From Porphyra umbilicalis (Eukaryota > Rhodophyta > Bangiophyceae > Bangiales > Bangiaceae): a DNA stretch of 64,000 bases. The notes beneath the pieces are model-generated. The model did no database searches and was not told the DNA's origin. It was given only the letters and a program-made list of their open reading frames with translations. The stretch spans positions 372,001-436,000 of the forward strand of contig KV918764.1 of assembly GCA_002049455.2 (NCBI GenBank), in the 5' to 3' direction. The position numbers and the translations under genes were made by a program. Shown here one piece after another: positions 1 through 64,000 of this stretch. Positions within the stretch are counted from its first letter, which is position 1, and each line of letters begins with the position of its first letter.

Positions 1-1265
1 GGCATTGTACGACAGTACCGCCGCCAGCGGCTGGGACTGCCGGCCACACGGGCGGGGACGGCCCGAACTCACCACCTGACAGTCGCCTTGCGCGGGCGCT
101 GAGGACGGGGGGTGACTGCCTACCTCGCCGTCCTGTCGACGGCGCCTCGCTCTCCGCCACCGTCGCGGTCTGTGGTCGCTGGTAGGGGGCGCTGGACGCG
201 CCCTCCCATCGGGTGTCTTTTGCATCCTTGCCGAGGTGCAACCCGGCGTACAGTATCCCAGAGGCAGGGGAGAAACGGCTCGGACGCCAGCCTCGGTTGC
301 GACGGCGCCCGCTCGACGGCAACCGCGTCTACGTCGCGCGTCGTGCCCGTCCGGCGTGCGCAGCGATCGCCTACGTAGACGGGACGGCATTGCGTGCGCG
401 CGTGCCGAGCGGCGGGGAGCCAACGTCCATACGTGGCAGTGGCAGGGGCGCACCCAGTTGGGCGGTTGGTGGACTGGCGCCTCAGTTTCCCGCGCGCGGG
501 GGCTCGACGCCCGCCGCCAACACACAACGCCACGGTGGCGGCGGCCACCCGTCGCAAAGAACGAGCAGCGGCGGCCGCAAGTCGCATACAACGAGCGGCG
601 GCTGTCAGCTGGCCGTACGCGACTGTCGACGCAGACGACTCGGGGCCTTGATCCAGTCGCCGGCGCCACGGCAGAGACACCGTGCCCACACATTGACTGT
701 GTGGGCGGTGGCGGGGAAGCAAAGGCGCACGCGCCAACGGTGCGGGCGGGCGGGCCGTCTTCGCGCCGGTGCTACGCTCCACTGCTGTGGGGATGGCCTC
801 CCTCTCACGGCTCTTGACAGTCCCTGGCTCAGCGGCACGCCTCCCTCGAGCGTGTGTGCCGAGGCGACGCCGCGTGTCGTCCGTCATTGGTGGGGCGGTC
901 CGACGGTTGACCGCCATGCCGTCGGACTGTTACTGTAGCTGTTTTCTGAATTTTGGCCGACTCGAACTGGGCCCGACGTGATCTGATTGGTGCACGTCAT
1001 TTTTCTGGGGCGCCCATTGGCCGAGGCGGCTGTTTCTGCCCGTTGTCTACTCTCTTAAAGACGCTTGTAGGCTACTTTGTCCGTCCGCGACCACCCCGGA
1101 TTGCTGATCGTTCAACAGTGTCAGTTTTCACACCCGATTCCAGCCACTTGGCCAGTGTTCACAGGCACTAGAGTAATTCATGACACGGCATGCACATGAA
1201 GTGCGGGTGTGTCGGAATTTCAGCCCCCATGACAGATTTATTTCGTCCAAAAGTAGTCTCAGCGG
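1..1265. other. No recognisable gene
   Basis: Several overlapping open frames on both strands are Arg/Ala/Pro-rich, as expected when stop codons are scarce in GC-rich DNA. None shows a known domain, a convincing start or a splice context. I see no RNA gene. Confidence 0.5.
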
Positions 1266-1625
1266 TGGTCGTCGTTGGTGGGTGGGGTGGGGGGCATGGG
1301 TCGGGTGGGGTGCCGTGATCGCGGCGGGGTCGGGTAGGTGCGGGTAGGGTGGGGGGGTGTGGGGTGGGAAGGGTGTGGGGTGGGAGGGGTGTGGGGTGGG
1401 AGGGGTGTGGGGTGGGAGGGGTGTGGGGTCGGGGGTGTGTGGGGTGGGGGTGCGTTGGGTGGGTGGTGTGTGGGGTGGGGGGGTGTGGGGTGGAGGGGGT
1501 GTGGGGTGGGGGGGTGTGGGGTGAGGTGGGGGGGGGTGGGGTGGGGGGGTGGGTGGGGGGTGGGGGGGGGGGGTGGGGGGTGTGGGGGGCGTAGGAGGCG
1601 GCGCGGGGTGGGTTGGGGTGGTGTG
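1266..1625. repeat. G-rich minisatellite
   Basis: Degenerate tandem copies of a roughly 17-bp unit (GGGGTGTGGGGTGGGAG) fill about 350 bases, and the plus strand is nearly all G and T. The long Pro/His/Thr-rich minus-strand frames across it are translations of this repeat, not genes. Runs of four or more G at short spacing make the plus strand a strong G-quadruplex candidate. Confidence 0.9.
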
Positions 1626-3611
1626 CGTGTGCGTAGGGCGGGGTCGGTAGGGTGTGCAGTGTGTAAGAGGCGAGGCGAGGCGGGTTCGGATGGCGTGGAT
1701 GTGGGTAGGGTCCGGTGGTTGGAGTGTATGGGGTGGGGCATGTGCGGTTGTTGTAGTGGGGTGAGCTGTGCTTGGACATACAGGTGGGCTGGGCTGGGAT
1801 GAACCGGGAAGAGTACACCAGGGTGCTGTGTCGGTATTGGCATGATGAAGGCGCAGTACAGGAGTGTGATGAAGAGTGTTCGCATGAAAAGACACGCGCG
1901 CGTCCTGTCGTCATGGTGACACCTGCCATGTTACTGAATAGTGTCCGGTCTTATAATTCAAAGTGCCCTCCAGGCGCTAGCCGACCACCGGGCACTAGTT
2001 GTTCTTGTTCGCATCGGCCAAAACTCAGCAAACAGCAATGCTGCGGCCACCACTGGTCAAGTAATTGTCGCCACGGAGCTCGGGGCGTGGAAGGCAAGAT
2101 GGATCAGCGGTGGAATTGGTGCCGAGCAGGTACGCCGAGCTACTCGGCGCCAATTTCAACCCTTCTCGTGTACAAAGGGCCCATTGCACTACGGCGCTTC
2201 ATCCACCATGGCTGGGTTGGACTCTCCCACACGATAGAGGCACGAACGGGTGCGGCGGCGGCGACCGCGCGCGGCGGCTGCCGCCGCCGCCGCCGCGTGC
2301 GCGCTCCCTGCCGCTGCCGCTGCGGCGCGGGCGGCCTCTACCCCGTACGCGCCGGCGGCGAGCGGCCTCTGCCGCGTGCGCGGCGGTAGCGGGCGCCTCC
2401 CCCGCGTCCTGATGGCGGCCGCTCCGCCGCTGCCGCCAGGGCCATGCGTCGCACCCATGGCAGCGGTCGGTTTCGACGGTGGCGGCGGCTTGTGAGGCGC
2501 GCCGTGGCACCTCCGCCGCGCCGACGGTCAAGGCCGTGGGCGTTGGCAGGGGGGGGAAGCCCCATGGCGCAGGGGGGGGGCGGCGCGGCCAAAGGAGGGG
2601 GCACCCCGCCCGCGGCACCTGTGCGGGGCCGCAGCGCCGGGGTGCCCCGCGGGGGGAAAAGGCTGGGTGTGCGCGAGGCCGGCGCGGGGCGGCGTGGGGT
2701 GGCGGTCGCAGGGGGGTGGGACGGCGGGCATCCTCCCATCGGGCCGACAGCGGTGCGCCGAGCCACAGGCGGCGTGCGCGAAGCGCCGCGTGGGCGTCGC
2801 CACCCGCGCTGGGCGTGCGCCCCACCGTCCAGTGGTCTCGTGCGCTGTGGCCTGGACGAGGATGGTGATGGAACGGGTGTTGGGGGTTGCGCGAACGGCG
2901 TGTCGGGGTCGCCCGTGGGCGACGCCGCCCCCAGCGGCGATGAGGGAGGCGGTGCGCAGCGCTGCAGCGTCTGGGCGGCGTACGACCGTGACGGAACCGT
3001 CGCCCGCGGTTGAGGCTGACGCCACCGCCGGCACATACGGTGGGGCTGGTGGCGACCGTGGCGGTTGTGGACGGATCCACGACGCCGCCTCTGTCGGCTG
3101 TGCGGCAGCCCAGACGGCAATAGCGGGCGTGGCACCCGCCGCCGGCGGCCGCCCACGCTGTGCAGCAGCCTCGGGCGGGTGGCCACGGAGGCCACGTCGG
3201 CGTGGGACACGGACGCTCGCCGTCTTGATACCGCCCAACGTGACAGCACGGTGGACTCGACGCGCCGGGTACGCGTGCCTGCCTGGTCCCGAGCGCCGGG
3301 GGCGCCATGATCCCGGCGAGCCGCCAGTTGGTGGCGCGCACCGCGCAACGGTGCCGGTGCTGGTGCCAGCAATCGCCTCCAAAAGGTGGCCCGTCGCTCT
3401 GTCCAGCGGTCGGGGGATGGGGCAAGCACCCAGCCGCAAAGGCGAAGATCGCCCGCCCTACACTGGTGCAGCAGCGGAACACGGACCCGTCGCCCGGGCA
3501 CACGCAACCGCGTCGGCAGCTGCCGACGACTCGTACACGGGGCACGGGCGCACATGTTAAGTTGAATAGTATACGTACATGGGCGGGTGCGGCCCACCCC
3601 CCGCTCGCCTG
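1626..3611. other. No recognisable gene
   Basis: GC-rich sequence with many overlapping open frames on both strands. Their products are Arg/Pro/Ala-rich and no domain, repeat family or RNA gene is recognised. Confidence 0.5.
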
Positions 3612-4492
3612 CTATGTGCCCCCCCTCTTGGCAAAGCCAGCCTCCTTCATCGCAGACACCGCGTCGTGCGACAGCTTCATCCACCGGGTGTCTTGCATCC
3701 CCCCCACCACCACTTGCATCGCGTAGGCTTCGTCGCGCGGGAGGCTGCCACCCACCTCCACGGGCAGCTGGGCGGGGTCGATAAACTTGGCCAGCGCCGC
3801 CGGGTCCTTGCCGAGCAGCTGCACCCGCCCGCGCACTTTGGGGGACAAAAACTGCCGCACGACCGCCCACGCAATGCCCATGTACGGCGGCTGCTGGGTG
3901 ATGTAGATGCCTCGCAACCGCAGCGGCAACACGTGCTGCGCAATGTTCCACCACGCGCTCATTTCGGGGCCCTTGAGGTGGCGCAGCAGGCCCATCCCCG
4001 CCGACGCCATGTTTTGCACGAGCACCACCCCGCAGATGGCGACTTCGGGTTGGCGAAGGAGCGCGCAAAACGCCCAAAAGCCGACCCGCTTCAGCGCCCC
4101 CATCCCCGCATCGTCGAGGAGGGACACGAGTTTCGCCCCCGACACGGTCACCATCGTCCGCCCCGCGCGGTCGCGCGTCGCCGTGAGCCCGAGCGCCCCG
4201 TGCCCATACACCCGCAGCAGCTGCGGGACCGACGGCAGGGACGCCCACGGCTCCACGTCGACAAAGGCGGCAAAGCGGTCGATGCGGGCGGCGGCGACGG
4301 GGAGGCGGAATTTGGCGACGCGGAGGAAGGAGAGGAGGAAGACGGGGTCGTCGGCGAGCGCCGCGCGGAAGCGGGAGCCGGGCGTGGGGGGGGACGCCGC
4401 CGCCGCCAACTCGCGCTGGCGGGCGATGAGGTCCACCAGGCCCGCGGAGCGGCGGACGTCCGTTTCGCGGAGCTCCCGCTCCGCCCGCTCCA
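3612..4492 (-). CDS. CRAL-TRIO (Sec14-like) lipid-binding protein, last exon
   Basis: The frame encodes an N-terminal CRAL-TRIO helix region (DDPVFLLSFLRVAKF, about 50 residues into the exon) followed by the lipid-binding lobe, with QNMASAGMGLLRHLKG and a C-terminal block ending in LAKFIDPAQLPVEVGGSL. Order and spacing match the alpha-tocopherol-transfer/clavesin/Sec14 group, which carry hydrophobic lipids between membranes; the ligand cannot be told here. The frame stays open upstream to about 4796 but has no ATG before the middle of the domain, and the upstream part is Pro/Ser low-complexity. A C-rich tract ending in CACCTAG, with the AG at 4494-4493, is a good splice acceptor, so I start the exon at 4492 and leave the first exon(s) unplaced. 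The stop codon TAG is at the 3612 end. Family is fairly certain; the 5' end is inference. Confidence 0.8.
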
Positions 4493-5689
4493 CTAGGTGG
4501 GGGGGGGGCGCAGATGGAGGAACTGGAGCACCATGGTGACCGTGCGGAGAAGAGGGGGGGGGGGGTGGGGCGGAGGAGTGGGGCGAGGGTGGTGGAGCGT
4601 CCGCAAGAGCAGGGAAGAGGGAGGCTCTGATGGGACGAGGAGGCCGTAGGGAGGGAATGATGGAGAATGGCAGGTTGAAGGACAGGAAGATAGGGAGAGA
4701 GGGGTGGCAAAAAGGCGGCGGGTCAGAGGAAAGCCGACGCAACGGCGACCAGGTGGGGTAGGGAGAGCCGTAGGCGGGGGTGGGTGTCGGCGCCAAAGGG
4801 TGGGTGTGCCAGGCGCGGGCACAAGAGTCCTTAGAGACGCTCTCCTTTGGGCAGCTCCGACGGCGGCAAGCGGGGATGGGGGAGGCGGAGCTGCTTGTGA
4901 GGTCGCGCCACCGCCGCGCCAGCTTTCCTCAGGCGGCGCGGGCGCTGTTGCTCGCGGCGTGCGCAAGCGGGGGCTGGGCGCGGCGGCGCGTGTGCCGTCA
5001 GCCCCCGCGTGCACGGCGGACAAGGTGTGTGGGTTCAGCACGGGGATTGGCCGCCCGCCTGCCGCCGCACCCCCCTCACAGCCCCCCCAGGCGCGGGTAG
5101 AAACGGGTCGACAGGCGGGGGCCGGCGCGCGCATCGTCGCGCGGCGCCGACCACGCCACCTGAGGCCGCGCGCTTGCCATCCGTGCGGCCGCGGGCGGGC
5201 ATAGGTGCGTCTGGGAGTGGCCCGTGGAATGCAAGAGGGGCGTACAGCGAGGACGGCCGTGAAGGAATCGGCCGTGCGCAGTTTCACATGACATTGGTGG
5301 GAACTTGCCATGTGAAACCAACTCAGCCAATCAAATGACGACGATCCTCCAGCGAGCGCTGTGGTCACAGCAGAACAGACCACCCTGAGACGCCCATGGG
5401 GCAGCCGGATGCGTGCCAGACACAGACACTAGCCCCCAGACACGCCGACCGACCCTGCCCAGACACAAAGCAGCCCCCCAAGAAGCGGCATGTCAAGGGG
5501 GCGGGGCCCGTGTCAAGGGGCATATGACGAGCGAGATACGGTCCAGATCGCAGATGAAACGGAAACCCGGTCCTCGCAAGCTGATAATAACGCATGTTAG
5601 ACCACAGCTCTCAGCCACAGATCCGGTAGTCAAGAATATCGGACCTATCAAGTGGCCCCAGCGAGCATGCCGATATCACATAAAACAGG
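4493..5689. other. Upstream/intron sequence of the CRAL-TRIO gene; no other gene seen
   Basis: The minus strand is pyrimidine-rich up to about 4750, which fits an intron or leader upstream of the CRAL-TRIO exon. No exon with an ATG could be chosen with confidence. The only distinct structure is the 38-bp palindrome at 5281-5318, listed separately. Confidence 0.4.
5281..5318 (+). repeat. 38-bp imperfect palindrome, copy 1
   Basis: GTTTCACATG at the left end pairs with CATGTGAAAC at the right end, with a partly complementary centre. The same 38-bp element, with about five differences, is present in the opposite orientation at 10303-10340. The flanks of the two copies do not match. Confidence 0.75.
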
Positions 5690-6640
5690 ACATTTCGGAG
5701 CACCTCCGAGCACGCACACTCTCGGCGCCCTGCTCGCGCCCGGTTTGCGCGCGCACCGGCCAAAAATGGGGGCCCAAAATCGGCCCGCCGATAATCGCTG
5801 GCCTGTATTTGCCACTGGGGCCACTGTGGGCCACACCCCCCTATTCAGCCCCCGCACCTGCGTGCACGCACCCTGTGGGCCCCCTGCTCGCGCCCGGTTT
5901 GTGCGCGCACCGGCCAAAAATGGGGGCCCGAACTCGGCCCGCCGATAATCGCTGGCCCGTATTTGCCACGGGGGCCACTGTGGGCCACACCCCCCTATTC
6001 AGCCCCCGCACCTGCGTGCACGCACCCTCTGGGCGCCCTGCTCGCGCCCTGTTTGCGCGCGTACCGGCCAAAAATGGGGGCCCGAACTCGGCCCGCCGAT
6101 AATCGCTGGCCCGTATTTGCCACGGGGGCCACTGTGGGCCACACCCCCCTATTCAGCCCCCGCACCTGCGTGCACGCACCCTCTGGGCGCCCTGCTCGCG
6201 CCCGGTTTGCGCGCGCACCGGCCAAAAATGGGGGCCCGAAATCGGCCCGCCGATAATCGCTGGCCCGTATTTGGCACGGGGGCCACTGTGGGCCACACCC
6301 CCCTATTCAGCCCCCGCACCTGCGTGCACGCACCCTCTGGGCGCCCTGCTCGCGCCCGGTTTGCGCGCGCACCGGCCAAAAATGGGGGCCCGAAATCGGC
6401 CCGCCGATAATCGCTGGTTCGCATTTGCCACGGGGGCCACTGTGGGCCACACCCCCTTATTCAGCCCCCGCACCTGCGTGCACGCACCCTGTGGGCTTTC
6501 TGTTTAGAAGCGCGAGCCCGAAATGTTCGGGCTAATCATATCTGGCCCATATTTCTAGTGGGGGCCTCTGTGGGCCACACCCTGCCATTTGGCGGCAGCA
6601 CTCCACTGCGGCACCTGCGTGCACGCACCCTGTGGGCGGC
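5690..6640. repeat. 154-bp tandem repeat (satellite-like)
   Basis: About five near-identical units of 154 bp, marked by the block GGCCAAAAATGGGGGCCCGA at 5758, 5911, 6066, 6220 and 6374, followed by one degenerate unit from about 6500 to 6640. The roughly 97-residue open frames that recur every 154 bases on both strands are by-products of the repeat. The central copies are about 97-99% alike. Confidence 0.9.
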
Positions 6641-8159
6641 CCCCCGATCTGGGCAAGTCAGCCAAGCAGAGTGCCATCCCTCCGTTGTGCCGTTCGTCGT
6701 GGTGTCCGCTGCTTTTCCCGGTGCTGCCTGCGACGCCGGCATCAGCGCCCAGTGTGGTTGCTGTTCTCGTTGTGCTCCATGCTTTTCCCCTGGCGCATGG
6801 GTGTTGCGCTGTTTGTTGATAGTTTGACCGCTGTAGACGGCTGCGCGTTTCTTCCTGACGTGCGCGACGGCGACGACGCCGTTGATGAGTAGGCACTTGG
6901 GACACGGCATTGTTTTAGTCGCCCGGTCTTGAGGCCTGCTGTCCATTACATTTTTTTTTCTACATACCCATCGGTTCTTTGTCTGTGTATTCTACTTGAC
7001 TACTAAAAGGGAAGAGGAAGGCTGGACCGACATGGTCAAACCAACCCGGTTAGATGGCCTTCGCAGCCCCTGCCACTCAGAGCCTACACCCCCGAAATTA
7101 GAGAGCTAATCCCCCTCCGTCAGGCACTGAGTCGCTTCTCCCAAAGCATGAGTCTACCCTCTACCAGCACGCGGTACGAACCGTACCCCATGGCGCGTGC
7201 AGGCCAGGCTGCTAAGTGGCGGGTACCGAAGCTCCCTCACAGCTACAACACGAACAGCTGCCACCAACTGGGTGTGGCCAGAGCGGGCGAAGTGACACTG
7301 GAGTGGGGGAAGGTGCCGGTCGAGGTCAGGTCAGCTCATCGACAGAACAGGGGAGCAGCGCGATACTCTGACACCAGACACACACCGACCGAAGAATGCC
7401 ATGGTTGGCGGCGCCACGGGCAATCACTTCATCATCAGGTGGCGGGTTAGTGGTTGAGGCAGGGATAAGCTGCGGATGCCTGACTGTTCGCGGGCCCGTC
7501 TGGGGGTGGACGGGACTCAAGCTTTGGACCTTGAGTTGTCGGTGGACATCCATGAGGTGGGATAGCCTGGTAAAGTTGAACGAGGCAATTGTGCTGTGAC
7601 CGTCATGGTTTCCGCAGAGCATACGTTTCGAGTGGTGGTCTCCCCTCCAGCCCCAAGCGGGATGCCCCCATTTGGTACAAGGGCAAGGGTGTGGTTTTGC
7701 TTTCATTGAGGCTGAGCGCCGGTCTCGACCTCACGGTGTCCGTCTCGACAAAGCTGCACGTGACAAGGCACATCCCCGGCGACTCCTGCCCACACACTGC
7801 CGACAGACAATCGTGGCTGGTCTAGCCAGGTATCATCGACATTGAAAAGATGGCTGACCTCACCTCAGTGCTGCAGAAGCCACGAGGCGCGCGGCTGAGC
7901 ATACGGTGATCTCCCAGCTGTTGGTAGGACTGGACACGGTTGGGTATGAGGGGTGGAACAGAGAGCAAGATTAGAAAGACAGTGGGGTAGTAGTGAACAA
8001 GCAGCCCCTTCCACTCTGTGAGTTGGTTCTGTGACTCGCTCTTGCTTGACTGCAGAATGGCTGCCCCTGCCGCTTAGAGCGCACAGTTTCGAAAGGCACT
8101 GAGCTTCCTCCCCATGCGGTGACTGGACCGCTGGCCAGGATACACAGAGCCGACTGAGG
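6641..8159. other. No recognisable gene
   Basis: Sequence of more moderate GC than its surroundings, with only short open frames of mixed composition. No domain, repeat or RNA gene is recognised. Confidence 0.4.
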
Positions 8160-8500
8160 TGGGGTGCCGGCAGAAATGAGGAGCTTCCAACAGCGGAGGT
8201 ATGGGAAGCGCCTCCTTCCCCCTACTTATGCCTCTGATGCGGCAGATCAGGGACAAAGAACCCCCCCCCAGAAGGCGGCGCGGGAAACCGGGGTCAGCCC
8301 CACCCCTCCCCAGATGGCTCCAGAGCAGGGATTTGGCAGTGGGGTGGAGGCGCCATCATCCCCCCACGCATGCCTCTAATGCGGCAGATCAGAGACACAG
8401 ACACCCCCTCCCCAAGAAGGCAGCAGTGCGGGAAACTGGGGTCAACCCCACCCCTGCCCAGATGGCTCCAGAGCAGGGGTTCTGCAATGCAACCCAACCC
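8160..8500. repeat. 142-bp tandem duplication
   Basis: Two-plus copies of a unit of about 142 bp, marked by GCGGCAGATCAG at 8239 and 8381 and by CAGATGGCTCCAGAGCAGGG shortly after each. Identity is roughly 85%. Confidence 0.7.
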
Positions 8501-8791
8501 CGCCGGAGTGCTGGAGACAGGAGTGACAATGCAACCGGGCATGGCCATCGGGGCGATCCCCCTAAACATGTTGGCCGAATGGCCAAGCCCGCGATGAACC
8601 ACCGATGATCCCAGCTGGCACTCGTGGTCGGGTCGGACTTTGCCCTGAGCCATATATCGAAGAAATCTTCGATAAATATATTTCGTAGGTTCGGCGACAA
8701 GCAACACATTAGCCCCCAGGCCATCAAACAAGCCGGACACCCAAGCAAGAGACGCGATCTGCACGATACAAACGGACGGGAAATCGCCCAC
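8294..8791 (-). CDS. Hypothetical protein fragment (possible exon)
   Basis: A minus-strand frame of 166 codons with a protein-like composition in its first 100 residues (for example LFDGLGANVLLVAEPTKYIY), unlike the Arg/Pro-rich shadows nearby. There is no ATG at its 5' end. The bases just upstream, CACCTCTTTAG, form a plausible splice acceptor at 8793-8792, so it would be an internal or last exon. Its 3' half runs through the 142-bp tandem duplication, which weakens the case. I do not recognise a family. Confidence 0.25.
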   Translation of the reverse strand: MGDFPSVCIVQIASLAWVSGLFDGLGANVLLVAEPTKYIYRRFLRYMAQGKVRPDHECQLGSSVVHRGLGHSANMFRGIAPMAMPGCIVTPVSSTPAGLGCIAEPLLWSHLGRGGVDPSFPHCCLLGEGVSVSLICRIRGMRGGMMAPPPHCQIPALEPSGEGWG

Positions 8792-8859
8792 CTAAAGAGG
8801 TGAGCGTTGAAGTGGAATAACATATGGACAAAAGAGTGCCTCTTCAGACGACAGACGAC

Positions 8860-8995
8860 TACAGTGCATTCTCGTTACAAGAGAATGGTTTACAAGAGAA
8901 TATGGGTCGCGAGTCTTCCATTCCAGTCCGTGTAGGCCACTTTTTTATTCATATTGAGCTGAATCAGCTGTCTCTTTTAAAGAGAATGCACTGTA
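8860..8995. mobile_element. MITE, pogo/Tc1-mariner-like ends
   Basis: Perfect 14-bp inverted ends (TACAGTGCATTCTC at 8860-8873 and its complement at 8982-8995) enclose a 132-bp element beginning CAGTG, flanked by TA on both sides. A TA target duplication with CAGT-type termini is the hallmark of the Tc1/mariner/pogo superfamily. A short direct repeat (TTACAAGAGAAT) lies just inside the left end. There is no coding capacity, so it is non-autonomous. Confidence 0.7.
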
Positions 8996-9234
8996 CTGCC
9001 AGGCCATCCGAGTGGGTGGGCGTACAGAACGGTTTTGGCCGCTTCAATGCCTGTCTCGGGCAAAGGCGCGCAGTGCGCACCCGGACACAACGTGACGACG
9101 TCATCGCCCCCCCCACTTTTACCAAGCGCGCACACTTCGCCTGCTCGCACCTGTGCCGGTGCCCGGAATGACTCCGCGTGTACCACTCCCACCCACCTCC
9201 ACCACACACATGCAGTTGACCACCTCCTAAAAAA

Positions 9235-9330
9235 TTAGTGGCCGCTCAGCACCCCAACGCACTCCCCCCGGCCCGCGTCCCATACGCGCAGCGTCCGGTC
9301 TTGCAACCCAGACACCACCCGCTGCACACT
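9235..9330 (-). CDS. C-terminal WD40 repeat, last exon of an unplaced gene
   Basis: In a frame with no start codon, the minus strand reads VQRVVSGLQDRTLRVWDAGR, then GECVGVLSGH and a TAA stop. This is a canonical WD40 blade with the D-R-T-L-R-V-W-D core and a terminal GH. WD40 proteins are beta-propeller scaffolds and need several blades, so this is the end of a longer protein. No other blade was found within about 1.5 kb upstream. The exon could start after one of several AG dinucleotides near 9330. It may be a spliced last exon or an orphan gene fragment. Confidence 0.6.
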   Translation of the reverse strand, partial: SVQRVVSGLQDRTLRVWDAGRGECVGVLSGH

Positions 9331-9711
9331 GCCGCCACCGCCACCGCCGTCTCGTCGTTGGCATCGCCGGGCACGGCGGCGGCGGTGATCTCTGGCATGA
9401 TCTGTTCCCCAAAGACAGCAATAAGAAAACGAGCAGGACAGGACGGAAGGCGGTTAGCATCCGGCGAAAATAGAGCACGAGCCACACTCCTGCCCAAGGA
9501 CACAAAATGGAAAGACAAATGGCGGCAATCAGGTGCAGAAGAAGGCACCAGTCCCACGGCCGCGCACATCCAAACCGAGTGTGGAGTCGAGAACAGGTCG
9601 ACAACGTACAGCTCACAATGGCACACAGCAGCTCACTGCAGAACATCACAGGCAGCACACAACGGGGTAACACGCACAGCGTCTCGCCCTACCGCGGTCC
9701 CCGGTCAACGG

Positions 9712-9850
9712 CACGCCCACACGCCCTCCTCGGACGGCGACGTCTCCCTGCGCGCACTACGGTCGGCGACACCTCCCCACACGCTCCCGCGGTCGGTGGC
9801 AGGCTCACACGCGCTCCCTCGTCGGCTGCTGGGCCCACACGCCCCGCGTA
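9712..9850. repeat. Degenerate 30-bp tandem repeat
   Basis: About five loose copies of a roughly 30-bp unit containing CACACGC and CGGTCGGC-like cores. Spacing is 29-30 bases and identity is low. Confidence 0.4.
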
Positions 9851-11153
9851 AGCTACGCACACTCCCCGAAGGTCGCCACGTCCGGCCGCGCTACCCGCAT
9901 AGCGGTACATCCGCGCATGGAACCCGACAAGCGCTACGAGCCGACGTGCTCCACGAGAAACGGTACATTGCGCCATGGTGGTGGTGACGACGGTCGCTGC
10001 GGGTCGGGCGCGGGGTGGTGGGGTTCGCGGCAGTCCGTCATGGTGGCGGATAGGGGCGGCGGAGCGGTCCACCTGGATGACGGTCTTGTTTACCGAGACA
10101 GTGGTCCGGTCGGCGGGTGATCATCCGCAGATCGACGCCCCTGGATATTTCTGACCCGCAGCTACGAGATATGCAATGATTGAAGGACCAGAAATCGGTG
10201 CAATCACCAGAACGATTCTAACAATCGTCCAGCGCATCCGGCCCGCCCGGCCGCCGGGCGCGAGCGCGCGCAGCGCGCCGCCGCCCCCCCCCCCCCCCGG
10301 AGGTTTCACACGGCATATTCCCATCAATGTCATGTGAAACTGTTAACGAGCATTTCCTACCTCAGGACGGCTGTGCTGGCGTGCAAACGATGTGCCCGTG
10401 GGTGCCGCACGGCTGGTCGGGCCCCCTGGCTGCGTCACGCACACGAATGCGCTCTTGCTGCGCTTGTGATTGGGAGCGAGCGACGCGATTGGTCAACGAT
10501 GATGGTTCCGTGACCAGACCTTGTTTTTGCATGGTCGACCATCCAGCTCAGCATGAATCAGCTGCTCAATTGCATTGGTGTGATGGTCAATCAATACTGT
10601 ACAGTACAGTATGATGACGATACGTGTTTAAATCCGTTTCTCCAGCCCAGCTAAGCGGCCCACGCACGCGCTCGTCGCCGCACGCCCGGGCAATAAAAGC
10701 GCCCACGTCGACGGCAGCGCCGTGGCGGTTGTGGCTGCCGTCGCCTGTCACTCACTCCAGCTATCGCCACATGGGGTGGCACAACGCCGCTGTAGAGGCA
10801 ACAACCAAAGGCAGAGGGGTACCCCTACAAGTGGATGGCACAACGCACAGGACGAGGGCCCACAATAGAGAAGCAAACACTCCAGTGGTTTTGCACGGAC
10901 GCCTTCTCAAAAAGAACAACATGCGCACCCACTGGGCGCAAGAAAAAGCTCCAGAGCACTTGGCGTCCTGGAAAACAACGTCTGGGCCTCCCCACGAGAA
11001 AGCAAGATGAACCAGGCAGAGAACGCAACGCCAAGAAGGACGCAAGAAAGAAGCACCCGGGAAAAGCACGGAGCCGCGGCCAGGGCAGCGGCAAACGACG
11101 GCGCAACGCAGCACAGTAGACCCACCGCACCACCGCAGAGGCCCCCTTGACGT
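9851..11153. other. No recognisable gene; palindromes only
   Basis: Apart from the 38-bp palindrome at 10303-10340 and a perfect 19-base palindrome (ATACTGTACAGTACAGTAT, 10594-10612), nothing recognisable is present. A poly-C run lies at about 10284-10298. Confidence 0.45.
10303..10340 (-). repeat. 38-bp imperfect palindrome, copy 2
   Basis: Opposite-orientation partner of the element at 5281-5318. The outer 10-bp arms pair with one mismatch. Confidence 0.75.
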
Positions 11154-12116
11154 TCACCACATGGTCATCACGTCGGACTCCCAAAACGGGTGCCGCTGGT
11201 ACGTCTGGGGCATGCCGCTCAGGAGGGGTGCCCCCGCCGCAAACTGGATCTCCCCGTCCATCAAGCCGTTCAGCCCCGGGGCCTTGACGGACACGTGCAT
11301 CGGGACGGGCAGGTCGTCGATAATGTCAAACTCCACCACCGCCCGCACCGGCTCGGGCGCCCGCCGCCGCCGCGCCCTCCCCGGCGGCGGCTGGCGGCCA
11401 TTGACGTAGACCGTCACGTCCAGGCGGGTGCGCCCCAGGATCGCAAACTGCATGTCCCGCCCCCACACGACCGCGTCGCCCTTGGCCGGCGGCAGCAGCG
11501 GGGGTGACCCAGGGAGGGAGACATAAAGGGCAGCGTCCAGGAAGCAGCCCGCGCCGGAAAAGACCGACAGGGCATCGTTGGTCGCCCGCACCTCCTGCCC
11601 CTGCACGACGACGGTCGAGGCGCTGGCCAAGTTGGGCCGATACACGGGCTGGCCGCTGAGGCTGCCGCGCTGCGCCCGCGCAATGCCGTCGGCGCGGGCA
11701 TTGTCGGCGCGCGGGACGTGCTTCACGGTGAGGCCACCAAAGCGCTCCACCGCCGCCTGCGCGTACACGAGGTACGCCTTGAGCCGCGGCGCACGCAGGG
11801 TGAGTTCACGCCGCACCGCCTTGATGATCAGCTCCGAGTCACCCCGGACGGCCAGGCGGGCGGCGCACGGGTTGGGGACCACCTCGAGGGCGAGCCGCAG
11901 GCCACCGAGCAGGCCCGCAGCCTCTGTCAGGTTGTTGGTGCTGCGGCTGCTGAGGATGCCGCCGGCGGTCACCACCTCAATGAGGCCCGACGCGGCGGAG
12001 GGGGTGCCCGCATGGGGGGTGGCGGCAACTTCCCCGCGGAGCAGCACCGCACCCCAGCTGCCGGTACCCGGGTTGGGCGAGCAGCTGCCGTCAAAGAAGA
12101 GCGTGTAGGAATCCAT
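11154..12116 (-). CDS. RNase H-fold protein with a novel C-terminal domain
   Basis: From the ATG at 12116 the protein has 320 residues. Residues 1-150 are an RNase HI-type domain, which cleaves the RNA strand of RNA/DNA hybrids. All four acidic catalytic positions are visible: D9 (FFDGSCSPNPGTGSWG), E65 (NNLTEAAG), D93 (RGDSEL) and D143 (HVPRADNARADGIA). The opening and the HVPRADN motif resemble plant-type RNase H-like proteins. The last 170 residues belong to no family I know; they contain an Arg-rich patch (GRARRRRAPEP) and end in PFWESDVMTMW. The frame is open for another 51 codons upstream, without an ATG and with a low-complexity product, so the ATG is preferred. No reverse transcriptase lies nearby, which argues for a host gene. 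I see no signal peptide. Confidence 0.75.
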   Translation of the reverse strand: MDSYTLFFDGSCSPNPGTGSWGAVLLRGEVAATPHAGTPSAASGLIEVVTAGGILSSRSTNNLTEAAGLLGGLRLALEVVPNPCAARLAVRGDSELIIKAVRRELTLRAPRLKAYLVYAQAAVERFGGLTVKHVPRADNARADGIARAQRGSLSGQPVYRPNLASASTVVVQGQEVRATNDALSVFSGAGCFLDAALYVSLPGSPPLLPPAKGDAVVWGRDMQFAILGRTRLDVTVYVNGRQPPPGRARRRRAPEPVRAVVEFDIIDDLPVPMHVSVKAPGLNGLMDGEIQFAAGAPLLSGMPQTYQRHPFWESDVMTMW

Positions 12117-15100
12117 GGTGCGCTGCTGTGGGGAACTGGGCAGGGGCTGCGCCAAGTGGCGGCGACGGCAGGGAAACAGGGTGCGGCAACAAGAAAAACG
12201 GGACACTGGTCTGTCACAGCGGGCCGACGGTCCAGCAAGAATCCCAATGGACCGTCCACATGGAAACACGTGCAGCGCACGTCACGGGGACACGGGCGGT
12301 TTGCCCCGTTTACCCCTCCGCCGTCGTGGACGGGGAAGGGCAAGGGCACGAACGTGGAACCGGCGTCGGTTCCCCAATGGATCCACGTGGGACAGAGCCG
12401 TTTGTTTACAAACAATCTATCGACGTCGATGCGGCAACGCTATCGACGCCAATAGGGGGCAACGCTATCGGTAGCGATAGAGGGCAACGTGCTGCGTGAG
12501 CAGAGTCGTGTCCCATTGGACGGCAGACACAGAGCGCCAACGGCAGGACGCTCCGTGCAGACGGCTCGTCGATGAGACACGGAGGCGTCCTCGGGGGTGC
12601 TCGTTGCCCAAGCAACTTGCGCGGCTCGATCGGCGTGCGCGCTGCGAAAGCGCACGGGGCGGCGGGGCGCGGTGTGTACTGTACTGTACGGCGCCGTGCG
12701 GCCGAGGGGCTGGCGCGCCTGGTCCGGTGCCGCCTCGGGCGAGCGGCCCCTGCAGGCGCCCGCGTATCTCGCGGGAAAGGCCGCCCCGATCCCAGATATA
12801 GATCTGGGATTGTGGGGAGCTCTTGGAGGTTGAGGACGCACGACTGATGGTCAATGGACCTGGCGTGTTTCTGGGCTCGAAGCATTGGTGCTGGATCAAT
12901 TTTCAAAGAGGTAGCAACTTGCACCGAGCATTGCGCACGGAGCCTTGTCACCGCGCAAGTCTCGATCCGCCACACGCGACCCCCCTATGGTCGGTCCGGC
13001 AAGAGCTGGAGCAGCCCCAGTCTGGGCCAATCAATCGCACAACCCGGCCTCTTGGCCAGGCCTGGACTCTCCACTGTAGGGCGGAACGACGATGTGGCTG
13101 ATGCTTCGTTCCCAACCACCATTTTCCCGCCTCTGCTTTCCCATCCCCTGTGCCCATGCCCCCCCCGTTGGGCTGGCGCTTGCCCGCCACTGCACCGCTT
13201 GAGCCCAACCGCGATCGCCGCGACGGCCAGCGCCCCCCCGTCGGATTGCCATTGGGCGTGGCGGGGCGCCACGCCGGCCACCCGCGTCCCCTGTCCGACG
13301 CTGCCCGCCCGTCGCGGTCGCGCGTTGCTTGCGTGCGGGTGCCACGGACCGCCCGGCCGCCGCCGGCGGTGCGGCGCCACTGGCGGCCGGGGTGCCGCCG
13401 CCCCCGTCGCGCCGGCGCCCCGCCGCCCCTGGCAGCGCCGGCTGGGCCGTCGGCATGCCTGCTGCCGGCGGCGACGCGGCGGGGGGGGACCCCTTGCGTG
13501 GCGCCTCTGACCTGTGGCGGCCTCGTCGGCGCCGCGCGCCCCCGCCACAGAGCGCCAGTGGCGACGGCCGCGGCGGACGACGGCGGCGGCCGAGCGCGGC
13601 GGCGGCGGCACTGCCGCGGGGGGTGCGTGCGTGCGTGCGCCCGTGTCGCGGGCGGGGGGGGTGCGCCGACGCGCGCGCGGGCGCGACGCCCGGCGGCGGT
13701 GCGCCGTGCGGTGCTGCGGGGGGCGGGCACCGCCGCTGCGGCGGGCGCGCCCCCGCGCGGCGGCGGGTGTGGACGGCGCGTCGGGGCGGGGCGGGGGCGT
13801 GCCGCGCGTCTCGGCGGCCGACGGCGGCTGTGGCGGGGGCGCGTCGGCACACGGCGGTGGGCGGCGGCGCTCGGCAATGGCCCCTCCCCGCCGTGACTGG
13901 CGGCGCACGTCTGCGGGGGGGTGGTGGCCGGCGTGCCTGCACATGCGGGATGGAGAGCACGGGAGGCCGCCGCGTGGTTCCACGTCATCGTCCGTGCGTC
14001 GGCGGCGGTCGGCTACGTGGCGGCCGGTGGCCTTTGTTTCTCCTCTGCTGCTTGTCGGATGCGGTCCCCCCCCTGTGGGTGGATGTTGTGCCGGCGGGGG
14101 TCGGCACGGGGTGGGGAGCGCGCGTGTGACGTGCACGGCTCCGACATGCCAGCCGCCGACACGGCGGCGCTCCACGCCGTCGACGTCACCGCGTCGTCCG
14201 TAACGGCGGCGACACGTTACTGCGTGTTGATAGCGGCGTGCGCCTTTCCGTGGACGTTGGCAATGGCGACGCCGACGTCGTGGCCGCGCTCGGCCACGGC
14301 GTCGTCGGGGTGGGGCCCCTGCTGCCGCAAGCGACGGGGGACGCCTGCACAGCGTCCTTGTTGTTGGAAGGGCAATGTTGCTAGCGGCGGCGGCAGCGGC
14401 GGTGGCAGCATCGGCAGCGGTGTCGGCACGAACGGTGCGTCGGTGGCGGTGCGGCTGCATCTGCTCGTCGTCAATGTGGACGTGGGCGGTTCAACTTGCG
14501 GGCCGCCACGACATTCTGTGGTAGTTGCAAGGGTGGGCACCCCTTCCCCACCTTCCTCGACGCGTTGCTGTCTTGGCTTGCGCACCCGCGCATCATGTCT
14601 TTTTGCTGTGCTGGGGTGGAAGACGGCACACACGTGTATCTTGACGCTGTGCGCGGTGTGGCTGCATGCCCCATGCCGTGGCGTGTTGGCGGTGGCAGTG
14701 GTTTGGTGACGGCGGCAGTGCACCGACGCTGCCGCGGCCGTCACGCGGCACCGACGCCGGCCCGTGCCACGCCCGTGTGTTGGATCGATTGTGCCACCGT
14801 CGCCCGCCACCGCCGCCGCCTCAGGGCCCGGCGCCATACATATCGCGGCTGTGCGACGGGGGTCCTCGCTACGGGCCGCCACCATCATCCGTTTGCGCCA
14901 AAGGGCAGAGCACCAGCGCCTCGCCGTACGTGCGCAGGGAATCGAGCGCGTCAGCAACCAAAGGCGGCGTCTCGGCCACACGGGGACCGTCTCCACCGGT
15001 CGCCATCACCTCGTGCGGCGCCACTGACGGAAACGGTGCGAGGGCCTCACTTGCCCGCCGAGGCACCCCGGGTCAGCGACGGGCGGGGCCACGGGCGGCA

Positions 15101-15987
15101 ACCCATTTCCAAGACGCGGCAGCGAGAGACCACCGCACCACCGGCGAGACGGTCAGCCGCAACAAAGGGGTAGTACAGGACGGAAAAGCGTCCCTGCCTC
15201 CCGCGTCACCCCCACTCCTCGCGGTCCCGCGCCCGTCGTCGAGCGCCTGCGCCACCGGTGCCGTCGTCAGCGTTGTGTGGCGAGGCCGCCTGTCGCGTCG
15301 GCGTGGCCCATTTGCTACAGTGCGGAAGTGGTCATGGAAATGGCGTTTTGTGCCAGCCGATCAACTTTGGTGCGCCAGCCATTTCTTCCACGTGCGTGCG
15401 CGGCGTGGGGGCCCGACCCGAGCGCGTGTGCCACGCGCTGCTCGGGAATTCCTCGAGGCAGCCACGTACAGTACGTATGACCGCGCCCAGACGACTGTTG
15501 CACAGCGGCGGTCGCCGGGCGCCCACCACCTCCTGCGTGTTTGCAGATACCGGGACCGAGCGGCACGTCGGGCGGGATGCCTGCCCGCCAGCAAATCAGA
15601 CAAATGACAGCGTCAGCAGCGACGCGCGGCCGCCACCGCCCGCGGCGCCCGCCGCCCGCTGCCGGCTGTTGCACGCGCGGCGCGCGGCGCCTGCCGTTTT
15701 TTTCTTTTTTTTGCCACCCGCCGTCGCGGTTGACAGACGGCCCGCCGCGCGCCCGCCGCCCCCGGGCGGTGCGCCCCGCGCGGGTGCCCCGCGCACCCCC
15801 CGATCGCCGGCCTGTATTATTGGCGGGCCCTGATGGATCGTTCACCCGCGGCGGCACTGGGCAGCGGCGCTCACCGCCCCCCCGACTTGCGCGCCCGCCG
15901 CCGCGCGACCGCTGCGCCGACGCCCCCGACCGCTGCGCCGCCACCCCCGCCCGCCGCCGCCTGCCGCCGCCGCCGCGGTCGCGCGCC
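12117..15987. other. No recognisable gene
   Basis: About 3.9 kb of very GC-rich sequence with long overlapping Arg/Pro/Gly-rich frames on both strands. None shows a domain or a convincing start. A hairpin with 9-bp arms (ATCCCAGAT/ATCTGGGAT) lies at 12789-12810, and three loose copies of a GGCAACGCTATCG motif lie at 12430-12495. A coding-like stretch at about 14190-14370 (plus) could not be assigned. Confidence 0.4.
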
Positions 15988-18065
15988 ATGTCCAGCCCCA
16001 GCCGGTTCGAGCTGCTCCCCCTTCCCGGCACGCGGAAGCTGCCGCGGCCCGACTCCCCACCAGACGCCACGCCGACCGACAACGAGCGGCTGGCCGCGGG
16101 GTCCCCGTCGCCGCCGTCGTCGCTGGTGAGGACGCAGCCCGACACGTCGTCGGCGCTCCCGGCGTCGTCCTCGCCGCCGCCGCCGCCGCTGCCGCCGCTC
16201 GCCCTCGGGCCGTCGATTAGCGCGGCGGCGCCGAGGCCGCCGTGGCCACCCGAGGAGTCATCCCCGTCGAGGCCACCCATTGCGTCGTCGCCGCCGCCGC
16301 CGCCGCGGTCGGCGTCACCCCCCCCGCCGCCGCGGTCGGCATCACCCCCGCCGCCGCGGTCGGCATCACCCCCCCGCCGTCCACGTCGCCGCCCGGCGCG
16401 GGCGGCCGGCGGCCGCCCCCCACACCCGTCGCCCTGCAGCCGCTGGCGGTCGGCCCCCTCGTCGGGTCCACCACCCCCACGTCGGTGCGGCTGTGGGGCG
16501 GGTGCCCGTCGCCGTCGGCGGCCACCCGCGGGGAGCGGCGGCTGGCCGTCGCACGCCTCGATCGGGCCGGCGGGCGCGGCACGTCCGCGGCCGCGCCTGC
16601 CGTCCGCGTCGTGTCCCTCCACGCCCACTTTGACGGGACGGGCGTGGCGGTGTTTGGGGACTTGACCCCCGCCACTCGCTACACGTACCGCTTCGGGTGG
16701 TACACGGCCGCCTCGGCGACCGCGTCGACGGCGGCGGACGACGGGGGGGAGGCGGTGCCGCCGCCGACACCGCCGCCGCCGCCGGGCGGGTACGACTGGT
16801 CGGCCGCGTCGGGCGGCTCGTTTACCACCGCCTCGGCGGATGCCGCCGCCAAGCGGTCGTACGTCTTTGGCAGCGGCCGCTCGACGTTGCCCCTCGGGCG
16901 CGGCACCCCCGCCGACCGGCGTGCCGTGTGGGTGGACGGGCGCGGGGACAAGGCGTTTCGCTCCGCCCTGCGCCTCGTGACGGCCACCTGCGCCTGCTCG
17001 ATCGACGGGGTGCTCTTTTGCGGCGACACGGTCACCTTGGGCAGACACGGCGGCGGCGCCCGCCCGCCGTCGGTGGCCGATGCGTGCGCGGTCTACCGCG
17101 CCGCCTTTACGGCGCCGGGCCTCAGCGCGCTCCTCGCGTCGACGCCGTGCCGGTTTGTGGCGGGCGTCGCGGACCTCCCCGACGCGCGCCCGCTGCTGCC
17201 GCCGCCGTCGACGGCGCACGGCCACCGCCGCGCCGCCGCCGTCGACGAGGCGGCGCGCCACGCGGCGACCGTCTACCAGGTGTCCCACTCGGCGGCCATG
17301 GCGGTTGTGCCGGGGGGCGATCGCCTCGCCGGCGCGGCGGGCGCCCCCGGCCGCTCCTGGTACACGTGGACGGACGGGTGCGTCGTCGGCTTTGCAACCG
17401 ACGTGCGCACGGGGCGGCGCGTGTCGCGGTCGTCGTCGAGGGGGCGGCTGCTCGACGCGGCGCAATTCCAAGCGCTCGTCGCCTTTTTGGGCGCCCACCC
17501 GGACCGCGTCAAGGTCGTGCTGTCGGCCGTGCCGTTTGCGCCCGACGGCGTCGGGGGCGCCGCCGGCTGGGCCGCCGAAGCGCCCGACCAGCGGGTGGCG
17601 CTGCTCAACTACATTGCCGACGTTGGCGCCCGGCGCGTCTTGTTCCTCTCGGGCGGCGCCGCCGCGTCAACGTCAATGGTGGTCGCGTCGGCGGGGGAGG
17701 GAGCGGGGGCGACGGTCGTGGCCGCAACGAGCGGGCCCTGGTTTGGGCCCTACCCGCCGCCGCCGCCGCAGCGGCGGGCGTCGCGGCCCCGGGGGGGGGC
17801 GCTCCGCCTCCCCGCCACTGGCGCGGTGACCGCCGAGGACAACTACACCGAGGTGACGGTCGGCTTGACCGAGGTCGTCTTTAGCCTATTTTCGCGCCGG
17901 GGGGGGCTCCTCAACACGACGACGCACGGGTGGGCAGGCCGCCGCCGCGGCCGCGGCGGGCGTTCCGGCGCCGGGGGGGGCGCTCCCCCTCCCCGTCACC
18001 GGCGGGGTGACGGCCGAGGACAACTTGCCCGAGGTGACGGTCGGCTTGACCGACGTCGTCTGTAG
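15988..18065 (+). CDS. PhoD-like phosphatase-family protein, probable pseudoenzyme
   Basis: Model: exon 1 at 15988-16125 (ATG, 46 codons), a 95-nt GT-AG intron at 16126-16220 (donor GTGAGG, acceptor GATTAG), exon 2 at 16221-18065; 660 residues, phase kept. The exon 2 frame has no early ATG, which supports the intron. Residues about 120-205 match the PhoD N-terminal beta domain (GPLVGSTTPTSVRLW, LTPATRYTYRFGW) and about 255-560 the PhoD catalytic fold (YVFGSGRS, FCGDT, VVLSAVPFAPD, LFLSGG). Active PhoD enzymes hydrolyse phosphate esters using Fe/Ca bound by a Cys in a GSC motif and by Asp/His of the D-D-H and SGDVH motifs. Here these read GSG, VADLPD and SGGAAAS, so catalysis is unlikely. Long Ala/Pro stretches separate conserved blocks. 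The tail repeats the previous 180 bases. The 3' end faces the ferroxidase gene 160 bp away. Confidence 0.7.
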
Positions 18066-18110
18066 CCAATACTGTAATCGCGGCGGGGGGGGCGCCTCGA
18101 CAAGACGACG
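17790..18110 (+). repeat. Partial tandem duplication at the end of the PhoD-like gene
   Basis: The segment encoding AVTAEDNYTEVTVGLTEVV (17825-17880) recurs about 180 bases on as VTAEDNLPEVTVGLTDVV (18006-18060), in a different frame. The second copy is therefore not translated as such in the main frame. Confidence 0.7.
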
Positions 18111-18224
18111 CACCGCTGGGCCGGCGCGGCGCGAGCGGCGGGGGCGCTGGCTGCGGCGGCGCCTCGGCGGCACCGCCGTGCCGCGGCGGCGGCGTGTGGC
18201 CCGTCCGCGGCGGGGCCCACCCCC

Positions 18225-19079
18225 CTACCCGCCGCCCCGCGGCGGCGGCGGCGGCGGCGGCGGGGGCGCCCACGGCGCGGCGGCCGACCGTCGGTCTGCC
18301 GGCACGACCGCCGCGCGCATCCCCGCGGCCGCCAAATCGGCCGTGTCGGCGCCCCACACCCCCCCCCCCCGCCCCCCCCCCGCACGTCCATGACGGTGAC
18401 CCCCCCCGGGTAGACGACCCCCCCCGCCCCGTCGGCGGTCGCCCCCCCCACGCCCGGGGCGGTCAAGACGGACCCCGGCGGGCGCCGCACGGGCACCGCC
18501 CCGTCTGACAGGGACCCCACGTACAGGCGGGTGGTGCCGCCGCGCCGCACCGCCAGCGGCGGGCCGTTGCAGTGCACGTAGCCCGAGACGGTCGACCACG
18601 CGGGGCGTGGGGGGGGGGGCGGGGGGGCGCCGCCCGCCGCCGCGCCCCCCCCCCCGCCGCGGGCGCGGGGGCCTCGAAAAAGGTGTGCAGCGCCGCCGCC
18701 ACCTCGGCATCCGCCCCCGCCGGTCGCACGCCGTCGGCGGCGGCGGGGTCGGCGACCAAGTCGGCCGCCGCGCGCACGACGGCCACGACGCCAAAGAGCC
18801 CCGCCGCCGCCCCCCCGCGCGTCGACGCGGCGTAGAGGTGGCCGGCGGTCGCGCCCGCCGCCGCCGCCGTCGGCGGCGGTGCGGCGGCGAGAGGCACATC
18901 CCACGTGGCCGTCCACGTGCCGCCGGGGGGGCGGGCGCGACGGGGCCGCCGCGGGGCTCCCCCCAGGCCGGCACCGCCGCCGCGAGGGGCACCGCCAGGC
19001 GGTTGAGGAGCGTGAGCGTCCACGGGCGGCCGGCGACGGCGTGGAGGAGGGGGCCGAGGAGCGCCGGGGGGGGGGCGGC

Positions 19080-19110
<31 letters not shown>

Positions 19111-19201
19111 GGGGGGCGGGGGCGTCGGCGCCACCAGCGTAAAGGCGGCTTTGGGAAAGACGGTGCGCGTGCCGGGCGGCAGCGGGCGGGGGGGGTCGAC
19201 G

Positions 19202-19238
<37 letters not shown>

Positions 19239-22177
19239 CGGCGCGGGGCACGCGTCGACGCCCCGCGGCGCGTAATCCCACTGCACCGCCGCCGCGGCGA
19301 GGCGGTAGTGGCGACCGGCGGCCGGCGGCGGCGGTGGCGGCACGGCGACCGCCGCCACGGGTGGCGCCCCCCCCCCCCGACTCGCCACGCGGCGACCATC
19401 CCCTTGGCCGCGTGGCCCGGCGCCCCACAGCGGAGGAGGAGGTCCGTCCCCCCCCCGGCGCAAGGCGCACGGTGTGAAAGAGGCCCGCAAGGAGCGGGTC
19501 GGTGGAGGACCCCCCCGGCGGCGGGGCGCCGCCCCCGACCCGCCCGACGCCCGCCGCCGACCCGTCGGCGAGCAGCGTGTGCACGTCCACTTCGGTGCCG
19601 AGGGTGTAGGCCGCCAGCCGCGCGGGCGCCCGGGGTGTCAGCCGCACAGCGCCGCTGCCGGGCGGCGGCGCGCAATAGAGGGTGCCCCCGAGCGTGTACT
19701 TGCGGTGCGCGCCGGCAGACGCGCTCCTCGCCCAGCCGCCGGGGGGTGGCGGCGGCAGATTCACCCCCGCGTGCAAGCTGAGCGTCTCGTCGAGGACGCC
19801 GACAAAAAAAGGGGTGGGCGGCGGCGGGGGCGCCGCCGCCGCCGCTGCCGCGGCGGCGGGCAGCCCCCCCCGCGGGTAGACGAGGAGCACCCCAAAGAGC
19901 CCCGCCGCCGTGTCGGCAACCTCCGCCACGTGGCTGTGGTACACCCACACCTGGGGCGCGCCGCCGGCGGCCGCGGCGGGCCCCGGCCCGGACCGGGGCG
20001 GCACCCCCCACCGCACCGTCACCGTGCCGCCGACGGCGACGGCATTGTCGGCAGCGTCGGCGCCCGCCGTGCCGTCGGCATACGCGGCGCCTTCCGCGTC
20101 TTTGGCGTACCGCAACCCGTGCGGGTGGAGGCTGAGGTCGTGGGCGGTGCCGTCGAGGGCGCCCCCACGGTTGTGAAAGGTGACAACGACCGTGTCGCCG
20201 ACGGCGGCGGTGAGCAGCGGGCCCCCGAGGCCGGGGGGGATGGCGCCGTCGCGGCCGCCGCTCGGCAGCGGCGGCGGCGCGCGCCGCGTAAAGGTGGCGT
20301 CGGTGTAGGCGACATAGACGCTTTTGACGTAGGCGGCGGCGGTGCCGTTGCCGGGGGCGGACGCGCCCATGGGCGGCGACACGCGCGCCGCCTGCGCGGG
20401 CGTGTACGCGCCGCCCGTGCACGCATTGACGGTGTGGTGGGCGGGGGTGTAGTCCCACGCCACCTGCTCCGCGGCGAGGAAGTAGCGGCGGGTCGTGCCG
20501 CCGAGGGGGGGGGGGGGGGGGAGCCGCGACGTGTCGACGCGAAACAGCAACGCCATGCCTGCGGGGTAGATGCGGCGGGGGGGGCGGGGGGGCGGGGGTG
20601 GGGGGGGACCGGCGACGCGGCAGCAGAGATGGAGGGCGCGGCGGTCGTCAGCACCCAAAGCACACAGACGGGCCGGGCAGACGGGGGGCCGCCTCGTTTG
20701 GCCCCACGCCCCCCTCGCAGTCCCCAGGTCCCCCCCTCACCCCGCCCCCCCCCCCCCCCGCGCGCAACGTACCCATCGCCACATGGTCATTCAAATGGCA
20801 GTGGCCGTACCACACCCCCCCCTCGTCCGCCGCGACAACAACGGTCACCCCCCGGCCCGGCAGGAGGGGCAACACGTCTGTGTGCCCCCCCCCCCCGTCA
20901 CCCCCCCCACCCCGTGCAGGTGCAGCGTGTGCACGTCGGCGACCGAGGCGGCGGCCCCCCCGCGGTGAGGCCGTGCCACAGCGTCCGCGTCGCCGCGTCG
21001 ACCACCCACCGCGGGCCGTGGCAGTGGGTAAAGCCATTGACGGCGGCGGCGATGAGGGAGGGGTCCCCGGGGGGGGGGGCGCACCCGGGGGGGGGGGGGG
21101 AGGGGGGGGGGGGCAGGGGGGGGGCGGGCGCGCCAGCGGCGACCGCGACTCGTCGTGCAGCTGGAGGAGCGTAAAGACGTGTTGGTAGCCTGGGCAGGGG
21201 AGGAGCGCAGCGCAAGCAGGACGGCGAGTGGGCACAGCGGCACGAGTGGAACCGTCAGGGCCGCGTCAGGGGGAAACGGCACTGGGATCCCAGTGCCGCG
21301 TCCCGGGACGCGCCACGACCGCGCGCGGGGCGGGCACGCCCACCGGCCAATGCGGATCCCCCCCCTCCCCCCCCCCCCCCCCCCCTCCCAACGTACCTCG
21401 GGGCATCCCCCGGTCGTCCGCCTCCTCGCGGCGGCTCACAACGAGGGGCCCGAGGAGCCCCCCCCCCCCCGACCCCCCCCCCCCGAATACACGTGCACCG
21501 CCGCCGGGGTGTGCCCCCCCCCCGCCGCCGCCGCGGGCACCCAAAACCACCGCGTGGCGGTGCCGCCGGCGGGCACGTCACCACCGCCGCCGCCGTTGGA
21601 GGCGCCGAGCGCAACGACGCCACCCACGTCGAGGCCGACGGGAAAGGGCGTGTCGGCCCGCACCGTGATGGCGAGGAGCTCCCCGGCGGCCGCGTACAGC
21701 GGCGGGCCGAGGAGGCCCATGGGGGATGTCGACCCGCCGCCGCCGCCGCCGCCGCCCGTGGCCGCCTCGGACGCGGCGAGCCCGACCGCCGGCGCGACGA
21801 CCGTGAACGTGTCGTCGGTGTAGGCCGTCCACACGGCCTTGGCGTAGACGGTCCCCCGCCCCGGCGGCCGCGCCGCCGCCGCACACGCGTCTGGTTCGGC
21901 GGCGGCGGCGCGGGGCAGCGGCGGCGGGTCGCGGCGGCCGGCCGCCTCGTCCGCGGTCATGGGGCGGCCAAAGCAGGCGTTGACCCCCCCGAGCGGCGCG
22001 TAATCCCACGCGACCGTCGCCGCGCGGAGGTAGTAGTGGCGGCTCGGCGGCAGCGGCTGCGCGGTTGTAGGGGGGGGGGGGGGGCACCAGCGCAAGGGCA
22101 ATGGCAGCGGCGGCGGCCGCCGCCCACGGGCGGGGGCGGCGACGGCGCCGCCGCCCGTGTGTGTCGGTCGGCGCCAT
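18225..22177 (-). CDS. Secreted ceruloplasmin-type multicopper oxidase (ferroxidase-like)
   Basis: Three repeats of paired cupredoxin domains (six in all) as in ceruloplasmin/hephaestin and algal FOX1 ferroxidases, which oxidise Fe(II) for uptake. The start ATG at 22177 opens a signal peptide (Arg-rich then WAAAAAAAIALALV). Each repeat has a WDYAP/WDYTP motif (near 22000, 20450 and 19275). Two GT-AG introns keep phase: 21190-21396 and 20559-20772. Splicing the second restores HCHLNDHVAMGM. Copper motifs: VHTLHLHG (20912-20934) and HCHLNDH (20783-20803) in domain 2; HPHG (20116-20127) and YHSH (19930-19941) in domain 3; VDVH plus CGAPGHAAKGM (about 19397-19430) in domain 4. Domains 1, 5 and 6 have none. 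The frame changes at several G/C runs of 7-18 bases, and the protein reads as conserved on both sides. Homopolymer errors in the assembly or early decay could each explain this. The end is convergent with the PhoD-like gene. Confidence 0.8.
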
Positions 22178-23757
22178 GGACCCCCGTCAGCGGCCGCGGG
22201 CGCCGCCCGCGTCCGCCGCGCGTCGGGGCGCCGACGCGGCAAGGGACCAAAGGGCGGCCGCTGCAGGCGGCCCCCACCCACCCCCCGAGACGCGGGCGGT
22301 GACGGAGGGGAGGGGGACGTGTACGCGCGCGCGCGCGTCGTCTACCCACGGTGGCTCGGTGGTCGTCTTGCGGGGCGCCAGACGACGGCGGCAGCGGCCA
22401 GAGGGCGGCGGGGGGGAGGGGCGGGGCTCGACATGGCCGCTCCCATAGGATAGCCGCAGTGGCCATGGCGGCCGCCACGCAAGCACAGCGGTGCAGGTGC
22501 CGCCTTTGCAGAGGGCGCCACGGCAGGCGGCCGGCGACCGCGGTGGTGGCGCCCGCCGGTCGCGCGTCGGTCGGTCCGTGCGTCGCCAGACGGCGGCGCT
22601 ACGTTTGGCGCCGTCGCTCAACGATGACGCAGCGCCGCCAATCAGAAAGTCCCATGAGCAGCAGCAGCCAATCAAACTGCTTAGTCGCCATAATGGGCGT
22701 GGAGTCATCATAATCCTGATGGAATGATAGAGGATGCTCATTGGGGTTGTATTTAGCACGTGTATGACTTTTCTCAGCAGGGATAATTACCAAACGAAAC
22801 AATCTCAGCGGTATTATTTTTTAAAACACTTGGAATTTTATATTCTCAAACGAATCCTCGTCACTGTCATCATGCGAGTCGTCTTGTTGAGACTCGAGGA
22901 CCGAAGTCGGCCCCGCGTGACACCGCAACCACAGCACGGTGATGGCGGCGCCACGTTCCATCACGTGTGCCTCTACGTGGTCTGTGTCAGACTGGGCACA
23001 CTGTGTGCTCGGCCAAGCAGCCCCGCCCCTCTCACCCCGCCCTCCCGTGGGGCGGTGATTGGGCTTGGCCAAGTCCATGCGAGCCTATAAGATGCGCCCC
23101 CCGCGCACCATGTGCCGCACCCCATTTCCTGCCTCTGGACAGATCGACGGGTGCACCACCCCCGCCAGTGTAGGCCGCAAAGGCCCGGGGGGCCCGCGCG
23201 TCACCGGTCACATCCAGTGTCTCACCAGGTGGGCACACGGACGTGCCGCGGGACTCCGTGGCGGTCGACAGAACTGGTGGACCACTGGCGCCGCGTGGGC
23301 GCCCCGCTTGCGCGAGTGGGCCCCCAGAGGGACTCCATGAGGAGCACAAGGGGCGATGCGGGGGGGCTCCATGACCAGTGGAGAAGCCTCGCCGCGTGGG
23401 CAGGGGCGCGTCATTGGCGAGGCCGAGCGGCCGCCATCCGACGTGCTGCAGAGCAGACCCGCGACGCGGCCGCGGGGAGCCCGGCGTCTCCTGCTACGTC
23501 CCAACGCGCAGACTGCGGTTCCTCAGGCCCGCCGTGTCCATGGGGTCTCTTATGGGTGGCGTCGCCGACGGGGCGCGGCGACCGCCCGAGTCGGCCCACG
23601 CGGCGGCGGCTCTGCGTCAGGTCAGCAACGCGCTGCGCGCCTGCCTGCCCTCACCGTCGGTGGGCGGCCACGGGGTATCCGACACGCCCGCCCCCCAGCG
23701 GCCGACACCCCCACCCACGGCGGTGGATGAGCGGCACGACACGACGCAGCCGGCGGC
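22178..23757. other. Intergenic region between divergent genes
   Basis: This lies between the start of the minus-strand oxidase and the plus-strand Ala/Pro-rich gene and may hold both promoters. Two CCAAT motifs (CCAATCA) lie at about 22638 and 22668, and 22640-22900 is notably richer in AT. Short open frames here are unassigned. The regulatory role is inference. Confidence 0.35.
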
Positions 23758-24258
23758 ATGGACGCCATCGACGGGTGGACTCCCCAACGGCGCTACGCCG
23801 CGCGCCGTCGGGGGGCCGCCTCGGACCAAGACGCGGGCGACCCCGAGGAGTGCTTCATGGACGAAGCCGGCCACCCGCTGCTGCCACGCCGCCCGCCGCT
23901 GCCGTTGCCCTGCCAATGCGGCCCCCGCCACCCACGCCGCGGCGCCGCCGACGCGACGGCGCTCGTGACGTTTCAGCCCGCCGGCGGGCCGCCGCCGCCG
24001 CCCGTGCAACGCCCGCCACCGTCGCCGCTACGGCGGCCGCGGCGGCGGCGGCTGGCGGTGCTCGATCCCCCGCCGCGCGCGCCCGTGAGGTGGGGGGCCC
24101 CCGCCGCCGAGGCGGTCGTGTGGCGCGACGCGCCCGACGGCGGCGCCGCCGCCGCCGCGGGTGCGCCCGACGCGCTGGCCGACGGCGGCGGGGCGGCGCC
24201 CGCCGCTGTGGCGGTGACGATGGCGGCAGCGGTGGCGGCTGCGGCGGCGGCGGCACCA

Positions 24259-24290
<32 letters not shown>

Positions 24291-25658
24291 CGCTGCATCG
24301 CGGCGGGTCGTGCAACGGCTCGTCGTGTCGCTGTTTGCAGACGGTTCGTGGGCGACGCACGCGGCGCCGCCCGAGCGGCTCGCGTCTCCCGTTGCACGGG
24401 CGTCGCCGCCGCCACTGGCCTTGCCGGCGTCGCCGACGCCCGCTGTGCGGCCGATGGCCCCCCTTCTGCCGTCACCTCTCCCCGTGGAGCCATCGGACCG
24501 TGATGCCCTTGCGGACGCGCCGCCGCCGCCGCCGCCACCGCCGCCGCCGCCAATGCCGCGGCGCCACCCACTAGGGTTACCCCGGTCGACGGTGGCAGCC
24601 ATCACGGCCGACAGCCGTGCGTCGCAGGTGCCGGCATCTCCGACGCTCGATGTGCGGCCAGTGGCCCCCCCCTGGCGTCGTCTCTCCCCATGGAGCCGCC
24701 GGACCGCGAGGCCCTTGCGGACGCATCGCCGCCGCCGCCGCCGCCGCCGCTGCCCCCGTTGCTGTCGCGTTGCCGCCCACCAGGGGCACCCAGGTTGAGG
24801 GCGTCGGCCGTCACGGACGACAGCCGTGCGCCGCGGGTGCCCCCCGACGCGCGCCGCAGCCACCCGCGCGCCACCAACGCGGCGCCCGTCACGCCGCCAC
24901 CGCCCGAGCCGGTCCGCCGGTCGCTGGAGGGGCAGCCGTGGCCGCAGCCGCCGCCGCTGCCGCCACCACCGCTGCTGCGGCCGCCGCAGCGGCTGTCGCC
25001 GCAGCAGACTGCCGCCTCAGCGGCAGCGGCGGCGCCCGCGCGCGGGCGCCCGCGGCGGCACGCCCCGCCCGCAACTGCGCCGCGCCCGCCCGGGACGGCG
25101 GCCGCCACGCTGCCGCCGCGCGCCGGCGTCAACCGCCGTGCGCCGACGCCGTCCCAACCGCCGTCGCCGCCGCCGCCGACGCGCGCCCCTGTGGAGGGAC
25201 GCGGGTCGGTCACGCCGTCGGCCGCCGCCGCGACGGCTGACGCGGGCGACGGGCACCCGCGCGCGGCGGCGGGCGGCTCACCCGCCGGCCGCGTCGCCGT
25301 CGCGGCCACTGCGTCAGCGGGGGAAGCCCCCTCGCGCCGACCGGTCGCCGCCGGGGTGCCGACCCTAACGACGGCGGCGGGTGCCCGACCGCCGCCCACC
25401 GAGACCGTGGCAGCGGCAGCAGCGGCGGCGGTGCGCCACGGCGCGGGCGACGCGCCGCCGCCGACGCCGCCGCCGTCGCGTCGGCGGCGGCGGCGGGCGC
25501 CATCCCCTCACCCCGACGCCCCCCTGCGCCCCGACGCGCGGCCGCCGACGGCAGCGGTGCGGACCGCGTCGGACGGGGCGCCGTCTGCGCCGGCGCCCGC
25601 CCGCACCGCCGTCGGATCGCCGGCGGGGGGCGCGGCAGTGGGGACGGCCGCCGCCTCG

Positions 25659-25690
<32 letters not shown>

Positions 25691-26271
25691 CTCTGCCGCC
25701 CCCTGGCCGTCGAGGTCCCCCACCCCGGCGCGGCCCGACGTGGCGTCGGCGGCGGCCGCCGCCGCCGCCTCTGGGGCCGCCGCGCCGCCGGCGGGCGCGA
25801 CCACCCCGCCGGCGGCCACCCCCACCGCGCCGTCGCCCCTGACGCCGCGGCGGAACCCGCCGCGGTCGCACGGGGCGGCGACCGGCCGAGGCGTCCCCCC
25901 CCTCTTTCCCCCACGCCGCTGGGTTTCCCTCCTGACCCGACCACCACCACCACCACCACCGCCGCCACCGCCGCTGCCGCCGCCGCCGCCACCGCTACCA
26001 CCCGCCCCGTCGCCGCCGCCGTCGCCGCCGCCGCCTCGCCACGCGGCGCGCCCCCCCCCCCCCCCCCGCCTGGCGCCTGCGCCGGCGGGCATCCCCCTCC
26101 CCCTCCTCGCCCCCCCCCCCCCCGGGGGGCACCACCGCCCGCGGCGCGCGGCGCAAGCGCGCGCGCGCCGGCGCCGCCGACGGCGGCGACCGCGGCTCGG
26201 CGCGGTGGGCGGCGACGCTGCAAAACCGCGCGTCGGCGGCGCGGTGCAACGCGAAACGCGCGCGGCAGCGG

Positions 26272-26305
<34 letters not shown>

Positions 26306-26540
26306 ACGCGGCGGCAGCGGCGGCGGCGGCGGAGGGGCGGTGAGGGAGGGGGGGGAGCGTGCGTCACCGCCCCCGACCGTCGGGGGGTGGGGAGGGGGGG
26401 GGGGGGTGGGGGATGCAACTGCGGCGGCGGAAGCGGCGGTGGCGGCGGCGGCTGCGGCGGCGGTGGAGCGCCACGCCCCGCGGCTGCCCGTCGCGCGCGC
26501 CGCGCGCCTCGGCGGGGCACCAGCGGTGCCGGCGCGATAA
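23758..26540 (+). CDS. Ala/Pro/Arg-rich disordered protein of unknown function
   Basis: A plausible ATG (23758) opens a frame starting MDAIDGWTPQRRY, then DPEECFMDEAGHPLLPRRPP with a short Cys-containing stretch, then long Ala, Pro and Arg tracts. Two copies of a 69-residue unit are recognisable (LPVEPSDRDALADAPPP near 24480 and LPMEPPDREALADASPPP near 24685). Conservation at protein level, including a VRPMAP/VRPVAP lead-in, suggests real coding sequence. The frame shifts by one base at a run of eight C near 24665-24672 between the copies, and continues to a stop at 26540. Either an assembly error or a frame break is possible. Homopeptides of Ala and Pro and (GCC)n, (CCA)n and (GGC)n tracts dominate the second half. 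No domain is recognised. About 390 bases of it (25168-25559) recur in every unit of the array at 50.7-56.4 kb. Confidence 0.45.
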
Positions 26541-27607
26541 CGGGCCGGGGGCGGGGGCGCGTCTCCCACCCGTGCGGCCTGCGGTGGTTTTGTAGAGGGG
26601 GGTCCGACGCCGCCGCCGGCCGCAGGGCGCCGTCGGGGGCCGCCCGCAAGAGCGAGGGCGCTCGGCCGGGGTGGGCGTCTGTCGATCAAACACGGCGCCG
26701 TCACAGGACCGGAAAATGGGGGCTCAAAAGGCACTTCTCGTATGTGGCCAAGACGAACTGGGATGTCTGTGACCCACTCTTCAAAGATATAACAGAAACT
26801 ATCACACAAAGAGATCTTAATATCACATACGGGAAGCATCGTAGACGAATACAGTTGTCGGAAACCCATGACAGTGTTTGGAATGTCTGATCGAAGAGAT
26901 ACATGTGACAGCATACGCTTGAAAGCGCGTCGTGTTCATGATACTACCACTCCCCCTCGCCACCCTCGCCAACTCCCTCGCCCCTCGCCACCTTCCCCTC
27001 CCAATGCCACCTCTCTCCCAGCGCCACCACTCCCTCCGAGCTCTAACTACCTCCGCCCTTGCCATCCCCCCCGCTCCCCTCACCCAGTCCCTGCTTCACC
27101 AGATGCTCACAGCGTCATAGGACGTCGGCTCCAGGAACTGAGCCATCACAGAGTCATACAGTCGACTGATCATGCAAAACACATACAAGGCCAGGGACAA
27201 ACACAGCGGAGAAGAGTTAGATAAAAGGGACAAAGACGAAGACCAGCTGCAGCGTCGGCTGAACTCGCAGTACAAAAGAAGCGAGTCACCACCGCACCTC
27301 ACTATATACACCACAAGATACTCGCCAAAAAGCCAAGCCTTCACACGCACCGCCACTCCGCGCGGTCTACAAGCACCTCACGCAGAGCCACGCCACTGGC
27401 GTCACCAGCAAGTCACGCACGCACAGCACAGCGAAGGCCTGTGCGCGCAGCCATCACGGCATGATGCCTGACCCCGCCCTTGACAGAGGCGGAGGTCTTT
27501 GCCGCAAGCCGCTCTTCCTGATGGCGAGCAACACCGTCGGCTGCACGGATGCGCCTCCCCGCACTGTGAACTGACAGCGACTGACAGGGACACCGCGTCA
27601 CACAGGT
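26541..27607. other. No recognisable gene
   Basis: Base composition falls to moderate GC from 26700. Short open frames on both strands show no domain. I see no RNA gene or repeat until the tyrosine-recombinase element starts at about 27608. Confidence 0.45.
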
Positions 27608-28142
27608 TACTACTAAGGAGAGAGGGGGCCCGCGGATGCCATGTGACGTTGTATTTAATAGTTGAGCTGCAGACGAAAAAAGAAAATCCGGAAACGTCCA
27701 GAAGTAAAGAAGTAGTACAAAGAAGAGCCCTCGTTTGTACGAAAAACAATGGTTTGTGCGCACCAGTGGGCGCACGCTCCGACCCAGGGTGGGAGGGAGG
27801 GAGGCGGAAAAACAGCGGACGTGGGGAGCCGGGGGAGCCGCAGGGATGCCGCGGGCGGCGTCTCCTTAAGCGGTCTGGAGGCGGATCAGGACCCCCCGTC
27901 TGTGTGGTTACAGGGGGGGGGCTGCTAAGGGCAGCTCTGTGCCACAGAAAACGGATTTCCTGTGGGATCCGATCCTCTCAGAATATCCCCGGTGGGGAAT
28001 GGGAACGCGCCCATCCCCCGAACACGTTGCTAAGTTCTTTCGCCCCACCCCGCGTTAGTCGACGCCCGTGGTATTAAATAACCGTCGGACAAGACAATAC
28101 GGAGGGGCTACTACTAAGGAGAGAGGGGGCCCGCGGATGCCA
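27608..28142 (-). repeat. 3' split repeats (B1-A2-B2) of the tyrosine-recombinase element
   Basis: A 34-bp block, TACTACTAAGGAGAGAGGGG plus 14 more bases, is present at 27608-27641 and again at 28109-28142. The 306-bp A2 block between them (27803-28108) matches the element's 5' repeat at 32416-32616 plus 46604-46719. Confidence 0.8.
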
Positions 28143-28167
28143 AACAGAAAGAGTACGCCCGTCTGCA

Positions 28168-29110
28168 CTATCGGGGGAGCAGGCGGGCGAAGAAAAACCG
28201 ATCATACTTGGATGCAACCGTGAGCGCAGAGATGTACGACGCCGCCAACGTCGGCTCCGTCGTCGCGCTCAGCGCCGAGATGGCGCCGCAGTTGACACCC
28301 GCGGCATTGGCCGCCGTGGCGCCGCCCGACTTGAGGGAGTGGGACGCATACACCGTGCCGACGGAGGGGGTGACCTTCAAGAGGTGCAGACCGGCCTGCA
28401 ACCAGGTGGTGATGAGCGCCGACGCCGCGGCCGACGCGCACTTGGTGAAGAGGCGCGCGGACGGCCGGTGGTGCGCGGCGCGCAAGTCCGCGACGAGGCG
28501 CGCGAGGAGCGCGAAGGGGAGGTCGACCCCGCCGTGTACGGACGGGGGCATGCGTCGGGCGATGAGGCCCCGGTCCGCCTCCGTCTTGTGTCGCGGAACC
28601 TGGTAGGCCGCCGACCCGTCGGCGCGCACGTCCACGTCGGCCAGCGTCAAACGGGTGATGTCGCCCGCGCGGCGCATCCACCAAAACTGGAGCCCCACCG
28701 CAGTCAGCTGGTGGCGGCGGGCCCGCGGCGAGCGCATCGCGAGCTCAGAGAGCCCCCAAGCAACCGCAGAGGGGAGGGGGACCCGCACCGGCTTGATAAC
28801 CGGCCGGTACAGCAAGCCGGCGCGGCGGAATCCCGCCTTGGCTTCGCGCACAGAGGCGTGGTCGCAGGGGTTGGGCTGCCCGGCGGCCACGTGCCGCTTG
28901 CGGATGGCGGCGAGGATGGGCTTGAGGGAAACCGCCACGACAGAGTTGCGGCGCCACAGATGCCCGACGTAGGCGAGTATCGTCTCGGTGGAGGCGGAGA
29001 GGGTGCGGAGCCCGTGCGTACCACAGTAGCCGGAAAAGCGCCCCCACAAGCCGCCGTACCGCGCCGCCGTCCCGTCGACCACGCTGTTTACGCGGAGCCA
29101 GCGAGCGGCA
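28168..29110 (-). CDS. Tyrosine recombinase of the DIRS-order element
   Basis: A phage-integrase-like tyrosine recombinase with an N-terminal SAM-like part (ARYGGLWGRFSGYC), then the catalytic fold with RRAGDITRLTL, SHSLKSGGAT and a C-terminal tyrosine in ASYISAL. It would integrate the circular cDNA of the element. Its start overlaps the end of the RT frame. The boundary near 29110 is approximate, because the open frame runs on upstream as an out-of-frame shadow of the RT. Confidence 0.8.
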
Positions 29111-31385
29111 GCGGCATCAGCGCCGCGTCCGGTCGCGGCACGCGCCAGCACGCGACGCTGGTCGCGGCGCCACTCTGCCGCCCCCGCCGGCCGTTGAACC
29201 GGCGGCGCCGGTAAGCAGCCCGCTCGAGGCGGGCCCGCTTGGCGGCGATCCCCGACGGGGGAAGGCCGCCGCCCACGAACCGGAAGACTGCCAACCGCCA
29301 CCGAGGGGGCGAGGTTGTACCCCGGGCGGGTCCGCCTGGGAACGGGCCCGCCGTCTTGGGCAGCAGGTACGCCTCGTTTGCGGCTTCGACGGTGGGTGCC
29401 CACCACTGCTGAGCCCCCCACACCGGGAGGATGACCGTCGCCGTCGCCTTGTCCACGCAGATCTTGGCGACGACCAACTCGGCCAGGTTGAACGGGGGGA
29501 AGATCCAGTTGTTTTCCCCCGCGCCCCACCCGACCGACAGGGCATCCACCGCTTCCGTCCCTGGAGCGTGCGTCTTGGTGTTGAACCTTGGGCACCGCGC
29601 GTTCAGGGGACTGGCGAAGCGGTCGACCGTGTACGGACCGTACCACTGCTGCAACGCCGAGAAGGTTCGGTCGGCAATCCGCCAGTCGTGGCAGTCGGAC
29701 TGCCGCGACAGGGCGTCCGCCCACACGTTGGCTACGGAGGGCAACCAGGACGCCCGAAGCGTCACGCGGTACCGCTGGGCGACGGCGTGCAGCTTGCGTA
29801 GCTCGTCCATCAGCGCCGGCGACCTGCTGGAGAAGCCGTTGATAACGTGCATCGCCACCCGGCTGTCGACCCGCAGGCGAAGGAGGCCCTCCTCGCCCAG
29901 GAGCTGCGCGCCGAACGCCAGGAGACAGAAACGCACCGCCGCCACTTCCTTCACGTTGATGTGGAGGTCGCGTTGCGCGACGGTGAAAAAGCCCGCCGCT
30001 GGCAGCAGGTGGTGCCAATGCCCGCCCCACCCGTAGGGGGACGCGTCGGTCGTCAGCTCTCCCAAAGTCTTGGGCCACAAGGCCCGCCCGACGCCCGGCT
30101 CCGTGTTCAACTTGGTGAACCACTTGAGGTCGCTGACCGCCCCGTGCGACAGGCGCGACCTCGGCCCCGTCAGGCACTGGCAGTCGTACAGGCGCCGAAG
30201 GAAGAAGCGCGCCGAGGGGACGGCCAGCTGGCACGACACGGCCATCCCGGAAAAGCGCTGCAAGGCCTTGGAGGACACGCGACGGGAGCGCAGGCGGGAC
30301 GCCGACAGCAGTGCCTTGGCTCCGCCGACGAGCTTGGCCAATCGCGGCGGCGGCAGCAACACGAGCCGCCGCGCCGTGTCCACCAAGTATCCCAGCAGGG
30401 GGAGACAGGTCGTGCCGACCGGCACCCCCTTGGCCGGGTGCACCTGAATGCCGAGCCGCTCGAACAGAGACAGGATCTCGACGCGCCCCGCCGTCGCCGT
30501 TGCTTTGGTCGAGGGGCGGGACCCCCGCCCGTTGGCGGCGAAGTCGTCGACGTAGGCGTTGATCTTGAAGCCCCTCAACCGCAAGGCCGCCACAACTGGC
30601 CGCATCAGCTTCGTCCAGACCCACGGGCTGAGCCGCATGCCAAATGGTAGCACCCGCGGCTCGTAAACTACGCCCGCGACGACGAACCGAAAGTATTTGC
30701 GGTCCGCCGGTCGGAGTCGGACGTGGTAAAACGCGTCCGACACGTCCCAAGAGACGAGGTGGTCGCCCGGTAAGAGCGTCGAAAGGAACGACGGCAGCTT
30801 CTGGTACTGGAAGATGCGCCGCCGGATGTGGAGGTTGATCAGACGCAGGTCGATGACCAGTCGCGGCTTGGAGCCGTACACCACGAACGTCGGAGACACC
30901 CACGGTGCGCCCGCGCCCGCCGCGGGGGAGAGCCTCTTGGCGTACCCGGCAGCCACCCACCGCGCGACCTCCGTCTCGGACCACAGCTGCTCGTCGCCGG
31001 GCATGGCGTAGCCCTTGGACTTGGTCGGCGGTGGACGCGACGCCCAGGGCACGCGGAAGCCAAACTGGATCGTCCGAAGCACCCAGTACGCTGCTCCCAT
31101 CGCCGCCCAAGTCCTCAGCGCCGCCAGCAGCGTTGTGTAGGGCGCGGCGGCGGCTGCCGCCGCGTCCGCCTCGTGCTGCCGACGGGCTTGCCGCCGCCAC
31201 CGAGAGTCGGGGCGGCGGCGCTTGCTTGCCTTCTTGGGCGGAGCGTCCCCCGGCAAGCGAGAGGACGCCCCCGACCCCCGTGTCCGGCGGGGGGTCGGCG
31301 TCGCCGGCAGGCCGCCCGGCTTAGGCACCCCGGGTGGGGCGCCCCCCCTTGGGCGGCTTCTTGTCCCCGCGGATGCCGTCGGCAT
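29088..31385 (-). CDS. Reverse transcriptase-RNase H of the DIRS-order element
   Basis: A 765-codon frame. The RT core shows RLVIDLRLINLHIRR, LVSWDVSDAFYHVRL, LPFGMRLSPWVWTK and the catalytic YVDD (about 30540-30557). The RNase H domain begins at ELTTDASPYGWGGHW. Fingers and palm follow the DIRS/Ngaro pattern, as does an RNase H without an integrase after it. The frame overlaps both the gag-like frame upstream and the recombinase downstream. It is fossil-class sequence that looks whole. Confidence 0.85.
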   Translation of the reverse strand: MPTASAGTRSRPRGGAPPGVPKPGGLPATPTPRRTRGSGASSRLPGDAPPKKASKRRRPDSRWRRQARRQHEADAAAAAAAPYTTLLAALRTWAAMGAAYWVLRTIQFGFRVPWASRPPPTKSKGYAMPGDEQLWSETEVARWVAAGYAKRLSPAAGAGAPWVSPTFVVYGSKPRLVIDLRLINLHIRRRIFQYQKLPSFLSTLLPGDHLVSWDVSDAFYHVRLRPADRKYFRFVVAGVVYEPRVLPFGMRLSPWVWTKLMRPVVAALRLRGFKINAYVDDFAANGRGSRPSTKATATAGRVEILSLFERLGIQVHPAKGVPVGTTCLPLLGYLVDTARRLVLLPPPRLAKLVGGAKALLSASRLRSRRVSSKALQRFSGMAVSCQLAVPSARFFLRRLYDCQCLTGPRSRLSHGAVSDLKWFTKLNTEPGVGRALWPKTLGELTTDASPYGWGGHWHHLLPAAGFFTVAQRDLHINVKEVAAVRFCLLAFGAQLLGEEGLLRLRVDSRVAMHVINGFSSRSPALMDELRKLHAVAQRYRVTLRASWLPSVANVWADALSRQSDCHDWRIADRTFSALQQWYGPYTVDRFASPLNARCPRFNTKTHAPGTEAVDALSVGWGAGENNWIFPPFNLAELVVAKICVDKATATVILPVWGAQQWWAPTVEAANEAYLLPKTAGPFPGGPARGTTSPPRWRLAVFRFVGGGLPPSGIAAKRARLERAAYRRRRFNGRRGRQSGAATSVACWRVPRPDAALMPLPLAGSA

Positions 31386-32370
31386 AGCGTCGACCGTGCG
31401 CCCGCGCCGCGGATTTGACGAGACTGGAATTCTGCGCCGTCGCCAGGTAGTCCCAGGTGGGGCAGTAGGCGTCTTGGTCGCCGTGCCCGAACACCAGGGT
31501 GCGCAACGTCTCCGACGCTGGCGTGTCGTGGGTGGCCAGCGTGATTACCTTGTAGCGCGCCGACACCAACGTGTAGAGCTGGTGCAGCCCCACCCGCGTG
31601 TTGACGTCGAACGCCGAGGGCGCCCCGCCCGCGTCCTCGACCTCATCCTCGCGGCTGAGCACGCGGTTGTGCAGCAATTGCAACCAGGCGGCGACGTTGT
31701 AGACAAACTCGAGCTCGTGCGCGGGCTTGCCCGACAGCTTGGCTTGGACCTTGATGTAGCGCGTGTCCCCGACCACGTCAAATGGGTGCGGGTACTTGGT
31801 GTGGGCCTCCCCCTCCGGCGGGAGGAAAAAACCGCGGATCACCGGGCGCACGTTCCGGACCCGGCGGATCTCGGTGTAGGCGAAGGCGCTGCGGTAGGGT
31901 GCCACCCGCCCGTCTCCGGGCGTGTAGTCGTCGTCGTCCGAGTCCGTGACGTCGTCGTCGTCGTCGCCGACGCTGCCGTCGTGAGGGTTACCGCCGCCAC
32001 CGCCACCACCGCCGCCGTCGCCGCCGCCACCGCCGCCGCCGTGTCCGCCCCCGCCACCCCCCCTCCCCCACCGCCTTCGGCAGAGCCGTCGGGGGGCGAG
32101 GGGGGGGGGGGGAGTCTGCGTCGCCTCTAGCCGCCGAACCGCGGGCAGATGCCGGGCCCTTGGCCTTGCGACCACCGCCACCCGCGCCGCGCGCGCACTC
32201 TGCGACGGGGAGGTCGGCGAGGATGGGGAAAAGGAACAGGACAAGAAGGGGGAGGGTGATCACCCCCGTCGTAACCGTAGCCCGCGAGCGGGCCGGCGCG
32301 GCGAGACAAAAGTCAAAGAAGCCGCTCCCCGCCAGGGGGGTAGGCGTCGAGATCGACGCCATCAGGTCCA
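31321..32370 (-). CDS. gag-like protein of the DIRS-order element
   Basis: The first frame of the element. It starts Gly/Asp-rich and acidic (DDDDDVTDSDDDDYTPGDGR), then has a conserved-looking body (HTKYPHPFDVVGDTRYIKVQ, ELEFVYNVAAWLQLLHNRVL) and a basic tail. Position before RT and composition suggest the structural protein; no zinc knuckle is seen. The start is uncertain. Confidence 0.6.
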
Positions 32371-32459
32371 CAGCCCCGTCACGCCCACCAATGATCGGTG
32401 GACGCCGTTTTTGCGCCTGGTCACAGGCGGAAAAACAGCGGACGTGGGGAGCCGGGGGA

Positions 32460-32616
32460 GCCGCAGGGATGCCGCGGGCGGCGTCTCCTTAAGCGGTCTG
32501 GAGGCGGATCAGGACCCCCCGTCTGTGTGGTTACAGGGGGGGGCTGCTAAGGGCAGCTCTGTGCCACAGAAAACGGATTTCCTGTGGGATCCGATCCTCT
32601 CAGAATATCCCCGGTG
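32460..32616. repeat. Target-site duplication of the LINE, left copy (157 bp)
   Basis: This part of the outer element's A1 repeat is present again, identical except for one base in a G-run, at 46446-46603 on the other side of the LINE. Confidence 0.75.
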
Positions 32617-32661
32617 TTGCTTTTAATCGGTCCCGGACCCAAAGCCCGCCGACTACACTCT

Positions 32662-32716
32662 AGGGGTCAGCCCCTTAATGCGAAAGGTGAGCCACCAGCG
32701 GCGGAGCCGCTGGTGG
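32662..32716 (-). other. Two hairpins at the 3' end of the LINE RNA
   Basis: CCACCAGCGGC/GCCGCTGGTGG (32692-32716, loop of 3) and AGGGG/CCCCT (about 32662-32675) fold next to each other just before the LINE 3' end. R2-class reverse transcriptases recognise structured 3' UTRs, so they could serve in template recognition; this is inference. Confidence 0.5.
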
Positions 32717-34053
32717 AACCCCCCCCATCCGAAAAGAATTCGCAACCCCGGCCAAAACAATCCGCGCATTCCACCGCCACAAACTCAGCGACACATCGGT
32801 CAGCAACCCGGAAAGGGCCTCCCTGTGGTTCTCCTCCCCCAGCGTAGAGGCGAGGAAAGGCGCCGTGGCCGGGCCAACCCGCCCGCTCGCCTCCCACACC
32901 AGCGGTGTGAAGGTGTGGGGCGGGTCGCCAGCGGGAAGGTACGGCGTGTACTTGCCGACCTTCTCCGCCTCGCGCACCCGGGCAGCCCCGGGCACGCGGG
33001 GAGAGCCCGCCGTGCGGGAGACGTGGATGGCCGCCGTCGCGGCGACTACCGACACGTCCCCCCACAGCGGCGCGCCCGACGCCCCGCGCGTCGCACGCAG
33101 GTCCGGGCGCAGCGCGGTCGACTGCTCCCCTGCGGGGAGCGGCGGCTCTGCCACCACCCCCGTCCACCGCGGGTCCGCGCGCAGCACCGTGGCGACCCGC
33201 TGCAGCACCTCCGTGTGGCGGAAGGTGCGCAGCGGGACGCTCCGCGGGCACCCGCCCAGCCAGTGGGAGCCAAGTGGGTCCGCGAGCGCGCCGCATCGGC
33301 ACTCACGGGCGGAGGCGTGCGGCGCGGGGGCGATACCCACCCACAGCCGCACGGCCGCCACCATCTCAGCGCCCGTCATGGCGCCGCCCAGCGGGCCGCC
33401 GCACGGCAGCCGGTTCAGCCACAGCCCGGAGCCGTGGCCGCAGCAGGCGGCCCAGCGCGCGCGTGCCGCCAGCGACAGCGGCGCCCACATGCCGCGCGCC
33501 GCCGCCAGGTGTGCCGCCTGCGCCAGCTGCCGCTGCGTGAGCCGCGTCGGTGCCGCGAGCATCGCCCCCCAGCTGTCCGGGACGCCCCCCAGGGCACGGA
33601 GTAGGCCAGCGGCCGGTATGCTGGCCGTGTCCAGGGGGGGCGGCAAGGACAGGAGGAGGTCGGTGCTCGGCGGCGCGACAGACTCAAAGGGAGAGCCGCC
33701 GGGCGACCCCGTCGTGGCGGGCGTCGCCTTGGCGACGCACGCCGCCAGGCACGCCTGCAGGCGCGGCAGTAATGGGCCCCACAAGCCCCCCTCGGCCGCG
33801 AAGGCGGCGAGGGAGGCGGGCGAGGCCACACCCACAGGGGCGGCGGCAAGAGGTGGTACCAGGGTGGGGGGCGTGGGAGCAGCAGCGTTTCCGGCCGGCG
33901 CCGGCCACGCACTTGTGCCCCCCCACACGGCAGGAGGCGCCCCGCCCCCCCCGCCCGCGGTGGTCGGGGGCGCGGCACTGAGCGCCGGACGGCCCGGCGC
34001 GGTGACCGCCGGCAACGCCGACAGCGCCCGCACCAGCTCCCGCAGCGCCGGCG
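32675..34053 (-). CDS. LINE ORF C, C-terminal part with CCHC motif and restriction-like endonuclease
   Basis: The half of the LINE protein beyond the Copia insertion. It carries the R2-type motif C-x-C-x9-H-x4-C (CRCGALADPLGSHWLGGC), then RPD-x14-D (RPDL...WGDVSVV, near 33035-33110), the PD-(D/E)XK-type nuclease signature that nicks target DNA in R2-class LINEs. The stop is at 32675. It reads in the same direction and lies directly on from the RT half at 39969 once the inserted element and one copy of its 5-bp duplication are discounted. A hairpin with 11-bp arms (32692-32716) covers the last codons. Confidence 0.75.
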
Positions 34054-34451
34054 TGTGAAGTGAGCGGTAGTTGGGTGGATGCGTTGCTTTACTCGAGAGC
34101 GGTCTGAGGCGCGAGGCCAGCTGGCTCTTAACCCCTCCGTGTGCCTCTCTCGCCACGTCCTGCCGGGGCACCCCCCGCCCGCGCAGTGGTCCCTCCCTTG
34201 GAGGGTACATGCTCTCACCACCCCACAAATCGCGACGCCTCTCGAGGAGCCCACGAGAATCTCCCCGAGCTCAGCTCCAAAGTGAGCTGCCCTCGAGATA
34301 CAAGTACAAGTAATTACACCACACACATACAGCAATGCATGTCAATGGCACAGCCAAACAAGCCGATGACCGCATAAGTATTCCTGGAATTAGCCAGGCA
34401 GTCCGCGGTAACTCCGACTTACCTGCGCGGGCTTGGGGGGCTGCCTCAACA
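34054..34451 (-). repeat. Copia 3' LTR
   Basis: 398 bp, about 99% identical to the 5' LTR at 39571-39968. The minus strand just before it reads GCTGGGGGGAG, a good polypurine tract. Confidence 0.95.
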
Positions 34452-35234
34452 CTCCCCCCAGCACCCCACAGTCCGCGCCATCGACGCCTCAGCGCGGTCA
34501 CAACCCGTCCCGACCAGTGCGACATCTCCCGCCATCATCCGCAGTCGCGAAAATGCCCAAGTCGATCCCCAGGTTCCAGGTGTTGCACCTGCAAAATCGA
34601 CCTTCGCCAAAATCACCAAAATCACGATCGATGTGAAGCAGACGTCGAGGTGAGTGCAACGCACTAGGGCGCGTCTCGAACGGAGACGATCCGGCGCATC
34701 GGCGGCCCGTCAAAGTGCGGGCGTAAACGCATCTCATCGACTTTGCCGAAAATCGGCTCGACCCGTCGGAGCTGTAGGCCTACAGCTCCGGCCCGTAGCC
34801 AAAATCGGCCAAAATCGACTTGCACCAAATCGATTCGGGCCCGACCGGCCGACTTGGCCCGAAGCTGGAGACTTCCAGATTCGGGCCCAAGACCACAAAG
34901 AAATCGACTTCACCAAAATCGACTCGACCCGTCGGAGCTGTAGGCCTACAGCTCCCGGCCGAAATCGCCCAAAATCGACTTAGGCCAAATCGAGTCGGGC
35001 GATCGCCGCGAACCCGCGGCTGCGCCACTGGTCGGCCCCAGTGGCGCCACAGCTCCCCAGGACGGTCCCAACCGGCCGTCCCCCCAAGGCAACAGCGCCC
35101 CATTGCCGGCCCCAAGCAAGTGGATGGTAGCGCAACCGTCCACGGCCGGCACCGGCCCGCAGCAAGGTCGACGGAGGTCGCCGCCGCGAATCCGGGGCTG
35201 CGCCACTGGACGCCACCAGTGGCGCCATGGCGCC
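34452..35234 (-). other. Copia 3' non-coding region with a duplicated palindrome
   Basis: A 783-bp stretch between the pol stop and the 3' LTR, long for a Copia element. A block of about 165 bp rich in AAAATCGACT is repeated, and each copy has the perfect 20-bp palindrome GAGCTGTAGGCCTACAGCTC (about 34768-34787 and 34934-34953). No frame is recognised. Confidence 0.7.
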
Positions 35235-38200
35235 TCAGCACTCCCCCAACAGGGGGTCGCCAAGCCCGGCGCCCCGCGCAGCCGCGCCCAGGTCTTCACC
35301 AACCCCGACGGCAGCCCGGAAAGCCGTGAACGCCGGCGACGGCAGCGGCTTGGTGAGCCCATCCGCCGGCATGTCGGCGCTCGGGAGGAAGTAGAAGGCC
35401 ACATCCCCGCGCGCCTGGTAGTCGCGAACCATGTGGTAGGCGACGTCGACATGCTTGGTTCGCCCCGTCGCCTCGGGGTTGTTGACCAGCGCCAGGCAGG
35501 ACTGGTTGTCCTCCCCCATCGGCACGGCTCCGCCGTCGACGCCCAGAGCCGACAGCAGCTTGCGTAGCCACAGCGCCTCCTTGGTCGCCATCGCGGCGGC
35601 CACGTACTCGGCCTCGGCCGTCGAGGTGGCAACGGTCGACTGGCGCTTGCTCGCCCACGCAATCGGCCCGCCATTGCAGGTGAATACGAAACCGGTTGTC
35701 GACCGACGACCGTCGATGTCGCCGGCCCAGTCGGCGTCGACAAACCCTTGTAGCGGCTCGCTGCCGCCGTAGACCACCCCTAGGCGAGTCGTCCCGCGCA
35801 GGTAGCGCAAAACCCCTTTGGCCGCGCGCATGTGGTCCTCCTCAGGGCAGGACATGAAGCGCGATAGCACCCCCACGGCAAAGGCGATGTCTGGCCTCGT
35901 CGTTGTAGACAGGTAGAGGAGGGAGCCGACCAACTCGGCGTAACGGTTGCCCTCTGGCAGCAGGCCCTCCCCTGTCTTGGTCAGCTTGACTCCCGACGCC
36001 ATCGGCGTCTTGTTTGGCGTCGCCTTGTCCATCCCGAACGCCTCCAGCAGCGTCGCGGTGTGCCCCGGGTTGCTCAACGTCAAAGTCTTGGCCGCCCGGT
36101 TGCGCATGACCTTCATGCCGATAAAGTCCTTGACCTCCCCCATGTCGCGCACCTCAAACTTGGCAGACACGGAGCGCTTGACGGCCTCGACCCCAGCCAG
36201 CTTCTCGCCCGCCACGATAAGGTCGTCGACGTACACGAGGATAAAGATGCACCCGTGCACGGGGTGGTGCCACTCATAGAGGCACGGGTCCACTTTGGAC
36301 CGGGCCGCCCCCATCTCTTTGAGCTCTTTGTCGAGCTTGATGCCCCACAGCCGCCCCGCCTGCTTTGTCCCGTAGAGCGCCAGGTTAAGCCGACACATCT
36401 CCTCCAGCCCCTCCGGTTCGACACCGTCGGGGAGTTTGATGTACATCTCCTTGTCCATCTTGGCGTTGAGGAAGGCTGTCTTGACGTCGACATGGTGAAT
36501 CTCCCAGCCCATGACTGCCGCCACAGCAAAGAGAGCACCTGTCGTGGCCGCGTTGGGTACCGGAGCCCACGTCTCGTCAAAGTCTCGTCCGGGCACCTGG
36601 TTGAACCCTTGGGCCACGAGTCGAGCCTTGTAGCGCGTCAGCTTGCCCTCCGCGTCGTGCTTGATGTCGAACACGAATCGCGTCTTGATGGCCTTGTGAT
36701 TCTTGTTGTTCCCCTTGGTCTTGGACCAGGTGCCAAGGTGCTTGTGTGCCGCCACCTCCTCCTTAATGGCCTGCTTCCACAGCGGCCAGTCAGGACGAGC
36801 GCGCGCCTCCTTCTCGTTTGCAGGCGGTTTGTGCAAGTCCCAGCCCTCCTCAGCCGCGGACGCGGTACCGCTTGCCAGGTACGCCTTGGGTTCCTTCTCC
36901 CACCATGTTACCTTGGGAGCTGGCTTGCGCTTCGAGCGACGAGGCCCCGGTGCGACGCTGTCACTGGCAGCAGGTGCTTGACCTACCCAGGGTGTCGAGT
37001 CACCGTCGCCGTCATCGTCCTCTTTCTCGCTCTCTTCAGCGAGGGAAGGAGGACTGCCATCTTCGTCGCTTGTGGAAGTTTCGTCGGGGGTGTACTCGTC
37101 CCCACGCCCGCCTTCGGCGTCGAGCATGTCCATTTCCCCTTCCGTGCCGTCGACGCTGTCGGCGTCAGCCTCCGCAGTTAGCCGGGGACCAGCACTTGAC
37201 CCGACTGCTGCCGTCTCGACCTTAGCCGGGTTCTCCTCCATCAGCACGTCTCGACGCTCGAAGACTTGGTTCGTCTCGTCCTCGAGGATGCGGTAGGCCT
37301 TGCTACCGACAGTGTAGCCGACAAAGCGGCCGACGTCGGTCCTTGGCTCCAGCTTACGCTGCTGCTTCTTGGGTTTGAGCGCCCACGCCCGACTCCCCCA
37401 AACGCGGAATCCCGCGACGTTGGGGCGTCGACCCGTTAGAGCCTCCAGCGGCGTCACGTCCAGCCCCGCCTTGGGGGACCGGTTCAGAACATGAACGACG
37501 GAGGCCAACGCCTCAGCCCACAGCTCTTCCTCCGCTCCCGCATCGAGCAGAGCAGCACGCACGCGCTCCATCAGCGTGCGGTTCACCCGCTCCGCTTTGC
37601 CGTTCTGCTGTGACTTGTACGGCGCCGTCATCTCCGACGTGATGCCCTTGTCCTCGTACCATGCCTTGAGGTCGTTAGTGACGTACTCCTTGGCACCATC
37701 ATGACGGACGCGCTTGACCTTGATCCCCGTGAGCGTCTCAAGCTGCTTGATGCGCGTCTTAAGCACCTCCGGGGCCATCCCTTTTGTCTTGATAGGCGTA
37801 GCCGTGATGAACCCCGTGGAGTCCTCCAGCGCCGTCATGAAGTAGATGGAACCACCCAACGACTCAGTGAGTGGGCCACCAATGTCGGTGTGCACCTGTT
37901 CGCACTTGGTCGTCGCTGTCGACGAGCGGGGGCTCGGCGACTGAACCATCTTGCTGTCCACACACGGCACACACACAGTGCCAATGACGCGCTTAGCGTC
38001 TGCCACTGACGACGGCATGCCGTCGACCATTGTGGCCGCCCGCTTGAGGTTCTCCAACCCCAAGTGGTTGAACCGACGGTGCCACAGCTCCGCCTCCCCA
38101 GCTATGCGCGTGGATGCCACATTAGCCGACGCCTGGACCGGCGTCACCTTGAGCACATACTGCTCCAGGTCGTTCACCTGACCGACCACCGACGCCTTGT

Positions 38201-39413
38201 CGAGCACCCCACTCAAGCGAACAGCATCCCCGTCGCTGAGGATGTAACAGGCGTTGTTGACAAACACCACCGCACCTCGATTGCGGTCGACCGCTCGAAC
38301 CGACAGCAGGTTGCTGGTCAGGTTCGGAACGAGCATGGCCTCCCCGAGCACCATGCGCGTCTTGGTTTTGCCCTTGCCAACGTCCATGGAGACGTGGCCG
38401 TGCCCCTCGATGGGCACCTTATCGCCGTTGGCCAAGGTGACCTCGGCCCCGCTTCCCGCCGTCCGGACGGTGAAGCCCTTATCCCCGGCGGCCATGTGGT
38501 TGGTTGCACCAGAGTCGAGCACCCAAGTTGATGACCCCAGGGTGCTCCCGTGAGCCTTGCTGCTCCCGGCATTGCCAGTAGAAGCAGTGTAGGCCAGAGC
38601 GGCACCCGCGTGGGGCCCGCCGCCGTGACCGCCTTCACGACCACCACCGCCGGGCTTGCCCTTGCCCTTGGCCTCGTCCGCCTTCTTCTTGTAGCAGTCG
38701 CGCTGCATGTGTCCCTTCTTGTTGCAGTAGAAGCACACGACCGACTTCTTGTCAAACGGCTTCTTAGGCGCCGCTGCCGCAAAGGCTTGTGACTTGACAC
38801 TGCCAGAAGGCTTGGAAGCGCCGACAGAAATGCTCCGCTGCTCGACTTGAAGCAGCTTAGCCGTCACGTCCGACATGACGAGCTTAGTGTCCTTGTTCTC
38901 CAACACCGTCCTGAGCATCCCGTACTCTGCCGGGGGCCCTGCCAGGACACGCAGCGCAAGCGTGTTGTCGTCCACCGGGTTGCCGAGCATGGCGAGCTCG
39001 TCCCGGATCATCTTGGCGCGCGACGCAAACTTGATGATGTTCTCGTCGCCGCCTTTCTTCAGACTGCTCAGCTCGTCCATGAGCCGCAGCAGCTGCGCGT
39101 TGTCACGTGCCTCGAACATGACCTTGAGCGCGTCCCACGCCTCCTTGGCCGTGTCCACCGACGTGACCGTGTTGAGATGCACGGGCTTGACCGACATCTG
39201 GATGGTCGCCAGCGCCGCCTCGTTCATGGCGTCCCACGCGTCGACCACCGGGTCGGACTTCTTGTCGTCGGACGAAGATGCCGGTCGGTCCGTCACGACC
39301 GCCGCCCAGAGCTTCTCCTTCTTGAGCTGCGCCCGCTGGTACGCTGCCCACACCTTGTAGTCGTCGTCCAGCTGCGCGAACCGGGGGCCGCCATAGCGGC
39401 CGTGGTCTGCCAT
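35235..39413 (-). CDS. Copia gag-pol polyprotein
   Basis: One frame of 1392 codons from the ATG at 39413 (MADHGRYGGPRF). In order: gag; a CCHC knuckle (CFYCNKKGHMQRDC, about residues 226-240); aspartic protease (WVLDSGATNHM, about 296); integrase with its HHCC finger (HRRFNHLG...CVPC, about 440-485) and catalytic core; reverse transcriptase with YVDDLIVAG (about 1060); and RNase H. Integrase before RT is diagnostic of Ty1/copia. An upstream extension of 51 codons without a known domain is likely leader. Confidence 0.92.
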   Translation of the reverse strand: MADHGRYGGPRFAQLDDDYKVWAAYQRAQLKKEKLWAAVVTDRPASSSDDKKSDPVVDAWDAMNEAALATIQMSVKPVHLNTVTSVDTAKEAWDALKVMFEARDNAQLLRLMDELSSLKKGGDENIIKFASRAKMIRDELAMLGNPVDDNTLALRVLAGPPAEYGMLRTVLENKDTKLVMSDVTAKLLQVEQRSISVGASKPSGSVKSQAFAAAAPKKPFDKKSVVCFYCNKKGHMQRDCYKKKADEAKGKGKPGGGGREGGHGGGPHAGAALAYTASTGNAGSSKAHGSTLGSSTWVLDSGATNHMAAGDKGFTVRTAGSGAEVTLANGDKVPIEGHGHVSMDVGKGKTKTRMVLGEAMLVPNLTSNLLSVRAVDRNRGAVVFVNNACYILSDGDAVRLSGVLDKASVVGQVNDLEQYVLKVTPVQASANVASTRIAGEAELWHRRFNHLGLENLKRAATMVDGMPSSVADAKRVIGTVCVPCVDSKMVQSPSPRSSTATTKCEQVHTDIGGPLTESLGGSIYFMTALEDSTGFITATPIKTKGMAPEVLKTRIKQLETLTGIKVKRVRHDGAKEYVTNDLKAWYEDKGITSEMTAPYKSQQNGKAERVNRTLMERVRAALLDAGAEEELWAEALASVVHVLNRSPKAGLDVTPLEALTGRRPNVAGFRVWGSRAWALKPKKQQRKLEPRTDVGRFVGYTVGSKAYRILEDETNQVFERRDVLMEENPAKVETAAVGSSAGPRLTAEADADSVDGTEGEMDMLDAEGGRGDEYTPDETSTSDEDGSPPSLAEESEKEDDDGDGDSTPWVGQAPAASDSVAPGPRRSKRKPAPKVTWWEKEPKAYLASGTASAAEEGWDLHKPPANEKEARARPDWPLWKQAIKEEVAAHKHLGTWSKTKGNNKNHKAIKTRFVFDIKHDAEGKLTRYKARLVAQGFNQVPGRDFDETWAPVPNAATTGALFAVAAVMGWEIHHVDVKTAFLNAKMDKEMYIKLPDGVEPEGLEEMCRLNLALYGTKQAGRLWGIKLDKELKEMGAARSKVDPCLYEWHHPVHGCIFILVYVDDLIVAGEKLAGVEAVKRSVSAKFEVRDMGEVKDFIGMKVMRNRAAKTLTLSNPGHTATLLEAFGMDKATPNKTPMASGVKLTKTGEGLLPEGNRYAELVGSLLYLSTTTRPDIAFAVGVLSRFMSCPEEDHMRAAKGVLRYLRGTTRLGVVYGGSEPLQGFVDADWAGDIDGRRSTTGFVFTCNGGPIAWASKRQSTVATSTAEAEYVAAAMATKEALWLRKLLSALGVDGGAVPMGEDNQSCLALVNNPEATGRTKHVDVAYHMVRDYQARGDVAFYFLPSADMPADGLTKPLPSPAFTAFRAAVGVGEDLGAAARGAGLGDPLLGEC

Positions 39414-39555
39414 GTTGACGACCTCGGCGCCGCACAGCGCCGCACTAACGACGTAGGGAGCAGAACACGCCCGCCCGACGCCGGAACACACCGCGACCCC
39501 AGCAACGTCGTCTCGCCAGCGACCGCAGGGAAGACGACGGTTACCACCAGCGACA

Positions 39556-39570
39556 GCTGGGCCCATAACC
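39556..39570 (-). other. Copia primer-binding site matching the interior of initiator tRNA-Met
   Basis: The minus strand next to the 5' LTR reads GGTTATGGGCCCAGC. This is the exact complement of GCTGGGCCCATAACC, the anticodon-stem region of eukaryotic initiator tRNA-Met. Drosophila copia uses the same half-tRNA priming. Confidence 0.85.
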
Positions 39571-39968
39571 TGTGAAGTGAGCGGTAGTTGGGTGGATGCG
39601 TCGCTTTACTCGAGAGCGGTCTGAGGCGCGAGGCCAGCTGGCTCTTAACCCCTCCGTGTGCCTCTCTCGCCACGTCCTGCCGGGGCACCCCCCGCCAGCG
39701 CAGTGGTCCCTCCCTTGGAGGGTACATGCTCTCACCACCCCACAAATCGCGACGCCTCTCGAGGAGCCCACGAGAATCTCCCCGAGCTCAGCTCCAAAGT
39801 GAGCTGCCCTCGAGATACAAGTACAAGTAATTACATCACACACATACAGCAATGCATGTCAATGGCACAGCCAAACAAGCCGATGACCGCATAAGTATTC
39901 CTGGAATTAGCCAGGCAGTCCGCGGTAACTCCGACTTACCAGCGCGGGCTTGGGGGGCTGCCTCAACA
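39571..39968 (-). repeat. Copia 5' LTR
   Basis: 398 bp, TG...CA, followed on its right by the CGGCG target duplication at 39969-39973. Confidence 0.95.
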
Positions 39969-42900
39969 CGGCGCCGGCAGGTCCCCCGCCCGCAACGTGG
40001 CCAACCACGACGCCACCTGGGCGGCGGTCGTGACGACAGAGCGGTCGCCGAGCCCAAGCCCCCCCATGCGGACGGGGAGGGCGGCGCGGGCCACGAGCGC
40101 CCGTCGCGTCCCCCGCCGGTCATCCTCGGCGCGGAGGAGGCGCAGCAGCGCCCGCCGGATCGTCGCGTCCACTCCCTCCGCCAGCGCCGTCGCCGCCGCC
40201 GGCGGCAGGCACCGCAGCGCATACGTGACGAGAGGCGCGGCGCACATGCGCAGCAGCAACAGCTGCGCCTGCACGGCGTCGGGCGGGAGGGAGGCGACGG
40301 CGCGCACCACGCTTGCGTGCGCCGCCACCATCTTGTCGACCTCCGCGGCGACAAACTCGGCCCCCCCGACCGGGATCCCAAAGTAGGTGAGCCCCGCCGG
40401 CCGCCACTGGTCGGCGAGGTCGGCGGGCGGCGCGCGCGGCGCCGGCGACCAGGCCGCGCACTTGGCCGGAGCCAGCTCGGCGTCGACCTTGGCGCCCAGC
40501 TCCGCCGCGGAGCGCATGACCGCTGCCAGCTCCTCCACCGGGCCTATGACCGACACGTCGTCGTGCAGGCCGAGCACAGTGCAGCGCGGGTGGCGCGCCG
40601 CGAGGGCCTCGAGGGCGGGGTGCAGCGCGAGCGCGTGGATGAGCGGCCCGAGCACGTCACCTTGCTGGGTGCCGCGCTCGACCCGCCACAACAGCCGTGC
40701 CGGCAGCCCCCCGTCCCCGTCGTCCACCCCCCAGCCGTACACGGGCGGCGGCGCCCCAAGGTAGATGCACCGCAGGTACGGCACCAGCTCCGGGAAGGCC
40801 GCAGCCGCCACCGCCAACGCCGCCTGAATGGAGATCTTGTTGAAGGCGTTCTTGAAATCCAGCTGCAGCACCCCCCAGGTGGGCTCCACCGCCAGCCGCG
40901 CATCCGCCTCGTGTACCAGGTCCTCACAGGCGCCGGACACACCGACCGCCCGCTGCAACGGCACAAAGTAGCGCCGCGCGTCGGGCAGCACCTCCCGCAT
41001 CAGCGCCTTGCCGACCAGCTTGCGAATGGTCTCTGGCATGCCAATCGGCCGCAGGCCAGGCACGCCCGCCGCGTCCACCCCGCCCGGCTTGACCAGCAAC
41101 AGAAGGTTGGCCGCACCGAGGGCGCGCCGGGCCACTGGCGGCACCTGGTCGACGCCGTCGGCCGACGACAGCAGCTGCACGACGCGCACGAGGGCGTCGC
41201 GCCCGGCCGACGTCCGGGCCCAAAGGTGCTCCATCCTGAGCCCTGACGGGCCGGGCGCCTTGCCCCGTGCCGCCGACCGGATGGTGGCGACCACCGTCTC
41301 CGCCGCAAGTTGTCGCGGTTCCGGCCCGACACGCGCCGCCCCGAACGCCTTGGCCGCCGCCAGCTCGGTGGGGAAGGCGGCGGCCAGCGAGTCGGCTGTC
41401 GCCAGCTCGGGGGTCATCGCGGGGAAGAGGGCGCTCGTCTTGGCGCGCACCTCGTCGGTCTCCGCGGCCACGGGCTGCCCGGTGAGCGTCTGCACGCACC
41501 CCCGCAATTGCCCGTGGGCGAGGCGACGCAGCGCCCGGCGCTGCCGCTTGGTGGGGCGCGGCCCCCCCCCCGCCACCGGCCCCCCCGCCGCCGCCACGTC
41601 GGCCGCCCCGGCGTCGTGCGCGGTAGCACGACCACCCAGCGGCTGGCGCCACACCCCCGCGTCCCGATCCGCGAGCGCATCAGCAAAGCGGCCGTCGAGG
41701 AGGGCGTCGAGGCGCGCCGCCCGCGAGAGAGGCTTGGGGCCGGGGGCGCGCCCGACGCCTCGAGCGGGGACGTGGAAGAGCACGGAGGGAAGAAGGAGGA
41801 GCCAGAGCCAGGCGTGGGCATGCTCTGGTGCGCGGAGCACCCACCGGAGCATGTCCGCGCCCAGCTCGCCCCATCCCTCCGCAAACACACGCGGCACAGT
41901 CCCTTGCGTCCGCGCGCACGACGCCACGAGCGGCGCCCAGTCGGCCCCCGCCGGCGCGGCGGCCTGTAGGAACTCGCCGCGCCGGCGGACCCACTCCCCG
42001 TAGTCCGCCGTGAAGAGCGGCGGCGGCGGGGCATCGGGGTCCACCGGTGGCGAGGAGGAAGGCGACGGCGGCGGCGGCGGCGGCGGCGGCGCAGACGACG
42101 GCGGCGGCGTGGACGGCGGCGTCAGGGTACGCGACGGCGAGGACGGAGGTGGAGGCGGGGAGCCGCCGGCCGCAGCAGACCCCGCGGCCGGTGCGGTCGT
42201 CGCGTCCGCCGGCGCGCCGGACGCTGAGGGCGGTGGGGCCGGCGGCGGCGGCGGCGCGGCAGCGGCATCCGACACGGCGCCCACCTGGCGCTTGCGCACG
42301 TGCACGGCGAGCGGCGACGAGCCGGAGCGGGGCTGCTGGGCCCGGTACGGCTTCCTGCACCGCGGGCAGGGCGCGAGCTTCATCTCCCGCACCGTCGCGG
42401 CGGGCACCTCGGAGAAGAGGTGGCACCGCGCGAGGTGCAGCGCCAGCGGCGCCTTGTCGGGCGCCGCCTTCACGCCGCGGGCGCACTCGGCCACCGGGCA
42501 CGCCGTCGGCGCGTTGCCGGCCGCGTACTCGGCGGCCAGGACCGGCGGCGCCGCACACCGCGCCACGTGGGCGGAGAACGGCTGCCGCCCCGCGGCCGTC
42601 TTGACGAGGGTGTACAGGCCCGCACACGTCGGGCACGTGCCGAGGCGGTGCGAGGTCAGCACCGCCGCCGGCACGTCGGTGCCCGAGTGCACGCGGCGGA
42701 GGTGCTCCTCCACCGTCGCGCCGACGTGCACCACCCCGCAGGCGTCGACGGGGCAGAGCAGTCCCCCCCCCCCCCCCCCCGACCACGGCGTCCCCGTCAC
42801 CCGCAAGGGGCGGCACGGCAGCCGCAGCCGCCGCAGCACCCCCAGCCGGCGCGCCCGCACCGGCCAAGGTCGCCTCCATCGGTGCACCGGTCACGGGTGC

Positions 42901-42981
42901 ACCGGTCGTTGGCGCCGAGGAGGTTGGGGCGGGCGAGCCCCCGCTCCCCCCCGCCGCCCCGGCGACACCCCCGCTAATCAT
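39969..42981 (-). CDS. LINE ORF C, zinc fingers and reverse transcriptase
   Basis: The start ATG at 42981 (MISGGVAG) overlaps the ORF B stop by 8 bases. After a run of 18 C (42763-42780), where the reading frame as written changes, come four finger-like units: C-x4-C-x12-H-x4-H, C-x2-C...H-x3-C, C-x4-C...H-x3-C and C-x2-C...H. A Pro/Ser linker follows, then the RT: GKAPGPSGLRMEHL, RPIGMPETIRKLVGK, LQLDFKNAFNKIS (40831-40869), GTQQGDVLGPL and LHDDVSVIG (near 40560). The usual F/YADD box reads LHDD. The protein continues beyond the Copia insertion at 34053. The N-terminal fingers resemble those of R2A and NeSL proteins. Confidence 0.8.
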
Positions 42982-44986
42982 TGGCGGGGGCGTCGCTGAC
43001 GGTGTTGGGGGCGGTGCCGCCGTCGGGCGCCGCTGCCGCGGTTGGCACCGCGGCGCCAGTCGGCGAAACCAGCGGCAACGATGCGGGCGGCGTCGTCGAC
43101 GGGTTGACCGTGGCCGGCGGGGCGGGGGGGGCAAGTTCCATGCATGTGCCCCCCCCCGCGTCGCCCACCCCGTCCCCCGCCGCGCTCGGCCCAGCCGCGG
43201 CCGACGCCGCCGACACGTGCAGCGGCCGCGCCGCCGCCCGCTGCGGGGTGCGCAGCACCTTGCGAGTGCCGGCCGGCGACGTCGTCGGCGACGGCCGCGC
43301 CTTGCGGCGCGATCCCACCGGCGCCGCGGCGGCGAAGAAGGTCGCGGTCGACGGCGACGGCGCCACCACGACGGCCGCGCCAGGCACGGAGCGACGGAAG
43401 CGGGCGGCGCTCGCCACCTGCATCGCGGCCGCCGCCGCCATGGCGACAACGCCCGGCTGGTGGCCGAGCGCGGCGGCCGGGGCCAGCAGCGGGGCCTGGG
43501 GGGAGGGGGGTGTGGCGTCGTCCAAATCGTCCGAATCGGACGCCACCCCCTCCAGCCCCCACCCCTCGCCGCCGTCCAGCCCCCCCCCCTCGCCGCCCGC
43601 TAGCCCCCCCGAATCGCCGCCCACCTGCGGCGCCGAGCCCCGCTCGTCGACCGGCGGGCCGAGCGCGACCCGCGCTGTCGCCGCAGGTGTCGACACCACC
43701 GCCGCCGATGCCCCCCCGCTGCGTGCGGGAGTCCGCGTCCGCGGCGACGCAGGCGCACGAGCCACTCTGTCCGCCCCGGCCGGCGGCGGTCGGCGTTCCC
43801 CGTCTCGCCGTCGCTCGGCGGCGACCGACGCCCCGACAGCAAAGGCGGGCGGCTGCGCCGTCGCCGCCGACCCAGCCGTCGGCCGCGCCACGTGGCGGCC
43901 ACGCGCCGCCGCCGGCGCGGCCGGCGCCATCGCCGGCGCCGCCACCCCCGACGCGCGCCAGCCCGACTGTGGGCCACCGGCCGCAGCCGGCCCTGCGCGT
44001 GCCGCCGACCGGCTGCGCGGCGGTGCCGGCGACGCCGCTGCGCCCGGTGGCGCGACCGACCGGCCACGCGCCGCCGCACCCGACGGCGAAGCCGACCGGC
44101 CACGCGCCGACGCCGGCGTCGCCGACGCAGCCGGCGGCCGCCTGGTCGCTCTGCCCCCCCCCACCGCGGCGTCCGTACCCGACGCCGCGGCGGTCTTGCC
44201 CGTCTTGGTCGTCGCCGCGGCGGCCTTGTCCGTCTTGCCCGCCGTCGCCACGGCCGCCACCTTGTCCTTGTTTTCGACCCGCGTGACGACGCCCTGGACC
44301 TTGGCCCTGGGCGGCGTCGGATTGGCCGACGCCGACGACGGCACCACCGTCGACGACGCAACGGGCGCGGCCGGCGTGACCCCGTCCATCGCGTCGGCGT
44401 CGGTGGCGACATCGGCGGCGTCGAGGTCGTTGGGCGCTGGCGTCGGCATCGACGTCGTCGGCGGCCGCGCCGACGGCGGCGCACCTGCGGCGGTCGTCGA
44501 CGTCGGCGGCGTCGCCACCAAGGACGGCGGCGTAGCGGCGGTCGGCGTCGACTGCTGCGCGGCGGCGGCGGTGCCCGCCGCCCGGGCGTGGACCGACGAC
44601 GACCCGGTCGTCAGCCCCGCCTCGTCGGCCGGGACCACCCCCGCTATGGCGTCGGCGTCGGCGTCACCGACCGCGGGCGCACCACCGGCGGCGGTGGCAC
44701 TCGGCGGCGACGCGGGCACAGGGTCGCGGTTGGGGGGTGGGGGCGCGCCCTGGGGCGGAAGCGCGTCCAGCGGGGATGGGGGGGCACGTGGCAAATCGCC
44801 ACGTGGCGGCGGACGGACCATCGTCGTCACGCCCACCTCCGTCGGCGAACGGGATCCGCCCGCCGCCTCCCCGTCCCGGGCGTCCCCACCGCGCGCGGAT
44901 TCCCCCCCCCCAGTTGTACTGGCCACGGCCGCGGCGGCGGCAGCCTGGCCTATCACGGAGGGGGAGCTTACAGTCTGATTTGGCAT
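42974..44986 (-). CDS. LINE ORF B, Ala/Pro/Thr-rich protein
   Basis: 670 codons from the ATG at 44986 (MPNQTVSSPSV) to a TAG at 42974. The product is Ala/Pro/Thr/Ser-rich and basic in its middle (repeats of RGRS), with an acidic patch (SDSDDLDDATPPSP). No domain is recognised. The start overlaps the ORF A stop by 19 bases and the stop overlaps the ORF C start by 8. Its place and composition suggest an RNA-binding ORF1-type protein; this is inference. Confidence 0.6.
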   Translation of the reverse strand: MPNQTVSSPSVIGQAAAAAAVASTTGGGESARGGDARDGEAAGGSRSPTEVGVTTMVRPPPRGDLPRAPPSPLDALPPQGAPPPPNRDPVPASPPSATAAGGAPAVGDADADAIAGVVPADEAGLTTGSSSVHARAAGTAAAAQQSTPTAATPPSLVATPPTSTTAAGAPPSARPPTTSMPTPAPNDLDAADVATDADAMDGVTPAAPVASSTVVPSSASANPTPPRAKVQGVVTRVENKDKVAAVATAGKTDKAAAATTKTGKTAAASGTDAAVGGGRATRRPPAASATPASARGRSASPSGAAARGRSVAPPGAAASPAPPRSRSAARAGPAAAGGPQSGWRASGVAAPAMAPAAPAAARGRHVARPTAGSAATAQPPAFAVGASVAAERRRDGERRPPPAGADRVARAPASPRTRTPARSGGASAAVVSTPAATARVALGPPVDERGSAPQVGGDSGGLAGGEGGGLDGGEGWGLEGVASDSDDLDDATPPSPQAPLLAPAAALGHQPGVVAMAAAAAMQVASAARFRRSVPGAAVVVAPSPSTATFFAAAAPVGSRRKARPSPTTSPAGTRKVLRTPQRAAARPLHVSAASAAAGPSAAGDGVGDAGGGTCMELAPPAPPATVNPSTTPPASLPLVSPTGAAVPTAAAAPDGGTAPNTVSDAPAND

Positions 44987-46122
44987 TTGGCCACCCTGGC
45001 GGCGGCGGCGGCGGCGGTTGGAACGGCCGCGGCGGGGTCCGTCCGCCGCCTGCCGGCCGGGAGCCGCGGCAGCAGCGGCCGGCTCGTCTGCCGCCGCGGC
45101 CGTCGCCGCGTCAGCCGTCCCCGCTGCCTGCGGGGGGCCCACCTGGGAGGGTTCCCGCCGGCGGCGGTTTCCAGCCACCCCCGCGCCGGGCGGAGCAGGG
45201 GCGGGCACCCCCCCCCCCCCCAGAGGGAAGCCGCGAGAGGCGCCAGCTGGGCCGCGAGGTGGCGCCGAAACGCCTCCCGCAGCGAGGGGGGCATGCCCGT
45301 CCGGCGCGCCAGCTGCTGCAGCTTGGCGGCCAGGCGGCGCGCAAAAAACTCGCGCGCGGCCGCGTCCGCCGCTGCCGGTGATAGGCCGCGGCGGCGCCTG
45401 GCGCCAAAGAAGGAGGCCGACGCGGGGTCGGCGTCCGCCAGGTGCGTCAGCACGGCCGCCGCCGACAGCGTCCGCAGAGCCGCCAGAAAGGCGGGCACCG
45501 CGTCCGCCAGCAGCGTGATGGCCGCGACGTCGCCGCACCGGTCGACGTCGACGACCGACTGGCGCGGAAGGCCGACGAGGTCGGCCACGAGGCGCCGCAG
45601 AAGGTGGGCACCCGTCTCGCGGGGGACCCCGCGCACGAAAAGGGTGACCAAGTCGACCCCCCCCGCCCGGCAGCGGGCGGCGTCCGCCAGCAGCGTCTCC
45701 GCGGCGGAGGAGGCGCGGGACACACGGGCGGCCGTGTGCGCCGCGCCGCGGGCGCCGCCGCGCCACGCGGCGGGCGACCCGCGGGGTGCACCGAGGGGGG
45801 GGGGGGACCGGCGGCGGCAGCCGCAGCGCCGCCAGGGAGGACAGCAGCGGACACCCCACCGGCACGGCCGGCCGGGGCAAGCGGCGGGGGAGCAACAGCA
45901 GCCGGCGGGAGCCGACGCACTCCACCGCGACCATCGGCCACCCGCCACCCGTCGTCGCCCGGCGGGGCGGGCGGCGGCGGGGACGAAGGAGGAAGATCTT
46001 CCGCCACAGGCGGGGGGGGGCACGAGCGGCGCCAGCAGGGGCGGCAGCGGCGGCGATGGAGGGGGGGGGGGGGGAGGAGGGCGAGGAGGGGGAGGGGGGG
46101 AGCCCCGCCGCAGCAAGGTCAT
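44968..46122 (-). CDS. LINE ORF A, small ORF with an RRM-like segment
   Basis: 384 codons from the first in-frame ATG (46122, MTLLRRGSP) to TAA at 44968. After a Pro/Arg-rich start comes a stretch with RRM-like alternation (VDLVTLFVRGVPRE, DVAAITLLADAVPAFLAAL, about residues 125-185), then a Leu/Ala/Arg helical region (AAREFFARRLAAKLQQL). LINE ORF1 proteins often carry RRM-type domains, so an RNA-binding role is likely but unproven. The frame is open for another 100 codons upstream without an ATG. Confidence 0.5.
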   Translation of the reverse strand: MTLLRRGSPPPPPRPPPPPPPPSPPLPPLLAPLVPPPACGGRSSSFVPAAARPAGRRRVAGGRWSRWSASAPAGCCCSPAACPGRPCRWGVRCCPPWRRCGCRRRSPPPLGAPRGSPAAWRGGARGAAHTAARVSRASSAAETLLADAARCRAGGVDLVTLFVRGVPRETGAHLLRRLVADLVGLPRQSVVDVDRCGDVAAITLLADAVPAFLAALRTLSAAAVLTHLADADPASASFFGARRRRGLSPAAADAAAREFFARRLAAKLQQLARRTGMPPSLREAFRRHLAAQLAPLAASLWGGGGCPPLLRPARGWLETAAGGNPPRWAPRRQRGRLTRRRPRRQTSRPLLPRLPAGRRRTDPAAAVPTAAAAAARVAKCQIRL

Positions 46123-46445
46123 GGGCGCCGCGTCAGCCGCGGGCACCAAAGGGCCAGGCGCAACGCCATTGGCCAACGTACCGTCATCCGGCGCCCGACG
46201 CGCGGCGTCGTGCGGATCGCCGGCCGGCGAAACCGCCGCAGCCGACCGCAAAAAGTCCAAAACAAGTCCAATCAAGTCCACTCGATCGGACGCGGTCGCG
46301 CCGCCGGCGACGGCGACGACGACGGCGTCGACCGCCGCCGCCGCCCGCGCAACAACGACCGGCGAGAACGCCCCCCCGCCGCCCCCGCCCCCCCCCCCCC
46401 ATGGGGAGGGGGACTCCCCCGGCAAAAGGGGACGGGGAAGAAGAT

Positions 46446-46603
46446 GCCGCAGGGATGCCGCGGGCGGCGTCTCCTTAAGCGGTCTGGAGGCGGATCAGGA
46501 CCCCCCGTCTGTGTGGTTACAGGGGGGGGGCTGCTAAGGGCAGCTCTGTGCCACAGAAAACGGATTTCCTGTGGGATCCGATCCTCTCAGAATATCCCCG
46601 GTG
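46446..46603. repeat. Target-site duplication of the LINE, right copy (158 bp)
   Basis: Matches 32460-32616 except for one base in a G-run. It continues without a break into the outer part of the A1 repeat (46604-46719), as in the intact copy at 27840-28108. Confidence 0.75.
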
Positions 46604-46719
46604 GGGAATGGGAACGCGCCCATCCCCCGAACACGTTGCTAAGTTCTTTCGCCCCACCCCGCGTTAGTCGACGCCCGTGGTATTAAATAACCGTCGGACA
46701 AGACAATACGGAGGGGTTC

Positions 46720-47391
46720 TGAGAGGGGGGTCCGCCGTCCAGGGATAGCTCGAAATCAACAACCGGTGACATAGCCCACATCACGCAGTAAAGTAGCACA
46801 CCTCCTCCACGAACAGCATCAGCTGTGGATGATCCTGTGTCTCTCACTAGCCAGTGCACTGGCGCTTGCTGTCCCAGCAGGAGCTTGAAAGACATTATTG
46901 CCCTGACCGAGCTATGTCTGCGCGACATTGGGAACATACAATATGGTGCTGATCTGGCCACGAAATGTCTTCAGCCGGGCTCAAGACATAGTTGCGCAAA
47001 AAATCTGAGAATCGATCGCTCAGGATAAAGCTTCCTGTGCTGTGGTGCCGGCGCGGTACGGCGTGCCTTCCCGTCTGGTCGGCCAACCAACGTGGACCGG
47101 GCAAACGAAAAAACAGGCGGCGCCTCCCCCCCCTCACGCTACAGTCATTATTCGGTTATATCCATCGCCATTTGTTTACAGTTGCGGACAGTACTTAGGT
47201 TCCTCTGGCTCGACTTGCGATCGGCTGCCATGAGGACACTGAAAGCGCGTTCGCGAAAACACCCTGGACTTGCAAAACGATAGAACTGTTTTCACACGAC
47301 GAAAGATACATAGGCAAGTCGAGCACCGCCTCCCGGGTGAGCGTCACCTGCACGACCGGCGCCGCTTGGGAGCGCACGTACGAGCGGGAGA
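46720..47391. other. Flank of the nested elements; no recognisable gene
   Basis: Moderate-GC sequence with short mixed frames. No domain, RNA gene or repeat is recognised. Confidence 0.4.
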
Positions 47392-47650
47392 TCAGAAAAA
47401 GGAGACGAGGAAGGCGGCCATGGCGGCGGTGGTGGCGGTCGCCGACGTGACCACCGCTTGCTGGCGTAGGGGCCGCTCCGCCCACCGCCGCCGCGGCGTC
47501 CACCGCGGCCCGCACGAGCAGCAGCTGCTGCCGTCGGGAGGGTACCCGCCCACTGGTGGGTAGTGGCCGCCCGCACGCTCCTCGACGACCAGCGCTTTGT
47601 CTTCGTCCGAGGGGGGGTAGGTGATCGCCGCGAGGGGCTCCTGCCGCACC
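47392..47650 (-). CDS. Hypothetical protein, possible last exon
   Basis: After an acceptor-like GGTGCGGCAG the minus strand reads EPLAAITYPPSDEDKALVVE, then a Gly/Tyr/Pro-rich run (YPPVGGYPPDG), a small Cys cluster (SSCCSCG), a basic stretch and a hydrophobic end (TTAAMAAFLVSFF) before the stop. The composition is protein-like and the end could anchor in a membrane, loosely like small YPP-Cys-rich tail-anchored proteins. No family is claimed. Confidence 0.3.
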
Positions 47651-47843
47651 CACCGGAGGGTCAGCAGCGGCCGCCACCGCCGTGGCGGGCGGCGGCTGCC
47701 ACCGAGGCACGGCCGCCACCATCCGAGCAACCAACGGCCGACGCTGGCTGGGAAGTCGTCGCTTGACGCAGCGCAGACTCGAGGCCGATCTGCGCGATGC
47801 GCACGTGCGCGGCGGCGACGCGGTGGATGGGGAGGGGGGGGTA

Positions 47844-49224
47844 TGTGGCCCTACGGGAAAAAATTGCTGGATATCCAGCTTTTTTGGCCCCGGGATCCCG
47901 GAGACAGCCGGATCCGGTGGCCTTGAAGTCCATTTCGGTCGGAAACAGAGGCCGTTCGACTGATCCAGCGGCTCGCAGGAGCGGGCCAAACAGCAAGCAT
48001 CATTCCAAGCCACCTGAGCGAGCCCCCACAATTGCAGCTGGTCAGAAAATCCAGGATCTTGGGCAGTCTGTCGCCCGACGCGCGCTGCACGTGAGGCGAT
48101 CTTCCGCGCCGCAGTGTGTGGCCCAGATCGCCGGCGCTTGGGCAGCTTTCCCCCCCCCAGACGCCCATTCCTGATGTGTGCCGCCCGCCCCCCCGTCGTT
48201 TAACCAGATCGGCTGCTTCGGCGGCGTTGCAACGGATCTTGGTCGTCCCCACCCCCCCGCGCGCACACATGTTTTCCCCGTCCTTGCCGTTGTCCCAGGT
48301 ACGTATCCCCCCCCCTTGCTTCCTTGGAGCGTGCCCTATGTGAAGGTATGTGGACGCATGTGAGACGTCTTGCTGTGATTTTTTTTTATGCCAACCTTTG
48401 AGCTGGATATGTTCGGGGGACGGGAGGGGGGGACGGGAGAGAGGCGCGGGAGGAGTACGAGGGAGGTGGAAGAGGAGAGGGGATGGAGACAGGGGACGGG
48501 GGCATCTCTCGCTGCGCCGCGTCCGCACTATCGGCGTACAGCCGGACGCCGCCCCCGCAACCTCTCCCGTCGGATTGGCCCATTTGGACGCCGCCGTCAC
48601 GACCACCCGCTTCACGACCACCCAGATCCTTCTCCGTTGGACGGGTGAGTACGTGAGGAGTGTCCGACTGCCGGGTTGTTTTGTCTGAACTGGCCACTGA
48701 CCTGTACATGCCGCTCTGCTTTTGGCTCTGTTTCTGCACCTTATTCTGTGCTATGGTGTTTACCGTATGTTCCTGTACTTTTTCTGTCTACATCTGTCTG
48801 CTCTTCTTGTGTCTTGCCTTTTTTTTGCAGGGGGGGGAAGCGGGCGGGGGCTCGGGGCGTTCGTGCCGCTCGCTTCACCGGCTCAAGTTAATTTCCACTT
48901 GCTTGATTGCACTTGACTGTAGGTTCACATGGCAGCACTAACAAATACCATTCAAATCAACTACTATAAGCAACAGTGTCAGAGGACACTGAGAACCAAT
49001 CAGGTGTGTGCTTACAGTGAAGTGAGGAGCGTTGTGAGCCAACCAAAGTGCCATCAGATCAAGCTTTTTTCCTGGATCCTTGACGACGGGAGGGCCCCCG
49101 CGACCGGAATACGGCGGGTCAACTTGGAGCCTTCAGACGGAAATATTTCTCCTGTGAGTGTCAGATCGGCGCTGTTCAAAGTGGGTGGATATCCAGGAAA
49201 TTTTTCCCGTAGGGTGGGGCCACA
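47844..49224. mobile_element. Possible TIR element (1.38 kb)
   Basis: TGTGGCCCTACGGGAAAAAA at the left end and, on the other strand, TGTGGCCCCACCCTACGGGA at the right end are followed on both sides by a TTGCTGGATATCCA-like block, giving imperfect inverted ends of about 36-41 bp. No target duplication is visible and there is no transposase. It could also be two unrelated copies of a short repeat. Confidence 0.35.
48350..48915 (+). CDS. Possible spliced gene of unknown function
   Basis: An open frame ending QILLRWTG meets a good donor (ACGG|GTGAGT, intron from 48645). The matching acceptor at 48830 has a long pyrimidine tract ending TTTTTTTTGCAG, giving a 186-nt intron. Both signals are the strongest of their kind in the area. 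The exon before it shows no domain, and the exon after it is G-rich. It lies inside the possible TIR element. Confidence 0.25.
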
Positions 49225-49612
49225 GAGGGGGAGGGGGGGGGAAGAAGCCGTCGATGGCACGGGGGGGCGGGCGGCGGGGTGGAGCGAGAAAATAGCTACG
49301 GCGCCACGCCGCCGCCGCCGCCGCAGCCGGCACCGCCGCGGCCGCGGCCGCCGCGGCCGCGGCCGCCACTCGCTGCCGTGTGCGGGCGCGCGTCGTGCGC
49401 ACGGTCGTCCACTGCTCACCGCCGCGTCGGCGGCAGGCGCGGCGGCAACACTGCCAGCGGCGGTGGCCGCCGCCCCCACCCGCCGCGCGCGGGTGTTGCG
49501 GGAAGGGACGCGACCACGCAGCCCGCAGCGCATTCAGCGCCGACACGACCCCCTGTTTGAAAAATCAAAACCGACGTCTCCCACAGGGCCCGCAGAGCCC
49601 GATTCTGGCCAA

Positions 49613-49918
49613 CTACCGCGAAATTGCGACATCATGGCCGTTCGTGGCCGCGTTCACCTGCCCCCAAGACCCCGTAAACGCCGCACCTGCCCTCACGCAC
49701 CTTTTTAACCACGATTCTGCTTCCGCGGACCGTACGGGCGATGAAGGCGTTGCCACCTCTAGCAACTTCACAGAAAGATGCGGGCAGCCCCGGCGCACGT
49801 TCCCATAGTCAAGAAAGCGCCGGGGGACGTCCTCCAACGGCGTAGGGAGCCAAACGGACCGCCAAAAACGTTTTTTTAAGTACTCCCGCAACGTGCACTA
49901 GAAAAAAGGAATTTTTTC
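49613..49918 (-). CDS. Hypothetical protein, possible last exon
   Basis: A strong acceptor (TTCCTTTTTTCTAG) precedes a frame reading LREYLKKRFWRSVWLPTPLE and, further on, GCPHLSVKLLEVATPSSPV, to a stop at 49613. Composition and splice context favour real coding sequence on this strand. The second block faintly resembles the C-terminal dimerisation region of hAT transposases, but too weakly to name it. It may belong with the frame at 50104-50412. Confidence 0.35.
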
Positions 49919-50103
49919 TCCGACGTGTGGGTGTGAGAAAGCACCCTAGAGTAAAGTCCAGTGATTCCAATACCACTGGGAAGAAAGAGAAGTACGAAAG
50001 ACAGCATTTACGGTGAACTCGGACGAGATAAAATCCAATTTTACTTGCCTTCGCAGAACCTCATCACGCAAGAGTGTGCCTCGTGCCGACCCACCATGCC
50101 CCA

Positions 50104-50412
50104 TCACTCTTCATCGTCCGCACCAGCCAAGACCACGTCAACCCTCACATCGATGGCCTCAACATTGGTCTCAGCCACCACCCAGCGACGCATCGCCTGC
50201 GCATGGTCTTCACCGCTTACGATCTCGAACTCGCACTGCAGCGTCGTGTTGGCCATCATGGCTACTAGGGAAGACACGTCCAAGTTTTTGTTGTCAGCAA
50301 CAGGCTGAACGTCATCAGGCTGGCGTCTGAGCTCAGTGTTGGCCTTGTTGGGCAGGCAGTCCGCCTTCAGGCAGACCGGCGGGCAATCTGCGCGGGCAAC
50401 ATTGCGTTCCAT
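50104..50412 (-). CDS. Hypothetical protein of 102 residues
   Basis: A true ATG (50412), right after a good acceptor TTTTGCAG|GA, opens a frame with balanced composition (LDVSSLVAMMANTTLQCEFE, AETNVEAIDVRVDVVLAG) ending DDEE at 50104. The local GC is much lower than in the flanks. No family is recognised. Another frame just upstream (ITFLVDLVNLFSGRINL, to 50367) suggests it may be one exon of a larger gene. Confidence 0.35.
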   Translation of the reverse strand: MERNVARADCPPVCLKADCLPNKANTELRRQPDDVQPVADNKNLDVSSLVAMMANTTLQCEFEIVSGEDHAQAMRRWVVAETNVEAIDVRVDVVLAGADDEE

Positions 50413-50690
50413 TCCTGCAAAATGAGCTCGGATTTGTGTAAGTTGATCCTACCTGAGAATAAGTTCACAAGGTCGACCAAAAATGTGATGTGATTGCAGT
50501 CCACATTCCCCGTTCTCTCGGCGCCTGTGGTGCGTTCTTCGGCCCGGTTATATCCACTGAGGAAATAACCGGGACAGATGTAACCGAGTAAAGACTGTGC
50601 CACGGTCCCACCGCCGGCCGCGAGCCGAGTCGAGGGCCGTCTAGGCCCGCCACCCCCGTCGGGGACCCGGTACCCGCCACAGCCGGGGTG

Positions 50691-53600
50691 GTGCCGCCCG
50701 TGCCAATGAGGACGGTCCCGCCGCCGCCACCCGTGTCGCCGCCTTGGGGGCGTGACGGTCCACCGCGGGCGGGCCGGTGGCGGCCCGCGCCGTGCGCGAG
50801 GGGGGACGGCGCTCCACGGGGCGGCCGCCATGGCAACGGCCGTGGCGGCGGCTGTCACCGCCACCGCCACGACGGCCCGGCGGGGGAGCACACGGCGGAC
50901 ATGGTGTTGAGCCGCGTGGGGGCGGGGGGGGGGGGGGGGGGGGACCGCAGCCGCCGCCGCGGAGCGTGGCACCCACAAACCAGCACGGATCGCCGACCGA
51001 CGGCGGCCGTCGGTGGCCATCGGATGCCGCGGGGGTGGGGACGGGTGGCCACGAACGGCGCGCTCGGGTCCGACGGGGGCCTGCACATACCCAGTTCCGC
51101 GCGAGCGCCTGGCGGGCGGTGCACGGCGATGGGCCGACGCGAGGGGGGAGATCCGGAGCCGCCCCCTCGCCATCCCGCATCCCTGGCGCCGGCGAGCGGG
51201 GATCAGCCCCGCGGGGGGCACGGCGGACAGAGTGGGTCTGGCCTAGAGGGCGGGTGGGAGGCACGGGGGAAGATGCGGAGCAAGGCGCGGGGTGCGCGCC
51301 GGTCAAGCCCGCCAGGCCATGCCACTGGTCCCGTTGCCCATCCGTGTCCCCAACGCAACGGTCGGGAGGCGGGGCGGGGGCGGGCGGCCCCCGCCCGCCC
51401 GCGGGCGACGAGGTGCCCCGCGCACCCCGCCGCCCGCTCCCGCGTGGCGGGCCGCGGTCGCGGCGCGCCCGCCGCCGGGGGGCTCGTGTCTGGGAATGGG
51501 AGGGGGAGGGGCCGCCGCCGCCGACGCCCGCCCCTGTGGAGGGACGCCGGTCGGTCACGCCGTCGGCCGCCGCCGCGACGGCTGACGCGGGCGACGGGCA
51601 CCCGCGCGCGGCGGCGGGCGGCTCACCCGGCGGCCGCGTCGCCGTCGCCGCCGCTGCGTCAGCGGCGGAGGCCCCCCCGCGCCGACCGGTCGCCGCAGGG
51701 GTGCCGACCCCAACGACGGCGGCGGGTGCCCGACCGCCGCCCACCGCGACCGTGGCAGCGCCGGCAGCGGCGGCGGTGGGCCGCGGCGCGGGCGACGCGC
51801 CGCCGCCGACGCCGCCGCCGTCGCGTCGGCGGCGACGGCGGGCGCCCTGCCCTCACCCCGACGCCCCCCTGCGCCCCGACGCGCGGCCGCCGACGGAAGC
51901 GGTGGTGCCGCCCGTGCCAATGAGGACGGTCCCGCCGCCGCCACCCGTGTCGCCGCCTTGGGGGCGTGACGGTCCACCGCGGGCGGGCCGGCGGCGGCCC
52001 GCGCCGTGCGCGAGGGGGGACGGCGCTCCACGGGGCGGCCGCCATGGCAACGGCCGTGGCGGCGGCTGTCACCGCCACCGCCACGACGGCCCGGCGGGGG
52101 AGCACACGGCGGACATGGTGTTGAGCCGCGTGGGGGCGGGGGGGGGGGGGGGGGGGGGACCGCAGCCGCCGCCGCGGAGCGTGGCACCCACAAACCAGCA
52201 CGGATCGCCGACCGACGGCGGCCGTCGGTGGCCATCGGATGCCGCGGGGGTGGGGACGGGTGGCCACGAACGGCGCGCTCGGGTCCGACGGGGGCCTGCA
52301 CATACCCAGTTCCGCGCGAGCGCCTGGCGGGCGGTGCACGGCGATGGGCCGACGCGAGGGGGGAGATCCGGAGCCGCCCCCTCGCCATCCCGCATCCCTG
52401 GCGCCGGCGAGCGGGGATCAGCCCCGCGGGGGGCACGGCGGACAGAGTGGGTCTGGCCTAGAGGGCGGGTGGGAGGCACGGGGGAAGATGCGGAGCAAGG
52501 CGCGGGGTGCGCGCCGGTCAAGCCCGCCAGGCCATGCCACTGGTCCCGTTGCCCATCCGTGTCCCCAACGCAACGGTCGGGAGGCGGGGCGGGGGCGGGC
52601 GGCCCCCGCCCGCCCGCGGGCGACGAGGTGCCCCGCGCACCCCGCCGCCCGCTCCCGCGTGGCGGGCCGCGGTCGCGGCGCGCCCGCCGCCGGGGGGCTC
52701 GTGTCTGGGAATGGGAGGGGGAGGGGCCGCCGCCGCCGACGCCCGCCCCTGTGGAGGGACGCCGGTCGGTCACGCCGTCGGCCGCCGCCGCGACGGCTGA
52801 CGCGGGCGACGGGCACCCGCGCGCGGCGGCGGGCGGCTCACCCGGCGGCCGCGTCGCCGTCGCCGCCGCTGCGTCAGCGGCGGAGGCCCCCCCGCGCCGA
52901 CCGGTCGCCGCAGGGGTGCCGACCCCAACGACGGCGGCGGGTGCCCGACCGCCGCCCACCGCGACCGTGGCAGCGCCGGCAGCGGCGGCGGTGGGCCGCG
53001 GCGCGGGCGACGCGCCGCCGCCGACGCCGCCGCCGTCGCGTCGGCGGCGACGGCGGGCGCCCTGCCCTCACCCCGACGCCCCCCTGCGCCCCGACGCGCG
53101 GCCGCCGACGGAAGCGGTGGTGCCGCCCGTGCCAATGAGGACGGTCCCGCCGCCGCCACCCGTGTCGCCGCCTTGGGGGCGTGACGGTCCACCGCGGGCG
53201 GGCCGGCGGCGGCCCGCGCCGTGCGCGAGGGGGGACGGCGCTCCACGGGGCGGCCGCCATGGCAACGGCCGTGGCGGCGGCTGTCACCGCCACCGCCACG
53301 ACGGCCCGGCGGGGGAGCACACGGCGGACATGGTGTTGAGCCGCGTGGGGGCGGGGGGGGGGGGGGGGGGGGGACCGCAGCCGCCGCCGCGGAGCGTGGC
53401 ACCCACAAACCAGCACGGATCGCCGACCGACGGCGGCCGTCGGTGGCCATCGGATGCCGCGGGGGTGGGGACGGGTGGCCACGAACGGCGCGCTCGGGTC
53501 CGACGGGGGCCTGCACATACCCAGTTCCGCGCGAGCGCCTGGCGGGCGGTGCACGGCGATGGGCCGACGCGAGGGGGGAGATCCGGAGCCGCCCCCTCGC

Positions 53601-56364
53601 CATCCCGCATCCCTGGCGCCGGCGAGCGGGGATCAGCCCCGCGGGGGGCACGGCGGACAGAGTGGGTCTGGCCTAGAGGGCGGGTGGGAGGCACGGGGGA
53701 AGATGCGGAGCAAGGCGCGGGGTGCGCGCCGGTCAAGCCCGCCAGGCCATGCCACTGGTCCCGTTGCCCATCCGTGTCCCCAACGCAACGGTCGGGAGGC
53801 GGGGCGGGGGCGGGCGGCCCCCGCCCGCCCGCGGGCGACGAGGTGCCCCGCGCACCCCGCCGCCCGCTCCCGCGTGGCGGGCCGCGGTCGCGGCGCGCCC
53901 GCCGCCGGGGGGCTCGTGTCTGGGAATGGGAGGGGGAGGGGCCGCCGCCGCCGACGCCCGCCCCTGTGGAGGGACGCCGGTCGGTCACGCCGTCGGCCGC
54001 CGCCGCGACGGCTGACGCGGGCGACGGGCACCCGCGCGCGGCGGCGGGCGGCTCACCCGGCGGCCGCGTCGCCGTCGCCGCCGCTGCGTCAGCGGCGGAG
54101 GCCCCCCCGCGCCGACCGGTCGCCGCAGGGGTGCCGACCCCAACGACGGCGGCGGGTGCCCGACCGCCGCCCACCGCGACCGTGGCAGCGCCGGCAGCGG
54201 CGGCGGTGGGCCGCGGCGCGGGCGACGCGCCGCCGCCGACGCCGCCGCCGTCGCGTCGGCGGCGACGGCGGGCGCCCTGCCCTCACCCCGACGCCCCCCT
54301 GCGCCCCGACGCGCGGCCGCCGACGGAAGCGGTGGTGCCGCCCGTGCCAATGAGGACGGTCCCGCCGCCGCCACCCGTGTCGCCGCCTTGGGGGCGTGAC
54401 GGTCCACCGCGGGCGGGCCGGCGGCGGCCCGCGCCGTGCGCGAGGGGGGACGGCGCTCCACGGGGCGGCCGCCATGGCAACGGCCGTGGCGGCGGCTGTC
54501 ACCGCCACCGCCACGACGGCCCGGCGGGGGAGCACACGGCGGACATGGTGTTGAGCCGCGTGGGGGCGGGGGGGGGGGGGGGGGGGGACCGCAGCCGCCG
54601 CCGCGGAGCGTGGCACCCACAAACCAGCACGGATCGCCGACCGACGGCGGCCGTCGGTGGCCATCGGATGCCGCGGGGGTGGGGACGGGTGGCCACGAAC
54701 GGCGCGCTCGGGTCCGACGGGGGCCTGCACATACCCAGTTCCGCGCGAGCGCCTGGCGGGCGGTGCACGGCGATGGGCCGACGCGAGGGGGGAGATCCGG
54801 AGCCGCCCCCTCGCCATCCCGCATCCCTGGCGCCGGCGAGCGGGGATCAGCCCCGCGGGGGGCACGGCGGACAGAGTGGGTCTGGCCTAGAGGGCGGGTG
54901 GGAGGCACGGGGGAAGATGCGGAGCAAGGCGCGGGGTGCGCGCCGGTCAAGCCCGCCAGGCCATGCCACTGGTCCCGTTGCCCATCCGTGTCCCCAACGC
55001 AACGGTCGGGAGGCGGGGCGGGGGCGGGCGGCCCCCGCCCGCCCGCGGGCGACGAGGTGCCCCGCGCACCCCGCCGCCCGCTCCCGCGTGGCGGGCCGCG
55101 GTCGCGGCGCGCCCGCCGCCGGGGGGCTCGTGTCTGGGAATGGGAGGGGGAGGGGCCGCCGCCGCCGACGCCCGCCCCTGTGGAGGGACGCCGGTCGGTC
55201 ACGCCGTCGGCCGCCGCCGCGACGGCTGACGCGGGCGACGGGCACCCGCGCGCGGCGGCGGGCGGCTCACCCGGCGGCCGCGTCGCCGTCGCCGCCGCTG
55301 CGTCAGCGGCGGAGGCCCCCCCGCGCCGACCGGTCGCCGCAGGGGTGCCGACCCCAACGACGGCGGCGGGTGCCCGACCGCCGCCCACCGCGACCGTGGC
55401 AGCGCCGGCAGCGGCGGCGGTGGGCCGCGGCGCGGGCGACGCGCCGCCGCCGACGCCGCCGCCGTCGCGTCGGCGGCGACGGCGGGCGCCCTGCCCTCAC
55501 CCCGACGCCCCCCTGCGCCCCGACGCGCGGCCGCCGACGGAAGCGGTGGTGCCGCCCGTGCCAATGAGGACGGTCCCGCCGCCGCCACCCGTGTCGCCGC
55601 CTTGGGGGCGTGACGGTCCACCGCGGGCGGGCCGGCGGCGGCCCGCGCCGTGCGCGAGGGGGGACGGCGCTCCACGGGGCGGCCGCCATGGCAACGGCCG
55701 TGGCGGCGGCTGTCACCGCCACCGCCACGACGGCCCGGCGGGGGAGCACACGGCGGACATGGTGTTGAGCCGCGTGGGGGCGGGGGGGGGGGGGGGGGGG
55801 GGACCGCAGCCGCCGCCGCGGAGCGTGGCACCCACAAACCAGCACGGATCGCCGACCGACGGCGGCCGTCGGTGGCCATCGGATGCCGCGGGGGTGGGGA
55901 CGGGTGGCCACGAACGGCGCGCTCGGGTCCGACGGGGGCCTGCACATACCCAGTTCCGCGCGAGCGCCTGGCGGGCGGTGCACGGCGATGGGCCGACGCG
56001 AGGGGGGAGATCCGGAGCCGCCCCCTCGCCATCCCGCATCCCTGGCGCCGGCGAGCGGGGATCAGCCCCGCGGGGGGCACGGCGGACAGAGTGGGTCTGG
56101 CCTAGAGGGCGGGTGGGAGGCACGGGGGAAGATGCGGAGCAAGGCGCGGGGTGCGCGCCGGTCAAGCCCGCCAGGCCATGCCACTGGTCCCGTTGCCCAT
56201 CCGTGTCCCCAACGCAACGGTCGGGAGGCGGGGCGGGGGCGGGCGGCCCCCGCCCGCCCGCGGGCGACGAGGTGCCCCGCGCACCCCGCCGCCCGCTCCC
56301 GCGTGGCGGGCCGCGGTCGCGGCGCGCCCGCCGCCGGGGGGCTCGTGTCTGGGAATGGGAGGGG
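50691..56364. repeat. Tandem array of a 1215-bp unit (4.7 copies)
   Basis: Units begin at GTGCCGCCCGTGCCAATGAG at 50691, 51905, 53120, 54335 and 55549; the fifth stops near 56364. The copies are almost identical, differing mainly in the length of a G-run (20 or 21 bases) in each. Because 1215 is a multiple of three, very long open frames cross the array on both strands; I treat them as by-products. In each complete unit, the last 390 bases or so are about 94% identical to 25168-25559, part of the Ala/Pro-rich gene. Confidence 0.95.
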
Positions 56365-56882
56365 GTTGGGGTGGGGTGGCTTTCTTCCGCGGCGCCCGCC
56401 GCGGTCCGAAGCGATGGCGGCCAACCGTGTGCGTCGGCGGTGGCCCGCGCAAAGGCGCCGACCGCGCCGCCGCCGACGGCGGGGCGGGGGGGACGCGTCG
56501 GCCGATCGGCCGGCCGATCGGTCGACGGTGCCGCGGCCTCCGCGCTGAGCGGCGCCATACCTTGCTCTTTGGATCCCTGCGGTTTTTGTTTTTCTTTTTC
56601 CTTTTGTTGGGGGCGGCGGACGCCTCGCCATTGGACAGGCGCGGCCCCTGGTCTCGGAAGCACCCTGCCGGCCGCATCGGCCCCTCCAAGCGCCACTGGT
56701 CTGACGACACTGGCAAGGGAGACGGCCGTGTCGTGAGGGCGGTCTGGCGGGCCGCGGAAGGGGGGGCGCCTCCACAACGGCGCCGTTCCCGGACCACTCG
56801 CACGGAGACGCAGGGGGTGCACCCGTCGCGCTTGAAAACGCCAGCACGATCACGGAGTGACGGGTGTCTCTCCGTACCAATG
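56273..56882 (+). repeat. Dispersed repeat, copy 1
   Basis: From GTGCCCCGCGCA to GTACCAATG this matches 61708-62314 at roughly 85%, including two long shared blocks (GATGGCGGCCAACCG and CTTTGGATCCCTGCGG). The first 93 bp also form part of each 1215-bp array unit. Confidence 0.8.
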
Positions 56883-58085
56883 CGCAGTGCTGCTGAAAGG
56901 GCGGTTGCAAACAAGCCCGATTTTGCTCGAGTCTGGGCCTCAACATCTTGCGGACCCCCCCTTCAGCGTATCATACTGGAAGGATTTCGCAACTTTTAGC
57001 CGCAAATGTCTGTGTTATGTGCTTTCTGGAACCTGTCATAGCTTTTCTTACACCAGTGAAAGGGTCTGAATGCGATGCGTTCAGCCCCGGGTGTGGCCAG
57101 CGCGGAATCTCTGCGCCTTGCGCTTCACGAGACCGGGGCAAAAGCCTGGAGCAGAGGGCATACTGCACCTGTATGAAATTGATCAACAGATGTCGTGCAC
57201 GCGCGTTTGGAAGAACAATCTCCCCTAGAGTTCTACAGTAAGCCGGTGGCAAGAGCGACTTAACCTTTGACACGGAATAGCTCCGCATTCTGCTCACAGC
57301 TGTAGCCAAGACCGCCCCAGAACAAGAGCTTCTACGCTTCTACTGCTGCTTCTCATGGCCATGACCGGCCCAGAATCATACAGAAACTTTGTTTTTCTAG
57401 AGACAGCCAAACGCCCCCCACACCACTCCACCCCGACACGCCCCGCCATGCCCTGGTCGACCACAACCGAAGCGGCAACCGCACCGGCGGCGGGGCGCGC
57501 TGCCGCCGCGGCGCGGTGCACTGGTGAAGTGACCAGCTGGTTCTGAAGAACTGGGAGGGCCTGGGGGAGCTCGTGCCCCGGCCGCTTTCCCCCCCTCCCT
57601 CCCACTCACACTACCCGCGCACGGCCGCAGTAGAACGGGCTGGGGCGGCGACGGGTAGCGCCCGAGCGTCCTTCCCAGAGGTGGCTATGGGGGGGGGGGG
57701 GGGAGTTCTCCATTCTTCTGCTGAGCTCTCTGTTGTCACCGACGTGCGCTTCACTCAGGCCTTGGTCCAGGACGCAGCCCAAACGGTCGGGAGTCAAAAT
57801 CATTGTCGCAGATTCGCCATCCATTGGTGCTTTCCATTGGTGGACTGATCACATGTCTGCGAGTGCCCATTGGTTTATAGGTACTATCAGCCTTTGCTCA
57901 CGGGGGAGATATTATTTCCTTGCATCTTGTGGCTCCATCTACGTTTGACAATCGCACCCGCAAAGGTGCTTAAACCGTAGATTCTTGCAAAATGGGAGTG
58001 CTTGCGGATGTACCCGCAGGCGTTGCAGACCTGAGAATCGAGCATAATCGAGCTTGTTTGCAACCGCCCTTCAGTCAGCACTGCG
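56883..58085. mobile_element. Non-autonomous DNA transposon, 1203 bp, with about 60-bp TIRs
   Basis: The left end CGCAGTGCTGCTGAAAGGGC and right end (other strand) CGCAGTGCTGACTGAAGGGC extend as inverted repeats for about 60 bp (GGTTGCAAACAAGC...). ATG is duplicated on both sides (56880-56882, 58086-58088). The second copy of the surrounding repeat is the empty site: near 62313 it has ATG once, followed directly by GGGGAAACGC. No transposase is encoded. A 3-bp duplication fits several superfamilies, so I do not assign one. Confidence 0.85.
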
Positions 58086-58166
58086 ATGCGGGAAACGCAA
58101 TGCGGGCGGGCGTGTGCGGTCCCGTCCCGCGTGACCCCACGGTTCGGTTTGCCGTGTTGTCGCTGA

Positions 58167-59775
58167 TGGCACGGGCGTGGGCGCGGTGCCCGCACCGGAC
58201 GACGGTCGACCGCAGTGAAAGGCACGACTGCTAGGAACGACTTGATCAGGCCATAACTGCGGAATAATATCATGAGAAAAAACAAGTTGATCCCCCAGGG
58301 CTGGGACTAGCCTCCAAGTGTCTAGCTTTCGTACTGAACATTATCCGTCCAGCACCAGTTTTTCCCAACTGGTGCACCAAGAGGCGTTTTCCTCATCCCC
58401 TGTGAAAAAAAAAAGAACCGCCTCGGGAGAGTCCGACGAGCACGCTCATGCTTTCTGCTTGCTCTGAAGGGTCTCAATTCGTTGGCTGCAAACTGCCCGC
58501 AAAAAGGGGCCTGTACCAGTACATCCCAGGAACAATAATCCCATGAGTGGCCCTGGATCGCCCATTTCGATCAGAAGAGTGCTTATGGTGAATCAGAGTA
58601 TTGCTAACCTCCAAAAAATGGCGGCTGCAGAGAGAAGGCAGGCAGAACCGACGACACAGCATAGGAATGAAGTCGGATTGGCTGTTCGACAAGCCACGAT
58701 CGTACTATTGGTTGAGAGTTGCCGCCAGCAATCTTGCAAGCCAATCAACGTGTCTTGCAGGGGTCACGCAGAGCCATTGCAACCCACAATGAGACTTCCT
58801 GAGATTTTTGGGACGCTTGCTTGGGCCTGAAGAGGGCATGGAGAGGGTTCTGGGCCAGACCTTCGATTTGTCATGAGATTAACAAATTTCTCCAGATTTC
58901 TTGACATCCTGATGTGCGTTCCCAGCGCCCAGAGCTGCATGAGGAGACTGTGTAAGGAACTCACATGATTCCTAGCGTTTCCTTTGGTCCAGGTACGCTG
59001 TTGAATGATTGCAACCACTCTGCAACCGCCATTTTTTGGAGGTCAGCAATATTTGACTCACTGGCGTTTTCAGATGCGCGTCTGGTCCGATCGCCTCCCC
59101 AACTCTTGTGGTCGTGCACACGATTCACGCGAGACCGCGCCATGTCAAATATTGTGACCCTGCCATCCATGCGCTGACAGCGGTAATTTGGCACACGGCT
59201 CTGCTTCCTCGTGCCCCCCTCTCCAAGCTATCCCTGCCCGGCTCAATCTCGTGCACTGGCATGCAACTAGTCGCGCTTCGCAGCAGACACACCCCCACCG
59301 CACAAGTGGCTACATCTGTTGGTGGCCCCCAACCCATGCCACTTCACTCGCCGCCCCCCGCCAAAGCACACGAGGAGATACGGGGGGCATGCGCAGTGGT
59401 GCGGCTGCCAGTCGCCGACGGGTTTTGGCTGCCATTAGCGAGCGTAGGCAAGGCAAATATGGGGCGGTGGCGTGGGTCGGGATCACGCTTAGTGCCACGT
59501 AACGGCCGGTACCCACATTTGGAACCCATTTGTGGCTATCTGGGTCATCCGACCCACGCCAAATACCGGTCGGTGAAAAACGCGTGGCCACACACGTGGC
59601 GCTAGTTGTGCCACCACCGCTCGTCTCAGCTCGGGCTTGGCACCCACCACGGGCGCTTGTGTCTCCAGTTTTGTGTGTATCGAGAAAGCGCATCATCTTG
59701 CACCTTACAGGCTGCCTTTGTCAACCTGCACCATACCCCCCCCGATGGCGTCACCCCCCCCGCACCCCACGCCCT
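58167..59775 (+). repeat. Recent duplication, copy 1
   Basis: Matches 62392-64000 at an offset of 4225 with only about two differences in 1609 bases, and may continue past the window edge. Left of 58167 the match at the same offset falls abruptly to about 80%. Confidence 0.95.
58588..59061. repeat. Inverted-repeat element, copy 1
   Basis: GTGAATCAGAGTATTGCTAA (from 58588) and, on the other strand ending at 59061, GTGAGTCAAATATTGCTGAC are followed by the shared block CCTCCAAAAAATGGCGG. The 45-bp ends are about 83% identical and enclose 474 bp. The arms may extend further out with low similarity. MITE-like, with no clear target duplication. Confidence 0.6.
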
Positions 59776-59972
59776 CAACTGCCGGCGCCCCTCCATCCAA
59801 AAGTCGCACTATGCCCACTGTATCCAATCTTCATCGACCGCCGCCCTGTCATATGGTCGGCCGGGGCGTCTCCCCAGGGGGGAAGGGGTGACGGTGCTTG
59901 GGGTGAAGGTCAGTTGGAAGGTGTTGCTCGCACAGAGGGCGCTGCTGTGCCGTTGCGGTAGATGTGGAGAGC

Positions 59973-60431
59973 TCAAATCGTGTCGACCGTTATTTCGACA
60001 CTTGCCGGCGCTGAAGGTGGGTAAGATGTGGGTACATCAGACGTGGGTCGGCGACTCACATTGCACCCACAAGATATACCCACGCCCGACGTGCCGACGC
60101 TCTCTATTGGCAGAGCCAATCCCATCATCCGCAAACGACAGCCCGCCTCATGTGACACTTCGCTTCCAATATCCACCCACGCCTCGCGACGCATCTCCTC
60201 CTCATTGACATCCACCTTTGCACGCTTGGTCATTGCAGCTGCAGCGTCCTTCACTTTCTTGTCAGCCGCGCGCTGGTCACGAACCCACTCATTCGCCTGC
60301 TTGCGCGCCTTCGCGGCCACCTTTGCGGCCGCTGTCTCGTCCAGCGTCAGAAAAGCGACGCATGGAACAGGAGTCAGCACAGGAGTACTATTCGCGGGCC
60401 GTCTGGCCGGGAGCCGATTCCGGTCACCCAT
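59973..60431 (-). CDS. Hypothetical protein with a charged helical segment
   Basis: 152 codons from a real ATG. Residues about 30-95 (LDETAAAKVAAKARKQANEW, ADKKVKDAAAAMTKRAKVDV, EEEMRREAWVDIGSE) are strongly charged, helix-forming and codon-like, with no low-complexity bias. The C-terminal third is less convincing. Possibly an exon of a longer gene or of a transposable element. No family is recognised. Confidence 0.4.
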   Translation of the reverse strand: MGDRNRLPARRPANSTPVLTPVPCVAFLTLDETAAAKVAAKARKQANEWVRDQRAADKKVKDAAAAMTKRAKVDVNEEEMRREAWVDIGSEVSHEAGCRLRMMGLALPIESVGTSGVGISCGCNVSRRPTSDVPTSYPPSAPASVEITVDTI

Positions 60432-61240
60432 CCGTTCGAGAACAGCGGACTGAACGGGAGGAGATCTTGTTCAGGAGAATCCATGCCAGGCTCTGGCCGC
60501 CTCCGCGGCATCAGCAGACCAAACATGAGGTCCTTTCTTATGCTGTGCCTACAATGGGCCAATGGGCGCACTAGAGTGCGTTAAACTGCCCATCTCCCGC
60601 TCACCAGGAGACACCTACGGCCAGATGCCGTGAGGACCAAGCAATTGTGCCTCGTTGAGAACGCAAGGCCGGCGCATTGGACGCACGGGGAGAGCTGATT
60701 CCTACATTGTACTCTGTCCGCGGATGTGTGCTGTGCGTCAGGCAACGACGCGAAACAAACACGAAGTCCTCGCTGCAGGGTGCACCCCTCTGCATCTGTG
60801 GCGACAGTCGCACGTCCTACCCGCAGTGCTGAGCTGCCCCCACTGCTGTGAAACCCGACAGCGGCGCCAAGTCCGTCTCAATAACAAGGCCCCCTGGTTT
60901 GTTTGCACCAGGTGCGCTGCAATTGAAACGACCCAGACCATCTCATAAAACAGAAGGCAGTGGAATGTGCTTGAGCATGCCGCCCAGCTCCTGCGCTAAG
61001 ATGCCCATGCTACACACCATAGTGACAATATAAAAACTGTGAGACACACAGAGACAGCCAGTCGCCCATCATTAACCCACGAAAACGGGTAAGCTGCCCC
61101 TCTTTCCTGCATGTCATCTCTCCATGTTTTATCAACTCGTTCTCGACCCAAACTACACCGCGGAGAGCGCGACGTACAAACCGGGAACCAGTTCGCGACC
61201 GGTCCAAGGATAAAACACGTTCACAAAATAGCGTGTCACC

Positions 61241-61675
61241 ATGAAGATTAGGCAGCACATCAAGATCGGTGCAACGACCACATCGGTCGACGACGAGGAG
61301 CTCGTGGTCGTCGTGCCCGGCCTCAATGCAGGTCAGCGGGCCGAGTGGGTGGAGGAGATGATGATCGTGAGCGACGTCTACATGGAGCAGGGAGACCGGG
61401 CGTTCAACGGGCCGCGGCTTACGGACGGCAGGGACCCGCACCTCGCTGACCCCGCACACTGGACGTCGCAGGAAGACGCGAACGCAGCTGGCGTCGTTGG
61501 TGGTGCGAGGACGGCTGCTGTCGAGGACTACGACGCCGAGGCGGCCGCCGCGCTGGCCGCGTGGCGTGTCATTTCCGCCCATGACGACGACGACGCGTCC
61601 AACGGCGCCCTTGACGACAAAGAAGAAGACGATAGAGCCGGCGCTGACGCTGCGTATGCGGCCGCTGGTCAGTAA
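61241..61675 (+). CDS. Hypothetical acidic protein of 144 residues
   Basis: The ATG lies in a good eukaryotic context (TCACCATGA). The product starts MKIRQHIKIGATTTSVDDEE, has a WVEEMMIVSDVYMEQGDRAF block and becomes Asp/Ala-rich (SAHDDDDASNGALDDKEEDD) before stopping just short of a dispersed repeat at 61708. Low-complexity bias is limited to the tail. No domain, signal peptide or membrane segment is seen. It could be an intact small gene or the 5' part of one cut by the repeat. Confidence 0.45.
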   Translation: MKIRQHIKIGATTTSVDDEELVVVVPGLNAGQRAEWVEEMMIVSDVYMEQGDRAFNGPRLTDGRDPHLADPAHWTSQEDANAAGVVGGARTAAVEDYDAEAAAALAAWRVISAHDDDDASNGALDDKEEDDRAGADAAYAAAGQ

Positions 61676-61707
61676 CTCGATGAGGAGATCGGTTGCTTAC
61701 GATGTGC

Positions 61708-62391
61708 CCCGCGCAACCCGCCGCCCGCTCCCGCGTGGCGGGTCGCGGTCGCGGCGCGCCCAGCGCCAGGGGACCCGTGTCTAGGAATTGGAGGGGGTTG
61801 GGGTGGGGGGGCACCCTTTCGCGACGCCCGCCGCGGTCCGACGCGATGGCGGCCAACCGCGGGCGTCGGCTGTGGCCCGCGCAAAGGCAGCGACGGCGCC
61901 GCCGCCAACGGCGGGGCGGGAGGGGCGCGTCGGACGACCGGCCGGGCGGTCTGTCGACGGTGCCGCGGCCGCCGCGCTGAGCGGCGGCGTACCTTGCTCT
62001 TTGGATCCCTGCGGATCTTTTGTTTTTGTGTTTTTTTGCCGGGGGCGGCGGACGCCTCGCCAGGGGAGAGGCGTGGCCCCTGATCTCAGTGGCACACAGC
62101 CGGCCATGTCGGCTCCGCTAAGCGCCGACGGTTTGGCGACACTGGCAGGGGAGACGCCCATGTCGCGGGGGCGGCCTGGCGGGCCGCGGAAGGGGGGGCG
62201 CCTCCACAACGGCGCCGTTCCCGGACCACCCGCACGGAGACGCAGGGGGCTCACCCGTCGCGCTTGAAAACGCCAGCACGATCACGAACTGACGGGTGTC
62301 TCCCCGTACCTATGGGGGAAACGCAACGCAGGCAGGGGTCTCGGTCTCGTCCCGCATGCCCCTACGGATTGGTTTGCCGCGCTGGCGCTGA
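61708..62391 (+). repeat. Dispersed repeat, copy 2 (carries the empty site)
   Basis: Counterpart of 56273-56882 joined directly to the counterpart of 58086-58166, without the 1203-bp transposon. Identity to copy 1 is about 80-85%. Confidence 0.8.
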
Positions 62392-64000
62392 CGGCACGGG
62401 CGTGGGCGCGGTGCCCGCACCGGACGACGGTCGACCGCAGTGAAAGGCACGACTGCTAGGAACGACTTGATCAGGCCATAACTGCGGAATAATATCATGA
62501 GAAAAAACAAGTTGATCCCCCAGGGCTGGGACTAGCCCCCAAGTGTCTAGCTTTCGTACTGAACATTATCCGTCCAGCACCAGTTTTTCCCAACTGGTGC
62601 ACCAAGAGGCGTTTTCCTCATCCCCTGTGAAAAAAAAAAGAACCGCCTCGGGAGAGTCCGACGAGCACGCTCATGCTTTCTGCTTGCTCTGAAGGGTCTC
62701 AATTCGTTGGCTGCAAACTGCCCGCAAAAAGGGGCCTGTACCAGTACATCCCAGGAACAATAATCCCATGAGTGGCCCTGGATCGCCCATTTCGATCAGA
62801 AGAGTGCTTATGGTGAATCAGAGTATTGCTAACCTCCAAAAAATGGCGGCTGCAGAGAGAAGGCAGGCAGAACCGACGACACAGCATAGGAATGAAGTCG
62901 GATTGGCTGTTCGACAAGCCACGATCGTACTATTGGTTGAGAGTTGCCGCCAGCAATCTTGCAAGCCAATCAACGTGTCTTGCAGGGGTCACGCAGAGCC
63001 ATTGCAACCCACAATGAGACTTCCTGAGATTTTTGGGACGCTTGCTTGGGCCTGAAGAGGGCATGGAGAGGGTTCTGGGCCAGACCTTCGATTTGTCATG
63101 AGATTAACAAATTTCTCCAGATTTCTTGACATCCGGATGTGCGTTCCCAGCGCCCAGAGCTGCATGAGGAGACTGTGTAAGGAACTCACATGATTCCTAG
63201 CGTTTCCTTTGGTCCAGGTACGCTGTTGAATGATTGCAACCACTCTGCAACCGCCATTTTTTGGAGGTCAGCAATATTTGACTCACTGGCGTTTTCAGAT
63301 GCGCGTCTGGTCCGATCGCCTCCCCAACTCTTGTGGTCGTGCACACGATTCACGCGAGACCGCGCCATGTCAAATATTGTGACCCTGCCATCCATGCGCT
63401 GACAGCGGTAATTTGGCACACGGCTCTGCTTCCTCGTGCCCCCCTCTCCAAGCTATCCCTGCCCGGCTCAATCTCGTGCACTGGCATGCAACTAGTCGCG
63501 CTTCGCAGCAGACACACCCCCACCGCACAAGTGGCTACATCTGTTGGTGGCCCCCAACCCATGCCACTTCACTCGCCGCCCCCCGCCAAAGCACACGAGG
63601 AGATACGGGGGGCATGCGCAGTGGTGCGGCTGCCAGTCGCCGACGGGTTTTGGCTGCCATTAGCGAGCGTAGGCAAGGCAAATATGGGGCGGTGGCGTGG
63701 GTCGGGATCACGCTTAGTGCCACGTAACGGCCGGTACCCACATTTGGAACCCATTTGTGGCTATCTGGGTCATCCGACCCACGCCAAATACCGGTCGGTG
63801 AAAAACGCGTGGCCACACACGTGGCGCTAGTTGTGCCACCACCGCTCGTCTCAGCTCGGGCTTGGCACCCACCACGGGCGCTTGTGTCTCCAGTTTTGTG
63901 TGTATCGAGAAAGCGCATCATCTTGCACCTTACAGGCTGCCTTTGTCAACCTGCACCATACCCCCCCCGATGGCGTCACCCCCCCCGCACCCCACGCCCT
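62392..64000 (+). repeat. Recent duplication, copy 2
   Basis: More than 99% identical to 58167-59775. It is cut by the window end, so its full length is unknown. Confidence 0.95.
62813..63286. repeat. Inverted-repeat element, copy 2
   Basis: The duplicate of the element at 58588-59061, carried along by the recent duplication. Confidence 0.6.

Follow-up and report, generated by a model that had tools for sequence, protein, structure and literature searches.

The gene on the minus strand between positions 22177 and 18225 of the window (the whole 64-kb stretch of DNA analysed in this study) very probably encodes a secreted or membrane-attached multicopper ferroxidase with six cupredoxin domains, of the algal FOX1 kind. 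The predicted copper complement comprises two type-1 coppers (domains 2 and 4) and one trinuclear cluster with ligands in the adjacent domains 2 and 3, five copper ions in total. The reading starts with an ATG at 22177 and ends with a stop codon at 18227 to 18225, which coincides exactly with the limits given in an earlier sequence-only reading (18225 to 22177). The three-exon eukaryotic gene is read as 15 protein pieces joined via two introns and 12 frame changes, on both of which that reading was silent. The gene is arranged as follows:

21397 to 22177, minus strand: exon 1, with the ATG, a signal-peptide-like N-terminus (RRRRRRPRPWAAAAAAAIALALV, judged by eye) and domain 1
21190 to 21396, minus strand: putative intron 1, 207 nt, GTACGTTG...CCCAG, phase 1
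20773 to 21189, minus strand: exon 2, most of domain 2 (type-1 site and half of the trinuclear cluster)
20559 to 20772, minus strand: putative intron 2, 214 nt, GTACGTTG...CGCAG, phase 1
18225 to 20558, minus strand: exon 3, the end of domain 2, domains 3 to 6 and the stop codon

The intron positions were deduced from splice consensus and reading frame; both introns have an identical donor, end with CAG and split a glycine codon as G/GC. The window has a GC content of 70.1% and contains 90 G/C runs of 8 or more. It harbors 104 open reading frames (ORFs) of at least 250 amino acids, 18 of which were scanned against Pfam. Among these 18, a copia-type retroelement, two other reverse-transcriptase ORFs, an RNase H ORF and a CRAL-TRIO protein were found, while an FTR1 domain, the partner expected for a FOX1-type ferroxidase, was not detected. 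A tRNA scan and an Rfam scan of the 64 kb gave no match. The retroelements, the CRAL-TRIO protein and the spliceosome-like introns of the gene point to a eukaryote. The label "algal-type" is used here for the resemblance to algal ferroxidases and not as the outcome of a taxonomic test.

When the pieces were joined with an X inserted at each frame change, the best matches in the PDB were ceruloplasmins (5n0k, E 1.8e-60, and 4enz, E 1.3e-56, which we take to be the rat and the human protein), with factors V and VIII ranking next. Domains 1, 2, 3 and 5 match ceruloplasmin, whereas domains 4 and 6 were assigned via position and motif spacing only and, when searched alone with phmmer, gave no ceruloplasmin match. 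The match of the domain 1 piece (E 1.1e-8) applies to the whole sequence, no individual stretch being significant; for domain 5 the value is 3.8e-5. Two Pfam families scored above the cut-off, Cu-oxidase_2 at residues 330 to 377 (domain 2, E 1.6e-9) and Cu-oxidase_3 at residues 480 to 597 (domain 3, E 3.4e-6). In three-domain oxidases and in ceruloplasmin, the N-terminal-type half precedes. The order Cu-oxidase_2 to Cu-oxidase_3 is the reverse of the usual one and therefore an independent sign of a cluster between the adjacent domains 2 and 3. Matches to NCBIfam models (ascorbate oxidase, laccase and others) were weak, none of them near the cut-off. Relatives were sought in collections covering viruses, prokaryotes and plasmids, with eukaryotes outside their scope: none was found in viral contigs with a domain 3-4 protein query, in viral or prokaryote contigs with the aligned odd domains as query (two short peptide patterns in each search), or among plasmids by tblastn with domains 2-3.

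The copper ligands are distributed over the six domains, all on the minus strand, as follows:

21398 to 22038 (approximate ends), minus strand: domain 1, without a complete copper set; equivalent stretches FPVGLDVGG and AAVHVYS
20911 to 20937, minus strand: domain 2 motif DVHTLHLHG, type-1 His and two cluster His (ceruloplasmin H975, H978 and H980)
20774 to 20809, minus strand: domain 2 motif YGHCHLNDHVAM, cluster His-Cys-His and type-1 His, with GM following after intron 2
19863 to 20490 (approximate ends), minus strand: domain 3, the other half of the cluster, Cu-oxidase_3
20113 to 20136 and 19918 to 19944, minus strand: domain 3 motifs LSLHPHGL and VYHSHVAEV, in one unbroken ORF
19379 to 19815 (approximate ends), minus strand: domain 4, a lone type-1 site, assigned by motif and position only
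19561 to 19593 and 19397 to 19438, minus strand: domain 4 motifs EVDVHTLLADG, with Glu at the E272 position, and LLRCGAPGHAAKGM
18775 to 19310 (approximate ends), minus strand: domain 5, without a copper set; LAVPLAAAV and GHLYAAS
18225 to 18708 (approximate ends), minus strand: domain 6, without a copper set; YVGSLSDGAVPV and VWGADTADLAAAGM

In phmmer alignments to ceruloplasmin 1kcw, domain 2 is identical to domain 6 at 8 of 8 ligand positions and domain 3 to domain 1 at 4 of 4 (HxH and HSH), as had been proposed for both domains. The second domain 2 motif together with GM corresponds to H1020, C1021, H1022, H1026 and M1031, with an Asp at the position of the iron ligand D1025. Altogether, domains 2 and 3 carry all 12 ligands of ceruloplasmin domains 6 and 1 (eight cluster His and the type-1 His, Cys, His and Met). 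This alignment and the Pfam order bear out the proposed location of the cluster ligands at the 2/3 interface and not between the first and the last domain. The type-1 site predicted for domain 4 was recovered as well, with its upstream His (EVDVH) and C-x4-H-x4-M. The latter pattern occurs twice in the protein; of 20000 shuffled versions, only 45 contained it one or more times. Considering this result and the PDB E value of 1.8e-60, the ligand pattern is not due to chance. Domains 1, 5 and 6 were said to be devoid of copper sites, and no complete site is found in any of them: with the equivalent stretches chosen by eye, domain 1 and domain 5 each retain one His, and domain 6 retains the Met. 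Domain 6, read as VWGADTADLAAAGM, contains neither Cys nor His. Two further approaches were uninformative, a MAFFT alignment of the three even domains, in which the copper ligands were poorly aligned, and a single-sequence model of domains 3-4 (mean pLDDT 29.4, unusable).

Twelve frame changes within about 3.5 kb raise the possibility of a pseudogene in decay, derived from a ferroxidase of this type: the indels in G/C runs would then be genuine, fixed mutations, and what is missing from domains 5 and 6 would have been lost in the same process. The type-1 ligands of domain 6, gone except for the Met, would be in line with this, as would the retroelements and the long tandem repeat in the window. 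All 12 frame changes coincide with G/C runs of at least 7 bases; as the piece ends were set by eye, the precise position of each change is known only to within the limits of the flanking readable sequence. Such runs make up 8.9% of the 3,530 exon bases (20.5% of the bases lie within 8 nt of one), and no frame change is required outside of them, which renders a pseudogene less likely. Moreover, the approximately 1,100 codons in the 15 pieces are free of in-frame stops, and the active-site ligand positions are intact. Three of the 12 changes are located in the domain 2 exon, so that its two motifs are found in different frames of the assembly. Short introns were considered in place of the frame changes, but none of the 10 gap sequences inspected by eye resembles GT...AG.

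Other sequences of the window show how G/C runs behave here. The copies of a 1215-bp tandem repeat (the two ends of the array excluded) are near-identical, the sole differences being one substitution and the length of a long G run, which varies by a single G, a length change of the kind seen in the gene and an argument against its decay. The copia ORF (1456 codons) is unbroken and contains no G/C run of at least 7 bases. In two further ORFs for which domains were matched, five such runs each, one of them of 18 C, leave the frame open; G/C runs are thus not always frame-breaking, a point in favor of decay. Overall, the frame changes are explained better by long G/C runs whose length is unstable or was misread than by decay, short of proof, and a pseudogene is regarded as improbable. 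If the frame changes are real, the gene yields no full product.

The arrangement had been described as copper ligands rotated by one repeat. This is valid as a label for which of three equivalent interfaces carries the cluster. As an evolutionary event, rotation is not established: domains 2-3 match domains 2-3 of ceruloplasmin, in unrotated register, better than the rotated pair of domains 1 and 6. Against 5n0k, domains 2-3 scored 101.7 bits on domains 2-3, compared to 41.4 plus 17.6 (59.0) on domains 1 and 6 and 40.7 on domains 4-5; the corresponding values for 4enz are 84.6, 41.7 plus 15.8 (57.5) and 46.5. A true circular permutation of a gene in ceruloplasmin order, by which domains 5-6 came to the front, is the alternative to loss from an ancestor with three clusters; it concerns the origin and is compatible with a ferroxidase of the FOX1 kind. 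The best single stretch on ceruloplasmin domains 2-3 argues against it, as does the preference of domain 3 alone for domain 3 of 1kcw (63.7 bits) over domain 1 (44.7) and domain 5 (32.3), despite the ligands that it has in common with domain 1. Domain 2 alone behaves as a permutation would have it, scoring higher on ceruloplasmin domain 6 than on domain 2 (27.2 and 26.1 bits for 5n0k, 25.6 and 13.8 for 1kcw, with domain 4 at 12.2 and 10.9, respectively). The best stretch of factor VIII for domain 3 is likewise the first domain, and the best stretch for domain 1 is ceruloplasmin domain 5, the partner expected from a permutation. This last match is weak, as is that of domain 5, whose best stretch is ceruloplasmin domain 3. 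Against factor V (8fdg), domain 3 scored 59.1 on domain 5, 56.5 on domain 1 and 34.1 on domain 3. Since the unrotated register of domains 2-3 is supported by ceruloplasmin and not by the other comparisons, the register test is not clean. A permutation appears rather unlikely, and the sequence comparisons lean weakly towards differential loss from the repeats, which is also the scheme in the description given by the 2013 paper (PMC3600357).

In human ceruloplasmin, one Fe(II) site consists of E935, H940 and D1025 of domain 6 together with E272 of domain 2, and a second of E597, H602 and D684 of domain 4 with E971 of domain 6, according to the sections of PMC11817551 and PMC3738974 on these sites. 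In the ceruloplasmin alignments, E272 is the Glu in NEVDVH and E971 the Glu in NEIDLH. A shift of the sites by one repeat predicts that domain 2 has an Asp next to its type-1 His and that domain 4 contributes a Glu. Both are present, the Asp in HCHLNDH and the Glu in TEVDVH, the latter as a motif match to NEVDVH of ceruloplasmin. The equivalent of E935 may presumably, by motif, be part of DESRS in domain 2, while a His equivalent to H940 was not seen in domain 2, where L is found at the corresponding spacing. Of the second iron site, the domain 2 Glu (E971 position) is replaced by Val and the domain 6 part is absent. An iron site beside the cluster, though incomplete, is plausible from these residues.

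What the sequence establishes is the order of the domains and the ligand residues with their positions; for the ferroxidase, folding, copper loading, iron as substrate and export are inferred from the family. Fe(II) bound above domain 2 would pass one electron to the domain 2 type-1 copper, from which it would travel via Cys-His to the trinuclear cluster between domains 2 and 3, at which O2 would be reduced to water. A further type-1 copper, remote and probably with an auxiliary role, would sit in domain 4, and domains 1, 5 and 6 would be structural. Ceruloplasmin domain 4, the second electron-entry site, corresponds to domain 6 here. Tentatively, the protein might be a pared-down ferroxidase, in which, out of a three-fold repeat, the 2/3 interface keeps the cluster and one iron site with the acid from domain 4, the second electron entry being lost. 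If so, iron site and copper cluster move round the ring as one unit.

Alternatively, the protein might be a similarly built metal oxidase acting on a different substrate, such as Cu(I), an organic reductant or, as for MnxG, Mn(II). The bacterial MnxG-type enzymes have a 2/3 cluster too, as described in PMC3600357, and the iron-site His of ceruloplasmin was not seen in domain 2. In these enzymes, type-1 copper is confined to domain 2 in the same description, whereas it is predicted in domain 4 as well here, and acidic side chains where ceruloplasmin has D1025 and E272 suit an iron site. A substrate other than iron is considered to have little likelihood.

The novelty implied for the 2/3 cluster in the sequence-only reading does not hold, since the arrangement has been in print since 2013; the prior description of algal ferroxidases had been named there as the finding that would remove it. 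The trinuclear histidines are assigned to domains 2 and 3 in the ferroxidases of Chlamydomonas and Dunaliella and in all bacterial six-domain enzymes of the MnxG kind analysed, which have type-1 sites in domain 2 only, according to the comparison by Vasin et al. (2013, PMC3600357). The gene is a further example of the rule that six-domain copper oxidases retain one of three equivalent cluster sites; it adds no new principle to the 2/3 placement reported in that comparison. It may provide something new in a domain 6 without a type-1 site and in a partial iron site that moved along with the cluster, and represents a natural test of whether iron site and remote type-1 coppers follow the cluster.

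Ceruloplasmin and hephaestin agree with the protein in the type of domain, the plan of the repeats and the spacing of the ligands. They differ in the cluster, formed by domains 1 and 6, and in type-1 sites in domains 2, 4 and 6 (as described in PMC3600357, PMC11817551 and PMC3738974), compared to a 2/3 cluster and type-1 sites in 2 and 4 here; neither trinuclear ligands in 1 and 6 nor the full type-1 set was found. Ceruloplasmin is the closest solved structure.

Factor VIII is a clotting cofactor and not a ferroxidase. Its A domains are described as having type-1 sites in 2 and 6 and one cluster (PMC3600357). This type-1 set, shifted by one repeat, gives 4 and 2 and matches the gene. The cluster ligands of factor VIII are contributed by domains 1 and 6, an arrangement common to every animal six-domain protein covered by that description, in contrast to 2/3 here. 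The MnxG-type six-domain oxidases of bacteria and archaea, likened here by the published description in PMC3600357, share the 2/3 trinuclear histidines and differ in having type-1 copper in domain 2 only.

Fox1 and Fox2 of Chlamydomonas and the Dunaliella ferroxidase are alike in the eukaryotic host, the 2/3 cluster and the type-1 site of domain 4, as far as described in PMC3600357, and in the six-domain build, of which domains 4 and 6 are assigned here by position and motif. The domain 6 type-1 site is stated there to be absent from the prokaryotic proteins, which implies its presence in Fox. The passages of the paper on Fox, from whose published description these proteins are known here, nowhere give this site as family-defining. 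Of the type-1 sites 2, 4 and 6 thus implied for Fox1, 2 and 4 are present here and 6 is absent, which would make the protein a variant. A Chlamydomonas protein (XP_001693036.1) is described as being without the domain 2 type-1 site (PMC3600357), which is present here. With the domain 6 site missing and its weight for the family unstated, the protein is placed among the six-domain enzymes with a domain 2/3 cluster, FOX1 itself being unproven; as an instance of a known layout it is a good addition, and no surprise.

The predicted ferroxidase (18225-22177, minus strand) contains nine cysteines in total, two of which are type-1 copper ligands and one of which is an additional residue in domain 1. 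The others are distributed as one cysteine in each cupredoxin domain (6 of 6), at a seemingly equivalent place as judged by eye. In the odd domains, the motifs are VNAC (domains 1 and 3) and VDAC (domain 5), while the even domains carry HC (domains 2 and 6) and YC (domain 4). These cysteines might form three repeat disulfides.

Next to the ferroxidase gene, in tail-to-tail orientation, lies an open reading frame with a GC bias by codon position, the end of which is overlapped by a tandem pair. A Pfam scan of this reading frame gave no matches up to E = 1.
16221-18062, plus strand: ORF of 614 codons
17756-18125: diverged tandem pair, 181 bp

Tandem arrays were also found.
1280-1625: array rich in GGGTG
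5700-6496: 154-bp unit, 5.2 copies, 95%
50664-56736: head-to-tail array of a GC-rich 1215-bp unit, five starts, final copy incomplete

The 1215-bp copies are 99-100% alike across 300-nt cores. With the array ends left out, the differences between them are a single substitution and the length of one G run.

Further reading frames encode a protein with a CRAL-TRIO domain (Pfam) and proteins of the reverse-transcriptase or RNase H kind.
3615-4928, minus strand: CRAL-TRIO protein
11157-12281, minus strand: additional RVT_3/RNase H ORF
29091-31544, minus strand: RVT_1, then a Dam-type DNA N6-adenine methyltransferase domain
35238-39605, minus strand: unbroken copia-type retroelement ORF, 1456 codons long, carrying gag, integrase and RVT_2 domains
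39966-42890, minus strand: additional reverse-transcriptase (RVT_1) ORF

The succession of RVT_1 and methyltransferase in the reading frame at 29091-31544 is the order known for DIRS-like elements.
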